Positions 1-64,000 of a stretch of DNA of 64,000 bases are shown here, piece by piece (within the stretch, counting starts at the first letter, position 1; every line of letters starts with the position of its first letter). Both the position numbers and the translations under genes were made by a program. The DNA is from Thalassolituus maritimus. Its GTDB lineage: Bacteria > Pseudomonadota > Gammaproteobacteria > Pseudomonadales > Oceanobacteraceae. The notes beneath the pieces are model-generated. The model searched no databases. It saw only the letters and a program-made list of their open reading frames with translations, and was not told the DNA's origin. The DNA lies in the NCBI RefSeq assembly GCF_900156675.1, contig NZ_FTOH01000001.1, positions 1-64,000 of the forward strand. The letters are read 5' to 3'.

Positions 1-92
1 AAGTTTTTGACCATCCTGAATGCGATGATCCGGAATGGTCAGGAGTGGTCTTATGAATAATTATTTAGCTACGGTTGAACCACAGTCGCTTG

Positions 93-248
93 TTAGCTAT
101 TACAATTGCCGCTATTTCCAGAACCTGAAGACTTTGGTGGTTTAACGGGTGGCATAGGTGTTTTAACAGTCATGTTAGGTAAGTTTCGGCCACTATTTGG
201 GGTGATACTCCCGCGATTGCTATCCTGCTTCTGTTTACCGCCCATCAT
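93..248 (-). CDS. 51-aa Pro/Gly/Ser-rich small protein
   Basis: This short reading frame begins with Met-Met-Gly-Gly-Lys, continues with a basic, Asn-rich part, then a proline-rich stretch (PMPPVKPPK, about residues 31-39) and a Gly/Ser/Asn tail ending in NCNS. It has no membrane segment and is probably disordered. Its start codon overlaps the stop of the upstream two-membrane-helix gene (ATGA arrangement), so the two are probably translationally coupled. A helix-poor, proline-rich partner could be a linker or regulator of the membrane protein, but that is inference. I do not recognise the family. Composition is more AT-rich than the neighbouring chromosomal genes, which suggests acquisition. 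The reality of the gene rests on the coupling and on the non-random composition. Confidence 0.5.
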   Translation of the reverse strand: MMGGKQKQDSNRGSITPNSGRNLPNMTVKTPMPPVKPPKSSGSGNSGNCNS

Positions 249-745
249 CCTTCTCCTAAGTAGTTGACTGTAAAATATTCGTCTGCCGATTGCTCTGCAA
301 GTTCTTTCAATGTTCGCTTTCTAGGAAGGACTAGTCCATTCAAAGTGCTTCTTTCGGCACTTAAGACCCTCCCTTTAAGCCTTACTGTTTCTTGATGAAT
401 TTCTTCTTCAGTGAGACAGCCTTCAGAAACCCTGTACCAACCTGTTTCTGCGTCCAGAAAGATAGATTGTATTTGTGTGTTTAGGTCTGAGACTGCCTTC
501 AGTCGTTTCCTAAAAGGAAGAAAAGGCTTGATCGCTGTTACTACTTGGGATGCTGCAATTATACATGCCCAAACTATCTGATACTCATTCCACAAAGCCC
601 AACCAGCAATACTTGCAGATGATGTAACAGCGAGGAATATATTTACCGATTTATCGAGGAGTTCATCACTTGCCGCATACTCATGGAGGTACGCAACTTG
701 CGCTTTCAACTCTTTCAGCAAATTCCAGTATCGTATTTGGTACAA
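245..745 (-). CDS. SLATT-like protein with two transmembrane helices
   Basis: A 166-residue protein with an N-terminal amphipathic region (YWNLLKELKAQVAYLHEY), two close hydrophobic segments at about residues 32-52 and 56-75, and a helical cytosolic tail with FRKRLKAV directly after the second helix and many Glu/Arg residues. Short proteins with this order (helix, 2TM hairpin, charged C-terminal helices) are typical of the SLATT superfamily of predicted pore-forming effectors tied to nucleotide-signalling immunity systems. No sensor or synthase gene is visible next to it, so an immunity role is speculative. The only usable start is TTG, since the frame is closed upstream by a stop and contains no internal Met near the N terminus; a GGGA lies 8 nt before it. 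It is followed by a coupled 51-aa gene. The low-GC composition suggests horizontal transfer. Confidence 0.5.
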   Translation of the reverse strand: MYQIRYWNLLKELKAQVAYLHEYAASDELLDKSVNIFLAVTSSASIAGWALWNEYQIVWACIIAASQVVTAIKPFLPFRKRLKAVSDLNTQIQSIFLDAETGWYRVSEGCLTEEEIHQETVRLKGRVLSAERSTLNGLVLPRKRTLKELAEQSADEYFTVNYLGEG

Positions 746-780
746 GATTAGAGTCCCTATGTATCGCTAACAGTTTCTTC

Positions 781-1020
781 GTGAGCGTGCGTGTTTTGAC
801 GCCTCGCTTCCTTTCGATGTTTCGAGCATAACCCCCTGTCACCACTATGAAAAGTGCCTGAGGCGACGCCTTTTGCCAGTGTGAAAGTGAGCATGCGCGT
901 TTACACACCTCTATTGGCTTTACATTCCGCACACTATCACCCCAGCAGGATTTGTAACTGACTGATTTCAATAGAGAATTTCTTATTGATAGGTTTCATA
1001 GTGTGCATGCTCGTTTTGTT
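781..1020. repeat. Three degenerate direct copies of a 20-bp element
   Basis: Copies lie at 781-800 (GTGAGCGTGCGTGTTTTGAC), 887-906 (GTGAGCATGCGCGTTTACAC) and 1001-1020 (GTGTGCATGCTCGTTTTGTT). By hand alignment the first two match at 16 of 20 positions and the last two at 14 of 20. Two contain the palindrome GCATGC. Spacing is 106 and 114 bp. They could be regulator sites or remnants of recombination sites of a gene-cassette array; nothing decides between these. Confidence 0.4.
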
Positions 1021-1064
1021 CTGATCCTGCAAATGAGCACTGAATTTAACGGTGTTGCCAAATA

Positions 1065-1084
1065 TACTGTTTATGTATACAGTA
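1065..1084 (+). promoter_or_regulatory. LexA (SOS) box of dinB
   Basis: The sequence reads TACTGT-N8-ACAGTA, a near-perfect match to the enterobacterial/pseudomonad LexA operator CTGT-N8-ACAG. It overlaps a possible -35 TTGCCA (1055-1060) and -10 TACAGT (1078-1083, 17-bp spacing). It lies about 50 bp before the preferred dinB start, so DinB should be induced by DNA damage. Because it covers the region where a longer reading frame would begin (GTG at 1052), it also argues for the downstream ATG. Confidence 0.88.
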
Positions 1085-1132
1085 TTTCATCATGAGCATT
1101 TGCCCTTCGCTTGGGGCAGGAGTGACGTTCCC

Positions 1133-2176
1133 ATGAGTGAGCCTGGCCGTAAGGTATTGCATATCGACTGTGACTGCTTTTTTGCGGCGGTTGAGATGCG
1201 TGAGCAGCCGCATCTGCGTGATGTGCCGATTGCGATTGGTGGCGAGTCTGACCGGCGCGGTGTTATCGCGACCTGTAATTATCCGGCTCGTGAATTTGGG
1301 GTTCGTTCAGCGATGGCGACGGCGACGGCGCGTCGTCTTTGCCCTGATCTGGTTCTACTGCGTGGTCGTATGGAGCTGTACCGTGAGGTCTCTGCTCAGG
1401 TGATGAATATCCTGCGTGATTATTCACCCTTACTTGAGCAGGTATCGGTTGATGAGGCGTATCTTGAGTTAGATCCGGATCAGCAGGCGAGTCAGGTAGC
1501 GGCTGAGATTCGTGAGCGCGTCAGGCACGAGGTAGGTATCAGTGTGTCGGTGGGTGGTGCACCGAATAAGTTTCTGGCGAAGGTCGCGAGTGACTGGAAT
1601 AAGCCCGATGGCCAGAAGATGATTCCGCCTCAAGAAGTGGATGAATTCGTGAAGGCGTTGCCTGTTGGCCGTATTCCGGGCATTGGCCCGGCGTTTCAGG
1701 CGCGCTTAAAGGTATTGGGCATCGAAACCTGCGACGACGCACGAAGCTGGGATCTCAATGAACTGGTACGTCGTTTTGGTCGCTCAGGTGTGCATTTATA
1801 TCAGCGTTGCCGGGGGCAGGATAACCGCCCGTTGAGTATGGATCGTGAGCGCAAGTCCGTCAGTGTCGAGCGTACCTATGCTCAGGATAAGACCCGCCAT
1901 GAAGAGTGCGTGGCTGAGGTCGCGGCTCTGTACGAGAAGTGGCAGGAAAGGGTAAGCCGAACCTCCTGGAAGCCAGAAGCGCTGGCGCCTTTCGTAAAAG
2001 TGAAGTTTGCTGATTTCACTCAGACCACCATGGCCGATATTCAGGAGTCGGCGACGCCCGAGGGTTTTCAGCGGTTGTTGCTTCAGGCTCTGAAGCGAGA
2101 AGACAAGCCTGTACGCCTGTTAGGTATCGGTGGGCGCTTTCCTCAGATCAGTGAAAAGCAGCTGAATCTGTTTTGA
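1133..2176 (+). CDS. dinB: DNA polymerase IV (Y-family translesion polymerase)
   Basis: A 347-residue Y-family polymerase, the usual DinB length. The palm carries HIDCDCFFAAVE near the N terminus (catalytic Asp12) and SVDEAYLEL with the catalytic pair Asp107-Glu108; helix-hairpin-helix residues GIPGIG-like (RIPGIGPAF) follow, then the little-finger domain. The protein ends in QLNLF, the beta-clamp binding motif, so the C terminus is intact. It copies damaged DNA and makes frameshift-prone extensions under SOS. The ATG at 1133 is chosen because AGGAG lies 10 nt upstream and the LexA box occupies the region further 5'. A longer frame from GTG 1052 would start inside the promoter. Confidence 0.95.
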   Translation: MSEPGRKVLHIDCDCFFAAVEMREQPHLRDVPIAIGGESDRRGVIATCNYPAREFGVRSAMATATARRLCPDLVLLRGRMELYREVSAQVMNILRDYSPLLEQVSVDEAYLELDPDQQASQVAAEIRERVRHEVGISVSVGGAPNKFLAKVASDWNKPDGQKMIPPQEVDEFVKALPVGRIPGIGPAFQARLKVLGIETCDDARSWDLNELVRRFGRSGVHLYQRCRGQDNRPLSMDRERKSVSVERTYAQDKTRHEECVAEVAALYEKWQERVSRTSWKPEALAPFVKVKFADFTQTTMADIQESATPEGFQRLLLQALKREDKPVRLLGIGGRFPQISEKQLNLF

Positions 2177-2214
2177 GTTCTTATAACTCCCCCTGAGGGC
2201 TGGGTCTGCCCAAC

Positions 2215-2267
2215 TGCGACAACCTGTCGCATTCTCAATCCCGGCACCGTCTCTATAATTCGTCGCA
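2215..2267 (+). promoter_or_regulatory. Palindromic operator and promoter of the mbnP operon
   Basis: A perfect inverted repeat TGCGACA-acc-TGTCGCA spans 2215-2231. It ends where a -35 would be placed relative to a consensus -10 TATAAT at 2254-2259. A further half site, GTCGCA, sits at 2262-2267 around the expected transcription start. Such placement fits a dimeric regulator that controls the three-gene operon starting at 2295; the regulator is not identifiable from this window. Copper control is suggested only by the genes downstream. Confidence 0.55.
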
Positions 2268-2294
2268 CTTGTAACCTACCGACAGGATGACACT

Positions 2295-3338
2295 GTGCGC
2301 CCCTTATTTACTGCTCCGACGTCTTTTTTCTCGACTGCGCTGATTGCTTCAGCCGTGCTCTCTTCTTCTGCGCTTTTGACCGCATGTGGTGGTGACAGCA
2401 GCTCGTCGACTGAAATCGTAGGCCCTCGTGAGATTGCCGCGACTATCCCGTTTGCGGCCGTGGTGGGCGATGCTGATGTTGTTTGCGGTGAAGATTACCT
2501 GAATGTGGGTAGTGACGCGACGACCGTCAGTTTTGTTGATTTCCGTTTTTATGTTCACGATTTTAAGTTGGTGACGGACACAGGCGCTGAGATTGAAGTA
2601 AGCCTTGATGATGTATCGACAACCGGTTCAGGTGAGAGTGATGCTTCTGAAACCAGCCCGTCACAGAACAGCCGCGTAGCTCAGCTCGATTTCCGTGACA
2701 CTCTTGGGTGCGAAGCGGAGGCCGATGTTAACCCGAACTTTAATGATGGTGTGCAAGTCACCGCAACAGTCGAAGAGGGCGTAACGGTCGCGGCCATTCG
2801 TTTCACCTTGGGAGTACCTTTTGATCTGAACCACAAGGATCAGGCAGCGGCTGATGAGCCTTTGCGTAATCCTGGGCGGGCATCTGGCGCCGGCTGGAAC
2901 TGGCAGGGCGGATATAAGTTCACGGGCATTGATGTGGCTCCGGTAGGTGGCTGGACTGACCCGCAAGACGGCGAACGCACAGGCAATCGTTGGAATATGC
3001 ACCTCGGTAGCACGGGTTGCCCAGTGTCGGTATCCGATCTGGAGTCGGGCACCGAGCCAGAAACCTGTGAAAATCCTAACCGCCCTGAAATCACGATTGA
3101 GCTTGGCGCTATTGATGTCGAGCAGGCTGAGATCGTGATCGATTACGCGGCGCTGGTCAGTGGCGTCAGTGTGGCACAGGACGAGGGTGGTGCACCGGGG
3201 TGTATGTCGGGCACGACCGACCCTGAGTGTGAGGCTGTATTCGCTAATCTGGGTTTGGGCCTGGATTTAGGAGCGGGTGAAAATGCAGAGTCTGAACAAT
3301 CGGTATTTTCCGTGCGTGAGAAAGCATCCGCTGAGTGA
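2295..3338 (+). CDS. mbnP: MbnP-family periplasmic metal-binding lipoprotein (four-Cys 'metallo-mystery pair' protein)
   Basis: A 347-residue protein with a lipoprotein signal (LLTACGG, lipid Cys at about residue 31) and the features of the MbnP family: an early FVDFRFYVHDFKLV strand, paired cysteines (VVCGEDYL, DTLGCEAE, STGCPVS, PETCEN, PGCMSG, PECEAV) and a WNWQGGYKF motif at residues 201-209. In characterised MbnP proteins a Trp is oxidised to kynurenine by the partner MbnH, creating a copper site; W201 or W203 is the candidate here. It starts with GTG preceded by AGGA. The gene overlaps mbnH by a GTGA junction, so the enzyme and its substrate are translationally coupled. The usual role is periplasmic or surface copper binding; the methanobactin link of the family name need not apply. 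Confidence 0.85.
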   Translation: MRPLFTAPTSFFSTALIASAVLSSSALLTACGGDSSSSTEIVGPREIAATIPFAAVVGDADVVCGEDYLNVGSDATTVSFVDFRFYVHDFKLVTDTGAEIEVSLDDVSTTGSGESDASETSPSQNSRVAQLDFRDTLGCEAEADVNPNFNDGVQVTATVEEGVTVAAIRFTLGVPFDLNHKDQAAADEPLRNPGRASGAGWNWQGGYKFTGIDVAPVGGWTDPQDGERTGNRWNMHLGSTGCPVSVSDLESGTEPETCENPNRPEITIELGAIDVEQAEIVIDYAALVSGVSVAQDEGGAPGCMSGTTDPECEAVFANLGLGLDLGAGENAESEQSVFSVREKASAE

Positions 3339-4525
3339 TCAGATCTGTGTTTGCTGTGTTCAGAATTAACGTTACCGGATTATTCGCTCTTGTTGCAGCC
3401 GCTCTCTTTTTGAGTGGTTGCCAGACAGAGAGCCAGACATTCGTCGATGATGCCGGTGCGCGCGAATCGGCGTTTGACTGGCGCGTACCAGCGTCTGTTC
3501 CGCTCCCTTACGAGCCCGACGATAACCCGATGACGGAAGAAAAATTCCAGCTCGGGCGTCATCTTTTTTACGATGCGCGTTTATCGGTTAATGGTGAAAT
3601 CAGTTGTTCCAGTTGTCACGAACAGGCGCGTGCGTTCAGCGATGGTGTACAGCATCCGCTGGGTGCGACTGGCGAGGTGCATCCACGCAATAGCCAGTCG
3701 CTGACCAATGCGGCGTACTTTAATAATCTGACGTGGGGCAACCCAGCTCTGGCCACAATCGAGCAGCAGGTCATGCTGCCCTTGTTTGGCGAATCGCCCA
3801 TTGAGCATGGCATTAACGAGAGTAATTTCGAACAGGTACTGATGTCGATTCAGGCAGACGAAACCTACCTGCGTTTGTATGCCGCAGCTTTTCCTGAGCA
3901 GGAGGAGCCGTTACTGGGTGAGCTGGCCTGGGATAATTCTGTCAAAGCCATTGCGTCATTTGTACGCGGGATGACGTCGTTCGACAGCGCATTTGATCGC
4001 GGCGAGATGAGCGAATCTGCGAAGCGCGGCGAAGCCCTGTTTAATAGCGAGCGTCTTGAGTGCTTTCATTGCCACGATGGCTATAACTTCAGTGATGCCA
4101 CCATAGACCGTGGTGTCACTTTCCTCGAACCTCTTTTTCATAACACCGGCCTCTATAACATTGACGGTATGGGCGCTTACCCAGACCCGAATACCGGGCG
4201 CCACGAAGTCACGGGTAACCCGGATCATATGGGGCAGTTCCGTACGCCATCCTTGCGAAATGTCGCCGTCACTGCACCTTATAATCACGATGGGTCAGTG
4301 GCGACCCTTGAAGACGTTATACGCAATTATGCCGCAGGCGGCCGGGTGATTGCCTCAGGTGAGAATGCGGGTGATGGACGTATCAGCCCGTATAAAGATG
4401 GCGTGTTGGTATCGTTTCAGATTACTGATGCAGAGGTCAGCGATCTGGTGGCATTTCTTGAATCTCTGACCGACGACGCCTTTCTCACAGATCCTCGATT
4501 TTCCAATCCGTGGCGCGCTGATTAA
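3335..4525 (+). CDS. mbnH: MbnH-family di-heme cytochrome c peroxidase homologue
   Basis: A 396-residue lipoprotein (lipobox LSGC, Cys29) of the MauG/cytochrome c peroxidase superfamily. Two heme-attachment motifs are visible: CSSCH at residues 91-95 and CFHCH at 243-247. The first is followed by SDGVQHPLGATG, and the C-terminal FRTPSLRNVAVTAPYNHDG block is diagnostic of the superfamily. MbnH enzymes form a bis-Fe(IV) state and oxidise a tryptophan of MbnP. The gene directly follows and overlaps mbnP, as expected for this pair. Length is in the family range and both hemes are intact, so the enzyme should be active. Heme attachment needs the Ccm system, not seen in this window. Confidence 0.88.
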   Translation: MIRSVFAVFRINVTGLFALVAAALFLSGCQTESQTFVDDAGARESAFDWRVPASVPLPYEPDDNPMTEEKFQLGRHLFYDARLSVNGEISCSSCHEQARAFSDGVQHPLGATGEVHPRNSQSLTNAAYFNNLTWGNPALATIEQQVMLPLFGESPIEHGINESNFEQVLMSIQADETYLRLYAAAFPEQEEPLLGELAWDNSVKAIASFVRGMTSFDSAFDRGEMSESAKRGEALFNSERLECFHCHDGYNFSDATIDRGVTFLEPLFHNTGLYNIDGMGAYPDPNTGRHEVTGNPDHMGQFRTPSLRNVAVTAPYNHDGSVATLEDVIRNYAAGGRVIASGENAGDGRISPYKDGVLVSFQITDAEVSDLVAFLESLTDDAFLTDPRFSNPWRAD

Positions 4526-4564
4526 GCGCCAGATAATGTTAATGATTCGCTGGAAATTTATTGT

Positions 4565-5830
4565 ATGAAGATAACCATGATTCCTGCTAAGCGTCTGGCC
4601 AGTGCGGCGGGGGTGTCTCTCGTGTTGGCTTTACCGTCTCAGGTGTATGCCCATTACATTCCAGCGGAGGGCGAGCCCACGCAGGTGCATGGCACTGTGA
4701 TGACGACATGGCGTTCTGCGTCACCGGTCGATCAGTATGAGTTCTGGCAAATTCCGGGCGCCTTTATGGGCGGCGATGCATGGCCAGTATCACAGGGTGT
4801 AAGCTTGGATGAAGTATCCGTGACGGCAGCGAAACGCCTCGACGAAAATACCTTCGTTAAGCTGGGAGTCAGCACACACGATGGCAGCGATGGTCATCAG
4901 AGTGTGGGTATCGAACACGCAAGTATTGGATTTGTCTGCTGCGATGTGAAAGGCCCCTGGGTCGTTGACGTCGGCCGGATGTCGGCAGCATTTTCGCCCG
5001 AACTGCTGGCGCACAGGTCGACGTCGAAATTTACTGAACCTTCGTTAATTGCCGATGTATTTTTTGGCCGTCATTTTCACGATCAGGGAATACGTATCTG
5101 GCTGCACGAAACGGCTGGCTGGTCTGCTGGAGCAGAGATCTGGCAGGGAAAAGCCTTCCCTGCAACTGATGGTACTGATGGCGGCGCGTGGGATGCCTTT
5201 GCGCGCTACTCGTTTTCTGTTGGTTCTGTCGAAGCCAATATCGGCGCCTGGCATTACCGGGCGCAGGCCAGTTCGCGGGCAGACCACCGTTACGGTGGTG
5301 GGCATCAACATACACCGGTCGCGGCGCCGGGTGAGCAGGCTGTGCAATTTCCGGATGTTCGTTATACCTGTGATCTCGATCTGACGGGCGTTCATGCAGG
5401 GGCCAGTGTCGGCGTCGGAAAATCTGCTCGTGTTGGCATAAAAGGCGCCTGGGCGCAGTTGAACATGGAAGGTATTCTCCACGATTCAGGTAGCCGCGAA
5501 GCTGACGTCACGGCCGATCAGTATGCCGTCTGGGTACAGCCGTATCTGACATTAAACAAACACACGATTGCTCTGCGGGCTGAACGCTTCGTCGCGGATA
5601 ATACGCTTACCGGTGCGGCTGCAGAGACTCTTGGTGAAGGTGCAGGCGCGTTAAGTGAAGAGGGTCATACGCCCGAGCGTTTTACTGCGGCCTGGTTGTA
5701 TCAGTGGCGGCCTCAGGTGCAGTTCCGTACTGAATATATCTCAGACCAGACGTTTGCTGATGGTCAGAACCGCTATGCGGTGGGAGTGGTATGGCAGGGA
5801 AGTTTCTTTAATTCAGTCAGCTCTGATTAA
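4565..5830 (+). CDS. Outer-membrane beta-barrel-like protein of the mbnPH operon
   Basis: A 421-residue protein with a signal peptide (LVLALPSQVYA, then HYIPAEGEP) and alternating aromatic/polar strands throughout (for example FARYSFSVGS, IALRAERFVAD, FRTEYISDQ, YAVGVVWQG), as in porin-like barrels. A His-rich loop, RADHRYGGGHQHTP (about residues 238-251), a mature N-terminal His and a Cys pair (FVCCDV) could bind metal. It lies 39 bp after mbnH with no terminator in between, so it is probably the third gene of the operon. I do not recognise a named family; by context it may be an outer-membrane copper import or sensing component. A strong terminator overlaps its last codons. Confidence 0.6.
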   Translation: MKITMIPAKRLASAAGVSLVLALPSQVYAHYIPAEGEPTQVHGTVMTTWRSASPVDQYEFWQIPGAFMGGDAWPVSQGVSLDEVSVTAAKRLDENTFVKLGVSTHDGSDGHQSVGIEHASIGFVCCDVKGPWVVDVGRMSAAFSPELLAHRSTSKFTEPSLIADVFFGRHFHDQGIRIWLHETAGWSAGAEIWQGKAFPATDGTDGGAWDAFARYSFSVGSVEANIGAWHYRAQASSRADHRYGGGHQHTPVAAPGEQAVQFPDVRYTCDLDLTGVHAGASVGVGKSARVGIKGAWAQLNMEGILHDSGSREADVTADQYAVWVQPYLTLNKHTIALRAERFVADNTLTGAAAETLGEGAGALSEEGHTPERFTAAWLYQWRPQVQFRTEYISDQTFADGQNRYAVGVVWQGSFFNSVSSD

Positions 5831-5853
5831 TACATCGAGCTGACTGAATTTTT
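5810..5853. terminator. Bidirectional terminator between mbnPH operon and PAP2 gene
   Basis: A perfect 14-bp stem (AATTCAGTCAGCTC at 5810-5823, its complement at 5837-5850) with a 13-nt loop is followed by T residues on the plus strand and, because the stem ends in AATT, has a weaker T run on the minus strand. It covers the stop codon of the upstream gene and separates two convergent units. Confidence 0.85.
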
Positions 5854-5866
5854 CGTGTTATTTCTT

Positions 5867-6451
5867 TCAATTAAGAACGTTCGCGAACATTCCTAGCGGA
5901 AACAGCAGCAGTGATGTCCAGCTCAGGATAATCCCCAGTGCGGCACCGACAACAACGTCAGTGGGGTAGTGCATACCCAGGATAACGCGAGACAGTGCAA
6001 CCAGAAATGCGAACGGAATAACGATATAGGCGAGTGGTGGATACGCCCAGGTAAACAGTACCGCAAAATTCACAGCGTTCATCGTATGGCCAGACGGAAA
6101 GCTGTATTTATCCAGAGGCGCTGTGTGTGCGTGAATGTCCGGAAATGAAATAAACGGGCGCTTACGAACCAGGCGATTTTTAAGCTGACTGTAGACCAGA
6201 ATGCACACCAGTCCAGCGACGGTAATATGGCCAAGTTTTGCGAGGCCTTCCATGCCCGCCAGCAGTGGCAGTGCTAATGCCAGTGAATACCAGAACACTC
6301 CATCGCCGAGGCGACTGACGCCTTTGAAAAACAGGCGGATTGCCCGCATGTGCCCCATTCGATTGAGGCGCTGGCAGAGGCTCAGTTCAAAGTGATCCGC
6401 TCTGCGGAACAGAAACTCGGCTCTTGCTTCGCGTTGCTTGATAATGTCCAT
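5867..6451 (-). CDS. PAP2-family membrane phosphatase
   Basis: A 194-residue membrane protein with the three PAP2 signature blocks: KNRLVRKRP (about residues 91-99), PSGHT (118-122) and SRVILGMHYPTDV (155-167) holding the catalytic His residues. Hydrophobic segments surround them. The family removes phosphate from lipid phosphates such as undecaprenyl pyrophosphate or phosphatidic acid on the periplasmic face. The start at 6451 has AGAGG 9 nt upstream, and the charged N-terminal extension before the first helix resembles relatives. The gene begins 65 nt inside the end of the upstream glycosyltransferase gene, so the two are co-transcribed and may act on the same lipid-linked glycan or glycolipid. 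Confidence 0.85.
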   Translation of the reverse strand: MDIIKQREARAEFLFRRADHFELSLCQRLNRMGHMRAIRLFFKGVSRLGDGVFWYSLALALPLLAGMEGLAKLGHITVAGLVCILVYSQLKNRLVRKRPFISFPDIHAHTAPLDKYSFPSGHTMNAVNFAVLFTWAYPPLAYIVIPFAFLVALSRVILGMHYPTDVVVGAALGIILSWTSLLLFPLGMFANVLN

Positions 6452-7592
6452 TCGATGTTACCTCTTTCTGAGCTGCAGTCAGTTGCTGCAGAAACTCACT
6501 GATAATGCTGTCCCATGAAATGCCTTGAGCAATATCACGGGCGTTTTTACGAATATGTTTGAGCAGGTTCGGACGCTCACTGAGCGATAGGGCGGCGCGG
6601 ATAAATGCCTGTTCATCGCCAAACGGAGCCAGCATTGCGCTGTCTTCGTCCTTTGTATGCTCGTGGGCGGCGGCGTAATCGAAGCTCACGACGCCAAGCT
6701 GGCTGGCGAGTGCTTCGGTGACGACGTTGCCAAAGGTGTCGGTAAGGCTTGGGAACAGGAAAATATCGCCACTGGCGTAATAGCGGGAGAGGTCTTCTCC
6801 GCGACGGATGCCTGCACAGATAATTTCTGGGTGGCGCTGACGAATGCTCTCTAATTCAGGGCCATCGCCGACCAGTACCAGACGAATGCTGTTGTCCTGA
6901 TTTTTCAGTTCTTCGTAGGTACGCACGACAAGCTGAAGATTTTTCTCGGCAGCGATACGACCCACGTATAAAAGTACCGGCGTGTCATCGTTAACGCCCC
7001 AGCTGGCCCGCAATTCCTGGCTGCGATGTTCAGGCGAGAATTGTTCGCTGTTTACCCCGCGTGCCATCACACTGACACGCTCGAAGCCGTGGCTGTTTAA
7101 TTCATCGGCCTGTGCTTGTGTGGGTACCAGAGTGGCGGCTGTGTTGTTGTGAAACCAGCGCATGTAGCGGTAGCCAAGGTTTTCTATCAGGCCGAGGCGG
7201 TAGTGTTTGCCATACTGGTGGAAGTTCGTATGGAAGCCGCTGACAACGCCTGTACCCAGCTTTTCTGCTGCCTTACAGGCGGCCCAGCCGAGAGGCCCTT
7301 CGGTCGCCACGTAAATGGCCTGAGGGTTAAATTCCTGCAGCGCTGAAAGAACACGGCGGTAGTAAGGCAGACCGAACTTCAGTTCCGGATAACCCGGGAT
7401 TGGCAGGCCCGGCAGAGTCAGTGAATACTCGTCGCCGTGGTCGTGTTTATTCTGGCGTGGACGAATGATCTGAACTTCAATCCCGCGCGCTCGCATGCCG
7501 GATACCAGAGTCGCCAGTGTGTGCGCTACGCCGTTGACTTCAGGGGCGTAAGTTTCGGTCACAATGGTGATTCTTGATAGCTCTGGTGTCAT
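6387..7592 (-). CDS. GT4-family glycosyltransferase (mannosyltransferase-like)
   Basis: A 401-residue GT-B fold enzyme. The N-terminal acceptor domain opens with IVTETYAPEVNGVAHTL; the C-terminal donor domain has LLYVGRIAAEKNL, LVLVGDGPEL and the EX7E-type segment FPSLTDTFGNVVTEALAS. This pattern is shared with GDP-mannose or diacylglycerol-linked alpha-glycosyltransferases such as MgtA/PimB. A paralogue lies at 18096-19262. The start at 7592 (MTPELSRI) is chosen because it matches the paralogue's N-terminal length and has an ACAGG 8 nt before; GTG at 7622 and ATG at 7616 are alternatives. It overlaps the PAP2 gene downstream. Acceptor and product cannot be told from sequence. Confidence 0.83.
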   Translation of the reverse strand: MTPELSRITIVTETYAPEVNGVAHTLATLVSGMRARGIEVQIIRPRQNKHDHGDEYSLTLPGLPIPGYPELKFGLPYYRRVLSALQEFNPQAIYVATEGPLGWAACKAAEKLGTGVVSGFHTNFHQYGKHYRLGLIENLGYRYMRWFHNNTAATLVPTQAQADELNSHGFERVSVMARGVNSEQFSPEHRSQELRASWGVNDDTPVLLYVGRIAAEKNLQLVVRTYEELKNQDNSIRLVLVGDGPELESIRQRHPEIICAGIRRGEDLSRYYASGDIFLFPSLTDTFGNVVTEALASQLGVVSFDYAAAHEHTKDEDSAMLAPFGDEQAFIRAALSLSERPNLLKHIRKNARDIAQGISWDSIISEFLQQLTAAQKEVTSNGHYQATRSKSRVSVPQSGSL

Positions 7593-7691
7593 CGCATTTG
7601 CCTGTTCTTCGTGCATATACACTACTTTGCAATTGCGATATGACAGAAAGGTTTCAGCTCGGTGAAGCTATGATGACGAAAGGAAAGGTTG

Positions 7692-7736
7692 TTTTACCGG
7701 GGGGTAAAAAGGTTTTGTGCCCCGGTGAAGGGGCAC
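7692..7736 (-). terminator. Terminator downstream of the AraC-family gene
   Basis: Read on the minus strand, a 7-bp stem (GTGCCCC/GGGGCAC, 7717-7736, loop of 6) is followed by AAAACCTTTTT. A second hairpin, TTTTACC-N4-GGTAAAA (7692-7709), adds the T-rich part. It ends the AraC transcript ahead of the glycosyltransferase promoter. Confidence 0.65.
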
Positions 7737-7743
7737 TGAAATA

Positions 7744-8772
7744 TCAGGATTTACCTTCGCGATAATACGAAGGTGCGTTCTGTGTCCAACGGCGGAACGC
7801 TTTACGGAAGTTGGATGGATCACTGTAACCTACCAAGGCTGCGATCTCTTCAATCGGCAGGTTAGAGCTGCGCAGGTATTCAATCGCCATCTCTTTACGC
7901 ACTTCATCAAGAATACGCTGATACGACGTACCTACATCCTGCAGGCTGCGGCTGAGAGTCCGGGTTGAAGTGGCCAGCTGGCTGGCGACGTCGTCGACCG
8001 GTGGGAAGTGCCCGGGGTTGCTCAGCAGTATGCGGCGTACCTTGGCAATGATGCCTTCTTTCGGACCCATACGCGCAAGGATCTCTTCGCACTGGCTTTC
8101 AGCCATGGCGGCTGTTGCCTTGTCGGCCATGACCAGTTTGAAGTCGAGTACCGTGTTATCAATGATGAACTCAGTACGAGGTTGATCAAACTTTACCGTG
8201 CAGTCGAAGAATTCTCTGTAACGTGCGGCGTACTCAGGCTCTGGGTGGTTGAGGTGTACCTCAATCGGCTGAGCGTCGTAGCGTCCGGTGAGGAAGCGGG
8301 CCAGCGTCGAGAACGACGCCACAAACACATCACAGATCATGCGGTAGATATGATCGAATGGAATGTGACTGGTGAGGCGTACAGCCGAAGTATCGCCGAG
8401 GTTCATTACTTCAAACGTGAACGCCGGGTCGACCAGAGTGTGGTACTTAATACCCAGTTGCAGTGCACTGCGCAGATCAGCACAGCTGAGAATGGCGTAG
8501 CCCAGCATACCGAACTGGTTGATGTTAATGGCTGCACCGAGATCAAGGCCGACACGGTCGTCCGGATAGTTACGGATCAGGTTCTCAGCCAGAAATAACA
8601 GCTGCTGATAGGTCAGGCGTGCAGATGGGTCATCCAGCACTTCAGCGCTGATGCCTGTATTTTTAAGAAGGTCGTCACGGCTGACGCCTTTATCTTCGCC
8701 GACTTTCAGCATGGTGGCCGGAATGTTCACCGGTACCAGTGGGTCCGTCAGACTCCAGGTGCCTCTGATCAT
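7744..8772 (-). CDS. AraC-family transcriptional regulator with N-terminal arabinose-binding-type domain
   Basis: A 342-residue regulator. Residues ~20-210 match the PF12625-type sensing domain (VPVNIPATML, the block FGMLGYAILSCADLRSAL and FDHIYRMICDVFVASF). The C-terminal double helix-turn-helix is clear: VDDVASQLATSTRTLSRSLQ, then EIAALVGYSDPSNFRKAFRRW near residue 320. This is the OruR/ArgR-like branch, which typically senses small amphipathic or amino-acid-like ligands and activates neighbouring catabolic genes. No catabolic operon lies next to it, so its target is unknown. It is a single-gene unit with its own terminator and about 155 bp of upstream intergenic DNA. Confidence 0.9.
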   Translation of the reverse strand: MIRGTWSLTDPLVPVNIPATMLKVGEDKGVSRDDLLKNTGISAEVLDDPSARLTYQQLLFLAENLIRNYPDDRVGLDLGAAININQFGMLGYAILSCADLRSALQLGIKYHTLVDPAFTFEVMNLGDTSAVRLTSHIPFDHIYRMICDVFVASFSTLARFLTGRYDAQPIEVHLNHPEPEYAARYREFFDCTVKFDQPRTEFIIDNTVLDFKLVMADKATAAMAESQCEEILARMGPKEGIIAKVRRILLSNPGHFPPVDDVASQLATSTRTLSRSLQDVGTSYQRILDEVRKEMAIEYLRSSNLPIEEIAALVGYSDPSNFRKAFRRWTQNAPSYYREGKS

Positions 8773-8927
8773 GGGATATCCGTCTTATTGTTATGCCTGT
8801 CGCACAGGGCGTTACGTTGTTCGATTCGGTGGTTTTTAATCACTGGCCGAATTTTAACGTGTTCGATGACGCCATACCTTACTATAAAGAGGGCATTTAA
8901 CGCCATACGGCAATGTAACCAAATTTA

Positions 8928-9785
8928 TCACGGCGTGCGGAAGCGGTGGCGGTGCTTGCTCAGAAATCGCCCAAACTCTGACAGCTGGGCGCTGCGCTTG
9001 GACGACATCAGGTGCAAGATGACCTTATTCAGGCCCTGTGAGGACTTGTTGCAGAAAAAGAAGGCGTGTTTTCCGTCTTTACCCAATGGCCCGGATGAGA
9101 TTGCAGAGAAGCCACATTGCCTCAACAGTACAACCAGCGCCTCGGCGCTCTGCGGGTGCATCAGAAACCACCAATACTTGTTTCTTATGCGTTCGAGGGC
9201 TTCCTGGCGTATGCCTTCGATGGTGACCGTCGCTGGCACCATGGCATCCCGCTGTCGTGCGCCGGCATAGCGAATCAGCGGCAGCAGTTGAGGTAGCAGC
9301 TCGTGAGAAGTGAGCAGCAGGCGTCCGTCCCACTCACGGTGAGTGGCCGTCAGTGTGCGTGGCAATTCACGCATCTGCTGATCAAAGGTTTCTTCGTTTT
9401 CTGGCGCTTCCAGCTCCTGATCAGTCAGTGCAGCGTCCCGTAGTGTCTGTGCCTGGGTGATAGCGTCGCTGGAAGGCAGCTCTCTGGCGCCAGTTAATCG
9501 GGTAATTGAGAGCGGCCGGTGAACCTGCTTCTGGACGGCCAGGTGCTCCAGTTCTTTCCCCAGGCCTTGCCAGCCATGGGCTTCATCAACCAGCAGAATA
9601 CTTGTTTGCATCAGTGCCGCAGGCAGGTCAAACCAGGTCTTTGCGTCCGTGCTGAGTGGATTGAGCGGCGCATAGTCTGGCAGTGTCATGTTCTGGACCG
9701 ACTGGGTTGCGTACCAGACGGGCGCGAAGCGTACCAGCAGCGAGTTGACTGCCGATTCGATGCGGTTGATCAATGTATCCTGCAT
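8928..9785 (-). CDS. Uncharacterised 285-aa protein
   Basis: I do not recognise this protein. It has no signal peptide or membrane segment and seems cytosolic and mainly helical. Noticeable features are a Trp-rich N-terminal part (APVWYATQS, AKTWFDLP, AHGWQGLG), an acidic middle (ELEAPENEETFDQQMREL), HREWDGRLLLTSHELLPQLLPL, and a basic C terminus (SSKRSAQLSEFGRFLSKHRHR). GAGG lies 5-6 nt before the ATG. It is transcribed in the same direction as the AraC gene but is separated by 155 bp, and divergently from the flavodoxin gene, with which it shares a short promoter region. No function is proposed. Confidence 0.65.
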   Translation of the reverse strand: MQDTLINRIESAVNSLLVRFAPVWYATQSVQNMTLPDYAPLNPLSTDAKTWFDLPAALMQTSILLVDEAHGWQGLGKELEHLAVQKQVHRPLSITRLTGARELPSSDAITQAQTLRDAALTDQELEAPENEETFDQQMRELPRTLTATHREWDGRLLLTSHELLPQLLPLIRYAGARQRDAMVPATVTIEGIRQEALERIRNKYWWFLMHPQSAEALVVLLRQCGFSAISSGPLGKDGKHAFFFCNKSSQGLNKVILHLMSSKRSAQLSEFGRFLSKHRHRFRTP

Positions 9786-9879
9786 AGTGCCTCACTCAAG
9801 ACATGCTACTTATATAAGTAAAGCAGACGACGGGGAGATCTGCAGGAGCTGGTATACTCCGCGCTTTTCGGGAGGTGTT

Positions 9880-10332
9880 ATGGCCAGAGTTTATATTCCT
9901 GTGGGTACGGTCAGCGGTACAGCAAAAGCGGTGGCCGAGGCATGTGCTGCCGCATTGCGTACAGAAGGGCATCAGGCCCAGGTCGATACAGAAGCGAGTA
10001 TTGGTGCATTAAATAGTGGTGATTGGGATGCGGTTCTGGTGGTTACTGCAACGACAGGTCGGGGGGATATCCCAAGCAACCTGTCACCATTCTATATTGC
10101 TCTGGAAGAACAGGCTCCAGGTCAGAATGGTCGTCCGTTTGGTGTGATCTGCCTGGGAGACAGCTCTTATGATATGACCTTCTGTCAGGCGGGCGCTTTG
10201 ATGGAAGCACGTTTCATTGAGTTGCAGGGCAAGGCGCCTGTACCGCGTGTGACCATTGATGCGACAGAAACTCAGACGCCAGACGACGATGCACTGTTCT
10301 GGCTGAAAGAGTGGATGGAAGAAGCGCTCTGA
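9880..10332 (+). CDS. Flavodoxin (short-chain, MioC/flavodoxin-like)
   Basis: A 150-residue flavodoxin fold. The FMN phosphate loop is TVSGTAKAVAEA (about residues 9-20), the second loop is TATTGRGDIPSN, and the third FMN contact is VICLGDSSYDMTFCQAG. Length fits short-chain flavodoxins, which carry single electrons in place of ferredoxin. The start at 9880 is fixed by a strong GGAGG at 9871-9875; a longer in-frame reading from 9688 would run across the divergent promoter. A TATACT at 9853-9858 could be its -10. It stands alone, ended by a strong hairpin, so the redox partner is not indicated. Confidence 0.88.
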   Translation: MARVYIPVGTVSGTAKAVAEACAAALRTEGHQAQVDTEASIGALNSGDWDAVLVVTATTGRGDIPSNLSPFYIALEEQAPGQNGRPFGVICLGDSSYDMTFCQAGALMEARFIELQGKAPVPRVTIDATETQTPDDDALFWLKEWMEEAL

Positions 10333-10336
10333 TGAA

Positions 10337-10370
10337 TGAAGGCCCGTCGTATAAACGTCACGGGCCTTCA
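10337..10370. terminator. Bidirectional terminator between flavodoxin and DUF481 genes
   Basis: Perfect 11-bp stem TGAAGGCCCGT (10337-10347) pairing with 10360-10370, loop of 12 nt. It lies 4 bp after the flavodoxin stop and 10 bp from the stop of the convergent DUF481 gene. No long T tract is present. Confidence 0.75.
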
Positions 10371-10380
10371 TGCGCGAGGA

Positions 10381-11124
10381 TCAGAAGCGCACAGCGACCG
10401 ATAGCTGAGTCTGATGGTTCAGTTCTTCAGCGCCTTCCGGCGGACGGCTGTCCCAGCGGGTCTGCCACTGCCAGTTGAGATCGGTGTTGCTGGCTAACGG
10501 CAAACGCATTTTAAAGCGCGCCAGCGCTCGAACATCATCGGTATCGTCAACGGACGGTTGGAAGTACACGGTACCCAGTATATGGCTGTAGCCCAGCGGT
10601 GTTTCACCATGGGTGTATAGGTTCAGACGCGTAAGCTGAGCTTCTTCATCGCCTGCGCCGTTATCTTCTTTAATCGACTCATGGAAAGCCCCAACGCCCT
10701 GACGAATCAGCTGGTCTTCTTTCCAAGTTTTCTGAAAGCGTACGCCGGCACCGGCGAGAAAACGATATTGCAGTTCAGCGAACGGATCACGCTCGTATTG
10801 AAGAAACGTTTCCTGGCCTACTGTCGCACGAAAGTTATGCACGTAACGTAAGTGGGCGAAGGTATTGTCGCTGGTGCGTTCGTCATTAACAGACTCATAA
10901 GTTCTGGTGTACCAGCCGAAGGCGCGGTGTTCTGCATTCTGCCGGCTGGTGTTCAGTCCGAGATTCCATTCCCGTTCTTTGGTGTTTCCTGATTGTGCAT
11001 CCAGCCCTACAGTGGCACTGCTTTGCCAGCCGTCGGCATCCGCGGCGCGGCGTTTTTCTTCAATATTGGTGATAGCAAAAGTCTGGAGGGGAATCAGGGT
11101 CAGCACGAGAAGCGGACGAAACAT
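10381..11124 (-). CDS. DUF481-family outer-membrane beta-barrel protein
   Basis: A 247-residue protein with a signal peptide (LLVLTLIPLQTFA) and amphipathic strands typical of DUF481/YdiY-like salt-stress-induced outer-membrane proteins: ATVGLDAQSGNTKERE, AGAGVRFQKTWKEDQL, LNWQWQTRWDSRPPEG and a final QLSVAVRF ending in Phe, the usual outer-membrane targeting signature. No function has been defined for the family. It is transcribed towards the flavodoxin terminator and lies 53 bp downstream of the next minus-strand gene, so it may be co-transcribed with it. Confidence 0.82.
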   Translation of the reverse strand: MFRPLLVLTLIPLQTFAITNIEEKRRAADADGWQSSATVGLDAQSGNTKEREWNLGLNTSRQNAEHRAFGWYTRTYESVNDERTSDNTFAHLRYVHNFRATVGQETFLQYERDPFAELQYRFLAGAGVRFQKTWKEDQLIRQGVGAFHESIKEDNGAGDEEAQLTRLNLYTHGETPLGYSHILGTVYFQPSVDDTDDVRALARFKMRLPLASNTDLNWQWQTRWDSRPPEGAEELNHQTQLSVAVRF

Positions 11125-11177
11125 ACGTTACGGGTCTCCGTTAAAAATGGGAGATCCAGTGTACCATCCTTGATGAA

Positions 11178-11645
11178 TTATGAAGCTTTTTGCTGCGGAG
11201 TTGCCGAATCGAGGTTACTGAAGAGCGTGTGCAGTTGGTGAATCTGCTTGCGTTGGCTGTAGGTCGTTCCCGGTTCCTGAGTCTGCTGGTACGCCTTATC
11301 TATGATGGCTTTTGCATCAACAGCGCCGTCGTCTTCACTGTTGAGGCGGGCAGTGTGCACAATACTCAGTGCCTGAATACCCTGGTTATCAATCAGGCCG
11401 TATTCCTGCAGGCGGTTCTGAAACTGCCCGAGTTGCTCTGGTGCCAGCGCGTGGATATCAAACTCCATAGCGACAGCGCTCATCATCACAGCGCGGTCAG
11501 AGACGGTGTATAGCGCAGGAGAGGTATCGTCAGAGCCGGTTTCTGCGCGCTCGGATACACCGGAAGGCGCCTGGGCCTGCTGGCTTTGCAGGTCGGAACT
11601 GGCGGGCTGGTTCTGCAGATAGTTAGTGAGCGCGTTAAGCAACAT
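11178..11645 (-). CDS. Uncharacterised 155-aa Gln/Ser-rich protein
   Basis: Not recognised. The N-terminal third is low-complexity and rich in Gln, Ser and Ala (LQNQPASSDLQSQQAQ); the rest is helical (VMMSAVAMEFDIHALAPEQL, QFQNRLQEYGLIDNQGIQAL) with a second half ending in IHQLHTLFSNLDS. There is no signal peptide or membrane helix. The ATG is preceded by AGGAGAATTAAC, a good ribosome binding site. The intergenic region upstream holds the divergent TetR promoter. Confidence 0.65.
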   Translation of the reverse strand: MLLNALTNYLQNQPASSDLQSQQAQAPSGVSERAETGSDDTSPALYTVSDRAVMMSAVAMEFDIHALAPEQLGQFQNRLQEYGLIDNQGIQALSIVHTARLNSEDDGAVDAKAIIDKAYQQTQEPGTTYSQRKQIHQLHTLFSNLDSATPQQKAS

Positions 11646-11859
11646 GTTAATTCTCCTGTTCTGATAGGAGATAGCATGGGCTGTGCCAAGAATGTAACTG
11701 CCTGATAAATATAGACTTTTAGCGCTATCGTGGATGACTCTAAGAGTGGTTTTCGTCGAATCTTGCCGCTACTGACGGAAATTTAGCGTATGTCTTGCCG
11801 CTTCGGTGCTTCATTCGCCCTTGGTAATTCCCCATAATAGCCCTCAGCGAGGGACAATA

Positions 11860-12570
11860 ATGAATAATAATAATGACAGCCGCCCTGCCCCAGATGGGAA
11901 GGCCGAGCTTAAATATCGGGGGCGACGAACCAGTCGCGAGAAAAGCGAACAGCGACGTCGGCAGATTCTTGAAGCGACGATGCGCATCATTGTTCGTGAT
12001 GGCGTCAGGGGTGTCCGGCACAGAGCAGTAGCCGCTGAAGCAGAAGTTCCACTGGCTGCGACGACCTACTATTTCAAAGACATTCATGAGCTGATTGCGG
12101 ATGCCTTTACTCTGTATACCGAGTGGGCGCTTGCGTACGTGCAGAAGTTTGCTTCGGAATTCCGTGACACCGCGAGAGATATCCGCGGATACGACATGAC
12201 GGACCCGCGACAGCAGCTTGAGGCGATTGAGCGCTTAGTGACCAGCCTCAGCGGCTTCTCGAGGGGTAAGCTTGCCGAGGACACGCGAATGTTGATCAGC
12301 GAGCAGGCGTTCCGTTATGAGGTATTTGTCGAAGACAGAGTGCGACGTCTCGCCTTGATGCATCGTAAGGCTCTGACAGAGGCCGTTCGGGAAATCACCA
12401 TGCTGATGGGATCTCAGATGGTTGAGGAAGATACCGCCATCGTGATGGCCATCCTGCATTCTGTTGAGTATCAGTTATTGCTTGATGAGGGGGACAGTGA
12501 TGCACCAGAGAGGATTCTCCGGCGCTATCTGAGTATGCTGCTTCCTATGCTGGTGCAGCCAGAGCTCTGA
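11860..12570 (+). CDS. TetR/AcrR-family transcriptional regulator
   Basis: A 236-residue regulator. The DNA-binding domain is RRRQILEATMRIIVRDGVRG followed by VRHRAVAAEAEVPLAATTYYF, the standard TetR HTH with the TTYYF recognition-helix ending. The C-terminal ligand domain is helical and unassigned. A basic, low-complexity leader (MNNNNDSRPAP) precedes the domain. The ATG at 11860 is preferred over an upstream in-frame start at 11806 since GAGGGA lies just before it. It is divergent from the 155-aa gene and may regulate it or itself. It ends in a hairpin overlapping the stop codon. Confidence 0.85.
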   Translation: MNNNNDSRPAPDGKAELKYRGRRTSREKSEQRRRQILEATMRIIVRDGVRGVRHRAVAAEAEVPLAATTYYFKDIHELIADAFTLYTEWALAYVQKFASEFRDTARDIRGYDMTDPRQQLEAIERLVTSLSGFSRGKLAEDTRMLISEQAFRYEVFVEDRVRRLALMHRKALTEAVREITMLMGSQMVEEDTAIVMAILHSVEYQLLLDEGDSDAPERILRRYLSMLLPMLVQPEL

Positions 12571-12583
12571 TCTCTCAGAGCTC
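12562..12583. terminator. Hairpin between tetR-like gene and zinc-ribbon gene
   Basis: Perfect 9-bp stem GAGCTCTGA (12562-12570) with 12575-12583, loop TCTC. It begins inside the last codons of the TetR gene and sits 8 bp from the stop of the convergent zinc-ribbon gene, so it may serve both. Confidence 0.65.
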
Positions 12584-12590
12584 AGATTCG

Positions 12591-12833
12591 TTAGGGTACC
12601 CGGTATCCCGCACGACCGAGTACCGCCAGGAGCATGTTCATTTCAGCGTTGCTGAATGGCCGTACATGGCAGCAGTGTTCACACATCACAGTACTGGTGC
12701 TCTTGAGAGTCTCCAGACTGACTTCCGTTTCCTTGTCGCAGTGATCACAACCAACAGGAATCAGTACACGTTCCGATAGGATAGTGCTGATATCGTTATT
12801 GTTGTCTGCAGTCACTCGCATCGCTTGAGTCAT
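12591..12833 (-). CDS. Small zinc-ribbon-like protein (80 aa)
   Basis: An 80-residue protein with a CxxC pair, GCDHCDKE, and a second pair, CEHCCHVRPF, about 24 residues later: a probable single zinc ribbon. The rest is short and helical. Such proteins are often small regulators or accessory factors, but no specific family is recognised. The longer open frame (to 13004) is not used because ATG 12833 has AAAGGGCG immediately upstream and the extension has no coding character. It lies 184 bp downstream of the FAD oxidase gene in the same orientation. Confidence 0.65.
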   Translation of the reverse strand: MTQAMRVTADNNNDISTILSERVLIPVGCDHCDKETEVSLETLKSTSTVMCEHCCHVRPFSNAEMNMLLAVLGRAGYRVP

Positions 12834-13017
12834 GGTTCGCCCTTTATTGGTTTCGTTTTCTGAACGTACTTTCAGATTAGCAGCTACTCCCTGGCTTCCG
12901 GTGTCCGCCATGTCATTTATGGTGAACAAATGTAAACCCCATACCGTCGGCATTTCGCTGCGATTAATAAGAGTGTAGTCGCAATGTAAGAACTCGCCAC
13001 ACAATGTTACACAAAAG

Positions 13018-14133
13018 TCATGTTTCCGTTGAAAGTCTGGCGGTGATTTTATCGGCCAGCGCCAGAGAACTGGTTAAACCCGGACTCTCTATCCCAAGCA
13101 AATGCAGTAATGACGCGGCTTCCGCCCGATTGTCACGAAATATGACAAAATCCTGGGTGGATTCGCCCGGGCCGCTGAGTTTTGGGCGAATACCTGCGTA
13201 AGCGGGCTGTAACTGAGAAACGTCAACATTTGGAAAATACGATGAAATTGCTCGGCAGAACTTGGTTTTAAGGGTGGGGGAGACCTCATAAACCCTGCTG
13301 TGGTCACTCATAAACTCGGTGTCCGGACCAAATCGTACTTGCCCTCCGAGGTCCAGAGTTGCGTGAATACCAAGCCCAGCCAGGTCTTTCTCCGGGAGCG
13401 GGTAGATAAGATGGTTAAAGGGCGATTTACCGTTATATGTGAAGTAATGTCCCCGACAATAGTGCAGTCGCGGAAATAGCGATGTGTCGGCACCTGAGCG
13501 TTTGGCCACATCATGGGAATGAAGTCCGGCCGCATTAATCATTCGCTCTGACGTGACTCTGAATTCACCGTCGCTGGTCTGTAAACTGATATGCCACAGG
13601 CCGTTTTCTGCCTTACCTCGCAGGTAGCGGGTCCGCTTCATTAGCAGCGCGCCCTGACGTTCTGCTTCCTGTTGGAGACGTAGCATGTAGGTATGGCTAT
13701 CGAGTATGCCGGTCTCGGGTGAGAAAAGGGCCGCTTCGGCACGGACGTTGGGTTCCCGCTCGCTGATTTCTTCGCGGCTCAGGCGTTCTGTTGGGATATT
13801 GAGGCCTCTGGCCTTCTGTTCCAGATGATCTAGCGCAGGATGATCCGCCGACGGAGCGACGATCAGTTTGCCGGTTTTACGGTGAGGTACATCGTACTGT
13901 TCGCAGAAAGCATAAAGGCGCTTACGCCCTTCTATGCAAAGCGACTCTTTAAGAGAGCCGGGAGGGTAGTAGAGACCGGCATGAATGACTTCGCTATTGC
14001 GACTGCTGGTTTCGCTGCCAAACAGGTCGTGTTGTTCGACTAATAGTACTGAACGGTCGGCAGACAGTGCGTGTGCACACGCCAGTCCGATAACCCCGCC
14101 GCCAATGATGATTACGTCAAAGTCGGCGGGCAT
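13018..14133 (-). CDS. FAD-dependent oxidase, DAO family (LhgO-like)
   Basis: A 371-residue flavoprotein. The N terminus has the dinucleotide-binding fold VIIIGGGVIGLACAHAL with the acidic end LLVEQHD; SSRNSEVIHAGLYYPPGSLK is the conserved block of the L-2-hydroxyglutarate oxidase/glycerol-3-phosphate-dehydrogenase-like branch of the DAO superfamily; YAGIRPKLSG and GIESPGLTSSLALAD close the FAD site at the C terminus. It probably oxidises a 2-hydroxyacid. The gene starts 3 bp after the upstream binding-protein-like gene ends, so the two are one operon; a shared dicarboxylate or hydroxyacid substrate is inference. Confidence 0.85.
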   Translation of the reverse strand: MPADFDVIIIGGGVIGLACAHALSADRSVLLVEQHDLFGSETSSRNSEVIHAGLYYPPGSLKESLCIEGRKRLYAFCEQYDVPHRKTGKLIVAPSADHPALDHLEQKARGLNIPTERLSREEISEREPNVRAEAALFSPETGILDSHTYMLRLQQEAERQGALLMKRTRYLRGKAENGLWHISLQTSDGEFRVTSERMINAAGLHSHDVAKRSGADTSLFPRLHYCRGHYFTYNGKSPFNHLIYPLPEKDLAGLGIHATLDLGGQVRFGPDTEFMSDHSRVYEVSPTLKTKFCRAISSYFPNVDVSQLQPAYAGIRPKLSGPGESTQDFVIFRDNRAEAASLLHLLGIESPGLTSSLALADKITARLSTET

Positions 14134-14136
14134 AGC

Positions 14137-15138
14137 TTAGAAAAGCAGGTCAGTAGCACACTCGTGGTGCATTGGATTTGCACGGCAACGGAGCTTTTTC
14201 ATCAGCTTCATCATTTGTGTGTCGTATACGCCCTGAGCGGCCAGCTCGTCACGGATGCCAGCCAGCATATCAAGGTATTCGAGCTCCTGTTCGTCGGGCA
14301 GGTCGATCCAGTAATTTTCCTGAATACCGCGCTCCGCCGTCAGGATGTGCTCCATACCCTGGTCAAAGTGCTCGGCGAAAAACTCTCGCGATGCCTGACC
14401 AAAGCCGTCTGGCAGACGGTCTTTGTAGGTAATCAACTGGAAATTCATCTGGGCGAAGGAGAAGCGGTAGATACCGCCCGCCTGTCCCAGACCTTTGTAC
14501 ATTTCGAACGGCTCATAGGCGACAGCCGGCGCGTAAGCAATGTCTACGTCGCCATTATTAAAGCGCGGAGCGAAGGTGGCGACCGTAGCCGGTACCATGG
14601 TAGCGCCGATGTGTTCGACGACCTTTTTAGATGCGAGGTCGTAATCCAGTGTTGCTACTTTGCGGCCAGCCGCTGCTTCAACAGAATCGATGGCGCGATC
14701 GCGAACGAATACGTAGACAGAACCTCCAGGAATAATTCCAGACACTTCGTAGCGACCATCGACCATGTATTTAGCTGCCTGAGGGCGGGCCAGCATGTTG
14801 ATCAGTTCGCGCAGCTGCTGATAGCTGTTCAGACCGCCGACGGCCTCCAGGCTGCCAGTAAAAACGTTGAACGGACGAATACGTGTGCCGGTGATCAGTG
14901 AGCCGTCGCAAACACCCGACTGGAAGTCCGCCAGAGCAACGGCTTCATTGGTATACGCTTTGAGTTCGGCTTCTACGCCCCATTCAAGAGCTGCTGTGCG
15001 GAAGTCCTGCATCCGGGTAAAAATAGGGCCATTCGCTCCCACCGGATCAAAAATACAAAACGTTTTTTGTGGAAGCTCCTTTCCCTCCGCAGCGAAGGCA
15101 AAACTGAACAGCGTCAGTGCGACTGCGATCAAGCGCAT
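14137..15138 (-). CDS. Periplasmic solute-binding-protein-like protein
   Basis: A 333-residue secreted protein with a signal peptide (MRLIAVALTLFSFAFAAEG). The mature part starts KTFCIFDPVGANGPIF and reads like a type-2 periplasmic binding fold: TNEAVALADFQSGVCDGSLI and NNGDVDIAYAPAVAYEP are typical of phosphonate/TAXI-like receptors where ligand-dependent position is judged. Cysteines in CIFD, VCDG, LRCRAN and HECATD may form disulfides. It resembles the DUF6091 group. The start at 15138 is chosen for its signal peptide and a GGGGA upstream; a longer frame to 15279 lacks coding character. No permease is adjacent, which is odd for a transport receptor. It is followed after 3 bp by an FAD oxidase. 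Confidence 0.7.
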   Translation of the reverse strand: MRLIAVALTLFSFAFAAEGKELPQKTFCIFDPVGANGPIFTRMQDFRTAALEWGVEAELKAYTNEAVALADFQSGVCDGSLITGTRIRPFNVFTGSLEAVGGLNSYQQLRELINMLARPQAAKYMVDGRYEVSGIIPGGSVYVFVRDRAIDSVEAAAGRKVATLDYDLASKKVVEHIGATMVPATVATFAPRFNNGDVDIAYAPAVAYEPFEMYKGLGQAGGIYRFSFAQMNFQLITYKDRLPDGFGQASREFFAEHFDQGMEHILTAERGIQENYWIDLPDEQELEYLDMLAGIRDELAAQGVYDTQMMKLMKKLRCRANPMHHECATDLLF

Positions 15139-15352
15139 CTTAGTATCCCCAATGATTTTATTGTTATTCGCTCTGCTTAGTTTCAGGATATTCACCGAAG
15201 TAATCAGAGCTGTGTGATTGTTTCGGCCAATGATACGCATATCTGCGGGGCAAAAAAAAGGCCTGATGCCGCAAAGCATGCACGCCTGAGCTGCATTACT
15301 GGCGTAGTTTGAGTACCATTGGGCCCAATTTTATTTTTGTCGGGATTGCCGG

Positions 15353-15553
15353 ATGGACACAGCGTTACTTGAGCAGATTGGTATGACCCTGGGGGTGGGG
15401 GGACTGATTGCGTTTATGTTCTTTATCATTTTTGATCTTGGTCGGCGTTCGGGTGCAGGTAAATTTGGCACCATGATTCTCCTTCTGGGGCTGGGTGTAG
15501 GCATGGCGGGATATCTGATTAAGGTGATTCTGCAATACGTGCTGGAGAACTGA
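15353..15553 (+). CDS. DUF2788-family small inner-membrane protein
   Basis: A 66-residue protein with two membrane helices (about residues 14-29 and 40-62) joined by a positive loop, GRRSGAGKFG. Length, topology and the FDLGRRS motif match DUF2788, a family found widely in gammaproteobacteria with no known function. It is divergent from the solute-binding-protein gene. A GGCTGGA/TCCAGCC hairpin without a T tract lies at 15577-15594. Confidence 0.82.
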   Translation: MDTALLEQIGMTLGVGGLIAFMFFIIFDLGRRSGAGKFGTMILLLGLGVGMAGYLIKVILQYVLEN

Positions 15554-15677
15554 TTTAGCGCCTTTTTCTGTATTCTGGCTGGAATTATCCAGCCTGGTCT
15601 GAAGTGGCACAGTCCTTGTAACGCTTATGTATCACTACATTTGCAAGGGACACAGTTTCCCCGCAGGAGCCACGAGA

Positions 15678-16178
15678 ATGACCGCATACAGCGCGACTCT
15701 GCCGGGCGCAGAAAACGGAATTACTGAAACAGCGACGCACGGAGCGATTTCTGAACGCACTCTAAAAGGTCGGCCAGTCTCTGTGTTGCAGTACCCAGGC
15801 GCCAAAACAGTGCAATGTGTAGAAGAACAGGTGTCAGATTTACTTCCTCTGGCATTGCACGCTCTGAGTCGCTATCCGGAATACGAATCCAGCCCTCTCT
15901 TTATGCTGCATTGTGATTTCGCAGACAAAAAAGCCAACGACGATGCCCGATTGACCGATTTTTTGCAGCAGCATGAAGGCGAAAGCCTGGTATGGATGCC
16001 TGTTGCCGCGAACGCCAGTCTTTTGATCAGTGCCTTGAAACAGGTGTTACCGTCTAAGTCTGACAGTCGCCTCAGGGATATGACGCTTCTTTATGTGGGC
16101 GATGCAGGACTGAGGGAAGTGCTGCAGCAGCTCGCCGAGAAATGCGGAATGAAGTTCTGCTTTCAGGCGTTTTATTGA
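15678..16178 (+). CDS. Uncharacterised 166-aa protein
   Basis: Not recognised. It looks cytosolic and alpha/beta: strands such as PLFMLHCDF, ESLVWMPVAAN, DMTLLYVGD and KFCFQAFY alternate with helices, suggesting a small Rossmann-like fold. The first 35 residues are low-complexity. The ATG at 15678 has AGGAG 9 nt before it and is preferred over an in-frame start at 15627. It ends about 130 bp before the DUF4404 gene, with a palindrome in between, so it is probably a separate unit. Confidence 0.6.
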   Translation: MTAYSATLPGAENGITETATHGAISERTLKGRPVSVLQYPGAKTVQCVEEQVSDLLPLALHALSRYPEYESSPLFMLHCDFADKKANDDARLTDFLQQHEGESLVWMPVAANASLLISALKQVLPSKSDSRLRDMTLLYVGDAGLREVLQQLAEKCGMKFCFQAFY

Positions 16179-16222
16179 TCTGAGTCCGTCCACCAGCGCC
16201 ATTACCTTACTTCTTATATAGT

Positions 16223-16239
16223 GTGAAAACTATTTTCAC
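16223..16239 (+). promoter_or_regulatory. 17-bp palindrome upstream of DUF4404-CBS operon
   Basis: Perfect inverted repeat GTGAAAA-CTA-TTTTCAC, preceded by TTATATA. Its size and symmetry fit an operator for a dimeric helix-turn-helix regulator. It lies 70 bp before the DUF4404 start, close to where a promoter is expected. The regulator is unknown. Confidence 0.45.
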
Positions 16240-16308
16240 GGAGTAGACTGGAACTGAGTAATGCTGAAATTATCAAAGCATTGTTATTTCCAGTAAAAGG
16301 AGAAGGTT

Positions 16309-16566
16309 ATGGTCAAACAGGTTCTCAACGAGCAACTCGAATCCCTTCATCGTACCCTCAAAGAAAGCCCAGAACTCGACTCTGAAACCCACGAGCTGTT
16401 GCTCAAAATTGCTGATGACATCGCCAAGCTGGAGAGTAATGAAGCAGGCTCACCTGAATTGAGCGATGCGGTACAGGAGCAGGTCATCCGCTTTGAACAT
16501 GAACATCCAGCGATCGCGGCTATACTTCGTCAACTGACCGACACTCTGGGGCGCATTGGCGTCTAA
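16309..16566 (+). CDS. DUF4404-family protein
   Basis: An 85-residue, entirely helical, acidic protein (LNEQLESLHRTLKESPELD near the start and ALAAILRQLTDTL-like FEHEHPAIAAILRQL at the end). The pattern and length match DUF4404, a family with no known role. A strong AGGAGAAGG site precedes the ATG. It is followed 12 bp later by a CBS-domain gene, indicating one transcript. Confidence 0.8.
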   Translation: MVKQVLNEQLESLHRTLKESPELDSETHELLLKIADDIAKLESNEAGSPELSDAVQEQVIRFEHEHPAIAAILRQLTDTLGRIGV

Positions 16567-16578
16567 GGAGCATCCCAA

Positions 16579-17013
16579 ATGCGTCATATGCCGACCATTA
16601 CCGAACTCATGACGGCGTTTCCGGCTCATGTCGAAGAGAGCACGAGCCTGGCAGAAGCCGCCCGCGTGATGGAGGTCCATCATTGTCATCACGTCCCTGT
16701 CATGAATCACCATGAAGTCACGGGACTTCTTACGTGGGCTGATATCGAACTCGCACGAAGCCCTGGGCACCCAGCCAGTGATATCAGCGAACTGACGGCC
16801 TTAGATATGTGCCGCCGGGAGATTCCCGCCATAGACCTTCATACCCGCCTCGATGTTGTTCTTGATCGGATGGTTCAGGATGACTTTGATGCGGTGTTGA
16901 TTATGAAAGGTGACCGTCTTGCAGGAATATTCACTCTGGAAGATGCTGCGAAAGGTTTTTCGGCCTGGTTAAAGAAAACCTATTTACCTACCGATGATCC
17001 GGGGTGCGCCTGA
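16579..17013 (+). CDS. CBS-domain-pair protein
   Basis: A 144-residue stand-alone CBS pair. Domain one runs from TITELMTAFPAHVEEST to VTGLLTWADIELAR; domain two from EIPAIDLHTRLDVVL to DRLAGIFTLEDAAKGFSAW. Such modules bind adenine nucleotides and act as energy or redox sensors for a partner protein. AAGGAG lies 8 nt before the ATG. It is the second gene after DUF4404, and a strong terminator follows at 17049. A His-rich stretch, HHCHHVPVMNHH (residues 34-45), is unusual and could bind metal. Confidence 0.87.
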   Translation: MRHMPTITELMTAFPAHVEESTSLAEAARVMEVHHCHHVPVMNHHEVTGLLTWADIELARSPGHPASDISELTALDMCRREIPAIDLHTRLDVVLDRMVQDDFDAVLIMKGDRLAGIFTLEDAAKGFSAWLKKTYLPTDDPGCA

Positions 17014-17048
17014 CAGGTGTCCGGCTGAATAAAATCATTTTCTGCATT

Positions 17049-17075
17049 AAAAAAGGGCGTTAAGCTCTTTTTTTG
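17049..17075 (+). terminator. Rho-independent terminator after the CBS gene
   Basis: AAAAAAGGGC pairs with GCTCTTTTTT (one G-T pair, loop GTTAA) and runs directly into T7. It ends the DUF4404-CBS transcript. Confidence 0.85.
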
Positions 17076-17284
17076 CATCTGGATGAAGCAGTAATTATCC
17101 GGGTGTCACAAACGCTTGACGGAATAGGTGGTTGTCGCGTTTTTTTCTGATTGTCACATCACTGAAAAAATTCTTTCATCATCAACAAGTTAGGCTGCAG
17201 CGTCGGCTATCGCAATGCTGCAGTGCGTGGTTATCGAGGCTCATTTATGCGTCTTTTGCCTAATTTAATTCGACCCGATTAAGC

Positions 17285-17300
17285 TGGTACGGGTTTTGCG
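17285..17300 (+). promoter_or_regulatory. Sigma-54-type promoter
   Basis: TGGTACGGGTTTTGCG has the invariant GG-N10-GC spacing of sigma-54 -24/-12 elements and close agreement with TGGCACG-N4-TTGC. Transcription would start near 17311, about 20 bp before the regulator gene. The ~200 bp upstream contains two TTGTCAC/GTGTCAC motifs (17101-17107, 17151-17157) that could be activator sites. With the terminator at 17049-17075 this accounts for the 317-bp gap. Confidence 0.55.
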
Positions 17301-17329
17301 ACAGCATAAGCATTCAGGAGGAGCAGCCT

Positions 17330-18034
17330 ATGTACAAAATCGCAGATATCCAGGAATACCGTAAAGACAGCGGCATCAAGTCATCCCCATCAGCGTGGGT
17401 GAATGAAGTAGCCAATGTATTGGAAAGTCGTTACCACGATGATGAAGCTATTCAGCAGTTGCTGATGCTAGCGACTCAGGTGACAGGTCTTAGCAATATC
17501 TCAATCGCCGTACCGGATTCTCCGAGCCGTTTTAAAGCTCAGTATTGTTCGACAGGCATCAGCAACGGCGTTTACAGCTTTGCAGTTCAGCATGCTCTGT
17601 GCCGTCAGTTTGAAAGCCGTGAGTGGTTGACGATTGGTGATAACAGTGAGCGCCCAGAGCACTTTGATCCACAGCTTGAATCTCTTTCTGGCTCTATGCG
17701 TTGTCTGCTGGTCCCGCTGACTATTCGTCAGTCTGTCATGGCAGTTATGGTGGTTGATCTGCGCGGTCATGATGCGGGCACCCTGGATCTTGCGGAGATC
17801 CGCTTTATTGGTGCTCAGATTGCGACCATTCTTGCGACTCAGGTTGTGCCGAATTTCAAAACACTTTATGCGCGTCCTTATCAGCGGGTTCAGGAAAACG
17901 AACTGGATGATATTCACGCGGCTATTGATAAGTGCAACGGCAACAAGACGATGGCGGCCAAAGTACTTGGACTGACGCCACGCCAGCTGCGTTACCGCCT
18001 TTCAAAACTCAGCGAAGAAGCTGCTGAGGCGTAA
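17330..18034 (+). CDS. GAF-like sensor with C-terminal Fis-type HTH (no AAA+ domain)
   Basis: A 234-residue protein. Residues ~30-175 look like a GAF domain (LLMLATQVTGLSNISIAVPD, MRCLLVPLTIRQSVMAVMVV, LAEIRFIGAQIATILATQ). Residues ~195-230 are a Fis/HTH_8 helix-turn-helix: DDIHAAIDKCNGNKTMAAKVLGLTPRQLRYRL split over two helices, as at the end of NifA/NorR/NtrC activators. The central AAA+ ATPase domain is absent and there is no gap in the frame, so it cannot remodel sigma-54 polymerase itself. GGAGGAG precedes the ATG. It sits behind a sigma-54-like promoter and upstream of a GT4 gene, 61 bp away. It may be an antagonist or co-regulator of a true enhancer-binding protein. Confidence 0.8.
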   Translation: MYKIADIQEYRKDSGIKSSPSAWVNEVANVLESRYHDDEAIQQLLMLATQVTGLSNISIAVPDSPSRFKAQYCSTGISNGVYSFAVQHALCRQFESREWLTIGDNSERPEHFDPQLESLSGSMRCLLVPLTIRQSVMAVMVVDLRGHDAGTLDLAEIRFIGAQIATILATQVVPNFKTLYARPYQRVQENELDDIHAAIDKCNGNKTMAAKVLGLTPRQLRYRLSKLSEEAAEA

Positions 18035-18095
18035 TTAAACTGTCATTGATTGCCCGGCAAACTAGCTCTTATGAGTAGTTATTGCTGGGTATGAC

Positions 18096-19262
18096 ATGAG
18101 CATTCGTCACATATGTGTCGTTACAGAAACGTATCTTCCTGAAGTGAATGGTGTTGCTAATTCTCTGCAGCACCTGTTCACTCACCTCAATCCCGATCTT
18201 TATCAGGTCACCATTGTGCGACCAGCTCCGAGGGTCGACATGGAGGCACCGGATAATGAAGTCTGGGTAAAAGGTATCAGCATTCCGCAGTATCCAGACC
18301 TTCAGCTAGGCCTGCCTTCAAAGACGGCTCTCCGGTCTCACTGGAAAGCCAACCCACCTGATCTGGTTTATGTGGCAACGGAAGGCTTGCTTGGTGCTTC
18401 TGCGGTCGCGATGGCCCGCGAATATCATTTGCCTGTCATCAGCGCGTTTCACACTAATTTTCATCGTTACAGCGGCTACTATGGTCTCGGTGTTATGCGT
18501 CGTATGATTATGGCCTGGATGCGCCGCTTCCATAACCGGACGCACGTTACCCTGGTGCCATCACGTTCTATGGTGAATGAGTTGACCAGTGAAGGTATGC
18601 AGCGCGTTGAGTGGTTGCCTCACGGCGTAGACTGTCGTCGTTTTAATCCTGCACATCGATCTGCGACCTTGAGAGAGGAATGGGGCGTTGAACCTGGTGA
18701 GCAGGTGGCGCTTTGTGTCGGGCGCGTCGCAGCGGAAAAAAATCTGATCGTGGCCCTGAAAGCTGTGCGACAAATGCGTCGGGAAGGACGCCAGATACGA
18801 CCTGTGATTGTCGGTGATGGCCCACTACGTGAAACTCTGTCCGAGGAGTTTCCTGAAGCGGTGTTCACTGGCGTGAAAACCGGTCAGGCGTTGTCTGAGT
18901 GCTTCGCGTCTGCTGATCTCTTTTTAATGCCCAGTCAGACGGAGACCTTTGGTCTGGTGACTCTCGAGGCGATGGCCAGTGGGTTACCTGTGGTCGCGTA
19001 TGACATGGCCGCAGCCAGAGAATTTGTTCGGACAGGTGTCGATGGCTCTCTTGCGTCTGATGAAACGGATGAGGCATTTACTGATGCGCTTCGCGTTGCC
19101 TTACGCTTTGATTCTACCCTGATGGGGCTGGATGCCCGGAGTCAGGCCGAACAGCTTTCCTGGGATATGGTTGCGCGGCAATTTGAGCGCCGCGTAGAAG
19201 CTTTATTAGCGACTCATTGCGAATCACGTGGAGTGGTACACCCCTTGCAGATGACTTCTTGA
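18096..19262 (+). CDS. GT4-family glycosyltransferase, paralogue of the 6387-7592 enzyme
   Basis: A 388-residue GT-B glycosyltransferase. It opens with ICVVTETYLPEVNGVANSL, nearly the same as the first GT4 enzyme of the window, and shares FHTNFHRYSGYYGLG, LCVGRVAAEKNL, PVIVGDGPL and MPSQTETFGLVTLEAMASG, the donor-site EX7E region. This is the mannosyl/glucosyl transferase type acting on membrane lipids or glycans. CTGGGTATGAC precedes the ATG. It follows the GAF/Fis regulator and precedes a 104-aa gene by 27 bp, so it probably belongs to that transcript. The acceptor is unknown. Confidence 0.83.
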   Translation: MSIRHICVVTETYLPEVNGVANSLQHLFTHLNPDLYQVTIVRPAPRVDMEAPDNEVWVKGISIPQYPDLQLGLPSKTALRSHWKANPPDLVYVATEGLLGASAVAMAREYHLPVISAFHTNFHRYSGYYGLGVMRRMIMAWMRRFHNRTHVTLVPSRSMVNELTSEGMQRVEWLPHGVDCRRFNPAHRSATLREEWGVEPGEQVALCVGRVAAEKNLIVALKAVRQMRREGRQIRPVIVGDGPLRETLSEEFPEAVFTGVKTGQALSECFASADLFLMPSQTETFGLVTLEAMASGLPVVAYDMAAAREFVRTGVDGSLASDETDEAFTDALRVALRFDSTLMGLDARSQAEQLSWDMVARQFERRVEALLATHCESRGVVHPLQMTS

Positions 19263-19289
19263 TAAGTATATCTGTAGGGGGAAGAAGTT

Positions 19290-19604
19290 ATGGTGGAATT
19301 CAACCGCCGTAGTATTGCGTTACTCCGAAAAATAAAAAAAATCGCTAAAGACGAAGTGGGTTGCGAAATTCACTTTGATTCAAATACTCTCGAAAATGAT
19401 TTGCGGGTGCTGGTGCGAAGCGGCGTCAGTGCTGAACTTCTCGCGTTGGTAGAAGACTTTTTGCCCAGCCAGGCACCACCGGTTGAGCCACAGATGCAGG
19501 AAAGCCGGAAGGTGTATCGTGGCAGTGAAATTCTGATGGATGACTCGCCACGGGTGCGACAAGCGAAACAGAAAATGTATCGTGGGCAACTCGTCGAAGC
19601 TTAA
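19290..19604 (+). CDS. Uncharacterised 104-aa protein
   Basis: Not recognised. A basic N terminus (RRSIALLRKIKKIAKDEVG) leads into helical LENDLRVLVRSGVSAELLAL and a C-terminal part with two similar short motifs, RKVYRGSEI and QKMYRGQLV, about 28 residues apart. No signal peptide or membrane segment. GGGGGAAG lies just before the ATG. It follows the GT4 gene by 27 bp and is probably the last gene of that unit. Confidence 0.6.
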   Translation: MVEFNRRSIALLRKIKKIAKDEVGCEIHFDSNTLENDLRVLVRSGVSAELLALVEDFLPSQAPPVEPQMQESRKVYRGSEILMDDSPRVRQAKQKMYRGQLVEA

Positions 19605-19714
19605 ATCTGTTCCTTCATAGTGCAACGGCAGCTTATGTGTCATAAAGCGGTGCAAAGGTTGCCGCATTTCCGTCAATTAAGTACCGGGCTAAGTCGGGTG
19701 TTCTGATAAGAATA

Positions 19715-19805
19715 CTGACTTGGGTCAAGCTGTCTGCGAGTCCTCCATTCCTTTATAAGCATATTTGACACAGGTCAACGATGGAGCTGACAGCCTCGCT
19801 ATATT
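19715..19805 (+). promoter_or_regulatory. Tandem CRP/FNR-type (ANR) boxes and -10 element
   Basis: TTGAC-ACAG-GTCAA at 19765-19778 is a perfect FNR-type palindrome. A -10 TATATT at 19800-19805 puts the start near 19812, so the box is centred about 41 bp upstream, the class II position. A second box, CTGAC-TTGG-GTCAA at 19715-19728, lies exactly 50 bp further upstream, near -91. This paired layout resembles strongly anaerobically induced FNR promoters such as yfiD. It drives the 39-aa gene. Confidence 0.7.
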
Positions 19806-19853
19806 GAGATTGAAACAACGACTTATGTCTCTTCTCAATGCGAGGTGCTTATT

Positions 19854-19973
19854 ATGTTTATGGACGAAGTTGTATTCTCTGGTCTTGCGATTGTCGGCCT
19901 TACCTGTGCTTTCTTTGTCGGCGTATATATTGCGGTGAAGAAAGACATTAAAAAGCACGGCACTGGCGAGTGA
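19854..19973 (+). CDS. 39-aa single-pass membrane protein (DUF3149-like)
   Basis: A short frame, MFMDEVVFSG at the start, then one membrane helix (LAIVGLTCAFFVGVYIAV, residues 11-28), then a basic cytosolic tail KKDIKKHGTGE. GAGGTG lies 6 nt before the ATG. Size and layout resemble DUF3149-type proteins and small subunits of membrane respiratory complexes; no assignment is certain. The tandem FNR-type boxes make it likely that it is expressed when oxygen is low. It ends 11 bp before the stop of the convergent rlpA gene. Confidence 0.6.
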   Translation: MFMDEVVFSGLAIVGLTCAFFVGVYIAVKKDIKKHGTGE

Positions 19974-19984
19974 GGTCTGGTCTC

Positions 19985-20770
19985 TCAGCGTTCCAGTTGA
20001 TGCTGAGAGAGCAGAACCGGCTGAGTGATGCCTTCATCGTTGAGGGATTCGATTAACGCGGGGACTTCCGATTCAGGAACAGGCCCTATGCGCACCCTGT
20101 GAAGGGTGATGTCGTCTCTTTCTTTCGGGTAGATACCGACTGTCCAGTCGCCTGCTCCTACGTTGGCAGTAATCCCGGATAATTTCTTACGCAGACGCTC
20201 TGCTGAGTCCGGGTTGCTTAGTGCACCCGCCTGAATCCATAGTACGGCTTCAGATAATGGTGCTTTTAATACTTCGATCTTTACTGGTGCCGTGCCGTCG
20301 TTATGAATATTCAGTTTTACGGCCGCTGCGTACGACAGATCAATAATCCTGCCTTCGTGAAATGGCCCTCGGTCGTTCACCCGGACGATGACCGACTGGC
20401 CGGTATCTTTGCGGGTAACTTTTACATACGACGGCAGTGGGAGCGTTTTGTGTGCTGCGGTCATTTTGTAGACATCGAAGGTTTCGCCGTTTGAGGTGTC
20501 GTGACCGTGAAATTTCATTCCGTACCATGAAGCGATGCCTTCCTGCGTGAAGCCCTCCGCATCCTTCATAACGTTATAGTCCTTACCCAGCACGCGATAG
20601 CGCGACGGATTGCCCAGACTGCTGCGCGGTTCGGATACCGGTACGGGATCAGCAATTGCCTTGATGTCAGCGATTGGCGCCGGCGTAAAATCGTTCGCGT
20701 GCTGATAACGGGACGTTGCGCAGCCATGAAGCAGAACTAGACTGACCAGAACGGCCAGCCCACGCATCAT
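19985..20770 (-). CDS. rlpA: RlpA-family septal-ring lipoprotein with SPOR domain
   Basis: A 261-residue lipoprotein (lipobox LLHGC, Cys17). The central double-psi beta-barrel is clear: GIASWYGMKFHGHDTSNGE, AAHKTLPLPSYVKV and VNDRGPFHEGRIIDLSYAAA hold the catalytic Asp/Glu positions of RlpA lytic transglycosylases. The last ~80 residues (VLWIQAGALSNPDSAERL to VRIGPVPESEVPAL) form a SPOR domain that binds denuded septal peptidoglycan. It cleaves naked glycan strands in the periplasm. Start codon overlaps the mltB stop by 4 nt. It is the last gene of the elongasome operon here, while dacA, its usual downstream neighbour, is 14.7 kb away. Confidence 0.93.
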   Translation of the reverse strand: MMRGLAVLVSLVLLHGCATSRYQHANDFTPAPIADIKAIADPVPVSEPRSSLGNPSRYRVLGKDYNVMKDAEGFTQEGIASWYGMKFHGHDTSNGETFDVYKMTAAHKTLPLPSYVKVTRKDTGQSVIVRVNDRGPFHEGRIIDLSYAAAVKLNIHNDGTAPVKIEVLKAPLSEAVLWIQAGALSNPDSAERLRKKLSGITANVGAGDWTVGIYPKERDDITLHRVRIGPVPESEVPALIESLNDEGITQPVLLSQHQLER

Positions 20771-21738
20771 TGCTTGTCCTCACTCAGAGCCTGGCTGAGC
20801 TGATACACCGCCATGGCGTACAGCTTACTGTGGTTGTATTGAGTTATAACGTAGAAGTTATATTCACCAAGCCAGTATTCATCGCCTTCTTTACCTTCGA
20901 GGCGCATCAGGTTGGCTGGCTTCTCGCTCTCGATATCGACTGGCAACTCAACACCTGCGGCTGTCAGGTCTGCAACCGTGTGCTGTGGTTTACGGCTGAC
21001 ATTGACCAGCGGTTCGTACTTATCGCCACTGACGGTGACTCTGTGCGTCACAGGCTCGTCTGTTTTCCAGCCGTGCTCTGAGAAATAGTTAGCCACACTG
21101 TGGATGGCATCCACTGGGTTGCCCCACAGATCACGTTTGCCATCGCCATCACCGTCGACAGCGTAGTGCAGATAGCTGGTGGGGATAAATTGCCCATAGC
21201 CCATGGCGCCCGCATAAGAGCCCTTGATGGTACCCGGGTCGACGCCTTCTTCACGGGCGAGGGCGAACATGGCTTTCAGCTCGCGCCAGAACAGTGGACG
21301 TTTCGGGTAATCGAAAGCGAGTGTTGAGAGCGAGTCCAACACTCTGTATCCACCCTGGCGGGTGCCGTAAAAGGTTTCTACGCCAATGATAGCTGCAATA
21401 ATTTCCGGCGGTACGCCGTATTTCTTTTCAGCTTCGGCGAGAATATCAGCCTGGCTTTCGAGAAAGTTCTTACCTGCACTGATCCGTTTTTCTGTCAGAA
21501 AAATATCCTGATACCGCGCCCAGTTCATGGTGCGTTCGGCAGGACGCTGAATGGCTTCGAGCACTGAATCCATCTTTTCAGCCTGTTTCAGCCAGTTGCG
21601 TACTTCTTCTGCCGGAATGCCGTATTCCTTTTCCACTTCGGCGACGAACTCGTCGGTACGTTCGTGCTGGTCGTAGGCTGCGCCTGCGAAGGGCGCAGAA
21701 GCTGCCAAGGTGATTGCAGCTAACACATGTTTCAACAT
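20767..21738 (-). CDS. mltB: Lytic murein transglycosylase B
   Basis: A 323-residue protein with a signal peptide (AAITLAASAPFAGA). The family core is AAIIGVETFYGTRQGGYRVLDSL with catalytic Glu in GVETFYG, followed by YAGAMGYGQFIPTSYLHYAV and DGDGDGKRDLWGNPVDAIHSVANYF split across the substrate groove. It cuts the MurNAc-GlcNAc bond to give 1,6-anhydro ends. There is no lipobox, so it is a soluble-type homologue like Pseudomonas SltB1. It lies between rodA (13-bp gap) and rlpA (overlap), the Pseudomonas-type order. Confidence 0.94.
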   Translation of the reverse strand: MLKHVLAAITLAASAPFAGAAYDQHERTDEFVAEVEKEYGIPAEEVRNWLKQAEKMDSVLEAIQRPAERTMNWARYQDIFLTEKRISAGKNFLESQADILAEAEKKYGVPPEIIAAIIGVETFYGTRQGGYRVLDSLSTLAFDYPKRPLFWRELKAMFALAREEGVDPGTIKGSYAGAMGYGQFIPTSYLHYAVDGDGDGKRDLWGNPVDAIHSVANYFSEHGWKTDEPVTHRVTVSGDKYEPLVNVSRKPQHTVADLTAAGVELPVDIESEKPANLMRLEGKEGDEYWLGEYNFYVITQYNHSKLYAMAVYQLSQALSEDKQ

Positions 21739-21751
21739 AGTAATAACCCTG

Positions 21752-22903
21752 TTATTTCCTTTGCCGATGAGTGTACATCGACATAATCAGGCCAAAGCCC
21801 AGAAGCAGACTGACGACAGACGTTCCGCCGTAACTCACCAGTGGTAGGGGTACGCCTACGACCGGAAGAATGCCGCTGACCATGCCTATATTCACGAAGA
21901 CATAGATAAAAAACGTGACTGACATGCTACCAGACAGCAGTCGACCGAAAAGAGTTTCGCACCGGCTGGAAATGTAAAGGCAGCGCAGAATAATTAAGGC
22001 ATAGAGCGCCAGTAGCAGGCAGACGCCAATTAATCCATGCTCCTCTGCCAGGACGGCAATGATGAAGTCGGTATGGCTCTCTGGTAGAAATTCGAGCTGG
22101 GATTGAGTCCCCTGAAGGTAACCCTTGCCATGAATACCGCCCGAGCCGATCGCCGTTTTCGATTGAATTATATTCCAGCCTGAGCCGAGCGGATCGGACT
22201 CGGGGTTCAGGAACGTAAGAACACGTTGCTTCTGATAAGCGTGCATTACGAAGAACCACATAACCGGCGCCATCGCCGCGACTATGCCGATCATGGAAAA
22301 AATCAGGAGCCAGGACATCCCGGCAAAAAACAGTACTAACAACCCCGAGGTGCTGATCAGTATCGACGTGCCTAAATCAGGCTGTTTCAGGATCAGGATC
22401 GTGGGAATAAAAATAATGACCAGTGCCTGAAGAAGGTCACGAAAGCGCGGCGGTACGGGCCGTTTGGCCATAAACCAGGCGACCGCTAATGGTAGCGCCA
22501 GCTTCACCAGCTCAGACGGCTGAAAGCGGGGTAATGGCCCGGGTAAGTCCAGCCAGCGCTGAGCGCCTTTTGCGCCGACCCCCGCAACCAATACGCCGAC
22601 CAATAGTAAAGTACCTACGGCTAACGCCCAAGGCGCGATAAGTTGGTAGAGGCGCGGTGGAATCTGGGCAGTAATGAATAGCAGTAGGGTGCCGATACCA
22701 AAGTGCACAGCCTGACGTTTCACCATGCCGATTTCCTGACCGCTGCCACTGTAAAGGATAGCCAGCCCGGTGGTGGCGAGTGCAATAAGTAGCAGTAGAA
22801 GTATCAGGTCGATGTGCAATCGCGCGAAAAAGGCACCGCTGCGGTCGAAGGTATGATGCTGTGACGGCGTGGAGACCGTGCGACTGAAATCTGTACTGGC
22901 CAT
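21752..22903 (-). CDS. rodA: Peptidoglycan glycosyltransferase RodA (SEDS family)
   Basis: A 383-residue SEDS polymerase with about ten membrane helices. Signature stretches are RWLDLPGPLPRFQPSELVKL (loop with the catalytic Asp region), ILKQPDLGTSILI, SGWNIIQSKTAIGSGGIHGKG, FLPESHTDFIIAVLAEEHG and PLPLVSYGGTSVVSLL at the end. It polymerises glycan strands for side-wall growth with PBP2. Its start overlaps the mrdA stop in a TGATG junction, so the two partners are made in step. Complete and normal in length. Confidence 0.96.
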   Translation of the reverse strand: MASTDFSRTVSTPSQHHTFDRSGAFFARLHIDLILLLLLIALATTGLAILYSGSGQEIGMVKRQAVHFGIGTLLLFITAQIPPRLYQLIAPWALAVGTLLLVGVLVAGVGAKGAQRWLDLPGPLPRFQPSELVKLALPLAVAWFMAKRPVPPRFRDLLQALVIIFIPTILILKQPDLGTSILISTSGLLVLFFAGMSWLLIFSMIGIVAAMAPVMWFFVMHAYQKQRVLTFLNPESDPLGSGWNIIQSKTAIGSGGIHGKGYLQGTQSQLEFLPESHTDFIIAVLAEEHGLIGVCLLLALYALIILRCLYISSRCETLFGRLLSGSMSVTFFIYVFVNIGMVSGILPVVGVPLPLVSYGGTSVVSLLLGFGLIMSMYTHRQRK

Positions 22904-24756
22904 CAGCCCTCTGCGCCTCCCAGGTATTCATTGATGATGGACTGTGCGATCGGAGCCGCCGTGCGCCCGGACGATTCGCCATTTTCAACGATGACGGCAA
23001 TGGCGATCTGTGGTTTCTCTATCGGAGAGAACGCCATAAACCAGGCATGGTCGCGTAGACGCTCCTGAAGGGCTTCCGAATCGTATTCGGCATCCTGTTC
23101 AATACCCACAACCTGTGCTGTCCCGGTTTTGCCAGCAATCGGGAAGTCCAGGTTGGCGCGCAACGCGCGGGCAGTACCGTGGCGACCCGTAATCACGTGA
23201 TCCATGGCTGTGAACATGCGATCCCAGTCGGACGGATCTTTGAGTGTGATGTCGGGAATATCGCCGTGAGGAAACTCCGTCGGGACATTGTCTTCGGCAG
23301 CCAGCAGTCTTGGAACTTCCCATTTGCCTTTATTGGCCAGAACAGCGGTCGCTGTTGCCAGCTGTAATGGCGTCACGGCCATAAAGCCCTGCCCAATGCC
23401 GAGGTTGACCGTATCCCCCGGGTACCATGGGCCACGACCGGTGGCTCGCTTCCAGTCACGGTCTGGCAGAATTCCGGATACCGCCGAGATAACATCGACC
23501 GACATATCCCGGCCGAAGCCAAACTGGCCGAGGAATGGCGTGAGATCATCGATGCCTGTTTTGACGGCAACGTCGTAGAAGTAGGTATCGCAGGATTCCA
23601 CCACGGCCATTTCAAGATCGACGACGCCGTGTCCTTCGCGCTTCCAGTCCCGATAAAAGCGGTCATCATTTTCAAGCTGGAACCAGCCCGGATCGCGCAC
23701 TTTATAGTTCCAGGTGGTACTGCCAGCTTCCAGAGCGGCAAGACCGACAAAAGGTTTCAGGGTCGAGGCGGGTGGGTAAGTACCACGCGTCGCCCGATCG
23801 AAGAGTGGCTTGTCGAGACTGCTGGTCAGCGCTTCGTAATCATCGAAGGAAATCCCTGTAACAAAGGCGTTCGGGTCGTAACCGGGGTTACTGTATAGCG
23901 TGAGAATGCCGCCGGTTTCCACTTCGATAGCAACAACGGCACCGCGGCGCCCTTCAAGTAATTCTGCGGCAAGCAACTGGAGCCGGCTGTCGAGATGCAG
24001 CGTCAGATCGGTGCCCGGTTTCGGGTTCTCTCGCTGCATGGTTCTGAGCAGGCGTCCGCGGGCGTTAGTCTCAATACGCTCATAACCTACGTCACCATGG
24101 AGAATATCTTCGTAGCGTCTTTCGATACCGGTTTTACCTATATGGGAGGTCGCGCTGTAGCGTCGCTGGCTTTCTTCATCGTCCTCAATGCGTTCCTGAT
24201 CCCGCTGGTTAATCCGGCCGACGTAACCCAGCACGTGTGCAAAGGCATCGCCGTGCGGATAGTGTCGAATAAGCTGCGCCTCAACATCAACGCCGGGCAG
24301 ATAGAAACGGTTAACCATGATGGCGGCAATTTCTTCTTCGCTCAGCCGCTGACGCAGTACCACAGGTTCGTATGGACGGCGCCGGTAACTCGAGCGTTTC
24401 TCAAACTGCTCGAGATCCCGCTCAGACACGCCAACCAGCTCATCAAGAAAGGCGAGAGTCTCCTGGAGGTTATCTACTTTCTCGGGCACCAGAGTCAGGC
24501 TGTAGGCAGGAATGTTTTCAGCCAGAAGTATGCCGTTGCGGTCGTAGATCAGTCCGCGATTAGGTGCGATAGGGCGTATTTTTACCCGGTTGTTTTCAGA
24601 AAGGTCCTGATATTTTTCGTGCAGTGTGACCTGCAGGTAGGTCATGCGCCAGGCGAGGGTCAGCAGTGCCGAGACAACGAGAACCGCAGCGACGATGGCT
24701 CGTGCGCGGAAGAGTCTGCGCTCGTAGGCCTTATCCCTGATCGACTGTTCCCACAT
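22903..24756 (-). CDS. mrdA: Penicillin-binding protein 2 (D,D-transpeptidase)
   Basis: A 617-residue class B PBP. It has a basic cytosolic start (RDKAYERRLFRAR), one anchor helix, a pedestal with NRVKIRPIAPNRGLIYDRNG, and a transpeptidase domain with YPPASTLKP (SxxK, active Ser), ESCDTYFYD (SxD) and AGKTGTAQVV (KTG). The C-terminal block DHAWFMAFSPIEKPQIAIAV is also typical. It cross-links peptidoglycan in the Rod complex. It sits 9 bp downstream of rlmH and overlaps rodA. All catalytic motifs are intact. Confidence 0.96.
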   Translation of the reverse strand: MWEQSIRDKAYERRLFRARAIVAAVLVVSALLTLAWRMTYLQVTLHEKYQDLSENNRVKIRPIAPNRGLIYDRNGILLAENIPAYSLTLVPEKVDNLQETLAFLDELVGVSERDLEQFEKRSSYRRRPYEPVVLRQRLSEEEIAAIMVNRFYLPGVDVEAQLIRHYPHGDAFAHVLGYVGRINQRDQERIEDDEESQRRYSATSHIGKTGIERRYEDILHGDVGYERIETNARGRLLRTMQRENPKPGTDLTLHLDSRLQLLAAELLEGRRGAVVAIEVETGGILTLYSNPGYDPNAFVTGISFDDYEALTSSLDKPLFDRATRGTYPPASTLKPFVGLAALEAGSTTWNYKVRDPGWFQLENDDRFYRDWKREGHGVVDLEMAVVESCDTYFYDVAVKTGIDDLTPFLGQFGFGRDMSVDVISAVSGILPDRDWKRATGRGPWYPGDTVNLGIGQGFMAVTPLQLATATAVLANKGKWEVPRLLAAEDNVPTEFPHGDIPDITLKDPSDWDRMFTAMDHVITGRHGTARALRANLDFPIAGKTGTAQVVGIEQDAEYDSEALQERLRDHAWFMAFSPIEKPQIAIAVIVENGESSGRTAAPIAQSIINEYLGGAEG

Positions 24757-24765
24757 ACTCCAGCC

Positions 24766-25233
24766 TTACTTGTGGTACGGGTGACCCTGGAGAATCGTCC
24801 AGGCGCGATAAATCTGTTCTGACAATAACACCCTGACCAGCGGGTGGGGCAGTGTCAGGGGGGATAAAGACCAGCGTTGCTTGGCCAGCCTCAGTACGTC
24901 GTCCGTCATACCGTCAGGACCGCCGACTAACAGGGCAACATCGCCACCCTGGTTGCGCCAGCCTTCCAGCTCTTCTGCTAAACGCTCGGTCGACCAGGGT
25001 TTGCCTTCGACAGCTAATGCGACGACATGCTCGCCCGGTCGGATCGCTTTTTTGAGTGCATCAGCTTCCTGTTGCATGGCTTTGTCGGAGCTGGCGTTTT
25101 TTCCGCGGTGGCCGGGAGAAATTTCGACCAGCTCAAGGCTGCAATCACGCGGCAGGCGCTTCGCGTATTCCTGATAACCCTGTTCTACCCACGCAGGCAT
25201 TTTATTGCCAACGGCCAGCAGCCGTATCTTCAT
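24766..25233 (-). CDS. rlmH: 23S rRNA pseudouridine-1915 N3-methyltransferase
   Basis: A 155-residue SPOUT-family enzyme. It begins [20 protein letters not shown] and ends [19 protein letters not shown], the invariant RlmH C terminus; the trefoil-knot SAM loop is [11 protein letters not shown]. It methylates m3-Psi1915 in helix 69 of 23S rRNA on assembled ribosomes. The start overlaps the rsfS stop by 4 nt (ATGA). Length equals the E. coli protein. Confidence 0.97.
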
Positions 25234-25586
25234 GCGTCCTTCTGTCCTGCCTGCCCAGCGTCGGGTGTTTCTCCCCAGAGACGTTCGAGATCATAGAAGT
25301 GGCGGGCCTGTTCAGTCATGACATGCACAACCACATCGATCAGGTCGATCAGTACCCAGTCAGCAGCAGCACGGCCTTCGGTGCCGTTCGGTTTCAGGCC
25401 TGCGTGTTTTGCTTTTTCTTCGACATTGCCTGCAACGGCAGTGACGTGGCGGTTAGAGGTACCGTTGGCGATGATCATCCAATCGGTGACGGACGTGCGG
25501 CCACGTACGTCCAGCACAGTGATGTTATGTGCTTTCATGTCTTCCAGAGCGTCGATGACGAGCTCTTTGATTTGCTCAGTTTGCAT
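25230..25586 (-). CDS. rsfS: Ribosomal silencing factor RsfS
   Basis: A 118-residue protein with the RsfS/DUF143 core: [37 protein letters not shown] and [15 protein letters not shown]. It binds ribosomal protein L14 on the 50S subunit and blocks joining to 30S when nutrients run low. The C-terminal tail ([13 protein letters not shown]) is flexible. It lies 18 bp after nadD and overlaps rlmH, the standard arrangement. Confidence 0.96.
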
Positions 25587-25604
25587 GCAGACCTGTCGGT
25601 AAAG

Positions 25605-26249
25605 TTATCGGTACAGTTGGTGTTCTTCTATGTAGTCCAACACCGGCTGGGGTGTCAGAAAGGCGATATTGTCGCCTTGCTTGAGTGCCTGACGCAAGTC
25701 GGATGCAGATATATCCAGCTCTGGCCAGGCCTGATGGCAGACGCCTCCGTGCTGAGTCTCGTGTAACTCACTGAGCTGACAGCGGTTTTTGTCGATAACC
25801 TGCCCAAGCCAGCCATCAGTGCGAGCCTGGTCTCCGGGGCGTGAAATCACCAGTACATTGGCCCGGGCCAGAATGTCTTCGGGTGTTTTCCAGCGATCAA
25901 AGCCATTCCAGGCATCGGTGCCCATAACCCAGGTGAGGTTGGCTTGAGGGTATTGTTCCTTGAGCAGGGCGACCGTGCGAGCTGAATAGCTGGTGTCACC
26001 CTGACTCAACTCGATATCACTGGGTGCAATACCGTTCAGTTCTGCGACCGCGAGCTCCAGCATACGCAGGCGTTGTTCTCCTGTTGCCAGAGGCTGATCA
26101 CGATGAGGGGGGACACAATTAGGAATCAGTAACACCTGATCGAAACCTGCATCACGCAGACGTATTGCGATCCGCAGGTGACCAATATGGACGGGATCAA
26201 AGGTCCCGCCCAGTATGGCAATAGAGGCGTTGTTACTTGCGGACTTCAC
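25605..26249 (-). CDS. nadD: Nicotinate-mononucleotide adenylyltransferase
   Basis: A 214-residue nucleotidyltransferase. The ATP-binding start is [19 protein letters not shown] (GxFxPxHxGH-type), the second motif is [10 protein letters not shown] near residue 182, and [15 protein letters not shown] is the substrate-binding block. It makes deamido-NAD from nicotinate mononucleotide in NAD synthesis. The start is GTG; it lies inside the last codons of proA with a 17-nt overlap. Complete. Confidence 0.95.
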
Positions 26250-27489
26250 CGTTGCCCAGCACTATGTATTTCTGAGAGGTAAGACCATCGAGGCCGACAG
26301 GACCCCGAGCGTGGATTTTATCGGTGGAGATACCAATTTCTGCACCCAGGCCATACTCGAAACCGTCGGCAAAGCGCGTAGATGCATTCACCATCACAGA
26401 TGAGCTGTCTACTTCAGTCAGGAACTGACGGGCAAGCGTGTAGTTCTCGCTGATGATGCTGTCGGTGTGGTGCGAGCCATAGGTGTTGATATGGTCGATG
26501 GCCTCATCCATATCTTTGACAATTTTCACAGCCAGGATGGGTGCCAGGTATTCTTCGTGCCAGTCGTCTTCTGTCGCAGGAACCATATCGGAGACAATTG
26601 CACGCGCCTGTTCACAGCCTCGCAGTTCTACGCCCAGTTGCTCATAGGCCTCGGCCAGCTCAGGCAGAATGGTCCCGGCAATGTCTGCGTGAACCAGCAG
26701 AGTTTCCATGGTGTTGCAGGTGCCGTAACGGTGCGTTTTGGCATTGATCGCGATGTTGATTGCTTTACTGCGATCTGCTTCACGGTCAATATAAACGTGG
26801 CAGATACCATCAAGGTGCTTAATCACAGCAACGCGTGCGTCACGGCTGATGCGTTCGATCAGGCCTTTACCACCGCGCGGTACAATGACATCCACGTATT
26901 CCGGCATAGTGATCAGTTGACCGACGGCTTCGCGATCCGTGGTCTCTACTACCTGAACGCAGGCTTCTGGCAGACCGACAGCGTTCAGTGCAGAAGTAAT
27001 ACATTCAGCCAGCGCCTTGTTAGAGGCAATGGCCTCAGAGCCGCCACGCAGAATAGCGGCGTTACCCGACTTCAGGCACAGGCTGGCTGCTTCAATGGTC
27101 ACGTTCGGACGGCTTTCGTAAATGATACCGATAACGCCCAGTGGAACGCGCATTTTACCAATCTGAATACCGCTCGGACGGTACTTCATGTCGGTGATTT
27201 CACCCACGGGATCAGGCAGAGCAGCGACTTGATGCAGGCCTTCGATCATGGTGTCGATGCGCGCGTCAGTCAGCTCAAGGCGGTCCAGCAAGGCTGCATC
27301 CAGGCCGTTTTCTGCGCCGCGTGCCATGTCTTCTGCATTTGCGGCACGCAGAGCGTCGCGGCTATTGCTGATTTCGTCAGCAATGGCGAGCAATGCGCGG
27401 TTTTTGTCATTGGTGGACGCCCGGGCCATAGCGCGGGATGCAGTCCGGGCCTGCTGGCCAAGGGTCTGCATATAGTCAGCAACGTTCAT
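26233..27489 (-). CDS. proA: Gamma-glutamyl phosphate reductase
   Basis: A 418-residue aldehyde-dehydrogenase-fold enzyme. Recognisable parts are [42 protein letters not shown], the active-site block [18 protein letters not shown] with the catalytic Cys, and [18 protein letters not shown] near the end. It reduces gamma-glutamyl phosphate to glutamate semialdehyde in proline synthesis. ATG 27489 has AAGG 8 nt before it and matches the family start ([14 protein letters not shown]); a longer frame to 27543 overlaps the divergent promoter. It is the first gene of the minus-strand cluster, as PA4007 is in Pseudomonas. Confidence 0.96.
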
Positions 27490-27603
27490 CTGGAATACCT
27501 TAAAACGGAAAGTCTGTAAGTCAGAGTGTGCGATAGTATACACGAACTACTACACTGTTTAGCGGAGGCCGAGAGGTCAGAGTTTGTCAGGAACCCGTTA
27601 TTC

Positions 27604-28542
27604 ATGGAAAAAGCACGCTTTCACAGTCTGGTAGTGCTGCAGGTTAAGGTTATTTATTGTCTGTTTGCAGCACTGGCGTTGAGCATCATCGCTGTGCTGG
27701 ATCTGGTCGAAGCACGTACTGTCTTCGCGGCGGTTGCTGCTGGATTTGCTCTTGCTCTGTTGTTGTATGCACTGATTCTTCTGTTACGAGGTCAGCAGCG
27801 ATCATCGCCCGTGACCGAATGGTTGATGATTTTTGGGTTGTGTCTGTTTACTTTGTTCGGCATGCAGCGCAGCGAAGATGTGGTGCACTGGGTCTACTTC
27901 GTCCCCGGCTATATTTACTTCTTATTTCCCTTTCATGTTGCCAGCTACTTTGCCCTGATTTACAGCACCGCCATGGTGCTTATGGTAATCAGCGAGTTCG
28001 ACAGTTATCTGCGTCTGCAGATTCTGTTCACCTACGGCGCCTGCTACGCCTTCGCAGTTATGTATGCGCTGATCAATGATCGCCACAATCATGGTCTGAG
28101 CGCCATTGTGAATACCGATCCGGTGACGCAGGTGTACAACCAGTACCAATTGGGGCTCGACCTTTCCAAGGAAATGACCCGTGCTGACCGCCAGATTGAC
28201 CTGCTCAGTCTGGTTGGCATTGCGGTACCGGCCAGCTGGCAGGTATTGAAAACCGAGGAATACGAAAGCCGCCTGGGCTATCTGAGCAAACGCCTCAAGC
28301 GCTGCCTGCGTCGTTTTGATACCTGTTACCGCCTGGATTCTGATGTCTTTGTTGTATTGCTGCCACACAGTACCGAAAACGTTGTAGACGCGTTGTGTGA
28401 GAACCTGATGGATGATCTTGAAGGCAGTGGTCGTTTCGAAGGGCTCGCCGATATCCGGCTGCACCGCGATGTGTACAGCCCGGAAGATGATGTTGATGTA
28501 CTGATAGAACGGATAGAGAGAAAGCTCAATGATCAGCTTTAA
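27604..28542 (+). CDS. Membrane protein with degenerate GGDEF domain (first of a pair)
   Basis: A ~312-residue protein. Hydrophobic segments fill residues ~15-165 (about six helices), followed by a GGDEF-type fold: IVNTDPVTQVYNQYQLGLDL is the usual entry, but the active-site position reads YRLDSDVFVVLL where catalytic members have GG(D/E)EF. It should therefore not make cyclic di-GMP; a sensing or scaffold role is likely. The next gene overlaps by 14 nt and encodes a protein of the same design. ATG 27604 is preferred; an in-frame GTG at 27526 lies within the divergent proA promoter region. Confidence 0.75.
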   Translation: MEKARFHSLVVLQVKVIYCLFAALALSIIAVLDLVEARTVFAAVAAGFALALLLYALILLLRGQQRSSPVTEWLMIFGLCLFTLFGMQRSEDVVHWVYFVPGYIYFLFPFHVASYFALIYSTAMVLMVISEFDSYLRLQILFTYGACYAFAVMYALINDRHNHGLSAIVNTDPVTQVYNQYQLGLDLSKEMTRADRQIDLLSLVGIAVPASWQVLKTEEYESRLGYLSKRLKRCLRRFDTCYRLDSDVFVVLLPHSTENVVDALCENLMDDLEGSGRFEGLADIRLHRDVYSPEDDVDVLIERIERKLNDQL

Positions 28543-29521
28543 TACGCCGCCGCAGGAGCAACTGCTGCCCCGATTGCAGGTTATCGTTTATTCGCTGGTG
28601 GCCTTCGCCTTGCTGTTGTTGATTTACGATCAGTACCGTCAGGGGCTGTATTCTTTGGTACTGGCGAATGCGATTTCGATTCCGGCGTTTCTGTTCAGTG
28701 CGGCGTACATCTATATCAATCGTGATCGCGATTCTTTTCTGTGGGTGAACTATCCCTTAGTGGCGGCGCTTGCTGGGTTAGCTCTGCTGCAATTACCAAG
28801 GTATCCCGATCTTATGATCCACTACCTGTTCGCGATGCCGATGTTTACGTACTTCTGCTTACCCATGCAGCATGCCACTGTGGTGAATGTTCTCGTTGCC
28901 AGCGCGATGGGGGTGATTCTCTGGGGTAAGGTGGATGTCCAGACCGCCGTGCGTTACACCACTAATTTTTCTCTGCTGGTGCTCTCTACCTGGTGTTTTT
29001 CCTATCTGACGCTGTTGAAGGGTGCGTCTCTGCAGCGGCTGGCGCTGACCGATCAGGTGTCAGGCGCCTATAACCGGGAGCACTTTTATCATCTTCTTGA
29101 GCGGGAGTTGGCGCGGGGCGAAGCGACGCGGCAGAGCGTCAGCATGATCGGCATTGTGCTTGATGATTATCGCCAGTTAATAGACTTGCACGGTAATCGT
29201 TCTGTGGTTCAGTTTATGCCGCAGTTCGTGAAAAAGATCCGTCAGTTGATTCGTGGCGAAGACGACATATTCAGGCTCGAAGATGACCTGATTATGTTGG
29301 TTCTGCCCAATTGCGGTGAAGAGGGCGCAATCGTTCTGATGGAACGGATTAAGCGCAAAGTGCAGGAGCAATCCTGGAAACCATTTGCTGAAGTATCCAT
29401 CAGCATCGCTGCGGTAACGCGCAATGCCGATGAAGACAGCGAATCCATTGAAAAACGCTTACTTAAGCGGCTCAATAAACAGCAGAAAACCAGTCTTCAG
29501 TTGGCGGCTTTCAGCGACTGA
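28529..29521 (+). CDS. Membrane protein with degenerate GGDEF domain (second of a pair)
   Basis: A 330-residue paralogue of the preceding protein. About six membrane helices cover residues 15-165, followed by LALTDQVSGAYNREHFYHLLE, the entry of a GGDEF fold. The active-site loop reads FRLEDDLIMLVLPN rather than GG(D/E)EF, so catalysis is not expected, and no RxxD inhibitory motif stands out. The 14-nt overlap with its neighbour suggests both are made together and may form a heteromer. The 3' end overlaps the convergent methyltransferase gene by 11 bp. Confidence 0.75.
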   Translation: MISFNTPPQEQLLPRLQVIVYSLVAFALLLLIYDQYRQGLYSLVLANAISIPAFLFSAAYIYINRDRDSFLWVNYPLVAALAGLALLQLPRYPDLMIHYLFAMPMFTYFCLPMQHATVVNVLVASAMGVILWGKVDVQTAVRYTTNFSLLVLSTWCFSYLTLLKGASLQRLALTDQVSGAYNREHFYHLLERELARGEATRQSVSMIGIVLDDYRQLIDLHGNRSVVQFMPQFVKKIRQLIRGEDDIFRLEDDLIMLVLPNCGEEGAIVLMERIKRKVQEQSWKPFAEVSISIAAVTRNADEDSESIEKRLLKRLNKQQKTSLQLAAFSD

Positions 29522-30368
29522 TGCCCGCTTTAATGATGCGCACCAGCGTCTGAATTTTTACTTCCGGCAAGTGACTCAGCTTGCCGTAAAAGCTTGCCGG
29601 GTCGTGGACCTCAACGTCGTCAAAACCGTCTTCCTGAAAGCCTTCTTTGATGGCGGTATCGGAAGGGTAGTGCAATGGCCATTGCCCACGAGTAAAAAGA
29701 CCGACGAGCTTCTGCGCAAATTTTACGTAGCGATAAGACGGATGTTCGGCAAAGTCAGGGTATAAATCCGTTACGTACCATCCCTTCGGAAAAGCTTTCA
29801 ATCCGCTCGCCATACGCGACCAGACTTCACGGATTTCATCCAGCTCAAAGTAGTTCACCAGCCCTTCGGTGATGATCAATGTTGGCTGCGTAGGATCCAG
29901 GTCGCTCAGGAGGGCGCCGATCGAAGCGGGGCCGTCTGCATTGAGGATGTTGCACTCGCGAACTTCATGTCCTTCGACCAGTCCTACTTCTTCAAGAAGC
30001 GCTTTTTTGCGAGCTGCCATACCAGGAAGGTCACCTTCAATGTAGCGCAATTGCGGGTAGGCTTGTTTCAGACGGTAGCCACGGGGCGAAAGGCCACACG
30101 CGAGTTCGACCACCTGGGTCACGCCCTCTTTTTCAATTAGTTCTTTGACCTGATGATCAATGACCGAGTGGCGTTGTAGCAGGAAGATATCAATGTCGGC
30201 GCCAGCGAGTGCTCGTAACAGAGCATTGACGGGAGCCAGAGTCGCGTTTGCAAACTGTCCGGCTCGGGTGACAAACCCTCGTGCTGAGAGGCCGTGTTTG
30301 TACCAGATGTAACCGGTGTAATGGGCACTGACGCTGATTCGCGAGGTGTCTGTAGACGCTGACTTCAT
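29511..30368 (-). CDS. Class I SAM methyltransferase, leucine-carboxymethyltransferase-like
   Basis: A 285-residue protein with the LCMT/PPM1 (Tcmp) pattern: VTQVVELACGLSPRGYRL is the SAM-binding motif I, RYIEGDLPGMAARKKALL follows, and TLIITEGLVNYF is the motif near the active site. The family methylates carboxyl or hydroxyl groups of small molecules or proteins; the substrate here is unknown. The start at 30368 is ATG. It overlaps the end of the second GGDEF-like gene by 11 nt. About 200 bp of upstream DNA separates it from the divergent dedA-like gene and holds both promoters. Confidence 0.82.
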   Translation of the reverse strand: MKSASTDTSRISVSAHYTGYIWYKHGLSARGFVTRAGQFANATLAPVNALLRALAGADIDIFLLQRHSVIDHQVKELIEKEGVTQVVELACGLSPRGYRLKQAYPQLRYIEGDLPGMAARKKALLEEVGLVEGHEVRECNILNADGPASIGALLSDLDPTQPTLIITEGLVNYFELDEIREVWSRMASGLKAFPKGWYVTDLYPDFAEHPSYRYVKFAQKLVGLFTRGQWPLHYPSDTAIKEGFQEDGFDDVEVHDPASFYGKLSHLPEVKIQTLVRIIKAGISR

Positions 30369-30570
30369 TGTAGTATCCGGGGGAGTGTCGTGAGCCGGGG
30401 CTCATCGCACGCCATTCCTTATTGTTTATATTGGTGGGACGAAGGTTAACTGTATATCTACGTGGGGCGCAATGCATTTACCTGTCAATAATCGTGCAAA
30501 TGCTATGCAAAATCGACGAAAGCCTGCGTAATGGACAGGTGTTGGCCGGAAAGTACGCGTTGGAGGATTT

Positions 30571-31161
30571 TTGGGCGAAATAAATGTTTCTGAGTGGGGC
30601 GCCGGTCTGCTGTTGCTCGCCGTTTTCAGTATTTCAATGGTGGAGTCACTGGCTGTGGTGGGTTTACTGGTGCCGGGAATCGGCCTGTTGCTGGCCCTGA
30701 CTCTGGCTGCGGCTGCGGGTGATATCCCTCTCTGGTTATGGGTCGCATGTGGCACTGCTGGGGCTTTTCTCGGGGACGGCGTCAGCTTCCTGCTCGGGCA
30801 GCGCACCGGTCCCTCGGTTCATAGCTGGCGCTTTTTTCAGCGACACCCACACTGGCTGAGACGCGGAGAGGCCTTTTTCCAGCGTTGGGGCATATGGAGC
30901 ATTATGACAGGTCGATTTATCGGGCCTATTCGTCCTGTGGTGCCGCTGGTAGCGGGTGCTATGCGTATGTCACCGCGTCAGTTCTGGTTTGCCAATGCCA
31001 TCTCCTCGCCTGCCTGGGGCATGGCGTATCTGGCGACCATGTACTGGTTGGGTGAGGCATTCCGCGATACGTTTGACCTCCCCGTTATTGCTTCACTGCT
31101 CGCTTTTGCCACCCTGATTGCACTGGTGGTCAGTGTGCTGGTTAATCAGCGTCATCGCTGA
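30571..31161 (+). CDS. DedA-family (SNARE-associated) membrane protein
   Basis: A 196-residue inner-membrane protein. Family marks are ESLAVVGLLVPGIGLLLAL (re-entrant E-x-x-x-P-x-P-like loop), GAFLGDGVSFLLGQRTG and TGRFIGPIRPVVPLVAGAMRM, with the conserved Arg/Gly/Pro residues. DedA proteins help recycle lipid carriers such as undecaprenyl phosphate or flip phospholipids. The start is a TTG at 30571 with GGAGG only 4 nt before; no ATG in frame gives the complete first helix. It is convergent with the next small gene, with no gap. Confidence 0.85.
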   Translation: MGEINVSEWGAGLLLLAVFSISMVESLAVVGLLVPGIGLLLALTLAAAAGDIPLWLWVACGTAGAFLGDGVSFLLGQRTGPSVHSWRFFQRHPHWLRRGEAFFQRWGIWSIMTGRFIGPIRPVVPLVAGAMRMSPRQFWFANAISSPAWGMAYLATMYWLGEAFRDTFDLPVIASLLAFATLIALVVSVLVNQRHR

Positions 31162-31422
31162 TCAATGACTGGCAGAGTCGTCGGAATGGCGGCTGCGCTC
31201 ATACGCGAGGTCTTTCTTAAGCGAACCCATCTGGTATTCGAGGTCGGCGTTCTTCTGGCGTAGTTCGCGGTTCTCCTGCTCATGGGCTTTGTAACGCTCA
31301 GCCATACCTTCCAGTTCCTGCTGTGCTTCATTGACGGCGCTTTTCCAGCGCTTACCCAGAACGGATGCAGTCAGCGCGGCTCCTAATACGAAGCTGGCAA
31401 TAATGGCTGCAATTAACATCAT
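31162..31422 (-). CDS. Small membrane-anchored coiled-coil protein (86 aa)
   Basis: One N-terminal membrane helix (LIAAIIASFVLGAALTASVLG) is followed by a long charged helix with heptad character (EAQQELEGMAERYKAHEQEN, RELRQKNADLEYQMGSLKKD) and a short Ser/His tail. The layout is like YhcB-type envelope proteins but shorter, and I do not assign a family. A GAGGACC precedes the ATG. It shares no gap with the convergent dedA gene. Confidence 0.6.
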   Translation of the reverse strand: MMLIAAIIASFVLGAALTASVLGKRWKSAVNEAQQELEGMAERYKAHEQENRELRQKNADLEYQMGSLKKDLAYERSRHSDDSASH

Positions 31423-31509
31423 TTTATGGTCCTCAGGGTGTCTTGATTGAGACTCAATGATAACGAAAACCTGATACCATGCGCACCTGAATTACAGTAG
31501 GAGAAGGTT

Positions 31510-32532
31510 GTGTCTATCACTCAGTTTGTTGCCAGCACAGGCGCCCGTATGCGCGTGTTTGATCTTGGACGTCGAATAGCAAAAATCGGCCTGAGCGAGT
31601 TTGAAGCGATTGAGGATCTGGCCCGACCTTATCCAACACCTTATCTACGTCATGCCTGGGTCGGTATTCTCAGCTGGAACCCGGATGAACCGGGGCAACA
31701 CAATATCTGGTTTCTGAAGTTGCCGTTGGATGAGCAGAATATCCTGCAGCCGGGACCGCGTGATCAGTTTCTGCAGCACTGGCTCCGTGTCGTACAGCAT
31801 CCGGATAAAGATCACGGTGAGGCGCCTTGTGCGTTTAAGCCCGATGGCAACCGTATGTCTTACTTCCACTCTATTGCTCTGAAAACCCTGAAGCAGCCAG
31901 AGACGCAGTACTACGCGACGGCACGCGCTTATTTCAGCGGCGATACTGGCTGGCAGAACTGGCAGCAGTTGGGGCTGCAAGGGATTGCTGAAGTTGTCGC
32001 CAGGTTGGATGAAAGTAATAACAGCGAGCTGTTGCAGAAGGCACTACCCGAAATGGATAACGCTGGTGCGAGTGTTCCGCGCAATGTTCTGTTGGGCTTT
32101 CTTGAGAATGCCGAACCTGATGTGAATCTGACCATTGCCCTGACAGACTCGCTGGCTGAAGCTATGAAAGGCCAGCCCGACGCCACAGCACTCGCGCTCT
32201 ATTGCCGCGCGATGTCGCAGAGTGTCAGCGTTAACCACCGTCGGGAGGTTTTGCAGCTGGTGTTGCAGCATCCATTGGCGAGTGAAGTCGAGATTCTCAG
32301 TGCTGTCGGAAGTCGCTGCTGGAATGACCTCGAAGGAGACACGCTGAGCCTGTATCTCGAGAAACTTGCTCAGGCAGGACAGGATGTATTCCTTGCTCTG
32401 GTGGCCGATCTGATGACTTTACCGGGCAAGCGTAAACAGATTTTAGAAGCCTTCCGTAATCCGCAGCGCAGCGATGAGCTGGGAGCTGCTATTGGTGTGC
32501 TGATGAGCGCAGCCCGCAGTGGTGTGCAATGA
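31510..32532 (+). CDS. DUF3549-family protein
   Basis: A 340-residue cytosolic protein. The N-terminal sequence (ITQFVASTGARMRVFDLGRRI and PYLRHAWVGILSWNPDE) and the overall helical repeat-like C-terminal part match DUF3549, a gammaproteobacterial family of unknown function. The start is GTG, preceded by GGAGAAGG. The stop overlaps the ychJ start by 4 nt (ATGA), so the two are co-translated; this pairing suggests a common, undefined job. Confidence 0.82.
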   Translation: MSITQFVASTGARMRVFDLGRRIAKIGLSEFEAIEDLARPYPTPYLRHAWVGILSWNPDEPGQHNIWFLKLPLDEQNILQPGPRDQFLQHWLRVVQHPDKDHGEAPCAFKPDGNRMSYFHSIALKTLKQPETQYYATARAYFSGDTGWQNWQQLGLQGIAEVVARLDESNNSELLQKALPEMDNAGASVPRNVLLGFLENAEPDVNLTIALTDSLAEAMKGQPDATALALYCRAMSQSVSVNHRREVLQLVLQHPLASEVEILSAVGSRCWNDLEGDTLSLYLEKLAQAGQDVFLALVADLMTLPGKRKQILEAFRNPQRSDELGAAIGVLMSAARSGVQ

Positions 32533-32993
32533 GTCTGAATGAGGCCCAACCGGGAACCTTGTGCCCCTGCAACAGTGGTAAAGACTACAGAGTTTGTTGT
32601 GGTTTGTACCATGAGGGTGAAGTCGCACCGACGCCTACGGCACTGATGCGCTCTCGCTACTCGGCCTTCGCTCTGGAAAATGCCGATTATCTGTTAGCTA
32701 CCTGGCATAAGGACTATCGCCCGCAAACCCTGGAGTTCGCCGCCGATACCCGGTGGACAGGGCTCGATATTCTGGAGGAAGGCAGCGACGGAGACACAGG
32801 CACGGTTCATTTTATTGCCACCTTTAACGAAGATGGTGAGTGGCTTCTGCTTGAAGAAAAGTCGCGTTTTGAACGGCTGGGTGGGCGATGGTATTACCTT
32901 GCCGGAGAAACCGATTTTCGCTCGCCCGATGTCGGCCGGAATGACCCCTGCCTGTGCGGCTCGGGGAAAAAGTGGAAAAAGTGCTGCGGCTGA
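32529..32993 (+). CDS. ychJ: YchJ-family protein with SEC-C zinc motifs
   Basis: A 154-residue UPF0225 protein. It has a SEC-C-like motif at each end: CPCNSGKDYRVCCG (about residues 12-25) and CLCGSGKKWKKCCG (residues 141-154). The central NTF2-like part carries PTALMRSRYSAFALENADYLLATWH. Homologues are found in many bacteria; a role in metal- or protein-binding quality control is suspected but not shown. It directly follows DUF3549. A hairpin terminator lies 20 bp downstream. Confidence 0.9.
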   Translation: MSLNEAQPGTLCPCNSGKDYRVCCGLYHEGEVAPTPTALMRSRYSAFALENADYLLATWHKDYRPQTLEFAADTRWTGLDILEEGSDGDTGTVHFIATFNEDGEWLLLEEKSRFERLGGRWYYLAGETDFRSPDVGRNDPCLCGSGKKWKKCCG

Positions 32994-33013
32994 GTCGCTT
33001 CTGATTTTTGACA

Positions 33014-33042
33014 GCAGCCTTTTCTGAAGATTTGAGGGCTGC
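33014..33042. terminator. Terminator between ychJ and convergent small gene
   Basis: GCAGCC (33014-33019) pairs with GGCTGC (33037-33042) around a 17-nt loop and is followed by TTATTTAT on the plus strand. It overlaps the stop region of the minus-strand gene at 33043. Confidence 0.5.
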
Positions 33043-33318
33043 TTATTTATCTGAGGGCTGCATGCCTTTGAGTAGCATGCCCCAGGTCATGGCTAATGCA
33101 CCGGCCATAGAAAGCAATAACATCACGTTAATAAAGACGGTGTTGCGCTGGTAGTAGCTTAGCTGGGGAACTGCTTCTTCTGAACAGGCACCACTGGTAT
33201 AGTCATAGTGCAGCCCGGCATCGGTACATTGACCGGCTGACATTAATTCAAAGCCGAAGGCAACAATCAGGGTAATCGCAGGAAGGGCGAATAACAGGGA
33301 GCCGTAACGCGTCAGCAT
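33043..33318 (-). CDS. Small two-helix inner-membrane protein (91 aa)
   Basis: Two hydrophobic helices (LFALPAITLIVAFGFELM and VFINVMLLLSMAGALAMTWGM) flank a periplasmic loop of ~40 residues with two cysteines (AGQCTDAG, SGACSEE) that may form a disulfide. The cytosolic tail is short (LKGMQPSDK). Family not recognised. It is divergent from the TolA-like gene, sharing a ~100-bp promoter region. Confidence 0.62.
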   Translation of the reverse strand: MLTRYGSLLFALPAITLIVAFGFELMSAGQCTDAGLHYDYTSGACSEEAVPQLSYYQRNTVFINVMLLLSMAGALAMTWGMLLKGMQPSDK

Positions 33319-33421
33319 GTGCGCAATCTCTCTAAACGCAGAAAGGAAACTTGACAGAAGTTATAAGAAGTCTGCATCTTACCCCTCACTGCTGGTTCAC
33401 CACAACGATAATAAGTGTTTC

Positions 33422-34537
33422 ATGAAAAAGATTTCTTTGCTTGTTTTGTCCGCATTTCTCGCGGTGTCGAATGCCTGGTCTGCAACGCCTGAGCAATTGG
33501 ATCAGCTGCTGCAGCAGATCAAAAACGACATATCAGCGAAACGTCTTTCGTCACCGGAAGGCAACAATGCGCTGGAAAAAATAACTCAGTTCCGCAGTGA
33601 AGCGCCTTTCGATTATCGCGTGGTGCCGCTCGCTTATGACTGGGGTGAGGCGTACGTGGCCTTGTCTGCGCAGGCGCGTGAGAAGGGCCAGTTGAGCAAA
33701 GCTCAGGGGTATCTGGATAACGTCTGGAAAGTAGCCGCTTTGACGCCGGGCCTTGAAGATGAGCAGCGTGCTCTGGATCAGGCTAAGGCAAGCTCTGGCG
33801 TCGATACCCGCGCCGTCGCCGCGAAAGAAAAAGCCGACGCCGAAGAACAGGCCCGTCAGCGTGAGCTGGCTGCGGCAGCTGAGAAAGAAAAAGAACGTTT
33901 ACGTATTGAAGCTGAGAAGCAACGCAAGATAGCCGCTGCCGAAGCCGCAGAAAAACGACGTCGCGAAGCCGCCGAAAAGGCGCGTAGAGCAGAGCAGGAA
34001 CGTCAGCGTCGCGCAGAACAGGAGCGTCAGCGCCAGATTGCCGCTGCAGCCGCGGCCAAGCAGAAGGCCTCAAGTTCGTCGCCAGTATTGAATTCACCGA
34101 TCGATCTCGATGATATTGCTTTGGACCCTGTTGCTCCGGCACCTGCGCCTAAGCCACGTCTGGCGGCGCCGAAGGCCGCTGCGAAGACACCGACGGCTCA
34201 GTCCACGCGACTCTGGGCCCAGGCGAAAGAAGAGAGCGACGCTATTGCTGAATATACGGTGCCACCTCAGGCACTCCAGTCTAAAGACCGTGCTATTGCC
34301 GAAAAAATGGGCGATATCTGCCAGAAGATGGTGGACGAAGACGCTTCGGTGGTTGTTCATTCGGCCAGTAAGTCGGATTACCGTTGGTTGGCTGTACGCC
34401 TGACTCTCTGCGCACGTCGCATTGACCGTGGATACCGCCTGCGCCACAGCTATCAGCCAGTTGCCGTTGGAGAGTCTGCGATCGTGGCGCTGCACCCACC
34501 GCGCGATTCTTCTCTGCTTAAGCAGGTCGGTCAGTAA
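33422..34537 (+). CDS. Periplasmic TolA-like Ala/Glu/Arg-rich helical protein
   Basis: A 371-residue protein with a signal peptide (KISLLVLSAFLAVSNAWSA). Residues ~25-110 are a helical domain (EQLDQLLQQIKNDISAKRL). Residues ~125-215 are a charged, Ala-rich single helix with short repeats such as RRAEQERQRRAEQERQR, as in the TolA stalk. A Pro/Ala linker follows, then a C-terminal domain with Cys residues (MGDICQKMV and LTLCARRID) that could pair. Function unknown; the shape suggests a periplasm-spanning connector. ATG 33422 begins the signal peptide; the longer frame from 33317 is not used. Confidence 0.7.
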   Translation: MKKISLLVLSAFLAVSNAWSATPEQLDQLLQQIKNDISAKRLSSPEGNNALEKITQFRSEAPFDYRVVPLAYDWGEAYVALSAQAREKGQLSKAQGYLDNVWKVAALTPGLEDEQRALDQAKASSGVDTRAVAAKEKADAEEQARQRELAAAAEKEKERLRIEAEKQRKIAAAEAAEKRRREAAEKARRAEQERQRRAEQERQRQIAAAAAAKQKASSSSPVLNSPIDLDDIALDPVAPAPAPKPRLAAPKAAAKTPTAQSTRLWAQAKEESDAIAEYTVPPQALQSKDRAIAEKMGDICQKMVDEDASVVVHSASKSDYRWLAVRLTLCARRIDRGYRLRHSYQPVAVGESAIVALHPPRDSSLLKQVGQ

Positions 34538-34612
34538 GCCGTCGGAAATGCCGGTCCTGGTTCCCTCGGGTGGAACCAATACCTGTGGCTCGGGTCGTAT
34601 GAGCGGATAGCG

Positions 34613-34640
34613 CTGACAAGCGCGTCAGCCGTGATACAAT
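34613..34640 (+). promoter_or_regulatory. Sigma-70 promoter of dacA
   Basis: A -35 CTGACA (34613-34618) and -10 TACAAT (34635-34640) are separated by 16 bp, each one base from consensus. The start would be near 34647, about 38 bp before dacA. The -35 lies within an inverted repeat GCTGAC-N6-GTCAGC (34612-34629), which may be an operator or chance. Confidence 0.6.
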
Positions 34641-34684
34641 CCGGGCCATTATTGTTTTAATTCAGCCAATACTGATAGCGAACC

Positions 34685-35833
34685 ATGTACTTATTCCGTC
34701 TGTTTATTTCTGCGTTACTCTTTTCCTTTTCTTCTCTGACTCTTGCTGCTGTCATTATCCCTAAACCTCCTGTCCTGGACGCCACAGCCTATATCCTGAT
34801 GGATGCAGATAGCGGCGAAGTTCTGGTTGAGCACAACTCGGGTGAGCGTTTGCCCCCTGCGAGTATGACCAAGATGATGACCAGCTACATTGCTGTTCAC
34901 GAAATGGTTGAAGGCAATGTGACCGAAGACACCATGGTGCCGATCAGTGTGACCGCCTGGAAAAAAGGCGGCTCTAAGATGTGGGTCCGTGAAGGCACTG
35001 AAGTGAAAATGATCGACTTGCTGCGCGGTATTATTGTGCAGTCAGGTAACGACGCGTCCATCGCAGTCGCTGAGTATTTCGCCGGGTCTGAGAGTGCGTT
35101 TGCAGGGTGGATGAACCAGTACGCGCAGGAGTTTGGTATGTTCGACACCAACTTCGAGAATGCGACAGGCTGGCCCGCTGAAGGCCACCTGACAACGGCA
35201 CGTGATCTTGCTTTGTTGGCGAAGCACATTATTAAAGACCACCCGACTTATTACAGTCTTTACGCTGAAAAGTATTTCGAATACAACGACATCCGCCAGC
35301 CAAACCGCAATAAACTGCTGTGGCGTGATCCGAGCGTGGATGGCCTGAAAACCGGCCATACGGAAGAAGCAGGATACTGTCTCGCGGCATCAGCTAAGCG
35401 TGATGACACTCGCCTTATTGCCGTTGTGATGGGGACACGCAGCGAAGAAGCGCGTGCACGTGAGACTCAGAAACTTCTGGGCTACGGTTTCCGCTATTTT
35501 GAAACGCACAAGCTCTATAGCAAGGGCGATGTGCTGGCGACTGAGAAAGTCTGGCTGGCTAAGCAGGATACGGTCGACCTGGTTGTTGCTGAAGACATCT
35601 ATATGACTCTGCCGCGTGGCTCGCGGGATGAGTTAGTCGCAGAAGTCGTTAGCCCTGATTATCCAGAAGCCCCCTTGTCGGCCGGGCAGGGTGTTGGTTC
35701 GCTGACGTTGAAGATGGGCGAAGATGTGCTGGGTAAGCACGATCTGGTAGCCGCGACGGACATTGAAGAGTCAGGCTTCTTCGGGCGTTTGTTCGGATCC
35801 ATCAAGCTCTTCTTCGTACGTCTCTTCGCCTGA
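34685..35833 (+). CDS. dacA: D-alanyl-D-alanine carboxypeptidase (PBP5/6 type)
   Basis: A 382-residue secreted low-molecular-weight PBP. The signal peptide is LFISALLFSFSSLTLAA. Catalytic motifs: PPASMTKMMT (SxxK), QSGNDASIA (SxN) and DGLKTGHTEEAGYC (KTG). The C-terminal beta domain ends in an amphipathic membrane-binding helix, FGRLFGSIKLFFVRLFA. It trims the terminal D-Ala from pentapeptides and sets cross-linking. It starts the dacA-ybeD-lipB-lipA run, which in relatives follows rlpA directly. Confidence 0.95.
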   Translation: MYLFRLFISALLFSFSSLTLAAVIIPKPPVLDATAYILMDADSGEVLVEHNSGERLPPASMTKMMTSYIAVHEMVEGNVTEDTMVPISVTAWKKGGSKMWVREGTEVKMIDLLRGIIVQSGNDASIAVAEYFAGSESAFAGWMNQYAQEFGMFDTNFENATGWPAEGHLTTARDLALLAKHIIKDHPTYYSLYAEKYFEYNDIRQPNRNKLLWRDPSVDGLKTGHTEEAGYCLAASAKRDDTRLIAVVMGTRSEEARARETQKLLGYGFRYFETHKLYSKGDVLATEKVWLAKQDTVDLVVAEDIYMTLPRGSRDELVAEVVSPDYPEAPLSAGQGVGSLTLKMGEDVLGKHDLVAATDIEESGFFGRLFGSIKLFFVRLFA

Positions 35834-35964
35834 AACTGATCCCTTGCGCTGACCAGACCGGCGGCGCAGTTTTTACATCACAGTTTCATGCCTGCCGCTT
35901 GAAAATTCAGGCGGCAGCATCCATAACTGTAAGCATTGTTCTGTTTATCTTCTGAGATACCGCC

Positions 35965-36237
35965 GTGAGTCAACCTGAAGCCCCTAAAATTGAGTTTCCT
36001 TGTGAGAACTATCCGATCAAAGTGGTCGGCGAGGCGATGGAAAACTACGAACAGGTCATAGTAGAAATTGTTCGTGTCCATGCGGAAGACTGCGACATGG
36101 AACGAATCCGTATTCAGGAAAGCTCAAATGGACGCTTCCGTTCTGTGACCCTGTATATCACCGCGACGGGTAAAGATCAGTTGGTGAATATCCACAAAGA
36201 CCTGATGGCCCACGCTAACGTTCGTATGGTGATCTGA
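35965..36237 (+). CDS. ybeD: DUF493/UPF0250 family protein YbeD
   Basis: A 90-residue ACT-like small protein. [20 protein letters not shown] and [21 protein letters not shown] are family hallmarks. Function is unknown, although its constant place between dacA and lipB is conserved. The start is GTG. The stop overlaps the lipB start in a TGATG junction. There are 131 bp between dacA and this gene. Confidence 0.92.
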
Positions 36238-36875
36238 TGCAGACCCGCATGTTGGGGTTGGCAGATTATCAGACGGTCTATGACGACATGACGGCCTTCA
36301 CCGAAGGGCGTAATGACGAAACTCCAGATGAGCTCTGGTATTTACAGCACCCTCCTGTGTTCACTCAGGGGCAGGCAGGCAAGGCGGAGCATGTTCTGTT
36401 TCCCGGTGATATCCCGGTCGTGCAGACCGATCGTGGTGGTCAGGTAACTTACCATGGTCCTGGTCAGCTGGTGGTGTATCTGATGATCGACATCGCCCGC
36501 CGCGGTTGGGGGCCTCGCCAGTTAGTCAGTGCTATCGAACAAGCCATCGTTGATACTCTGGCAGAGTGGAATATCGAAGCCTCGCCGCGCAGCGACGCGC
36601 CAGGTGTTTACACGGGCGAACGGAAAATTGCCTCGCTGGGCTTAAGAATACGCCATGGGCGCTCATTTCATGGGCTGGCGTTGAATATAGACATGGATCT
36701 TGAACCCTTCCGCCGGATTAACCCCTGTGGGTATGCGGGAATGGAGATGACGCAGATGACTGCCGAAACTGACAGCGCGGTGAGTTTCGACGCAGTGACC
36801 GACCGTCTCGACTATCATTTACAGTGCCTGCTAGCCAATGACGGTTCAGGTACTGACGAAACGACTCCGGAGTAA
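36237..36875 (+). CDS. lipB: Octanoyl-[acyl-carrier-protein]:protein N-octanoyltransferase
   Basis: A 212-residue enzyme. [37 protein letters not shown] and [21 protein letters not shown] are the LipB core; the catalytic Cys lies in [14 protein letters not shown], and Lys in GERKIASLG. It moves octanoate from ACP to lipoyl domains of dehydrogenase complexes. It overlaps ybeD and is followed after 3 nt by lipA. Confidence 0.96.
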
Positions 36876-36878
36876 TTG

Positions 36879-37850
36879 ATGTCAGAACGACGCAAAGTAG
36901 TGCAGGGCGAAAAGCTGCGAGGTGCAGACAAAGTTGCCCGCATCCCGATTAAAGTCATTCCGACTGAAGAAATACCGCGTAAACCAGACTGGATCCGCGT
37001 TCGTATTCCAGCGACTCCGAAGATCAATGAGATTAAGCAGAAACTGCGTAAGCATAAGCTGCATACCGTTTGCGAGGAAGCCAGTTGTCCTAATCTGGGC
37101 GAGTGTTTCGGCGGCGGTACCGCCACCTTTATGATCATGGGCGACATCTGTACACGTCGCTGCCCGTTCTGTGACGTTGGCCACGGCCGTCCTAATCCTC
37201 TGGATACCGAAGAGCCAGTCAACCTGGCGACCGCGATTGCTGATATGGGTCTGAAGTATGTGGTGATTACCTCGGTCGACCGTGATGACCTGCGTGATGG
37301 TGGCGCCCAGCATTTTGCCGACTGCATTCGCCTGACCCGTGAGCATAGCCCAGGGATTCAGCTCGAAGTTCTGGTACCTGATTTCCGTGGTCGCATGGAG
37401 GTCGCACTCGATATCCTGACGGAAACTCAGCCTGACGTGTTTAACCACAATCTTGAGACGGTACCGCGCTTGTACAAAGAGTGTCGTCCGGGGTCCAACT
37501 ATGAGTGGTCTCTGACGTTGCTGAAGGAATACAAAGCCCGTAATCCTGAGATCATCACCAAGTCAGGTCTGATGCTTGGATTGGGTGAGACGAATGAAGA
37601 AGTGGTTGATGTGATGCGTGATATGCGTGCGCACAACATTGATCACATCACTCTTGGTCAGTACCTGCAGCCGAGCCGTGATCACTCACCAGTGAAGCGC
37701 TTCGTTACACCGGAAGAGTTCAAAGAATTAGGTGATATCGCAAAAGAGATGGGCTTTATCCGGGTGACCAGCGGGCCGCTTGTGCGCTCTTCTTATCACG
37801 CTGATCAGCAGGCCGAGGGCATCGATGTCAGCGGCGTACCTGTTTCCTGA
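36879..37850 (+). CDS. lipA: Lipoyl synthase (radical SAM)
   Basis: A 323-residue radical SAM enzyme. The auxiliary cluster motif is [12 protein letters not shown] (CX4CX5C) and the radical SAM motif is CTRRCPFC (CX3CX2C); [14 protein letters not shown] and [11 protein letters not shown] follow, and the end has RSSYHADQQ with the conserved RSSYHA Ser ligand. It inserts two sulfurs into octanoyl groups. ATG 36879 is preferred to the TTG just before it. It ends the dacA-lipA operon. Confidence 0.97.
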
Positions 37851-37884
37851 TACCGTATCTGCTGTCTGACTTGCAGGTATAAGT

Positions 37885-37904
37885 GATGCCGGGCCACCGG
37901 CATC
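37885..37904. terminator. Hairpin downstream of lipA
   Basis: GATGCCGG-GCCA-CCGGCATC, a perfect 8-bp stem with a 4-nt loop. There is no clear T tract, so it may be a weak terminator or a processing site. The remaining ~220 bp up to the efflux operon contains a GACGT-N8-ACGTC inverted repeat near 37974-37991 and AT-rich DNA, probably the efflux promoter. Confidence 0.5.
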
Positions 37905-38125
37905 GACACTTCCTTACTTATAAAATTACTCGCTCCTCTGAATTGCCCCGGCGCTTTGATTCAGGCATCTATGACGTGTAATAAAACGTCAGGCCCGGCT
38001 TAATTCCCGAGTCATCTGAATAACTTTACCGGTGATATTTTTAAATCATTATTGAGATTGATTAAGGTTTGCATTAAATTTCGCAACCTTCTCGTAACAG
38101 CCTCTGTTTCTGGTGGGTTTCCTAT

Positions 38126-39331
38126 ATGTCTGATGGACGTTCTGCTGCGCTCTCGATGCGGCCAAAGTGGCAATGGATCTTTCGTCCAGTCGCACTCTTT
38201 TTATTGTTGCTGATTCTGATATCTCTGGCTGCGTGGTATTGGCTTTTTAGTGACTCCGATGATCAGGCCTGGCTGATTCAGAGGGCAAAGACAGGCTCTA
38301 TCGAAAACCACGTGGCATCCACGGGAACCCTGGAGCCGAAAAATTACGTTGATGTCGGCGCACAAGTCTCGGGCCAGGTTAAGGCGATTTATGTCGAGGA
38401 AGGTGATGTTGTCACCAAAGGGCAGCTGCTTGCTGAGATAGATGCTTCGGTTTTTGAAACTAAGGTCGCGAATGCTGAGGCCAGCCTTGAGAACAAACGC
38501 GCTGGCTTACAACAGCAGCTGGCTGAACTGGAGCTTCAGGAACTCAGATTAAAAAGGAATGAAGGGCTCTATCAGCACCAGGCTATCAGCGAAGATGCGC
38601 TGGTTGAAAGCCGTACCGGGGTGAAAATTCTCAAGGCAAAAATTGAAGCATCAAGGGCTCAGATCAAAGCTGACGAAGCATCTCTGGCAGGAGACAAGGT
38701 GTCGCTGGGGTATACAAGCCTGTTCGCCCCTATCGCCGGTACGGTTGCAAGTATAGCCGTGCGCGAAGGACAGACACTGAACGCGACTAATAGCGCGCCG
38801 GTGGTGATGAAAATTTCTGATGTATCTGTCATGACATTGCGCGTTGAAGTGTCAGAGGCCGATATCCCCAAGCTTGAGCCAGGTATGGATGTCCGTTTTG
38901 CAACACTGGGGCAGCCTGATCATTACCGATGGTCGACACTGAAGAAAATCCTGCCGACCCCGAATGTTGTTAATGACGTCGTTCTCTACCAGGTGTTAGT
39001 TGATGTTGAGAATACAGATCATGCGTTAATGGAAGCGATGAGCACTCAGGTATTTTTCATACAGGAAGCTGCTCACGATGTGTTGCTGGTACCGTTGGCG
39101 GCAGTAAGGCGAACCCCTCGGGGGGCGTTTGTCCGGGTACCGGGAGCGAATGAGGAAGAGCGTGTGGCCGTAGAGCTGGGTATTGTCAGCCGTACTCATG
39201 CTCAGATCCTGTCGGGTCTGGAAGAAGGCGATGACGTTATTGCTGGAAGTATCAACGCAGCAACTGGCGAACAGGCGCGGACCTTTGGTAACACCAGTAC
39301 CCCGCGTATCGGTGGTCGTCGTGGCTTCTGA
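38126..39331 (+). CDS. macA: MacA-like periplasmic adaptor of a tripartite efflux system
   Basis: A 401-residue membrane-fusion protein with one N-terminal helix (VALFLLLLILISLAAWYWLF). The lipoyl half-motif is VDVGAQVSGQVKAIYVEEGD, followed by a long helical hairpin (~residues 110-190) and YTSLFAPIAGTVASIAVREGQ, then beta-barrel and membrane-proximal domains. This pattern is that of MacA, which links MacB to an outer-membrane channel and stimulates its ATPase. It is followed by a macB-like gene overlapping by 11 nt and an outer-membrane factor gene, making a complete MacAB-type operon. Confidence 0.9.
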   Translation: MSDGRSAALSMRPKWQWIFRPVALFLLLLILISLAAWYWLFSDSDDQAWLIQRAKTGSIENHVASTGTLEPKNYVDVGAQVSGQVKAIYVEEGDVVTKGQLLAEIDASVFETKVANAEASLENKRAGLQQQLAELELQELRLKRNEGLYQHQAISEDALVESRTGVKILKAKIEASRAQIKADEASLAGDKVSLGYTSLFAPIAGTVASIAVREGQTLNATNSAPVVMKISDVSVMTLRVEVSEADIPKLEPGMDVRFATLGQPDHYRWSTLKKILPTPNVVNDVVLYQVLVDVENTDHALMEAMSTQVFFIQEAAHDVLLVPLAAVRRTPRGAFVRVPGANEEERVAVELGIVSRTHAQILSGLEEGDDVIAGSINAATGEQARTFGNTSTPRIGGRRGF

Positions 39332-41273
39332 CAATACAGCTCCACCTCTTATCCAGATCAGCCAAGTCAGTCGTCATTATCAAGCGGGTGAGACTGTGGT
39401 CAGGGCATTGGATAACGTGACGCTGACTATCCGCCGGGGCGAGTTCGTCGCTGTGATGGGGCAGTCTGGTTCTGGTAAGTCGACGCTGATGAATATTCTC
39501 GGATGTCTCGATAAACCCACCGCAGGAACGTATCGGGTGAATGGGCACAGCGTTTCAGATATGACCCCCGATCAGCTTGCGGCGCTTCGTCTAAAAACAT
39601 TCGGCTTTGTTTTCCAACGCTACCAACTGCTTGCACCGCTGACCGCGCGAGAGAATGTTGCGTTGCCTGCAACGTATGCTCACACGGCCCGGGAACAGCG
39701 GCTGCAGCGTGCCGATCAGCTGCTTGATAAGTTGGGTCTGGCCGAGCGGGCAGGCCATAAACCGGGGGAGTTATCCGGCGGTCAGCAGCAGCGCGTGTCT
39801 ATCGCCCGAGCCATGATTAATGGCGCTGAGGTGATCCTCGCCGACGAGCCTACCGGTGCGTTGGATAGCCAGAGCGGGCAGCAGGTTCTGGCTTTGCTCA
39901 AGCAACTCAATCAGGAGGGCGTAACCGTCATCCTGATTACTCACGATGCAGAAGTCGCCCGGCATGCCGACCGCCAGATCGAAATCCGCGATGGCCGTAT
40001 TCAATCAGACTCAGCACTGGCCTCCGTTACTGATATTCCGGCTGATATTTCGGCCGGGCAAGCAGCGCCGCCGGCATATGCTTCGGTCGGGCTTGTTGAG
40101 TCAGTGACTACGGCGCTTAAGGCATTGCGGTTTAACTGGTTCAGAACGGCCCTGACGCTGCTAGGTATCATTATTGGCGTTGGCGCCGTGGTGGCCATGA
40201 TGGCGATCGGCGAAGGCGGTAAGCAACAGGTGTTGAGCCGTATTGAGTCGATGGGTACCAACCTTCTCTTGCTGAGGCCGGGCGGCGGAAATACCCGCTC
40301 TTCCGGTGATATGGCGACACTGACTGTAGAAGATGGCGAAGCCGTCAGTCAGTTACCCGGTGTCAGTTATGTTGCGCCGGAGCGGAATAGCCGGGCCACT
40401 ATTCGCTTTGGCAACCGCGATTACAACGGAAGAATCCAGGGTACGACGCCGGATTATGTTCACGTTCGGGACTGGGGGATGGCTCGTGGCGTGTTTTTTA
40501 CCCAGCAGGACATGGACAGCATGGCACCGGTGATTGTGATTGGTCAGACGGTGGCCGAAGAGTTGTTTACCAATGGGGAAGAGCCCATAGGTCAGTACGT
40601 GTTTCTCAAAAGTGCCGTCTATCAGGTGATCGGTGTGCTGGAGGCTAAAGGCGCGACGTCGGGCGGTTCTGATATGGATGAGATGATGTTGATTCCCTTG
40701 TCGACCGGCCGGGTCCGGGTGTTTGGGCGGGATCATCTGAGCACCATTACCATCAAAGTCGAGTCGACGGAGCAGCTGGATGAGGTTCAGGCGGCCGTCG
40801 AGCAGTTGATGCTACTGCGTCATGGCCGGGAGGATTTCATGGTGCGCAATACCGCATCACTGATAGAAGCGGTGGGAGAAACTCAAGATACCATGACCTG
40901 GTTACTCGGTTCTGTGGCAGCTATTTCATTGTTCGTTGGTGGCATCGGTGTGATGAATATTATGCTCGTCAGTGTCTCCGAACGCCGGAGGGAAATCGGT
41001 CTGCGCATGGCAACGGGCGCGAAGCCCGGCGATATTCTGCGGCAGTTCAATATCGAAGCGCTGGTGGTCTGTTGTTTTGGCGGAGCCATTGGCTTATTGC
41101 TCGGGGCCGCAGTCGCCTGGCTGCTCAGCCAGTTTAATATTGCGGTCGCCTTCTCTGTGATGCCGCCTGTGCTGGCCTTTGGCTCGGCTGTACTCGTGGG
41201 TGTGGTGTTTGGTCACGCGCCGGCCCGCCAGGCTTCCCGACTGAACCCGATTGATGCGTTGGCGGAGGACTGA
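39321..41273 (+). CDS. macB: MacB-like ABC transporter (ATPase fused to permease)
   Basis: A 650-residue half transporter. The nucleotide-binding domain has VMGQSGSGKSTLMNILG (Walker A), LSGGQQQRVSIARA (signature) and VILADEPTGALD (Walker B). The membrane part has one helix near residue 270, a large periplasmic domain, and three C-terminal helices with GGIGVMNIMLVSVSERRREIG. The topology is that of MacB, which works by mechanotransmission to expel substrates from the periplasm. The start is a GTG (39321, possibly 39312) inside the end of macA. Substrate (macrolide, peptide, siderophore, toxin) is not indicated. Confidence 0.9.
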   Translation: MASDNTAPPLIQISQVSRHYQAGETVVRALDNVTLTIRRGEFVAVMGQSGSGKSTLMNILGCLDKPTAGTYRVNGHSVSDMTPDQLAALRLKTFGFVFQRYQLLAPLTARENVALPATYAHTAREQRLQRADQLLDKLGLAERAGHKPGELSGGQQQRVSIARAMINGAEVILADEPTGALDSQSGQQVLALLKQLNQEGVTVILITHDAEVARHADRQIEIRDGRIQSDSALASVTDIPADISAGQAAPPAYASVGLVESVTTALKALRFNWFRTALTLLGIIIGVGAVVAMMAIGEGGKQQVLSRIESMGTNLLLLRPGGGNTRSSGDMATLTVEDGEAVSQLPGVSYVAPERNSRATIRFGNRDYNGRIQGTTPDYVHVRDWGMARGVFFTQQDMDSMAPVIVIGQTVAEELFTNGEEPIGQYVFLKSAVYQVIGVLEAKGATSGGSDMDEMMLIPLSTGRVRVFGRDHLSTITIKVESTEQLDEVQAAVEQLMLLRHGREDFMVRNTASLIEAVGETQDTMTWLLGSVAAISLFVGGIGVMNIMLVSVSERRREIGLRMATGAKPGDILRQFNIEALVVCCFGGAIGLLLGAAVAWLLSQFNIAVAFSVMPPVLAFGSAVLVGVVFGHAPARQASRLNPIDALAED

Positions 41274-42644
41274 ATGACGCCTTATTCCCTGTTCCGGATA
41301 TCGCTTCTGGCACCAGCCTGTGCACTTCTGATTGCTTGCACAAGCCCCTTGCAGGCGCCAGTTACTCCCACTGTAAACACTCCTCCCGACGAATGGTTTC
41401 ACCAGAGTGAGGCCGTGGCTCCGGCTGCAGAATGGTGGCGCCAACTTGGCAGTGATGAGCTGAACCTGCTTCTGTCGATAGCCATGCGTGATAATCCGGA
41501 CGTTCAGATAGCCCGTGAGCGTCTGATATCTGCAGATGCATCACTACGCCAGGCCAGAGCGGATCGTTGGCCCTCGGTTTCGGTTCGCGCCGGAGCCAGT
41601 CACAAGAAAGACCTGGATGGCTCTGGCGAGGGCTTCAATAGTGGATCGAGTCTCAGCTTTTCTGCGGGATACGAAGTCGATCTGTGGGCCCGGCGTGCAA
41701 CGGATATAGACAGCTCTGAACTCGATTATGAAAGTCAGAGAATAGCGCTTCGCAGCGTAGAAATGACGCTCACCGGACAAGTAGTGCAGCAGTACATTGC
41801 TCTGCTGGCGGCCCGGGAGAGTCTGTGCCTGGCTCGCAGCAATCTCGCCGCCAGTCAGGAACTTGAGCGTATTATGCAGGTGAAGTTTGATGCCGGTGCG
41901 GTGTCTGGCGTAGAGCTGGCACAGCAGCGAAATACGACCTTGTCTCTGGTAGGACGACTTGCGGCGCTCGAAACTGCGCTACATAGCGAAGAGCGGGCGC
42001 TGGCCTATCTGGTTGGTGTTGATGAATTGAGACTACCTGAACTGACGATGACGCTTGAGGAATTGGATCTTCCGCAAGTCGCCAGGATACAACCGGCCAG
42101 TCTGCTGGAACAACGGCCAGATATCCGTCAGGCCAGTATTGCTCTGTGGCAGGCTCACGCCGATGTCTGGCAGGCAGAAAGTAGCCGGTGGCCGTCGTTG
42201 AGTCTGAGTGCAGGTTTGTCTGCATCTGATGTTATTAACCCCACCGGGTGGGCTTTGTCTCTTGGAGAAAGCCTATCGATGCCATTGTTCGACGCTGGAA
42301 AAATTAAAGCGCAGATTGCACAGGCAGAATCAGCTGAGCGTACTGCGCGAATTCAGTACCGGGCTATTGTTACTGCCGCCATGCTAGAGGCGTTGGATGC
42401 TCTGGGAGAGTTGGACTATCAGGTAAAGGCGCTGGCGAACAGCGAAGCGGTTTTCGAGAATAACCGTCGACTTCTCCGTCTTGCCACTATCCGGTTTGAT
42501 TCGGGTGATACTGACTTTACCAGCCTGCTCAGTGCCCAGCGCACCTTTTTCAGTGCACGCGATGCCATGCTCAGCGCTCGCCAGAGTCACTTGCAGGCTC
42601 TGGCGGCTCTTTACCTGACCCTGGGCGATATTCCCAGGAACTGA
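41274..42644 (+). CDS. NodT/TolC-family outer-membrane efflux lipoprotein
   Basis: A 456-residue outer-membrane factor lipoprotein (lipobox LLIAC, Cys22). It shows the internal duplication of the family: DNPDVQIARERLISADASLR with SVSVRAGASHK in the first half, and EQRPDIRQASIALWQAHADV with SLSLSAGLSA in the second. Each half gives helices of the periplasmic tunnel and strands of the barrel. It follows macB without a gap, so the operon encodes adaptor, pump and exit duct together. Confidence 0.9.
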   Translation: MTPYSLFRISLLAPACALLIACTSPLQAPVTPTVNTPPDEWFHQSEAVAPAAEWWRQLGSDELNLLLSIAMRDNPDVQIARERLISADASLRQARADRWPSVSVRAGASHKKDLDGSGEGFNSGSSLSFSAGYEVDLWARRATDIDSSELDYESQRIALRSVEMTLTGQVVQQYIALLAARESLCLARSNLAASQELERIMQVKFDAGAVSGVELAQQRNTTLSLVGRLAALETALHSEERALAYLVGVDELRLPELTMTLEELDLPQVARIQPASLLEQRPDIRQASIALWQAHADVWQAESSRWPSLSLSAGLSASDVINPTGWALSLGESLSMPLFDAGKIKAQIAQAESAERTARIQYRAIVTAAMLEALDALGELDYQVKALANSEAVFENNRRLLRLATIRFDSGDTDFTSLLSAQRTFFSARDAMLSARQSHLQALAALYLTLGDIPRN

Positions 42645-42654
42645 GGAGCTGAGC

Positions 42655-42894
42655 TCACGCTTCTTTCAGCATTGCGTAGAGATCGTCTTTGAGGTGCACG
42701 CGCTTGAGTCGTAAAGCGTCGAGGGTGTCATCCGAGGCGGGAGTGGTGTCTTCTTCAATCTTACGTACTTCTTTGTCCAGCTCGTGGTACTCATCGAAGA
42801 GGCGGGCGAAATGCCGGTCATTCATTTTCAGCTCGCGGATCTGGTCAGCCATGTCTGGGAAGTCGTGGTGTAAGTCATGATGTTCGACGTTCAT
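42655..42894 (-). CDS. DUF465 (YdcH-like) small protein
   Basis: A 79-residue helical protein: FPDMADQIRELKMNDRHFARLFDEYHELDKEVRKIE split into two helices, then LRLKRVHLKDDLYAML, which matches DUF465/YdcH closely. The function is unknown. AGGAGG lies 6 nt before the ATG. An FNR-type box is placed about 41 bp before the expected transcription start, suggesting oxygen-dependent expression. Confidence 0.88.
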   Translation of the reverse strand: MNVEHHDLHHDFPDMADQIRELKMNDRHFARLFDEYHELDKEVRKIEEDTTPASDDTLDALRLKRVHLKDDLYAMLKEA

Positions 42895-42920
42895 AAGTTT
42901 CCTCCTGTTGGGATAATTTC

Positions 42921-42961
42921 AGATTACCCCTGTTGTACGTAACGGCATTGACCTGTGTCAG
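42921..42961 (-). promoter_or_regulatory. FNR-type box and -10 for the DUF465 gene
   Basis: On the minus strand CTGAC-ACAG-GTCAA occupies 42961-42948. A -10 TAATCT lies at 42926-42921, giving a start near 42914 and a box centre about 41 bp upstream: class II spacing. The same half-site GTCAA and the same ACAG spacer occur in the box at 19765-19778. Confidence 0.6.
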
Positions 42962-43079
42962 GTAGATGAGTTCCTCAGATGTACTATTCCATACATTGTG
43001 TCTGGACGAATTTCAGGTTGTGGTCTTTATTTATAGGTAACTCAATTAGTAAGTAGTTTATTCAGCCACGAGGAAGAAA

Positions 43080-44213
43080 ATGCCAGGTAAGGTTGTTGTT
43101 CTGGACAATGAAGCACACTCGATATCCTTGTTAGGTCATATCCTCAGTCATCTCGATGTCGCCGGCTTCAGTACGGTTGAAGACTACCTGGCCTGCACTG
43201 AAAAAGACTCGGACTGCATTGTTCTCGATGGTTCGGGAATGAACAGCAGCGATGATGAGCTCTTCAGAATGTTGCGCGAACATCCGGATACTTCAGGCAT
43301 TCCTGTGATTTACGTAGGCGATAACCTGAGTATCGATACCCGCCTTGCGATTTATGAGGCGGGTGTCGACGATTACGTCAGCAAGCCATTTGACGTGGCA
43401 GACCTGCAGGCGAAGGTTTCGCGCGCCCTTCACCAGCGGCGCTATGAGCGAGAGTTACTCGACAACGCAGAAAATGCCAAGCAAGCCGCTTTTGAAGCCA
43501 TGACGCACTCTGCGGAACAGGGCGAAATTGTGCGCTACATGGAGCAGATCTCGATGTGTCAGAAGCTGGATGAATTGGCACAGGCACTGCTGAATCTTCT
43601 CTCGCGTTTTGGTCTGAATGCCGTTTTTTCGTGCTGGCTCGAAGGCGATGAGTGGCCGCATTATTACTCGCATTCTGGAGCGGCTTCTCCACTTGAACAA
43701 GATCTGATGCAGTCCGGTCACGGTGGTGGTCGTATCATGGAGTTCGGCCGCCGGATGTTGGTGAATTATCCGCGCACGGCTCTTCTTATAAAAAACGTAC
43801 CCTATGAAGACGAAGCCCGGTTTGGGCGCATTAAAGACCATCTGGCTGTGGTGCTTAGCGCTACCGACGCTCGCGTGAGTAGCCTGAATATGGAAGAGCG
43901 TCTGCGTCAGAAAGATCGTCTTCTTGATGTCGTGTCTGATGTTAAACACACGCTGCTGGATGTTCAGAAGCGTCAGGATGAAATGAAGATTCGTGCAGCG
44001 AATGAGCGGGACGACGTTAAGCTTGAGCTGCGCGAGGAGCTCCTGACTCTCGGTCTGCATGAAGAGCAGGAAGAGCGCATGTTGAGTCTGGTGATGGATT
44101 TTCTGAAGAGCCTCGAGGGCCTCTACAACGAGGCTATGGATTGGCAGGAAGATCTGGAGCCGGTCATGCAGGCGATTGAGTATGTTGTCAGCGGTGGGGA
44201 GCAGACCGCCTGA
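43080..44213 (+). CDS. Response regulator with coiled-coil/GAF-like output region
   Basis: A 377-residue protein. Residues 1-122 form a receiver domain: VVVLDNEAHS (acidic pocket, with Asn in place of the usual second Asp), CIVLDGSGM (phospho-acceptor Asp about residue 50), VIYVGDN and DDYVSKPFD (Lys). The middle (~160-285) could be a divergent GAF-like domain, and the rest is a charged coiled coil (RLRQKDRLLDVVSDVKHTLL). No DNA-binding, GGDEF or phosphatase domain is seen, so it probably acts by protein contact. No histidine kinase gene is adjacent. Confidence 0.8.
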   Translation: MPGKVVVLDNEAHSISLLGHILSHLDVAGFSTVEDYLACTEKDSDCIVLDGSGMNSSDDELFRMLREHPDTSGIPVIYVGDNLSIDTRLAIYEAGVDDYVSKPFDVADLQAKVSRALHQRRYERELLDNAENAKQAAFEAMTHSAEQGEIVRYMEQISMCQKLDELAQALLNLLSRFGLNAVFSCWLEGDEWPHYYSHSGAASPLEQDLMQSGHGGGRIMEFGRRMLVNYPRTALLIKNVPYEDEARFGRIKDHLAVVLSATDARVSSLNMEERLRQKDRLLDVVSDVKHTLLDVQKRQDEMKIRAANERDDVKLELREELLTLGLHEEQEERMLSLVMDFLKSLEGLYNEAMDWQEDLEPVMQAIEYVVSGGEQTA

Positions 44214-44223
44214 CATCCATACA

Positions 44224-44658
44224 TCAGCGGGCTTTGATTAACGCCTGCTGAACCCACTGCTTCAGTTGCTGAGCGGGCAATGCGCCTGCCAGTTGATCGA
44301 CCACTTCACCATTTTTGAATACCAGTAAGGTCGGAATGCTACGGATGGCGAATTGCGCAGCCGTCTGTTGGGCGTGTTCCGTATTCACTTTCGCAAATCG
44401 CGCCTGGAACGGCAGAGTCGCTGCGACCTCTTTGAAGATGGGCGCCATCATCTGGCATGGACCACACCAACTTGCCCAGAAGTCGACGACGACAGGTAAG
44501 TCGTTCTTCGCGATAAAACGTTGGAAGCTGGCATCATTGAGTTCGGCTACGGTACCGGTGAACAACGTGCTTTTACACTTGCCACATTGTCCCGGCTGAT
44601 TGCGTTTGTTCTCTGGGATGCGATTAATGGCTCCGCAATCGGGGCAGGTTGTGTGCAT
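44224..44658 (-). CDS. trxC: Thioredoxin 2
   Basis: A 144-residue thioredoxin with an N-terminal zinc finger: CPDCGAIN and CGKCKSTL supply the four Cys ligands, as in TrxC. The redox centre is [15 protein letters not shown]. It reduces protein disulfides and in E. coli belongs to the OxyR response; no OxyR site was recognised here. GGAGACC precedes the ATG. It is convergent with the response regulator. Confidence 0.94.
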
Positions 44659-44820
44659 AACGGTCTCCTGTATTGTTCAGAGGTGCCTTGAATCTATATG
44701 AGGTGATAGTTATGCAATTCAAGTCTCCTTGAAATGGAAGTTACTTCCTGCTCTTCGTTTCTCTATTGTCCGAATACCATCTCAGCAGGTTTCCCAGAGA
44801 CCTATCCTGTCATTTTTCTA

Positions 44821-44941
44821 TCATAGAAATTGTTAATAATGCTTTTATTAATGCATATAGTTTGCATTTAGCTTTACATAAACTAACAATTTCAGTAGTG
44901 TGCACCCTCTGAAAGGTAGGATACGGAAGTAGGAGTAGTAG
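44821..44941 (+). promoter_or_regulatory. Probable promoter and Fur-like region of the siderophore operon
   Basis: The 283-bp gap between trxC and the decarboxylase gene contains an AT-rich tract (44823-44890) with overlapping palindromic pieces: TTAATAATGCTTTTATTAA (44832-44850) and AATGCATATAGTTTGCATT (44850-44868). They resemble Fur 7-1-7 arrays only loosely; by hand the best alignment to GATAATGATAATCATTATC matches about 11 of 19. TTGCAT (44863-44868) and AACAAT (44885-44890) with 16-bp spacing may be the -35/-10. Fur control is expected from the genes and only weakly visible in the sequence. GTAGGAG precedes the first gene. Confidence 0.35.
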
Positions 44942-46507
44942 ATGCAGAATGATCCGAGTCTGGCGTTTTCCTGGTGTGCGGAATCAGGCTTATCCGCTCT
45001 TACCCCGCTTCCCATGTTCCGATCGTGTTTGGCTGAGAGTTATCAGCAGCGCACGCATGAGGCCGTATCGTTGGTGAAACGTCACCTCGAATCGGTGTCT
45101 CAACCATTTTCAGGCGTCACCCCCGCTGAGTTGTCTCCTGAAGTGCGGGATATTGATCTGTCCCAGCCACTCGCTTCCTCGTCTGATGTATTGGACGAGT
45201 TATCGCGTGTTTACCTGCGCGATGCGGTTTATTTTCATCATCCACGTTATGTCGCTCATCTGAATTGCCCAGTGGCCTTGCCTGCGGTGACGGCCGAAAC
45301 CATTCAGGCCGCAATTAATACCTCAGTCGATACCTGGGACCAGAGCGCGGGTGCGACCCTGATTGAGCAAAAGCTGGTGGATTGGACCATTGGCCGCATT
45401 GGCCTTGGTGAAAATGCCGATGGCATCTTCACCAGTGGGGGGACGCAATCCAATCTGATGGGCATGCTACTGGCGCGGGATAACTACGCCTTGCGCTACC
45501 TTGGCGGCTATTCCATCAAAGAAAAAGGCCTGCCGGCGTGTGCCCATCGTTTCCGTATATTTACCTCTGAGTACAGCCACTTCAGTGTGTGTAAGGCGGC
45601 TGCCATGTTGGGATTGGGGTATGACTCGGTTGTGCCGGTTGCGGGCGATTCGGCATTCCGCATGGACGTCAAGGCGCTTTCAGAGGCGATTCACGACGCG
45701 CAGATGCAGGATTTAATCCCCTTGGCTGTGGTGGCGACTGCGGGGACAACGGATTTCGGTAGTGTCGACCCACTGCCTGCGATTGCAGAAATCTGTGAGC
45801 AGAATCATATCTGGATGCACGTTGATGCAGCCTACGGTTGTGGTCTGTTGGTTTCGCAGAAATACAACTCTCTCATTGGTGGTATTGAGTTCGCCGATTC
45901 TGTCACCGTGGACTTCCATAAGTCGTTTTTCCAGCCCGTTGCATGCAGCGGTTTCTTTGCACGCGATAAGAGTCACCTGAATGTGGTTACGCATCACGCT
46001 GATTATCTGAACCCTCTGAGCGCAGCGCAGGAAGGCACGCCAGACCTGGTCAATAAAAGTATTCAGACGACCCGTCGTTTCGATGCTCTGAAGCTGTGGA
46101 TGACGTTGCGGGAAGTGGGTGCGGAAGGTATTGGCAAAGAGTTTGATGCTGTCATCGATTCGGCGCGCGCATTCCATCGCTGGATGGAAACTCTGGAGGA
46201 TGTCGAGTGCCTGCATGAGCCTTCCATCAGTGCCATTGTTTTCCGCTATCTGCCGGCGAACGCGACAGAGGGTGACACGCTTAACGAATGCAATCGTCAG
46301 ATCCGTAAAGCCCTGTTTTCGGGTGGTGCGGCTTTGATCGCTGGGACCAAAGTAAAAGGCGCCCAGTATCTGAAATTTACTGTCCTGAATTCGGAAACGT
46401 CGATGGAAGACATTCAGTACATCATTGGCCAGATTCGTACCATCGGTGCGGGTCTTTGGGAAAGGTTAAACGCGGCTGACGTAAACTCTGTGGAGTCATC
46501 AAAATGA
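44942..46507 (+). CDS. PLP-dependent diamine-forming decarboxylase (DesA-like)
   Basis: A 521-residue group II PLP decarboxylase. GIFTSGGTQSNLMGML, VVATAGTTDFGSVDPL, WMHVDAAYGCGLLVS and SVTVDFHKSFFQPVACSGFF (Schiff-base Lys in HKSFFQP) are diagnostic. The HKSFFQP form is like DesA-type lysine decarboxylases and relatives acting on ornithine or 2,4-diaminobutyrate in siderophore clusters. It would supply cadaverine or a similar diamine for hydroxamate building blocks; substrate cannot be fixed by eye. It is the first gene of the operon and overlaps the hydroxylase gene by 4 nt. Confidence 0.87.
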   Translation: MQNDPSLAFSWCAESGLSALTPLPMFRSCLAESYQQRTHEAVSLVKRHLESVSQPFSGVTPAELSPEVRDIDLSQPLASSSDVLDELSRVYLRDAVYFHHPRYVAHLNCPVALPAVTAETIQAAINTSVDTWDQSAGATLIEQKLVDWTIGRIGLGENADGIFTSGGTQSNLMGMLLARDNYALRYLGGYSIKEKGLPACAHRFRIFTSEYSHFSVCKAAAMLGLGYDSVVPVAGDSAFRMDVKALSEAIHDAQMQDLIPLAVVATAGTTDFGSVDPLPAIAEICEQNHIWMHVDAAYGCGLLVSQKYNSLIGGIEFADSVTVDFHKSFFQPVACSGFFARDKSHLNVVTHHADYLNPLSAAQEGTPDLVNKSIQTTRRFDALKLWMTLREVGAEGIGKEFDAVIDSARAFHRWMETLEDVECLHEPSISAIVFRYLPANATEGDTLNECNRQIRKALFSGGAALIAGTKVKGAQYLKFTVLNSETSMEDIQYIIGQIRTIGAGLWERLNAADVNSVESSK

Positions 46508-47856
46508 GCACATCAACACAAGAAATATTCGACTTTGCAGGGATCGGCCTTGGTCCATTTAATCTGGGATTGGCCTGTCTGACCGACACGTTGAGTGACG
46601 TCAAGTCGGTGTTCTTTGAACAGCGCGACGAGTTCAAATGGCACCCGGGTATGATGCTGGAAAGCACGCACATGCAGACGCCATTTATGTCAGACCTCGT
46701 GACACTGGCGGACCCGACTCACCCGCTGAGCTTCTTGAGCTATATCAAGCAGCAGGGGCGTATTTACTCGTTTTATATTCGCGAAGATTTCTTTCTGGCC
46801 CGCCGTGAGTATCACCAGTATTGTCAGTGGGCGTCAGAACAGGTCGGTAATATTCGCTTCCGTCACTGCGTGCAGGATGTGCACTATGATAAAGAGCGGG
46901 ATCTTTACGTAATCAAAGCCCAGCAAGAAGATGGGTCAGAAACCATTACGCTCGCTCGCAAACTGGTTCTGGGCACTGGGCCAGTACCTTATATTCCAGA
47001 GTGCACAGAAGAGCTTGATGGTACTGTTATTCACTCTTCTGCGTATTTACACCGCAAGAAAGAACTGCAGAAACAGTCTTCCATCACCATCGTCGGCAGT
47101 GGGCAGAGTGCGGCTGAGATCTATCATGATCTACTGCAGGAAATTGATGACCACGACTATGAACTCAACTGGGTTACCCGCTCTCCACGTTTCTTCCCGC
47201 TGGAGTATTCAAAACTGACGCTGGAAATGACGTCTCCGGAATACGTTGATTACTTCTACAATTTGCCCGCGTCTAAGCGTGATGAACTGATCACCAAGCA
47301 AAAGCATCTTTATAAAGGCATTAACGAGTGCCTGATTAATGAGATTTACGATCTTTTGTACGTTAAGCGCCTTCAATCGGACTTCACCACGCATCTGCTG
47401 ACCAATACAACACTGTGTGATGCTGAAAATACCGAGGCCGGTATTAAGCTCAAGCTGCACCATGATGAACAGGACAAGTCGTACTCACTGGATACCTCGG
47501 CGGTTGTGCTGGCGACGGGTTATCGTTACCAGCTACCCGACTTTCTGGAAGGGCTGCGTGGACAGATTCGTTGGGACAGTCAGGGCCGGTTTGATGTGGC
47601 GCGTAATTACGCCATTGATAAAGACAATTCTCGTCTCTTCGTACAGAACGCCGAATTACATACTCACGGTTTTGTTTCGCCGGACCTTGGGATGGCCTGT
47701 TATCGCAACAGCTACCTGATTAAGGAAATTACCGGGACCGAACATTACCCCATTGAGCAGCGTATTGCCTTCCAGCAGTTTGGTGTGCCGGAAGAGGGTG
47801 GTGCTGACATTAAATCGGTATTGGCTTCTTCTCCTGAGGATGTTTTTTCTTTATGA
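46504..47856 (+). CDS. FAD/NADPH-dependent amine N-hydroxylase (DesB/IucD/PubA-like)
   Basis: A 450-residue flavin monooxygenase. The FAD motif is GIGLGPFNLGLACL, followed by FKWHPGMMLESTHMQTPF, the NADPH motif ITIVGSGQSAAEIYHDL, the family block WVTRSPRFFPLEYSKL and VVLATGYRYQLPDFL near the C terminus. These belong to the ornithine/lysine/diamine N-hydroxylase group. Here it probably oxidises the terminal amine of the diamine made by the upstream enzyme. Both junctions are ATGA overlaps, implying tight coupling. Confidence 0.92.
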   Translation: MSTSTQEIFDFAGIGLGPFNLGLACLTDTLSDVKSVFFEQRDEFKWHPGMMLESTHMQTPFMSDLVTLADPTHPLSFLSYIKQQGRIYSFYIREDFFLARREYHQYCQWASEQVGNIRFRHCVQDVHYDKERDLYVIKAQQEDGSETITLARKLVLGTGPVPYIPECTEELDGTVIHSSAYLHRKKELQKQSSITIVGSGQSAAEIYHDLLQEIDDHDYELNWVTRSPRFFPLEYSKLTLEMTSPEYVDYFYNLPASKRDELITKQKHLYKGINECLINEIYDLLYVKRLQSDFTTHLLTNTTLCDAENTEAGIKLKLHHDEQDKSYSLDTSAVVLATGYRYQLPDFLEGLRGQIRWDSQGRFDVARNYAIDKDNSRLFVQNAELHTHGFVSPDLGMACYRNSYLIKEITGTEHYPIEQRIAFQQFGVPEEGGADIKSVLASSPEDVFSL

Positions 47857-49067
47857 GAGTCATTCGCTGGAGCCTGATTCTGATGACGCTGGTGTCGGTA
47901 ATGGCCGACACCATGCTGTTGCCGTTTTATCCGCAATTCTTTGAAGAATCGTTTGGGGTCTCTGACCCTGCGCATGCGGGATGGTACATCGCCGCCTGTT
48001 GTACGACCGTCATGCTGTGTTTTCCGTTGTGGGCAAAAGTGGCGCGTCGGTGGCATGAGCTGCCGCTGTGGGTGGTCACTCAATCCGTATCAGCAGTGTT
48101 AGGGGTTATCTGTTATCTCACAGAATCACTGCTGACCTTCTGGATCGTGTCGCAATTGATGTTGATGATGAAGGCCAGCTATCTGCTGATCTATCCATTT
48201 GCTATCCGCCTTGAAGGTACCGGTAAGATCGGTGGATTTGTCGCGCTGTTTGCGGTGCTGATGCACATCGGAACCATTAGTGGCGCAGTGCTCGGTGGCT
48301 ATCTGCTGCAATTCTGGGATGGGCGCGACGCCTATCTGGTCATGATCGCCAGTGATCTGGTGCAAATCGTCATTTGTATTGCCTTGATGTTGGCGTTGAA
48401 AATTCGTCTGACTGAGCCGGGATACACCCCTGAAGAAGTAGCCGATACCCCTCGAAGCCCGATGGTTTTGAAATTGGCTGTCGTGGCAATGTTGTTTTAT
48501 TTCAGTGTATTCCTGATTCGACCATTTTTTACCTTGTACTGGGCCGACATCAGCTTTGCCCCCTGGAATGGTGAATTTCCGAGCAGTCTTGTGTATGCCA
48601 TTCCGGCAATCATTGCCCTGCTTACTGTCGTTTGGCAGCGCATAAAAGCGCCTCAATTAACCAGTCAGCAATTACTTATTCGTGGCTTGCTGGTGATTCT
48701 GGTCGGGCTGGTTCTTCAAGGGTTGGGTGACCCGCTGTGGACGGTTATTGGCCGGCTTATTTTCGGCTGGGGACTGTTTATGGGGGTAGTCCATATCGAG
48801 GTCCTTCTGTTTGCCAATAGTCGACCGGAACGGTTTGGTGAGGACTTCAGTCGAGTTCACCTTGGCCAGAATATCGGCATTATCCTGGCGTCATTTGCTG
48901 CAGGTGCCTTAGTTGCAGACGTCAGCCACACCGCTGTATTCGCGGCGGCAACGGCTGGAATCGTTGCCGTGGTCATGGTCGCCTGGAGGTTAGGCGTGTT
49001 TACCCGAGCGGCTGGCCCCGAGGAACCTGACCACTCTATTAACGATGCTGAAGAGGCAATTTCCTGA
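47853..49067 (+). CDS. MFS transporter, probable siderophore exporter
   Basis: A 404-residue protein with about 12 hydrophobic segments. MADTMLLPFYPQFFEESFGV is the first helix region, WAKVARRWHELPLW is the loop corresponding to motif A, and SVFLIRPFFTLYWADI opens the second half. MFS proteins of this type in hydroxamate clusters (AlcS, PvsC-like) export the finished siderophore; import of the ferric form is the alternative. It overlaps the hydroxylase and the synthetase genes (ATGA and TGATG). Confidence 0.85.
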   Translation: MRVIRWSLILMTLVSVMADTMLLPFYPQFFEESFGVSDPAHAGWYIAACCTTVMLCFPLWAKVARRWHELPLWVVTQSVSAVLGVICYLTESLLTFWIVSQLMLMMKASYLLIYPFAIRLEGTGKIGGFVALFAVLMHIGTISGAVLGGYLLQFWDGRDAYLVMIASDLVQIVICIALMLALKIRLTEPGYTPEEVADTPRSPMVLKLAVVAMLFYFSVFLIRPFFTLYWADISFAPWNGEFPSSLVYAIPAIIALLTVVWQRIKAPQLTSQQLLIRGLLVILVGLVLQGLGDPLWTVIGRLIFGWGLFMGVVHIEVLLFANSRPERFGEDFSRVHLGQNIGIILASFAAGALVADVSHTAVFAAATAGIVAVVMVAWRLGVFTRAAGPEEPDHSINDAEEAIS

Positions 49068-51490
49068 TGCAATCGAAGTTTGATACTGCACTTGGACATG
49101 TTGAGTTTGTTCCGTTTGCTACGGACCAGCACCTGGAAACTCTGTATGACTGGGCGTCGCGTCCGTATGCTCGTTTTTGGGGATATAACGGGATGTCGAT
49201 CGCACAGGTCGATGAAGAGTACCGTAAACTTCTGGCCATTCCCGGCTACGAAGTTTTTATGGGTCTGATCGACGGACAGGCCGAATTTATGGTCGAGTAT
49301 TACGACCCGTCTGAAGATGCGATCGGCCAGCACTACGATGTACAGTCGGGTGATCGTGGCATGCATGTATTGCTGTCGCCGCCGGATCAGCCCCGCTCCG
49401 GCTTCAGTTGGCAAGTGTTCCGTACCGTCATGACGCATCTGTTCACCGATTCTCGTATTGAGCGGATTGTGGTCGAGCCGGATGCCAGCAACGCAAAAAT
49501 TCACCAGCTGAATCTGCGTGCAGGCTTCAGTCATGTCGCGCAAGTCACACTCCCACATAAAGAGGCGCTATTAGGATTCTGTGCCCGGCAACAGTTTGAA
49601 CAAGCTTGCGCCCATGAAGACGCGACCCGCGAGCGTCGCTGGTTTGATCGCCTGCAAAAAAATCCAGCACTGGCGACCGAGCATCTGAGTGCTGAACTGT
49701 GGCAGAAAGCGAACCGCCATCTCGCGGCAAAGCTCATTCGTGAAATGATTCATGAGGTTCTGGTCACACCTGAAGAGACCGTCCCTGACAATAGCAGCAC
49801 AGCAGGCGAAACGGATAAGTATTGGTCTGTCACCAATAAAGCCGGTGACGTGAAGTATCAGTTCTGCGCGACGCAATACGCATTGGATCACTGGCAGGTT
49901 GACCCGGATACGATTAAACAACCAGGCCAGTCTGAGTCGGTCGATGTCATGCAGATGATACTGGCGTTTTCAGAAGACCTTGGCGTACCGCCAGCGAATA
50001 TGCCCACGTATCTCGAGGAAATTTCAGCAACGCTGTGTGGTCTTGCCTGGAAATACCAGCACCGGAACGTACCTGCGGTTGAATTAGCGCAAGCCGATTT
50101 TCAGACCATAGAAGCATCAATGACCGAAGGCCATCCGGTATTTATTGCGAACAATGGTCGTATCGGTTTCAGTGCCGCTGATTTTCGCTCGTTCGCACCT
50201 GAAACAGGAGCGCCTGTGCGCTTGCTGTGGGTGGCGGCGCGTCGCGATCGATCAGTGTTTTCCTGTTCAGAAGGATTGACAGAAGCCGCGGTGCTGGAGC
50301 AGGAATTCGACCTGAGTACCTTGGTGCACTGGCGCAATATTGTTAGGGAAAAAGGCCAGAACCCAGATGATTTTGTTCTGGTCCCTGTCCACCCATGGCA
50401 GTGGCATAACAAGCTCTATCAGGCCTATGCGCCGGATATTGCTGGTGGTTATCTGATACTGCTTGGCGAAAGCCCGGATGACTTTCAGGCGCAGCAATCC
50501 ATTCGTACATTTTTTAATAAGTCTGTACCGACACGCAGCTATGTGAAGACGGCGCTTTCGGTTCTGAATATGGGCTTTATGCGGGGGTTGTCTGCCGATT
50601 ATATGGAAGTAACGCCGGCCATTAATGACTGGCTGAGTTCGCTGGTAAAAGAAGATGCTTACCTGCAAAACAACGGCATGGGGCTTTTGCGTGAATTCGC
50701 AGGAACCGGTTACCGTTCGCCGTATTTCAGTCAAAAAGCGTTCTACGACAACCCGTACCGCAAAATGCTGGCGGGTCTCTGGCGTGAAAACCCCCTGAAT
50801 CAAATTGCCGATAATGAGCGGGTGATGACGATGGCCGCACTGCTGCATCGCGATCCCGATGGAAATTCCCTGGCCGCTGAACTGATGCGGGCCTCAGGCA
50901 TCGGTGCTGATGCGTGGTTGCGCAGCTACCTGAATGCTTACATGGCGCCAGTAGTTCACTGTTTCTACGCTCACAACCTGGTGTACATGCCGCACGGTGA
51001 AAACGTGATTCTGGTGATCGAAAATAACACGCCGGTACGCGCCATCATGAAAGACTTGGGTGAAGAGATCTGCTTGTTAAATATCGGTGAAGAACGAACC
51101 AATGCACTCCCGGAGGCCGTTCGTCGTATATCCATTCCTCTGCCCGAGTCTATGGAAATACTTTCCATCTTTACCGATGTGTTTGACGGCATTCTGCGTT
51201 ATCTGGCGCCGGCATTAATTGAAACCGGTGATATCACTGAAACTGCCTTCTGGCAGGCCGTGGCGGATGTCTTTATCGACTACCGTCGGGCGATGGCGAA
51301 CGACGATTCCATTCAGCAACGCATCCGCGAGCATGATCCCTTTGTCGGTGAGTTTGCCAACTCGTGCCTGAACCGTTTGCAGTTGAAAAATAACAAGCAA
51401 ATGGTTGATCTCGCCGACCCGGGAAGCAGTTTGCAGTTGATTGGAACCCTGCCTAATCCGGTTGCTCAGTTCAGACCGGACGATTGGTGA
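49067..51490 (+). CDS. Fused GNAT acyltransferase-NIS siderophore synthetase (DesC-DesD/AlcB-AlcC-like)
   Basis: An 807-residue two-domain protein. Residues ~10-185 are the AlcB/IucB-type acyltransferase: YDWASRPYARFWGYNGMS, FMGLIDGQAEFMVEYYDP, VEPDASNAKIHQLNLRAGF. Residues ~230-800 are an IucA/IucC NIS synthetase with GHPVFIANNGRIGFSAADF, LVPVHPWQWHNKL, SYVKTALSVLNMGFMRGLS and the C-terminal FhuF-like block APVVHCFYAHNLVYMPHGEN. The first domain would put succinyl or acetyl on the hydroxylamine, the second would join units by ATP-dependent amide formation, giving bisucaberin-, putrebactin- or desferrioxamine-like products. In many clusters these are separate genes; here there is no stop between them. 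Confidence 0.88.
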   Translation: MQSKFDTALGHVEFVPFATDQHLETLYDWASRPYARFWGYNGMSIAQVDEEYRKLLAIPGYEVFMGLIDGQAEFMVEYYDPSEDAIGQHYDVQSGDRGMHVLLSPPDQPRSGFSWQVFRTVMTHLFTDSRIERIVVEPDASNAKIHQLNLRAGFSHVAQVTLPHKEALLGFCARQQFEQACAHEDATRERRWFDRLQKNPALATEHLSAELWQKANRHLAAKLIREMIHEVLVTPEETVPDNSSTAGETDKYWSVTNKAGDVKYQFCATQYALDHWQVDPDTIKQPGQSESVDVMQMILAFSEDLGVPPANMPTYLEEISATLCGLAWKYQHRNVPAVELAQADFQTIEASMTEGHPVFIANNGRIGFSAADFRSFAPETGAPVRLLWVAARRDRSVFSCSEGLTEAAVLEQEFDLSTLVHWRNIVREKGQNPDDFVLVPVHPWQWHNKLYQAYAPDIAGGYLILLGESPDDFQAQQSIRTFFNKSVPTRSYVKTALSVLNMGFMRGLSADYMEVTPAINDWLSSLVKEDAYLQNNGMGLLREFAGTGYRSPYFSQKAFYDNPYRKMLAGLWRENPLNQIADNERVMTMAALLHRDPDGNSLAAELMRASGIGADAWLRSYLNAYMAPVVHCFYAHNLVYMPHGENVILVIENNTPVRAIMKDLGEEICLLNIGEERTNALPEAVRRISIPLPESMEILSIFTDVFDGILRYLAPALIETGDITETAFWQAVADVFIDYRRAMANDDSIQQRIREHDPFVGEFANSCLNRLQLKNNKQMVDLADPGSSLQLIGTLPNPVAQFRPDDW

Positions 51491-51528
51491 GGTTGGTGAC
51501 TAGCGGGGTATAACGGGGGGCATAACGG

Positions 51529-52197
51529 GTGTCTTGCGAACGTTGCCGTCTTGCCTGGCAAAGTGAATGTTCAGCGGAGGAAGAACGCCTGCCAGTGCAG
51601 CCTGAGGCCAGCGCCTTGTATCAGTCGTTACTGGCTTTGGGGGCGGACAATCCGGGGCGATACGCGCGTCACCGTTTGTGGGCGCTGATGTTCTGGCGAC
51701 CTCTTTATCTGGTGGCATGCGTTGTTTGTTGTCAGGACAGCCACGTCGATCTCTCCGAGTTCCGTTTGCATTGGGCAGAGGGGACTGTGGTTGGCTTCAG
51801 CGGCGTTCGGCGGCAAGACCATAGTCGTTTTGCGAGTTCGACGCAGCATGCTGAAACGGCTGCTGAGCGTTCGCAACGGGGCGCCGAGAAACAAATGACG
51901 ATACTGGTACGTTGTTGCGATCAGTTGCTGGCGTCGGTCTCTGAGCTTAAGCGCATCAACCGGCGTTTTGCCCTGCAACTTGTGCTTGATGCATTACTGG
52001 AGCGATTGGCTGCATTGGATGTGTCGCCTGATCAGTCACTTAAGATTGCGAACGCGTTTGTGCAGGCGACTAACGAGACATTGGGGTTGGCGGTGTTGCC
52101 GGGCCATTGGCAGCCGGATTATCAACGACAAAGCTGCTGCTTACATTACCTTAAATCGGCGAATGACCTGTGTCCGGGTTGTCCGCGAAACGTATAA
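51529..52197 (+). CDS. Siderophore-type ferric iron reductase (FhuF-like [2Fe-2S])
   Basis: A 222-residue protein whose C terminus, QSCCLHYLKSANDLCPGCPR, is the CC-X10-CX2C cluster motif of FhuF-type ferric-siderophore reductases. The N terminus has a further Cys cluster (MSCERCRLAWQSEC). The rest is helical and degenerate relative to FhuF. It would release iron from the hydroxamate complex by reduction in the cytoplasm. The start is GTG behind GGGGGG, 38 bp after the synthetase gene. This implies that the ferric complex crosses the inner membrane, yet no ABC importer is encoded in the cluster. Confidence 0.8.
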   Translation: MSCERCRLAWQSECSAEEERLPVQPEASALYQSLLALGADNPGRYARHRLWALMFWRPLYLVACVVCCQDSHVDLSEFRLHWAEGTVVGFSGVRRQDHSRFASSTQHAETAAERSQRGAEKQMTILVRCCDQLLASVSELKRINRRFALQLVLDALLERLAALDVSPDQSLKIANAFVQATNETLGLAVLPGHWQPDYQRQSCCLHYLKSANDLCPGCPRNV

Positions 52198-52218
52198 ATA
52201 TTAAGACAGGAAACTCAC

Positions 52219-53334
52219 ATGAGTGAACAGAACGGCCGGGTACATATTATCGATTTCGCCCGTGGAACGGCGGCTTTGTTGTTGGTAATCGTTCATGCCT
52301 TGTGGATGTATGGTTCAGTTGAAACTCAGTTTCATGCGCCGCTCGGTACGGCGATTCATATCGTTGGGCAAATGACAGCGGCCTTTTTACTTTGTATGGG
52401 CTTCTCGTTTGTTATTACCCGTCACTCTTCCATTGGTTATGGCATTAAACGGGCATTGATGATTCTGGCGGCAGGGTATCTACTCAACACGCTGAAGTTT
52501 ATTGTGCCGATTTCTGTGTTTGGCACTATGCCGGAGAACTTTATCGAGGCTTATGGTTGGAGCTCGCCGTTGGACAGCTCGCAGCTATGGTACCTGTTCC
52601 GTACCGGTGACATTCTTCAGTTTGCCGGCATCGCCTTCCTGATTATTACCTTTGTACGTCATTACATCTCGAATAAGTGGGTCATTCTCGCTCTTGCTTT
52701 ATTGTCTGTATTGGTCGCTGAGGTGATACGCGGTTATCGTCCTGGCATTACCGGGCTGGACTATGTTGCTGACTTGCTCTGGGGAGATCAGTGGAACGTG
52801 TATTTTCCGGTATTCCCGTGGATCAGCAATATCCTTGTCGGCATGTTTATGGGCATGGTCTTCCTCGAGCGTGATAAAGACGAGCAGGCCGTGTACGACA
52901 TGTCACTTAAGCTGGGTGTTGGCTTGATGGCGATTGGTGTGCCTTTGATTCTGTATGACTGGGATCTGTTTTTCCGTAATTTCTTCCATACCGGTATTGG
53001 CGGTGCGATTTATCTGATTGGCATTAACCTGTTCGCATTCTGGTGTGTGTCCTGGATGATCTTCAAGCCTTTAAAAAGCAAAGCCTGGTTTATGAACAGC
53101 ATGGTGTACCTGAGCCAGCGCGTCACCACTATTTATATTATTCAGTGGACGCTGGTGTGTTGGTTAATGGGAATTATTGGCTACCAGACGTTGAACAGTG
53201 GTCAATTACTGATGCTATTCCCGTTTATGATCGCGGCGACGCTACTCCTGGACTATCTGCTGAAAAAACTTATTGATTCGTTTTCTGCAGATAAATCTGA
53301 TGAGCAACCACGGGATTCAGAGAAGGTCGCCTGA
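52219..53334 (+). CDS. Multi-pass membrane acyltransferase-like protein (HGSNAT/acyltransferase-3 type)
   Basis: A 371-residue protein with about ten membrane helices. It starts VHIIDFARGTAALLLVIVHAL, the conserved D-x-x-R/K-G...H pattern of DUF1624/heparan-glucosaminide acetyltransferase and acyltransferase-3 families, in which an Asp/Arg and His near the first helix handle the acyl donor. FPVFPWISNILVGMFMG is also typical of this group. Such proteins move acyl groups from cytosolic acyl-CoA onto extracytoplasmic acceptors. Its place between the reductase and the surface lipoprotein suggests acylation of the siderophore or of a surface component. Function in iron uptake is inference. Confidence 0.75.
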   Translation: MSEQNGRVHIIDFARGTAALLLVIVHALWMYGSVETQFHAPLGTAIHIVGQMTAAFLLCMGFSFVITRHSSIGYGIKRALMILAAGYLLNTLKFIVPISVFGTMPENFIEAYGWSSPLDSSQLWYLFRTGDILQFAGIAFLIITFVRHYISNKWVILALALLSVLVAEVIRGYRPGITGLDYVADLLWGDQWNVYFPVFPWISNILVGMFMGMVFLERDKDEQAVYDMSLKLGVGLMAIGVPLILYDWDLFFRNFFHTGIGGAIYLIGINLFAFWCVSWMIFKPLKSKAWFMNSMVYLSQRVTTIYIIQWTLVCWLMGIIGYQTLNSGQLLMLFPFMIAATLLLDYLLKKLIDSFSADKSDEQPRDSEKVA

Positions 53335-53410
53335 CGTTCAGTATGGTCGTTCGATGTAGACACTGCAGTCGCCTGAATAAAATATCAATGAAAGACATGG
53401 ACGTACGTTT

Positions 53411-56400
53411 ATGCCACATGTGAAAGTCGCCGCTCGGTTAATTCGACAACTGTTAAATCCCATCAATATGGTCTTCTTCACCATGCTGGTTATCACAGGA
53501 TGTGATATCCAGTCTCCCGAAGTAGCACCCAATGCCCCGATTCCTGCTTCGCCGTCGCAACCCGCCGATGGCGATGATCAGGCTCCGGTCGATAATGGAC
53601 CACTGCCGCTGGCTTCTGACGCTGAAGAAGTCAGTCTGGACGTTGACGCCACGCAGCCTGTTTATCTGGATTTAGATACCGGGTCTGAACTTTCTATTTC
53701 AACTGAGCAGGCGCAACTCAATGGTGACTGGGATGTGGTCATTGATGGCAATAATATTCGTGTTAACGAAAATGCCGCCAATGTTACTGGTCAACGTATC
53801 GCTGCAACTCAAGCGGTGGATTTCAGCGCCAACATTGATACCAGCCTGCTTTCATATCAGACCGAGGCTTACACCGTCGCCATTGATCCCCTGACCATTC
53901 TTAATGGCACGGTTCAGCAGGGTAATAGCTGGCTGGTGCGTACGGATCAGGCTGAACGTGTTGTCTACATGAATATTGCAACCGCGTACGCCGATCGTCG
54001 TCAGATTGATCTGTACCTGCGTGAGCAGGTTGCGGGCACGGACGTGTTTTCCACTCGTGAATTTGTCGGTCTGGTCATGCGCGAGCTTGAGGACGGCACT
54101 CTTGGCGTTTATTTCGATATGGACGCCTACTTTGAGCAGCCCCTTTCTGATGAACTCTATTTTAATCACCCAACCCGGGCGATGACGTCAGTCGTTGCAG
54201 ACGACGAGCCCATGGAAGGCTGGGATTTCTTTTTCAGCGCCGAAATTGAGATTGATACATCGACGGAATCCGGGTCAGCTCAAATCGTGGGTGAGCCCAT
54301 TGCCCGATTGAATGGTGGCGCGTCCGAGAGTGGACTCGGCGCTGTTATCTTCCTCAATTTTAATAACCCCCAGTACAACGCTCAATCCACTAATTTCCGC
54401 AATCCCGATCAGACGCTGGAAGAGGTGTGGGGATTCAGCGGTATGGAAGACTTCTTCTCAGACAGCCGGTTTGCAGGTCTGGATTGGCAGGTCGACGGGT
54501 ATAACCCGACCTATGGCCCCATGTGGTACACGGCCACTGAACCTCAGCAGAAGGTAGCAACAGGGCGTGTATATATCGTTGAAAGCACAGAGGGCTACGC
54601 CTACCGTTTCCAGGTCAGTGACATTAGGGATGGACGAAATACCGTTCGCTTTGAAGGTTTTGATCCGGGATCAGGCCAGCAGGCACCGGCGCGTGTTGAA
54701 ATTATTCTGAACCCGATTGATACCCTGTCTGCGATTGAAAATACGGCATCCAATGGCAGCAGTATTTCGGTGTTTGGTGAGATCCCTATTTCTGAGATCG
54801 ACGGCCTGCAATTATCGCTTACGGGGGCCGACCGTGAATTCTTTGAACTGACCTCCGACTTTAAATTGATCTTTAATGCGCCGGATTTTGAGAGCCCACA
54901 AGATGCAAACGGTGACAATCGTTACGAGGCGTTTCTTCGTGCTGAGAACAGCAGTTCTACAGATGTCATCGCCGTCAGCGGTATTGTCCAAAATGCGAAT
55001 GAGCCTGCCGCCTTCAGTTTCGAGCCACGCATTGCCAGCGTAGATGAAAACGGGCTCTGGTCACTGACCTTGCCAGAGATGCCAGACGAAGGTGATACGC
55101 CGAATGGCGCGCTCAGTTATTCTATTTTTAACGCGCAGAGTGGCGATGCGCGTTATTTCTACCTCGATAGCAGCAATGATCGCGTACAACTGAAACTGTC
55201 CGCGCAGGATTTTGAACGCCCCGCCGATGTAGATCAGGCCAATACATACGATGTGATTCTGGTTGTGAGCGATGGCGATGAAAATATGACCTCGCTTTCT
55301 GTGTCGGTCACGGTACTGGATCTGACTGAAAGTGCAGAGTTTTCACTGAATCCTCTTATGGTGCGCAGTATCGATGAGGTCACTCTGGACACAGGTATCT
55401 ATGCCAGTATATCCGGCCAGCCGGTGGGGAATCTCGGCTTTAGACTGGTTGATGCCGAGTCCGGCAGCGGTGACAGTGCGCGTTTTAATATTGATGCTAC
55501 CACTGGTCTGATCACCCTGTTGCCGCAAGATTATGAAGCACTGGCGCTGGATAAGAGTGTTGGAGACGGTTCGGCTATTGCTTTAAATGTGGTCGTTGTC
55601 GCAACCGATGATGATGGCAATATCGCCTCGACGTCTTATGCCGTCCTGATTCAGGATCGCGTTGAATACGCAGGTTTTGATGTTGACCAGGTAGCAAGCT
55701 ACTCACTGGCGGAAAACAGCAGTGATTCCGGTGTGACATTACAGCCGAATCCCGCCGCTTACACTCAGGAAGTCCCTTGCGCACCTTCGGGCAGTTCGCA
55801 GGCCACGGCTATTTGTCAGGAAGACGTAGAGTTGAATTATGAGGTGACTCTGACAGGTGAAGACGCCGCATCTTTCGTCGTCACGCGCTCGGCGTCGAAT
55901 AAATTTGACGTGTCTTTTGATGGAGCCGCAGATTTTGAATCCGCGATGGATGCGAACGCGGATGGCCAGTTTGAAATTGGCGCTGAACTGACGGACGGCG
56001 AAGGCAATCGCCAGACTTTATCGTGGACTGTAAACATCACCGACGTGATCGAAAACGCCGACTTCAGCGCTCCAGAGGGCAGCACCGACGTGGCCGAAAA
56101 CAGCGTGGCGACCATCACCTACCAACTTCAAGGTGATGAGCCCATCGGTGAACTGACCGCAGTGCTGAGCGGAGACGACGCAGCCTTCTTCCGCATCAGC
56201 GACAGCGGCACGATAGAATTTACTGGTTCAGAAACAGGTACCGGAGCCGACTTCGAAGCACCGGCCGACAGCAACGCCGATAACGCCTATCTGGTGCTGG
56301 TGACTCTGACGGACGCCGATGGCAACAGCACTATCCATCGCCATACCGTCAGGGTCACTAACGTCACCGAGAGCGCAAGCTTCAGTATCGCCGACATCGC

Positions 56401-59400
56401 GCCACGCAGCGTGAATGAAAACGAAAGTGATACCGGCGTTACGCCTCAGATTAATGGTGAGCCTATCGGAGGTCAGGAAGCGCTGGTGTATCGTCTGGAA
56501 GGCGACAACCGCGATTACTACGACTTCGACAGCCGCACCGGCGTCGCCAGCCTGCAACCACAGGACTATGAATCCCTGCCGGGCAGCGACAGCGGAGAGC
56601 CGGTGGCTCTGCCAGTGACCCTGATCGCCGAAGATACGGATGGTAATGTCGCCAGCACAAGGATCAGTATATCCGTGGTCGACGTCGATGAATACGATGG
56701 CTTCGACGTGGAGGCCATCGAACCATACAGCGTCGATGAAAATACTATCGATTCGGGTGCTGAAATTCGGGTATCTCCAGATACCGTCGCGGGCGCGCCA
56801 CTGTCGTATACGTACGAATTATCCGGTGCGGACGCGGCTCAATTTACAATCGACGATACCGTACGCCCGGCGATAGTGCGGCTCAATATTCAGGACTTTG
56901 AAGCACCGTCTGATGCTAACCAGAATCAAGTCTATCAGGCACTGGTGACGGTAACCGACATCGTTGGCGGTTCAAAATCAGTCACGGTTTCTGTCACTGT
57001 TGTAGACGTCACCGAAGTCGCAGACTTCACACTGACATCACAAACGATCAGTGGCGACGAAAACAGCGTCATCAGCGTTCCTGTAGAACTCAGTGGCGAT
57101 GCTCCGATTGGCACACTGAACTACAGCCTGAGTGGCGACGACGCCAGCTTCTTTACCCTGAGCCAGAATGGCAGCCTGACCCTGAGTGCGCGCGACTTCG
57201 AAACCCCGCAGGATCTGAACGGCGACAACCAATACCTGGCGGTATTGAGTGCCGCAGACAGCGACGGTAACCAGGCTCAGGCGAATATTGCTATCAGTAT
57301 TAACAACGTGGCCGAAAGCAGCAGCTTCAGCTTGAGCGGCATCAGCGATTACAGCATCGACGAAGTCACCGTCGACAGTCCACGCACGCCGACGGCCAGC
57401 AGTGGTTATGTTGGCAGCCTGACGTACCGGTTAACCGGCAGTGATGCCGCCCGGTTCAGCATCGACAGTGCCACGGGTACCCTGCGCCTGAAACCACAGG
57501 ACTACGAGGTGCTGGCTGGCGCGAGTGAGCCAGCGCAGAGTGCTGGCCCGGCCTATGCCCTGAATGTGGTTATCGAAGCCGCAGACAGCGACGGCAACAC
57601 GGCGACCTTGGCCATCACCGTCAGCGTACGGGATGTCGTTGAATACGCAGGGTTTGAATTCGCGCCTCTGAGTCATCAAAGCGCCAACGAGAATGCACTC
57701 ACGGAAGTGCCGCTGTCAGTGACGCCACTGAGTTACACCAATCCAATACCGTGCGTGCCCGAAAGCGTGGATCAGGTGTGCTCAGAAACCGTGACACTGA
57801 ATTACACCCTGAGTCTGTCGGGTACGGACTCTGATGCCTTCAGTCTCAATGGAGGCCTGCCTGCAACGACGCTGCGTCTGTCAGCACAGAATTTTGAAGC
57901 TCCGGCCGACAGTGATTTGAATAATACCTACGGTGTGACCGTCAATGTTGATGACGGCATCAGTGGCGTGCAACAACAGTCTGTCATCATCACAGTGAAT
58001 GATGTTATGGAGGTCGCCAATTTCAGCCTTCAGAACTCGGATTACAGCGTCAATGAAAATACTCAGGACGTTGGGGTGGTACCCGTGGTTTCTGGGGATG
58101 CGCCAATTGGTTCGCTGAGCTATCAGATCACGGGCGCAGATGCGGGTGCATTTACATTGGATAATGATAGACGTATCCGTTTGACCGATATGGCTGATTT
58201 CGAGGCTCCAACCGATGCTGATGGCGACAACAACTACCAGATTACCTACACAGCGACGGATGATGATGCCAATTCGGCATCGGTCGATATTACAGTGACG
58301 GTGCTGGATACCGCAGCGGAGACGCTGGAGTTCAGTGCTTTATTTGGCGCGCGATATATTGATCTGGATACTGCGACGGTATCGACATCGGCTGTTTCTG
58401 GTTGGGATCTACGCGTCAGCGGTGACTTTATCAGCCTGAACAGCACAGCGGCATCTGCATTCGCGAACACCCGCGAATTCGATGAAGTGAACGGCCCGTT
58501 AGGCTCGTCGGACTACCTGCCCACTCTTGCAGCCGAAACCAAAGATAATGCCGATAGCTGGAATGACAACTGGGGCCTTTGGGCTTCTGACAATGACTCT
58601 GAAAATATAGAAAAGGCCTTTGGAAATCAGTTTTATCGTGTCTACGATGTTGCTGGTGATGAGGGCATTGCGGATGAAGTCGTCGACGATTTACCGGTAA
58701 AACCTGAGAACTACTTTATTCTCCGTACCTCTGAAGGTACTCGTTACGTCCGCATGCGCGCAGTCAGTTTCGGCGATCGCAACAGCGACGGTGTCGCACA
58801 AACGAATAATGGATATTTCTATTACTCCGTATTGGATGTGGATGCTGGCGACACACAATTCGGCCCGGAGCAGGAGTTGTGTCTGAGTTTCCGTCATGGC
58901 AGTTACCCAGAAGGTGATCCGGACGGAGAAGGCGATGTCTGGTACAAACAAACCTTCTTTGATTTTGACTACATTTCCCAATACAAGCCCTTTGGCTGTG
59001 ATCAGGGCGATTACGTTGATTATTCTGGCTCGCTAACGTTCGACGTGGATATTGCGCCAGATATGAACCGCCGTACCAGTCAGTTTGAACAGGTATCGAA
59101 TGGCGTGGCGTCGGCAACAGAGGCGCTGGAAAATTGGGATATGGTATTGGGTATTGCGTTCCGTCCAGAGAAGAATTGGTTGGGTATTCGCCGTGCCAGT
59201 GCAACCCGCGTACGAGCGGCGATTAACGGTAACCGAACCGGCGGTGTAGCAGCAATACAAGGCTTTACCCGTACCGAGGATGGCGACGGTAATCTCAGTC
59301 CTATGCTGGATAACCTGGATGACTTCCGTCATCTGTTAAGTGGCGAAGGAAAATCTCCCGTGTCTCAGTACGATCACCTTCTGTTTAATGCTGACGGCAG

Positions 59401-59533
59401 TATTTCCAGCAACCAACGCGTGTACCACGTACGTACGGATACCGGCGCGCGATTTAAAATTCAGGTGTTGTCTTATGATGGCAACCTGAGCGGTACCCAG
59501 GCCGACTACAGCCTGTTGTATGAGGGTTTCTGA
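53411..59533 (+). CDS. Giant surface lipoprotein: HmuY-like modules flanking 11 cadherin-like repeats
   Basis: A 2040-residue lipoprotein (basic n-region, hydrophobic stretch, lipobox VITGC, Cys31). Four modules share a HmuY-like pattern, each with a WD motif and a later (V/I)x(R/E)(T/S)xxG/A strand: W107/R177, W271/E391, W1665/R1772 and W1909/R2008, for example GWDFFFSAE with YIVESTEGYAYRFQV and NWDMVLGIAF with YHVRTDTGARFKIQVLSY. HmuY proteins bind heme at the surface. Between residues ~445 and 1640 lie 11 cadherin-like repeats marked by DFE(A/S)P.D.N..Y or QDYE and acidic Ca-binding DxNDN-like segments. Two loops carry Cys pairs (VPCAPSGSSQATAIC, IPCVPESVDQVC). The stop overlaps the receptor start (TGATG). 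It is likely an extended outer-membrane stalk that captures heme or ferric complex for the receptor. Confidence 0.8.
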   Translation: MPHVKVAARLIRQLLNPINMVFFTMLVITGCDIQSPEVAPNAPIPASPSQPADGDDQAPVDNGPLPLASDAEEVSLDVDATQPVYLDLDTGSELSISTEQAQLNGDWDVVIDGNNIRVNENAANVTGQRIAATQAVDFSANIDTSLLSYQTEAYTVAIDPLTILNGTVQQGNSWLVRTDQAERVVYMNIATAYADRRQIDLYLREQVAGTDVFSTREFVGLVMRELEDGTLGVYFDMDAYFEQPLSDELYFNHPTRAMTSVVADDEPMEGWDFFFSAEIEIDTSTESGSAQIVGEPIARLNGGASESGLGAVIFLNFNNPQYNAQSTNFRNPDQTLEEVWGFSGMEDFFSDSRFAGLDWQVDGYNPTYGPMWYTATEPQQKVATGRVYIVESTEGYAYRFQVSDIRDGRNTVRFEGFDPGSGQQAPARVEIILNPIDTLSAIENTASNGSSISVFGEIPISEIDGLQLSLTGADREFFELTSDFKLIFNAPDFESPQDANGDNRYEAFLRAENSSSTDVIAVSGIVQNANEPAAFSFEPRIASVDENGLWSLTLPEMPDEGDTPNGALSYSIFNAQSGDARYFYLDSSNDRVQLKLSAQDFERPADVDQANTYDVILVVSDGDENMTSLSVSVTVLDLTESAEFSLNPLMVRSIDEVTLDTGIYASISGQPVGNLGFRLVDAESGSGDSARFNIDATTGLITLLPQDYEALALDKSVGDGSAIALNVVVVATDDDGNIASTSYAVLIQDRVEYAGFDVDQVASYSLAENSSDSGVTLQPNPAAYTQEVPCAPSGSSQATAICQEDVELNYEVTLTGEDAASFVVTRSASNKFDVSFDGAADFESAMDANADGQFEIGAELTDGEGNRQTLSWTVNITDVIENADFSAPEGSTDVAENSVATITYQLQGDEPIGELTAVLSGDDAAFFRISDSGTIEFTGSETGTGADFEAPADSNADNAYLVLVTLTDADGNSTIHRHTVRVTNVTESASFSIADIAPRSVNENESDTGVTPQINGEPIGGQEALVYRLEGDNRDYYDFDSRTGVASLQPQDYESLPGSDSGEPVALPVTLIAEDTDGNVASTRISISVVDVDEYDGFDVEAIEPYSVDENTIDSGAEIRVSPDTVAGAPLSYTYELSGADAAQFTIDDTVRPAIVRLNIQDFEAPSDANQNQVYQALVTVTDIVGGSKSVTVSVTVVDVTEVADFTLTSQTISGDENSVISVPVELSGDAPIGTLNYSLSGDDASFFTLSQNGSLTLSARDFETPQDLNGDNQYLAVLSAADSDGNQAQANIAISINNVAESSSFSLSGISDYSIDEVTVDSPRTPTASSGYVGSLTYRLTGSDAARFSIDSATGTLRLKPQDYEVLAGASEPAQSAGPAYALNVVIEAADSDGNTATLAITVSVRDVVEYAGFEFAPLSHQSANENALTEVPLSVTPLSYTNPIPCVPESVDQVCSETVTLNYTLSLSGTDSDAFSLNGGLPATTLRLSAQNFEAPADSDLNNTYGVTVNVDDGISGVQQQSVIITVNDVMEVANFSLQNSDYSVNENTQDVGVVPVVSGDAPIGSLSYQITGADAGAFTLDNDRRIRLTDMADFEAPTDADGDNNYQITYTATDDDANSASVDITVTVLDTAAETLEFSALFGARYIDLDTATVSTSAVSGWDLRVSGDFISLNSTAASAFANTREFDEVNGPLGSSDYLPTLAAETKDNADSWNDNWGLWASDNDSENIEKAFGNQFYRVYDVAGDEGIADEVVDDLPVKPENYFILRTSEGTRYVRMRAVSFGDRNSDGVAQTNNGYFYYSVLDVDAGDTQFGPEQELCLSFRHGSYPEGDPDGEGDVWYKQTFFDFDYISQYKPFGCDQGDYVDYSGSLTFDVDIAPDMNRRTSQFEQVSNGVASATEALENWDMVLGIAFRPEKNWLGIRRASATRVRAAINGNRTGGVAAIQGFTRTEDGDGNLSPMLDNLDDFRHLLSGEGKSPVSQYDHLLFNADGSISSNQRVYHVRTDTGARFKIQVLSYDGNLSGTQADYSLLYEGF
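55328..58318 (+). repeat. Three-copy cadherin super-repeat inside the giant lipoprotein gene
   Basis: Linkers between repeats recur with period three: ESAEFSL / EYAGFDV / ENADFSA, then ESASFSI / EYDGFDV / EVADFTL, then ESSSFSL / EYAGFEF / EVANFSL. Units start near 55328, 56369 and 57314 (residues 640, 987 and 1302) and are about 347, 315 and 335 residues long. This indicates growth by duplication of a three-domain block. The stretch ~56050-57640 looks more GC-rich in codon choice than the rest. Confidence 0.75.
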
Positions 59534-61662
59534 TGGGGGTGAAATATCCTTTTTGGGTAATACCAGTTTTTGTAGTGCCAGTATGGGTATTTCTGGCAGG
59601 CAATGTTTATGCGGAAACAGATACCGATCCGAATTTTGGTCTCGACTTGCTTGAACTGTCTGATGTCGTGGTGGAGGGGGAAAAAGAAGAAACGCGACGC
59701 TTTCGTACACAAGACTCTAACGCTGCGTTAAAAATAAATCTTTCCGCGAAGGAATTACCACAGTCTATTTCTACCATCAGTAGTGAGCAGTTAACGCAAT
59801 TCGATTTGAGTGACGTAAACCAGGCGCTGGAATATTCCTCGGGTGTGAACGTTCAGCGTGTTGAAACTGAGCGGACCTACTTTACCGCCCGCGGCTACAA
59901 CATTACGAATTTTCAGTATGACGGTGTGGGTTTGCCGTTAACGGATGGCTTATTACGCGGTGGAATCGATACGGCGATGTTTGATCGTATCGAAGTCTTG
60001 TCCGGCGCGAACGGCATTACCTCTGCGTACGGCGACCCTTCTGCAACGGTGAACTTCGTCCGTAAAAAGCCGCAGGATGCATTCGGTGGGGATCTATCTT
60101 TTGGTGTAGGCAGTTGGAACCAGCTGCGTTTGCAGGCTGATATTACAGGCACGTTGACCGAAGGCTTGCGAGGGCGCGCAGTCGCCGTCGGTGAGTCGGC
60201 GGATTCGTATCTTGACCGCTATCACCGGGAAACAGGTTTGTTTTACGGTGTCGTTGACTACGATGTCAGCCCAGATACCGTCCTTACGCTGGGAGCCAGC
60301 CAGCAGGCGCAAAAGACCGACAGCCCAAGCTGGGGGGCGCTGCCTATCGTATACAGCGATGGCACGCCGACAGATTACTTGCGTGCAACCAACACAGGGC
60401 CTGAGTGGGCTTACACGCACAACGATACGCAAATGCTGTTTGCCGAACTTACGCACTATCTGAGTTACACCTGGGAAGCTCATGTGCAGATACAGCAATT
60501 TACGACGGATACCGATAGCCGTCTGTTCTTTTTTACTACGACCGAAGACCGCGTATCGGGTGACGGCCTGAGAGGGCGGGGCAGTGCTTACCAGGCAACG
60601 ACTGAGCAATCTGTTTTTGACCTCTATGCACAGGGTTATCTGACACTGGGTCATCGGGATCTGCAGTTGGTGACAGGCGCACAATTATCCCGCTCGAAAA
60701 CCGATGACGTATCCACTGCCAGTGAGTTGGGTGAAGTCGCGGTGGAGTCGCTTCGGACCTGGGATGGCGATATTCAGGAGCCAGAGTTTACCGGTGGTAG
60801 TTCTGGTCGGGATCTGGAGCAGATGTTGTTCAGCCTGTACTCCACTGCCCGACTGGACGTAACCGAAGATGTGCTGGTTACTGCGGGTCTTCGGTTAATG
60901 AATCTGGATACTCAGGGCGAGTCATACTCAGAAGAAGTCGATACTCAGATTGAAAATGAAGTCGTGCCGTACCTGGGTGTCGTCTACAACCTGACCGATT
61001 CACTTGCTGCCTACGCCAGTGCGACAAAAATATTCAGCCCACAAGAAACCGACAAGGTGACTCAGGGAGGGCAACTACTGGAACCGGAATCCGGCGATGC
61101 CTACGAAGTAGGATTTAAGCTGGACCTGTTTAACAAAGCAGCGCTGGCATCCGCAGGCTTATTCAAAACTGAGAAGACGAACGTTGCCGAGATTGCAGGT
61201 ATCAGTGATGAAACGGGACGGCCGTATTATCGCGCGGGCGAGGAATATTTCAGTCAGGGCTACGAATTGCAGTTGTCAGGTATGGTGTCACCCGCAGTTG
61301 CCATTAATACCAGTTATACCCATGTAAAAATCACCAATAAAGACGATGAACAGATACGTACTTTCAACCCAGAAAATACATTCCGTCTGACATCACTTTA
61401 TACCTCAGGTACGGGCATTGGATTGGGGTTCAGTCTGCGTTGGCAGGATGAAATAGAGGCCCGTTCTGTCAATCAGGGAGCCTACACCCTGATTGATGCG
61501 ATGGCGTCTTATGAGGTGTTCGATAATATTACGTTGCGTGCGAATGCAACGAATATTGCTGACTCTAAGTATTACACCAGCTTCTACTGGGCAGCGGACA
61601 ATAATCAGGCATTTTACGGGCCCGGCGCCGCGTATTCTGCGTCTGTTACCTGGGACTTTTGA
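59533..61662 (+). CDS. TonB-dependent ferric-siderophore receptor
   Basis: A 709-residue receptor. A signal peptide (VFVVPVWVFLAGNVYA) is followed by a TonB-box-like ELSDVVVEGE, then the plug: LPQSISTISSEQLTQFD, NQALEYSSGVNVQ, FTARGYNITNFQYDGVGLP and FDRIEVLSGANGITSAYGDPSATVNFVRK. The barrel ends in SASVTWDF with the terminal Phe. The plug pattern is that of the FhuE/FoxA/FpvA siderophore branch, without the N-terminal signalling domain. Its ATG overlaps the lipoprotein stop, so both are made together. It probably imports the operon's own siderophore; heme or a xenosiderophore is possible given its partner. Confidence 0.92.
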   Translation: MGVKYPFWVIPVFVVPVWVFLAGNVYAETDTDPNFGLDLLELSDVVVEGEKEETRRFRTQDSNAALKINLSAKELPQSISTISSEQLTQFDLSDVNQALEYSSGVNVQRVETERTYFTARGYNITNFQYDGVGLPLTDGLLRGGIDTAMFDRIEVLSGANGITSAYGDPSATVNFVRKKPQDAFGGDLSFGVGSWNQLRLQADITGTLTEGLRGRAVAVGESADSYLDRYHRETGLFYGVVDYDVSPDTVLTLGASQQAQKTDSPSWGALPIVYSDGTPTDYLRATNTGPEWAYTHNDTQMLFAELTHYLSYTWEAHVQIQQFTTDTDSRLFFFTTTEDRVSGDGLRGRGSAYQATTEQSVFDLYAQGYLTLGHRDLQLVTGAQLSRSKTDDVSTASELGEVAVESLRTWDGDIQEPEFTGGSSGRDLEQMLFSLYSTARLDVTEDVLVTAGLRLMNLDTQGESYSEEVDTQIENEVVPYLGVVYNLTDSLAAYASATKIFSPQETDKVTQGGQLLEPESGDAYEVGFKLDLFNKAALASAGLFKTEKTNVAEIAGISDETGRPYYRAGEEYFSQGYELQLSGMVSPAVAINTSYTHVKITNKDDEQIRTFNPENTFRLTSLYTSGTGIGLGFSLRWQDEIEARSVNQGAYTLIDAMASYEVFDNITLRANATNIADSKYYTSFYWAADNNQAFYGPGAAYSASVTWDF

Positions 61663-61679
61663 TGCGGCAGAGTGTTTGC

Positions 61680-63443
61680 TTAAGGAACCAACCGCTCAGC
61701 CTCTGCCAGAAACTCTTCCTTACCGCGTTCACCAATAATCCGGCCGCTGGCGTTGTCAGCACCGGGCTCGAAAAACAGTACAGTAGGTGGGCCAAAGACT
61801 GCCTGAGCTTTCATAAAGGTCTGATGCTCGTCAGTGTTGTCGGTGACATCCAGCTGTATCCACTGTACATGGCTCAGACGTTGTTGTGCTTCGTCAGTCG
61901 CGAAGATTTCTTTGTCCATGATTTTGCATGAGATACACCAGTCCGCGTACAGGTCGACCATGACGGGTGTGTGTGCATCTGCGATCAGGCTTTTAACTTC
62001 TGCAACTGACTCTGTCTGGTAAAACGGGCTGACATGAACTTCTTCAGCGTGACCGAGTGGATTCAGAGGGTCTGAACGGCCGCTGACAGCACCTGCAAGC
62101 GCGATGATTCCGTAGGCAAAAACACCTACTGCCACCGGTTTAATCAGGCGCTGAGGTCCTTCGCTGGCAGTATTCAGTGCACCTGCCGAAACGCCCGCGC
62201 CGACGGCGAGTGCGCCCCACAAGCCCAATACGATATATCCGGGTAATAATCGGCTGACCAACCAGATCGCCACACCAATCAGCATGATGCCGAACAGATA
62301 CTTAATACGCTCCATCCACATTCCGGCTTTCGGTAAAACGCTGGCTCCGGTAGTACCGAGGACAATTAATGGCGTTCCCATGCCGAAGCCGAGCGCGAGC
62401 AGGGCAAGTGCTCCGCTTGTGGCATCACCTGTGGTGCTCAGATAGGCGAGCGCACCGGCTAACGGTGCAGACACGCATGGCGAGACGACGAGTGCCGATA
62501 AGACGCCAATAATAAATACGCTGCCAGCCTGGCCACCGCTCTGTTTCTGGCTGGCTGCGTTCAGGCGATTACGTATGCCCGAGGGTAGTTGCAGCTCATA
62601 CACACCAAACATGGACAGCGAGAGCACGATAAAAAAGATCGCAAAACCGATGAGTACAGGTGGACTCTGCATCATGGCCTGTACGTTGGCACCGGCGCCC
62701 AGCAAGCCTACGGTCAGGCCCGCGGCGGCGTAGGTAATGGCCATGCCGGTTACATACAGAAAAGAGAGCCAGAAGCCCCGGCCGGCACTGGTTTTGCCAC
62801 CACCCAGTACAACACTGGTAAGGATGGGAACCATAGGCAGTACGCAGGGGGTGAATGTCAGGCCCAGACCGAGCAGAAAGAAGATACCAATGACCGCGGG
62901 TAGCGAGCGGCCAGAAAAGAAAGAGTCGTCGCTGCTGGCGGATGACTGGCTGCTGGAAATCGCACTATCGCCGGTGCTGGCTGCATCAGTGATGGGGTTG
63001 GCGATGGGGTTGGCGATGGGGTCAGTAATGACGACTTCACTGGTCTGCGGTGGGTAACACAAGCCCGCATCGGCGCAGCCCTGATAATGGAGAGTCGCGG
63101 TTCCGGGTGTCAGGCTGGCGGTGTCAAAAGAGACTTCCAGTTCACCGTAATAGGCGACGATGTCACCAAAGGCTTCATCGTATTTCTCTTTGCCGTCTTT
63201 AGACCAGGTGGCAGGGTCAAGTCGCACCGCCCCCTGAGTCAGATAAATACGGTGTTCATAAAGGTAGTAGCCGTCGGCACTGTTCCAGCGAGCGTTAACC
63301 TTGCTTTTATCTGAAGCTACGTCGAGAGGAAAGGCTCGTTCGACAGGCAGGAAATCATCCGAACCGCCGAGGCCATCCAGCAGACCGGAGTGCGCCGGGA
63401 TGCTGGTAATAAACAACAATAGCCAAAGTCCCGCGCGCATCAT
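61680..63443 (-). CDS. dsbD: Thiol:disulfide interchange protein DsbD
   Basis: A 587-residue protein with the three DsbD domains. After a signal peptide (LLLFITSIPAHSG) the periplasmic alpha domain has GCADAGLCYPPQ. The membrane domain carries FTPCVLPMVPILTSVVLGGG and VVSPCVSAPLAGAL, the two membrane Cys. The C-terminal gamma domain has YADWCISCKIMDKE. It passes electrons from cytosolic thioredoxin to periplasmic DsbC, CcmG and others. A Pro/Ser linker between alpha and membrane domains contains a short DNA repeat. It is convergent with the receptor gene and 16 bp upstream of the ispB-like gene. Confidence 0.94.
   Translation of the reverse strand: MMRAGLWLLLFITSIPAHSGLLDGLGGSDDFLPVERAFPLDVASDKSKVNARWNSADGYYLYEHRIYLTQGAVRLDPATWSKDGKEKYDEAFGDIVAYYGELEVSFDTASLTPGTATLHYQGCADAGLCYPPQTSEVVITDPIANPIANPITDAASTGDSAISSSQSSASSDDSFFSGRSLPAVIGIFFLLGLGLTFTPCVLPMVPILTSVVLGGGKTSAGRGFWLSFLYVTGMAITYAAAGLTVGLLGAGANVQAMMQSPPVLIGFAIFFIVLSLSMFGVYELQLPSGIRNRLNAASQKQSGGQAGSVFIIGVLSALVVSPCVSAPLAGALAYLSTTGDATSGALALLALGFGMGTPLIVLGTTGASVLPKAGMWMERIKYLFGIMLIGVAIWLVSRLLPGYIVLGLWGALAVGAGVSAGALNTASEGPQRLIKPVAVGVFAYGIIALAGAVSGRSDPLNPLGHAEEVHVSPFYQTESVAEVKSLIADAHTPVMVDLYADWCISCKIMDKEIFATDEAQQRLSHVQWIQLDVTDNTDEHQTFMKAQAVFGPPTVLFFEPGADNASGRIIGERGKEEFLAEAERLVP
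62991..63021. repeat. 12-bp tandem repeat in the dsbD linker
   Basis: GATGGGGTTGGC occurs twice (62991-63002, 63003-63014) and a third time as the first 7 bases (63015-63021). In the dsbD frame it encodes repeated P-I-A-N. Copy-number change would keep the frame and only alter linker length. Confidence 0.75.
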
Positions 63444-63459
63444 GTGATCTGTTACTCCG

Positions 63460-64000
63460 TCAGGTGGTTCGTTCTACTGCAATGGCTGCCAGTGCGGCGA
63501 GAGCGTCGCGTGCGCCTGATGCTGGTAAGTTTTCCAGATGTTTCTGAGCGCGGTCGCGACACGCAATGGCCTGTTGGCGCGTATAGTCGAGAGATCCACA
63601 GCTTTTCACAACACGCAGGACTTCGTTCATGTCATCCAGTCCTCCTTTACGAATAGCATTGCGTATAAGCTGTCGGTCTTCTTCATTTGCATGTGCCATG
63701 GCGTGAATCAGGGGCAGAGTGGCTTTCCCCTCGGCGAGATCGTCACCAACGTTCTTACCCATCTCTTCAGCATCACCTTCGTAGTCGAGCACATCATCAA
63801 CCAGCTGAAAAGCCATGCCCAGTTCTTTACCGTACTCTTTAAGGGCAGTGCGATCCGCGTCACTTAATTCGAGCAGTGCCGCCGCTGAATGGGTAGAAGC
63901 TTCGAACAACATGGCGGTTTTGCCGTGGATGACTTCCATGTACTGAGTTTCAGTAGTGTCGGGGTTTTTGACGTTGGTGAGCTGCATGACTTCGCCTTCT
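63460..64000 (-). CDS. ispB: Polyprenyl diphosphate synthase (IspB-like), 5' end outside the window
   Basis: The last ~180 residues of a trans-prenyltransferase. It reads EGEVMQLTN at the window edge, then TQYMEVIHGKTAMLFEAS, FQLVDDVLDYEGD (the second Asp-rich motif, DDxxD) and GKNVGDDLAEGKATLPLIHAM, all typical of octaprenyl diphosphate synthase. The product is the side chain of ubiquinone. The frame stays open to position 64000, so the N-terminal part with the first Asp-rich motif lies beyond. It ends 16 bp before dsbD in the same direction. Confidence 0.9.
   Translation of the reverse strand, partial: EGEVMQLTNVKNPDTTETQYMEVIHGKTAMLFEASTHSAAALLELSDADRTALKEYGKELGMAFQLVDDVLDYEGDAEEMGKNVGDDLAEGKATLPLIHAMAHANEEDRQLIRNAIRKGGLDDMNEVLRVVKSCGSLDYTRQQAIACRDRAQKHLENLPASGARDALAALAAIAVERTT

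Follow-up and report, generated by a model that had tools for sequence, protein, structure and literature searches.

A giant lipoprotein with HmuY-related ends and a cadherin-like stalk, encoded at the end of a siderophore operon in Thalassolituus maritimus

Analysis of the window, the whole 64,000-nucleotide stretch of Thalassolituus maritimus DNA, centred on a lipoprotein of 2040 residues whose two ends are, at the level of sequence, HmuY-related and whose gene stands together with that of a TonB-dependent receptor at the end of an operon which, from its genes, is of the bisucaberin/desferrioxamine type (Table 1). The reading preferred here, with a probability of about 0.5, is that this protein, anchored by its lipid, captures a ferric hydroxamate siderophore, either the product of its own operon or one akin to it. 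The ferric complex would be bound by double-HmuY modules situated both at the base of the stalk and at its tip, and the basal ones would hand it to the receptor encoded next, in a manner resembling that of XusB from Bacteroides. The protein would be a fused form of an HmuY-type lipoprotein system that departed from the heme branch, with fusion inferred rather than fission. A broader proposal is offered more tentatively and is perhaps a one-in-three matter: that marine Gammaproteobacteria have a branch of the HmuY fold whose ligand changed from heme to ferric hydroxamate siderophores, and that in this genome two separate binders of that branch were fused via a long cadherin stalk into a two-headed arm, which would catch the complex at a distance from the cell and relay it to the receptor at the foot of the arm.

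Table 1. Features of the siderophore operon and of the giant lipoprotein gene, with positions in the window
Feature	Position	Strand	Evidence
PLP-dependent decarboxylase (lysine/ornithine type), first step of hydroxamate NIS siderophore	44942..46507	+	PF00282 7.7e-62; NCBIfam RhbB 1.8e-114, below cut-off
Lysine/ornithine-type N-monooxygenase	46504..47856	+	PF13434 4.5e-130
MFS transporter, probable siderophore exporter	47853..49067	+	Pfam MFS_1 2.2e-15
Fused GNAT acyltransferase and NIS synthetase (BibC/DfoC-like arrangement)	49067..51490	+	PF13523 2e-41, PF04183 3.5e-76, PF06276 1.6e-32
Siderophore ferric-iron reductase, FhuF-like	51529..52197	+	TIGR03950 8.8e-16, below cut-off
HGSNAT-type membrane acyltransferase	52219..53334	+	PF07786 2.1e-20
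Giant HmuY-cadherin-HmuY lipoprotein, 2040 aa	53411..59533	+	Pfam HmuY, module HMMs, repeat profiles
Signal peptide and lipid-anchor Cys31; +2 residue Asp	53411..53503	+	Sequence inspected by eye
HmuY module 1 (about aa 75-245)	53633..54145	+	27.1 bits, module HMM; PDB 8b6a 0.0018
HmuY module 2 (about aa 250-420)	54158..54670	+	11.3 bits vs 6.9 for best of 500 shuffles; profile-profile alignment across modules 1 and 2
11 cadherin-like repeats (aa 441-1642)	54731..58336	+	Repeat alignment, PDB profile search, Pfam Cadherin
HmuY module 3 (about aa 1643-1830), with WNxNW; GDVWYKQ just past its end	58337..58900	+	23.7 bits (module-1 HMM)
HmuY module 4 (about aa 1831-2040)	58901..59530	+	7.1 bits (module-2 HMM) vs 5.4 for best of 500 shuffles; Oleispira identity
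TonB-dependent siderophore receptor, FauA/FhuE-like	59533..61662	+	TIGR01783 over cut-off; TGATG overlap

Anchor, end modules and stalk of the giant

The earlier note had described a 2040-residue lipoprotein with a stop overlapping the start of a receptor gene, and this was borne out. The gene is a single reading frame that runs without interruption along its full length, a lipobox (VITG before C31, then D32) could be read by eye and the stop shares one base, the A at 59533, with the receptor start (TGATG). No DNA-level tandem repeats were found inside the gene. In E. coli an Asp at +2 after the lipidated Cys is an inner-membrane signal, a rule that may not hold in this lineage, and the membrane that carries the giant is uncertain because Asp directly follows its lipid Cys. 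A lipobox was recognised in 26 of the 31 proteins of the double-HmuY family (not in the other five) and 20 of those 26 have Gly at +2; three Oleispira lipoproteins have T, G and K. Slam was considered as support for surface export and set aside, the one borderline SlipAM match (21.7 bits against a cut-off of 22; 22.2 with neighbours) lying elsewhere in the genome beside a FecR-domain protein.

The Pfam HmuY family (PF14064, cut-off 27) matched the whole giant with 47.3 bits (3.2e-12) and its N end alone with 34.4 bits (2.9e-8), while the C end alone fell slightly below the cut-off (26.5 bits, 7.7e-6). Module HMMs built from 25 related double-HmuY proteins, with 500 shuffles as control, agreed with the HmuY-like modules proposed earlier at each end; module 4 is the weakest, barely above chance by sequence since its 7.1 bits compare with 5.4 for the best shuffle. 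The motif positions given previously were also right (W107, W271, W1665 and W1909, each followed by D; R177, E391, R1772 and R2008). Profile comparison of the N end with the C end gave a probability of 3.7%, so that the two are not close copies.

The 11 cadherin-like repeats claimed between the end modules were counted again and matched to known cadherins. They are 98-135 aa long, and repeats 2-4, 5-7 and 8-10 resemble one three-domain unit occurring three times. Against the PDB a profile of all 11 found 75 sequences at E up to 1, with cadherins in the majority among 60 of the 75 (best 2.4e-6), and Pfam Cadherin (PF00028) matched four of the 11 single repeats at E up to 1 (best 1.9e-5). The linker consensus is VxVxDVxExAxF; EN and DFE/DYE motifs are retained and DxNDN, the calcium-binding linker motif of cadherin repeats, was not seen. 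At about 4.5 nm per cadherin repeat the stalk would be about 50 nm long, which exceeds the periplasm.

Operon, relatives and rarity

The location of the giant inside an NIS siderophore operon held up, the biosynthesis genes being recognised by Pfam and the siderophore receptor by TIGR01783; heme receptor or heme-import genes do not form its surroundings. The receptor matched FauA (1.9e-106) and FhuE (3.9e-104), both under their equivalog cut-offs. A gene for an HGSNAT-type acyltransferase is also found in two related siderophore operons (L061, L062). A Fur box ahead of the operon was rejected, the best listed score (12/19) being at chance level. The earlier note had counted missing co-conservation with the receptor as evidence against its reading, and in the sets searched the giant is indeed not co-conserved with it, because three relatives of the operon (G010, G014, G021) are without the giant and the flanks examined of six receptor relatives (31-37% identity, none close enough to count as an orthologue) hold no HmuY-like gene. 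A 1039-aa protein after the siderophore operon of G014 was discarded as an HmuY candidate, as the double-HmuY HMM matched its signal peptide only.

Close relatives of the giant's ends were found in only one locus, in one Oleispira MAG. There an N-type and a C-type protein are encoded by two different genes, ordered as in the giant and accompanied by those of two other lipoproteins (N-like 640 aa, 696 aa, C-like 530 aa, 450 aa), and all four lie upstream of a FhuA/FoxA-like receptor of the hydroxamate type. Residues 1716-2023 of the giant are 28.7% identical to the Oleispira C-type protein. In phylogenetic analysis the ends of the giant pair with those of Oleispira in an N+N and a C+C clade (99/97), apart from the 25 rows of the double-HmuY family (96/91), and both C-type proteins carry WNxNW and GDVWYKQ, which occur in none of the 31 family proteins. 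Repeat-like stretches are present in the 450-aa and 696-aa proteins; the former was rejected as an HmuY protein, its double-HmuY HMM match being limited to the first 54 residues. The receptors of the two loci (28% identity over 149 aa) belong to different siderophore subfamilies and are not orthologues.

When the whole protein was compared with genome contigs, 47 stretches matched a pattern and none encoded a relative, and alignment A1 of the C end gave 25 stretches in the same collection with one relative, that of Oleispira; a caveat that must be applied to both scans is that distant relatives escape them, since each begins with a handful of short peptides matched exactly. Searches of genomes with the C end, alignment A1 and alignment A3 matched one of 274, one of 369 and one of 293, each time the giant's own genome, and the Oleispira genome, unmatched in all three, presumably lies outside these samples. 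The genome searches speak for rarity of the giant's ends, not absence. The C end had no match among plasmids. Within the order 40 of 390 matched Pfam HmuY at E of 0.01 or less; this search cannot exclude other giants, because the giant itself was unlisted there and was listed at a looser limit. Class-wide, at E up to 1, 12 of 198 matched; the giant appeared via weak pieces, and the one other HmuY frame of >500 aa above its cut-off was an HmuY-PKD protein of genome G427.

Ligand and location: weighing the readings

The ligand had been given as heme or siderophore, and of the two the siderophore half is favoured and the heme half less so. A heme capture protein, with true HmuY function through Met or other ligands, might have been placed in a siderophore operon to bring two iron sources under one control. 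The Pfam match over the cut-off fits this, as does the wider double-HmuY family, which is mostly heme-linked: in 11 of 15 family loci examined each of the three ABC-transporter genes in this genome's own heme operon has a relative, and the absence of such genes from the other four suggests that the family may not be purely heme-linked. M345, the one Met that the giant's ends have in common with Oleispira (no His is shared), stands 27 residues before W372 (30 in Oleispira), as counted the spacing of H134 and W161 in HmuY. Together with the Met ligands that PMC8911585 describes for Bacteroidota HmuY homologues, this spacing makes Met-type heme binding by the giant conceivable. However, a His in the loop of the heme ligand H166 of HmuY, kept in 30 of the 31 family proteins, is gone from all four ends (Q and G in the giant, S and G in Oleispira), both associated receptors are of siderophore type, and the genome already contains a second HmuY operon, L039, coding for a TBDR, HmuY, HemS (5.1e-74), a binding protein (Peripla_BP_2), a permease (FecCD) and an ATPase (ABC_tran). 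The missing His and this second operon are the grounds for preferring a siderophore, and heme capture is considered unlikely.

Two further readings, each rather less probable still, concern the role of the stalk and the membrane. The giant could be mainly an adhesin or a matrix or vesicle stalk, its HmuY modules structural or of other binding type and its link to the operon incidental; its length, acidic repeats (stalk net charge -158) and the failure of the N end to match any of 8 same-genus genomes would fit a fast-changing surface protein, but its gene overlaps that of a siderophore receptor by one base, and the end modules of Oleispira, though they lack a stalk of this length, likewise lie upstream of a siderophore-type receptor. 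Equally improbable is a protein that would be retained on the periplasmic side of the inner membrane and buffer ferric siderophore behind the receptor. The C31-D32 pair, set beside the Gly that prevails in the order, points that way, whereas a stalk that would outreach the periplasm, the varied +2 residues in Oleispira and a sorting rule that is that of E. coli speak against it; the location inferred here is the outer-membrane surface. For capture of a ferric siderophore, then, speak the operon, the overlapping receptor, the collinear Oleispira cluster, the tree clades, the absent heme-type His, the near lack of His and Met shared by the ends with Oleispira, the heme-type surroundings of most of the double-HmuY family and the shared C-type motifs; the single other locus, the non-orthologous receptors, the operon and receptor relatives without the giant, the Asp at +2, the shared M345 and the four family loci without transporter genes count against it.

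Known systems compared

Among the matches listed in a literature search, titles and abstract openings held no HmuY-type siderophore binder and no HmuY-cadherin protein. With the HmuY family (PF14064: P. gingivalis HmuY, PDB 3h8t; Bvu, Tfo, PinO, PinA) the giant shares sequence-detectable modules, a lipid anchor and an adjoining TonB-dependent receptor gene. P. gingivalis HmuY, however, is a single module that binds heme and serves the heme receptor HmuR, whereas the giant has four modules, a cadherin-like stalk and a place in a hydroxamate siderophore operon, and is without the gammaproteobacterial heme-type His. The ordinary double-HmuY lipoproteins of the order, such as that of L039, likewise have a tandem HmuY pair, a lipid anchor and an adjoining TBDR, but are 350-451 residues long, nearly always keep the His, mostly accompany heme-type import genes and have neither stalk nor second pair. 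The HmuY-PKD lipoprotein of G427 (L091 6597-8885, 762 aa) is also long and its gene also overlaps a TBDR gene; unlike the giant it has one HmuY match (3.4e-15), PKD repeats (PKD_4 1.1e-42) and no C-terminal HmuY pair, and it retains the His as judged by eye.

XusB of Bacteroides, according to PMC13142918, is a lipoprotein that binds ferric siderophores (among them, in B. fragilis, the hydroxamate ferrichrome) and delivers these to its partner, a TonB transporter. It is described there as a seven-bladed beta-propeller (DUF4374) serving xenosiderophore piracy, without HmuY modules or stalk. DUF4374 was not among the families that a Pfam scan of the giant matched at E up to 1, and the likeness is one of way of working only. 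As fused and split versions both exist, the hand-over idea can be tested on single modules. The known role of HmuY is heme binding and, if the capture reading is true, the branch seen here would be a heme binder turned siderophore binder and a counterpart in Gammaproteobacteria to the XusB strategy of Bacteroides.

Architecture of the giant lipoprotein and its split relative

After a signal peptide with a lipobox (VITG-C31) and a tether, the 2040-aa giant consists of 11 cadherin-like repeats flanked on either side by a pair of HmuY-type modules; Pfam HmuY matched it at 3.2e-12. With module HMMs made from 25 related proteins and the best of 500 shuffles as the baseline, all four modules exceeded the best shuffle, modules 1 and 3 strongly, module 2 modestly and module 4 barely (7.1 vs 5.4 bits). 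Profile-profile comparison with the ordinary double-HmuY lipoproteins of the order (31 taken, hereafter the double-HmuY proteins) aligned the N end (modules 1 and 2) across both modules at 91% probability, and the C end (modules 3 and 4) at 92.7% but over 63 columns only; the HMM of these proteins aligned to the giant over aa 1633-2028, its C end. Identity was highest among repeats 3, 6 and 9 (39-47%), which suggests that the stalk contains a three-domain unit in three copies.

Close relatives of the two ends were encoded at one locus in the collections, on contig JAESQF010000049.1 of an Oleispira MAG (G034; locus L076, the same contig as L038), and the split relative is known from this single MAG. 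The products are, in order, lipoproteins of 640 and 696 aa, a protein of 530 aa, a further lipoprotein of 450 aa and a TonB-dependent receptor (TBDR) whose top matches were FhuA (6.4e-119) and FoxA (6.2e-112), both under their equivalog cut-offs. The 640-aa lipoprotein resembled the N end (3.9e-19) and the 530-aa protein, which by eye has a signal peptide without a lipobox, the C end (1.2e-23, 28.7% identity over aa 1716-2023); as the N-like gene precedes the C-like gene, the giant keeps the order of the split genes. Neither protein was matched by Pfam HmuY at E up to 1, and both are linked to HmuY through the giant, the 640-aa protein additionally through the double-HmuY HMM, whose building included it. 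A tree of 29 rows (25 double-HmuY proteins, six odd layouts being left out, and the four ends; rooted for drawing only) paired the two N ends and the two C ends, each at 99/97, and set the 25 apart at 96/91, with long branches. The 696-aa and 450-aa lipoproteins had no informative Pfam or NCBIfam match; stretches like the giant's repeats scored 15.5 bits in the 450-aa protein (0/1000 shuffles as high) and 7.2 bits in the 696-aa protein (2/1000).

Double-HmuY relatives and the question of ligand

Of 390 genomes of the order, 40 had HmuY matches; the open frames measured 352-482 aa, apart from three short ones (63, 172 and 298 aa). The aligned set held the 31 double-HmuY proteins, six with layouts not aligning end to end, and the Oleispira one. 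In 15 wide loci of our own selection, the Oleispira locus being left out, a TBDR gene like the window genome's heme-operon receptor adjoined the HmuY gene in 14, relatives of all three ABC-transporter genes of that operon (L039) occurred in 11 and a HemS-gene relative in eight. The L039 products are HemS (PF05171, 5.1e-74), Peripla_BP_2, FecCD, an ABC ATPase and a TBDR with TonB-hemin as top NCBIfam match (2.9e-50, under cut-off). The double-HmuY proteins of L050 and L051 gave the strongest Pfam scores in the order-wide HmuY search; relatives of the heme-operon transporter genes were absent from the 18 kb fetched, and the ligand of these two may be a different one.

The double-HmuY profile matched Porphyromonas gingivalis HmuY (3h8t) at 3e-15. 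In 30/31 proteins the module-2 loop carries a His. The matching module-1 position is occupied in 27 proteins, 14 of which have His, and it aligns with the module-2 position when the two modules are compared. The module-2 loop is that of heme ligand H166 in HmuY, the context of H166 being derived from a primer printed in PMC8911585; since the alignment column is a few residues off, the His is a candidate ligand at the level of the loop only. This heme-type His is missing in all four siderophore-linked ends (giant and Oleispira), which have Q, G, S and G instead. The giant and Oleispira proteins share no His, and have a single Met in common, M345, along with two Cys, C1824 and C1863. WNxNW and GDVWYKQ, found in both C-type proteins and in 0/31 double-HmuY proteins, may contribute to a new binding surface. 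Against this argument, Met-mediated heme binding is described for HmuY homologues in Bacteroidota (PMC8911585) and the spacing of M345 resembles that of H134, so that heme is still a possible ligand of the giant.

Siderophore operon and its distribution

The window genome (3.86 Mb, 30 contigs; window on contig C18) and the Oleispira MAG belong to one taxonomic family. The operon encodes, in order, a PLP decarboxylase, a lysine/ornithine-type N-monooxygenase, an MFS transporter, a fused GNAT-NIS synthetase, a FhuF-like reductase and an HGSNAT-type membrane acyltransferase. As predicted products, decarboxylase, monooxygenase and fused acyltransferase-NIS match the bisucaberin-putrebactin-desferrioxamine scheme, of which sequence does not single out one hydroxamate; within that scheme bibC is described as a fusion (PMC5577590). 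The HGSNAT-type enzyme, which also ends the operon in two other genera, might modify the siderophore. The giant ORF begins after a gap of 76 bases, and the A of its TGA is the A of the receptor's ATG. In the Fur-box scan no site in 10 window shuffles scored at least 15/19.

Features and their coordinates
Locus	Coordinates	Strand	Feature
Window	4532-4550		Fur-box-like site, 15/19 matches, just 5' of ORF at 4565
Window	44942-53334		Siderophore operon
Window	52219-53334		HGSNAT-type acyltransferase
Window	53411-59533	+	Giant
Window	59533-61662	+	Siderophore TBDR
L039			Heme operon, window genome
L050 (G249)	8432-9757		Double-HmuY protein
L051 (G287)	8030-9376		Double-HmuY protein
L061	10241-11449		HGSNAT-type acyltransferase
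L062	10300-11346		HGSNAT-type acyltransferase
L062	11788-14907		1039-aa lipoprotein
L076	3571-5661		696-aa lipoprotein, between HmuY-type genes and receptor
L076	7429-8781		450-aa lipoprotein, likewise placed
L080	113-2646		SlipAM-like barrel protein
L091 (G427)	4564-8885		HmuY-PKD lipoprotein gene (6597-8885) together with the TBDR gene it overlaps

A search of 93 genomes, including 44 of the taxonomic family, gave one good N-end match beyond the window genome, that in Oleispira (1.3e-13); three weaker ones (6.6e-4 to 7.9e-4 over 40-87 residues) were ordinary double-HmuY proteins, and 0/8 same-genus genomes matched. The synthetase was found at 1e-100 in five of 55 genomes, the window genome included; three of the others (G010, G014 and G021) have the operon without the giant, and the fourth (G056) stops at a contig edge. 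Within 20 kb around each of these three operons, a search at 1e-5 for proteins like the window receptor gave none in G010 and G014; in G021 a TBDR with 23% identity to it lies upstream. A 1039-aa lipoprotein adjoining the G014 operon, with a weak C-end lectin match (1.1e-6, under cut-off), was rejected as a HmuY protein. Receptor relatives in the 44 genomes reached at most 37% identity, and the six loci examined, one a 3.1 kb contig, had no HmuY-like gene near the receptor, so that the co-conservation in relatives raised in the earlier note was not borne out in these sets. With operons lacking the giant and receptor relatives lacking a HmuY neighbour, giant and receptor are, in the sets searched, an addition peculiar to this genome.

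Location and proposed hand-over

Asp at +2 after the lipid Cys is an inner-membrane signal in E. coli; the giant has Asp there, and no clear Slam partner was seen in the window genome, so that a location on the cell surface is uncertain. Elsewhere in the genome a SlipAM-like barrel protein, of borderline score, is encoded beside a FecR-domain protein.

We propose that the giant is a putative capture protein for ferric siderophore which hands it over to the TBDR. Docking on the receptor would fall to the N-terminal pair, which lies close to the lipid anchor, and ferric siderophore would be collected by the C-terminal pair at the distal end of the stalk. G427 offers another case of an extended HmuY protein tied to a receptor, a 762-aa lipoprotein with PKD repeats (PKD_4, 1.1e-42) whose gene overlaps that of a TBDR. 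In XusAB a lipoprotein binds ferric siderophores and hands them to its own TonB transporter, and the B. fragilis XusB homologue binds, among others, the hydroxamate ferrichrome (PMC13142918). Giant and receptor would work alike in arrangement, whereas the fold of the XusAB lipoprotein is a beta-propeller.
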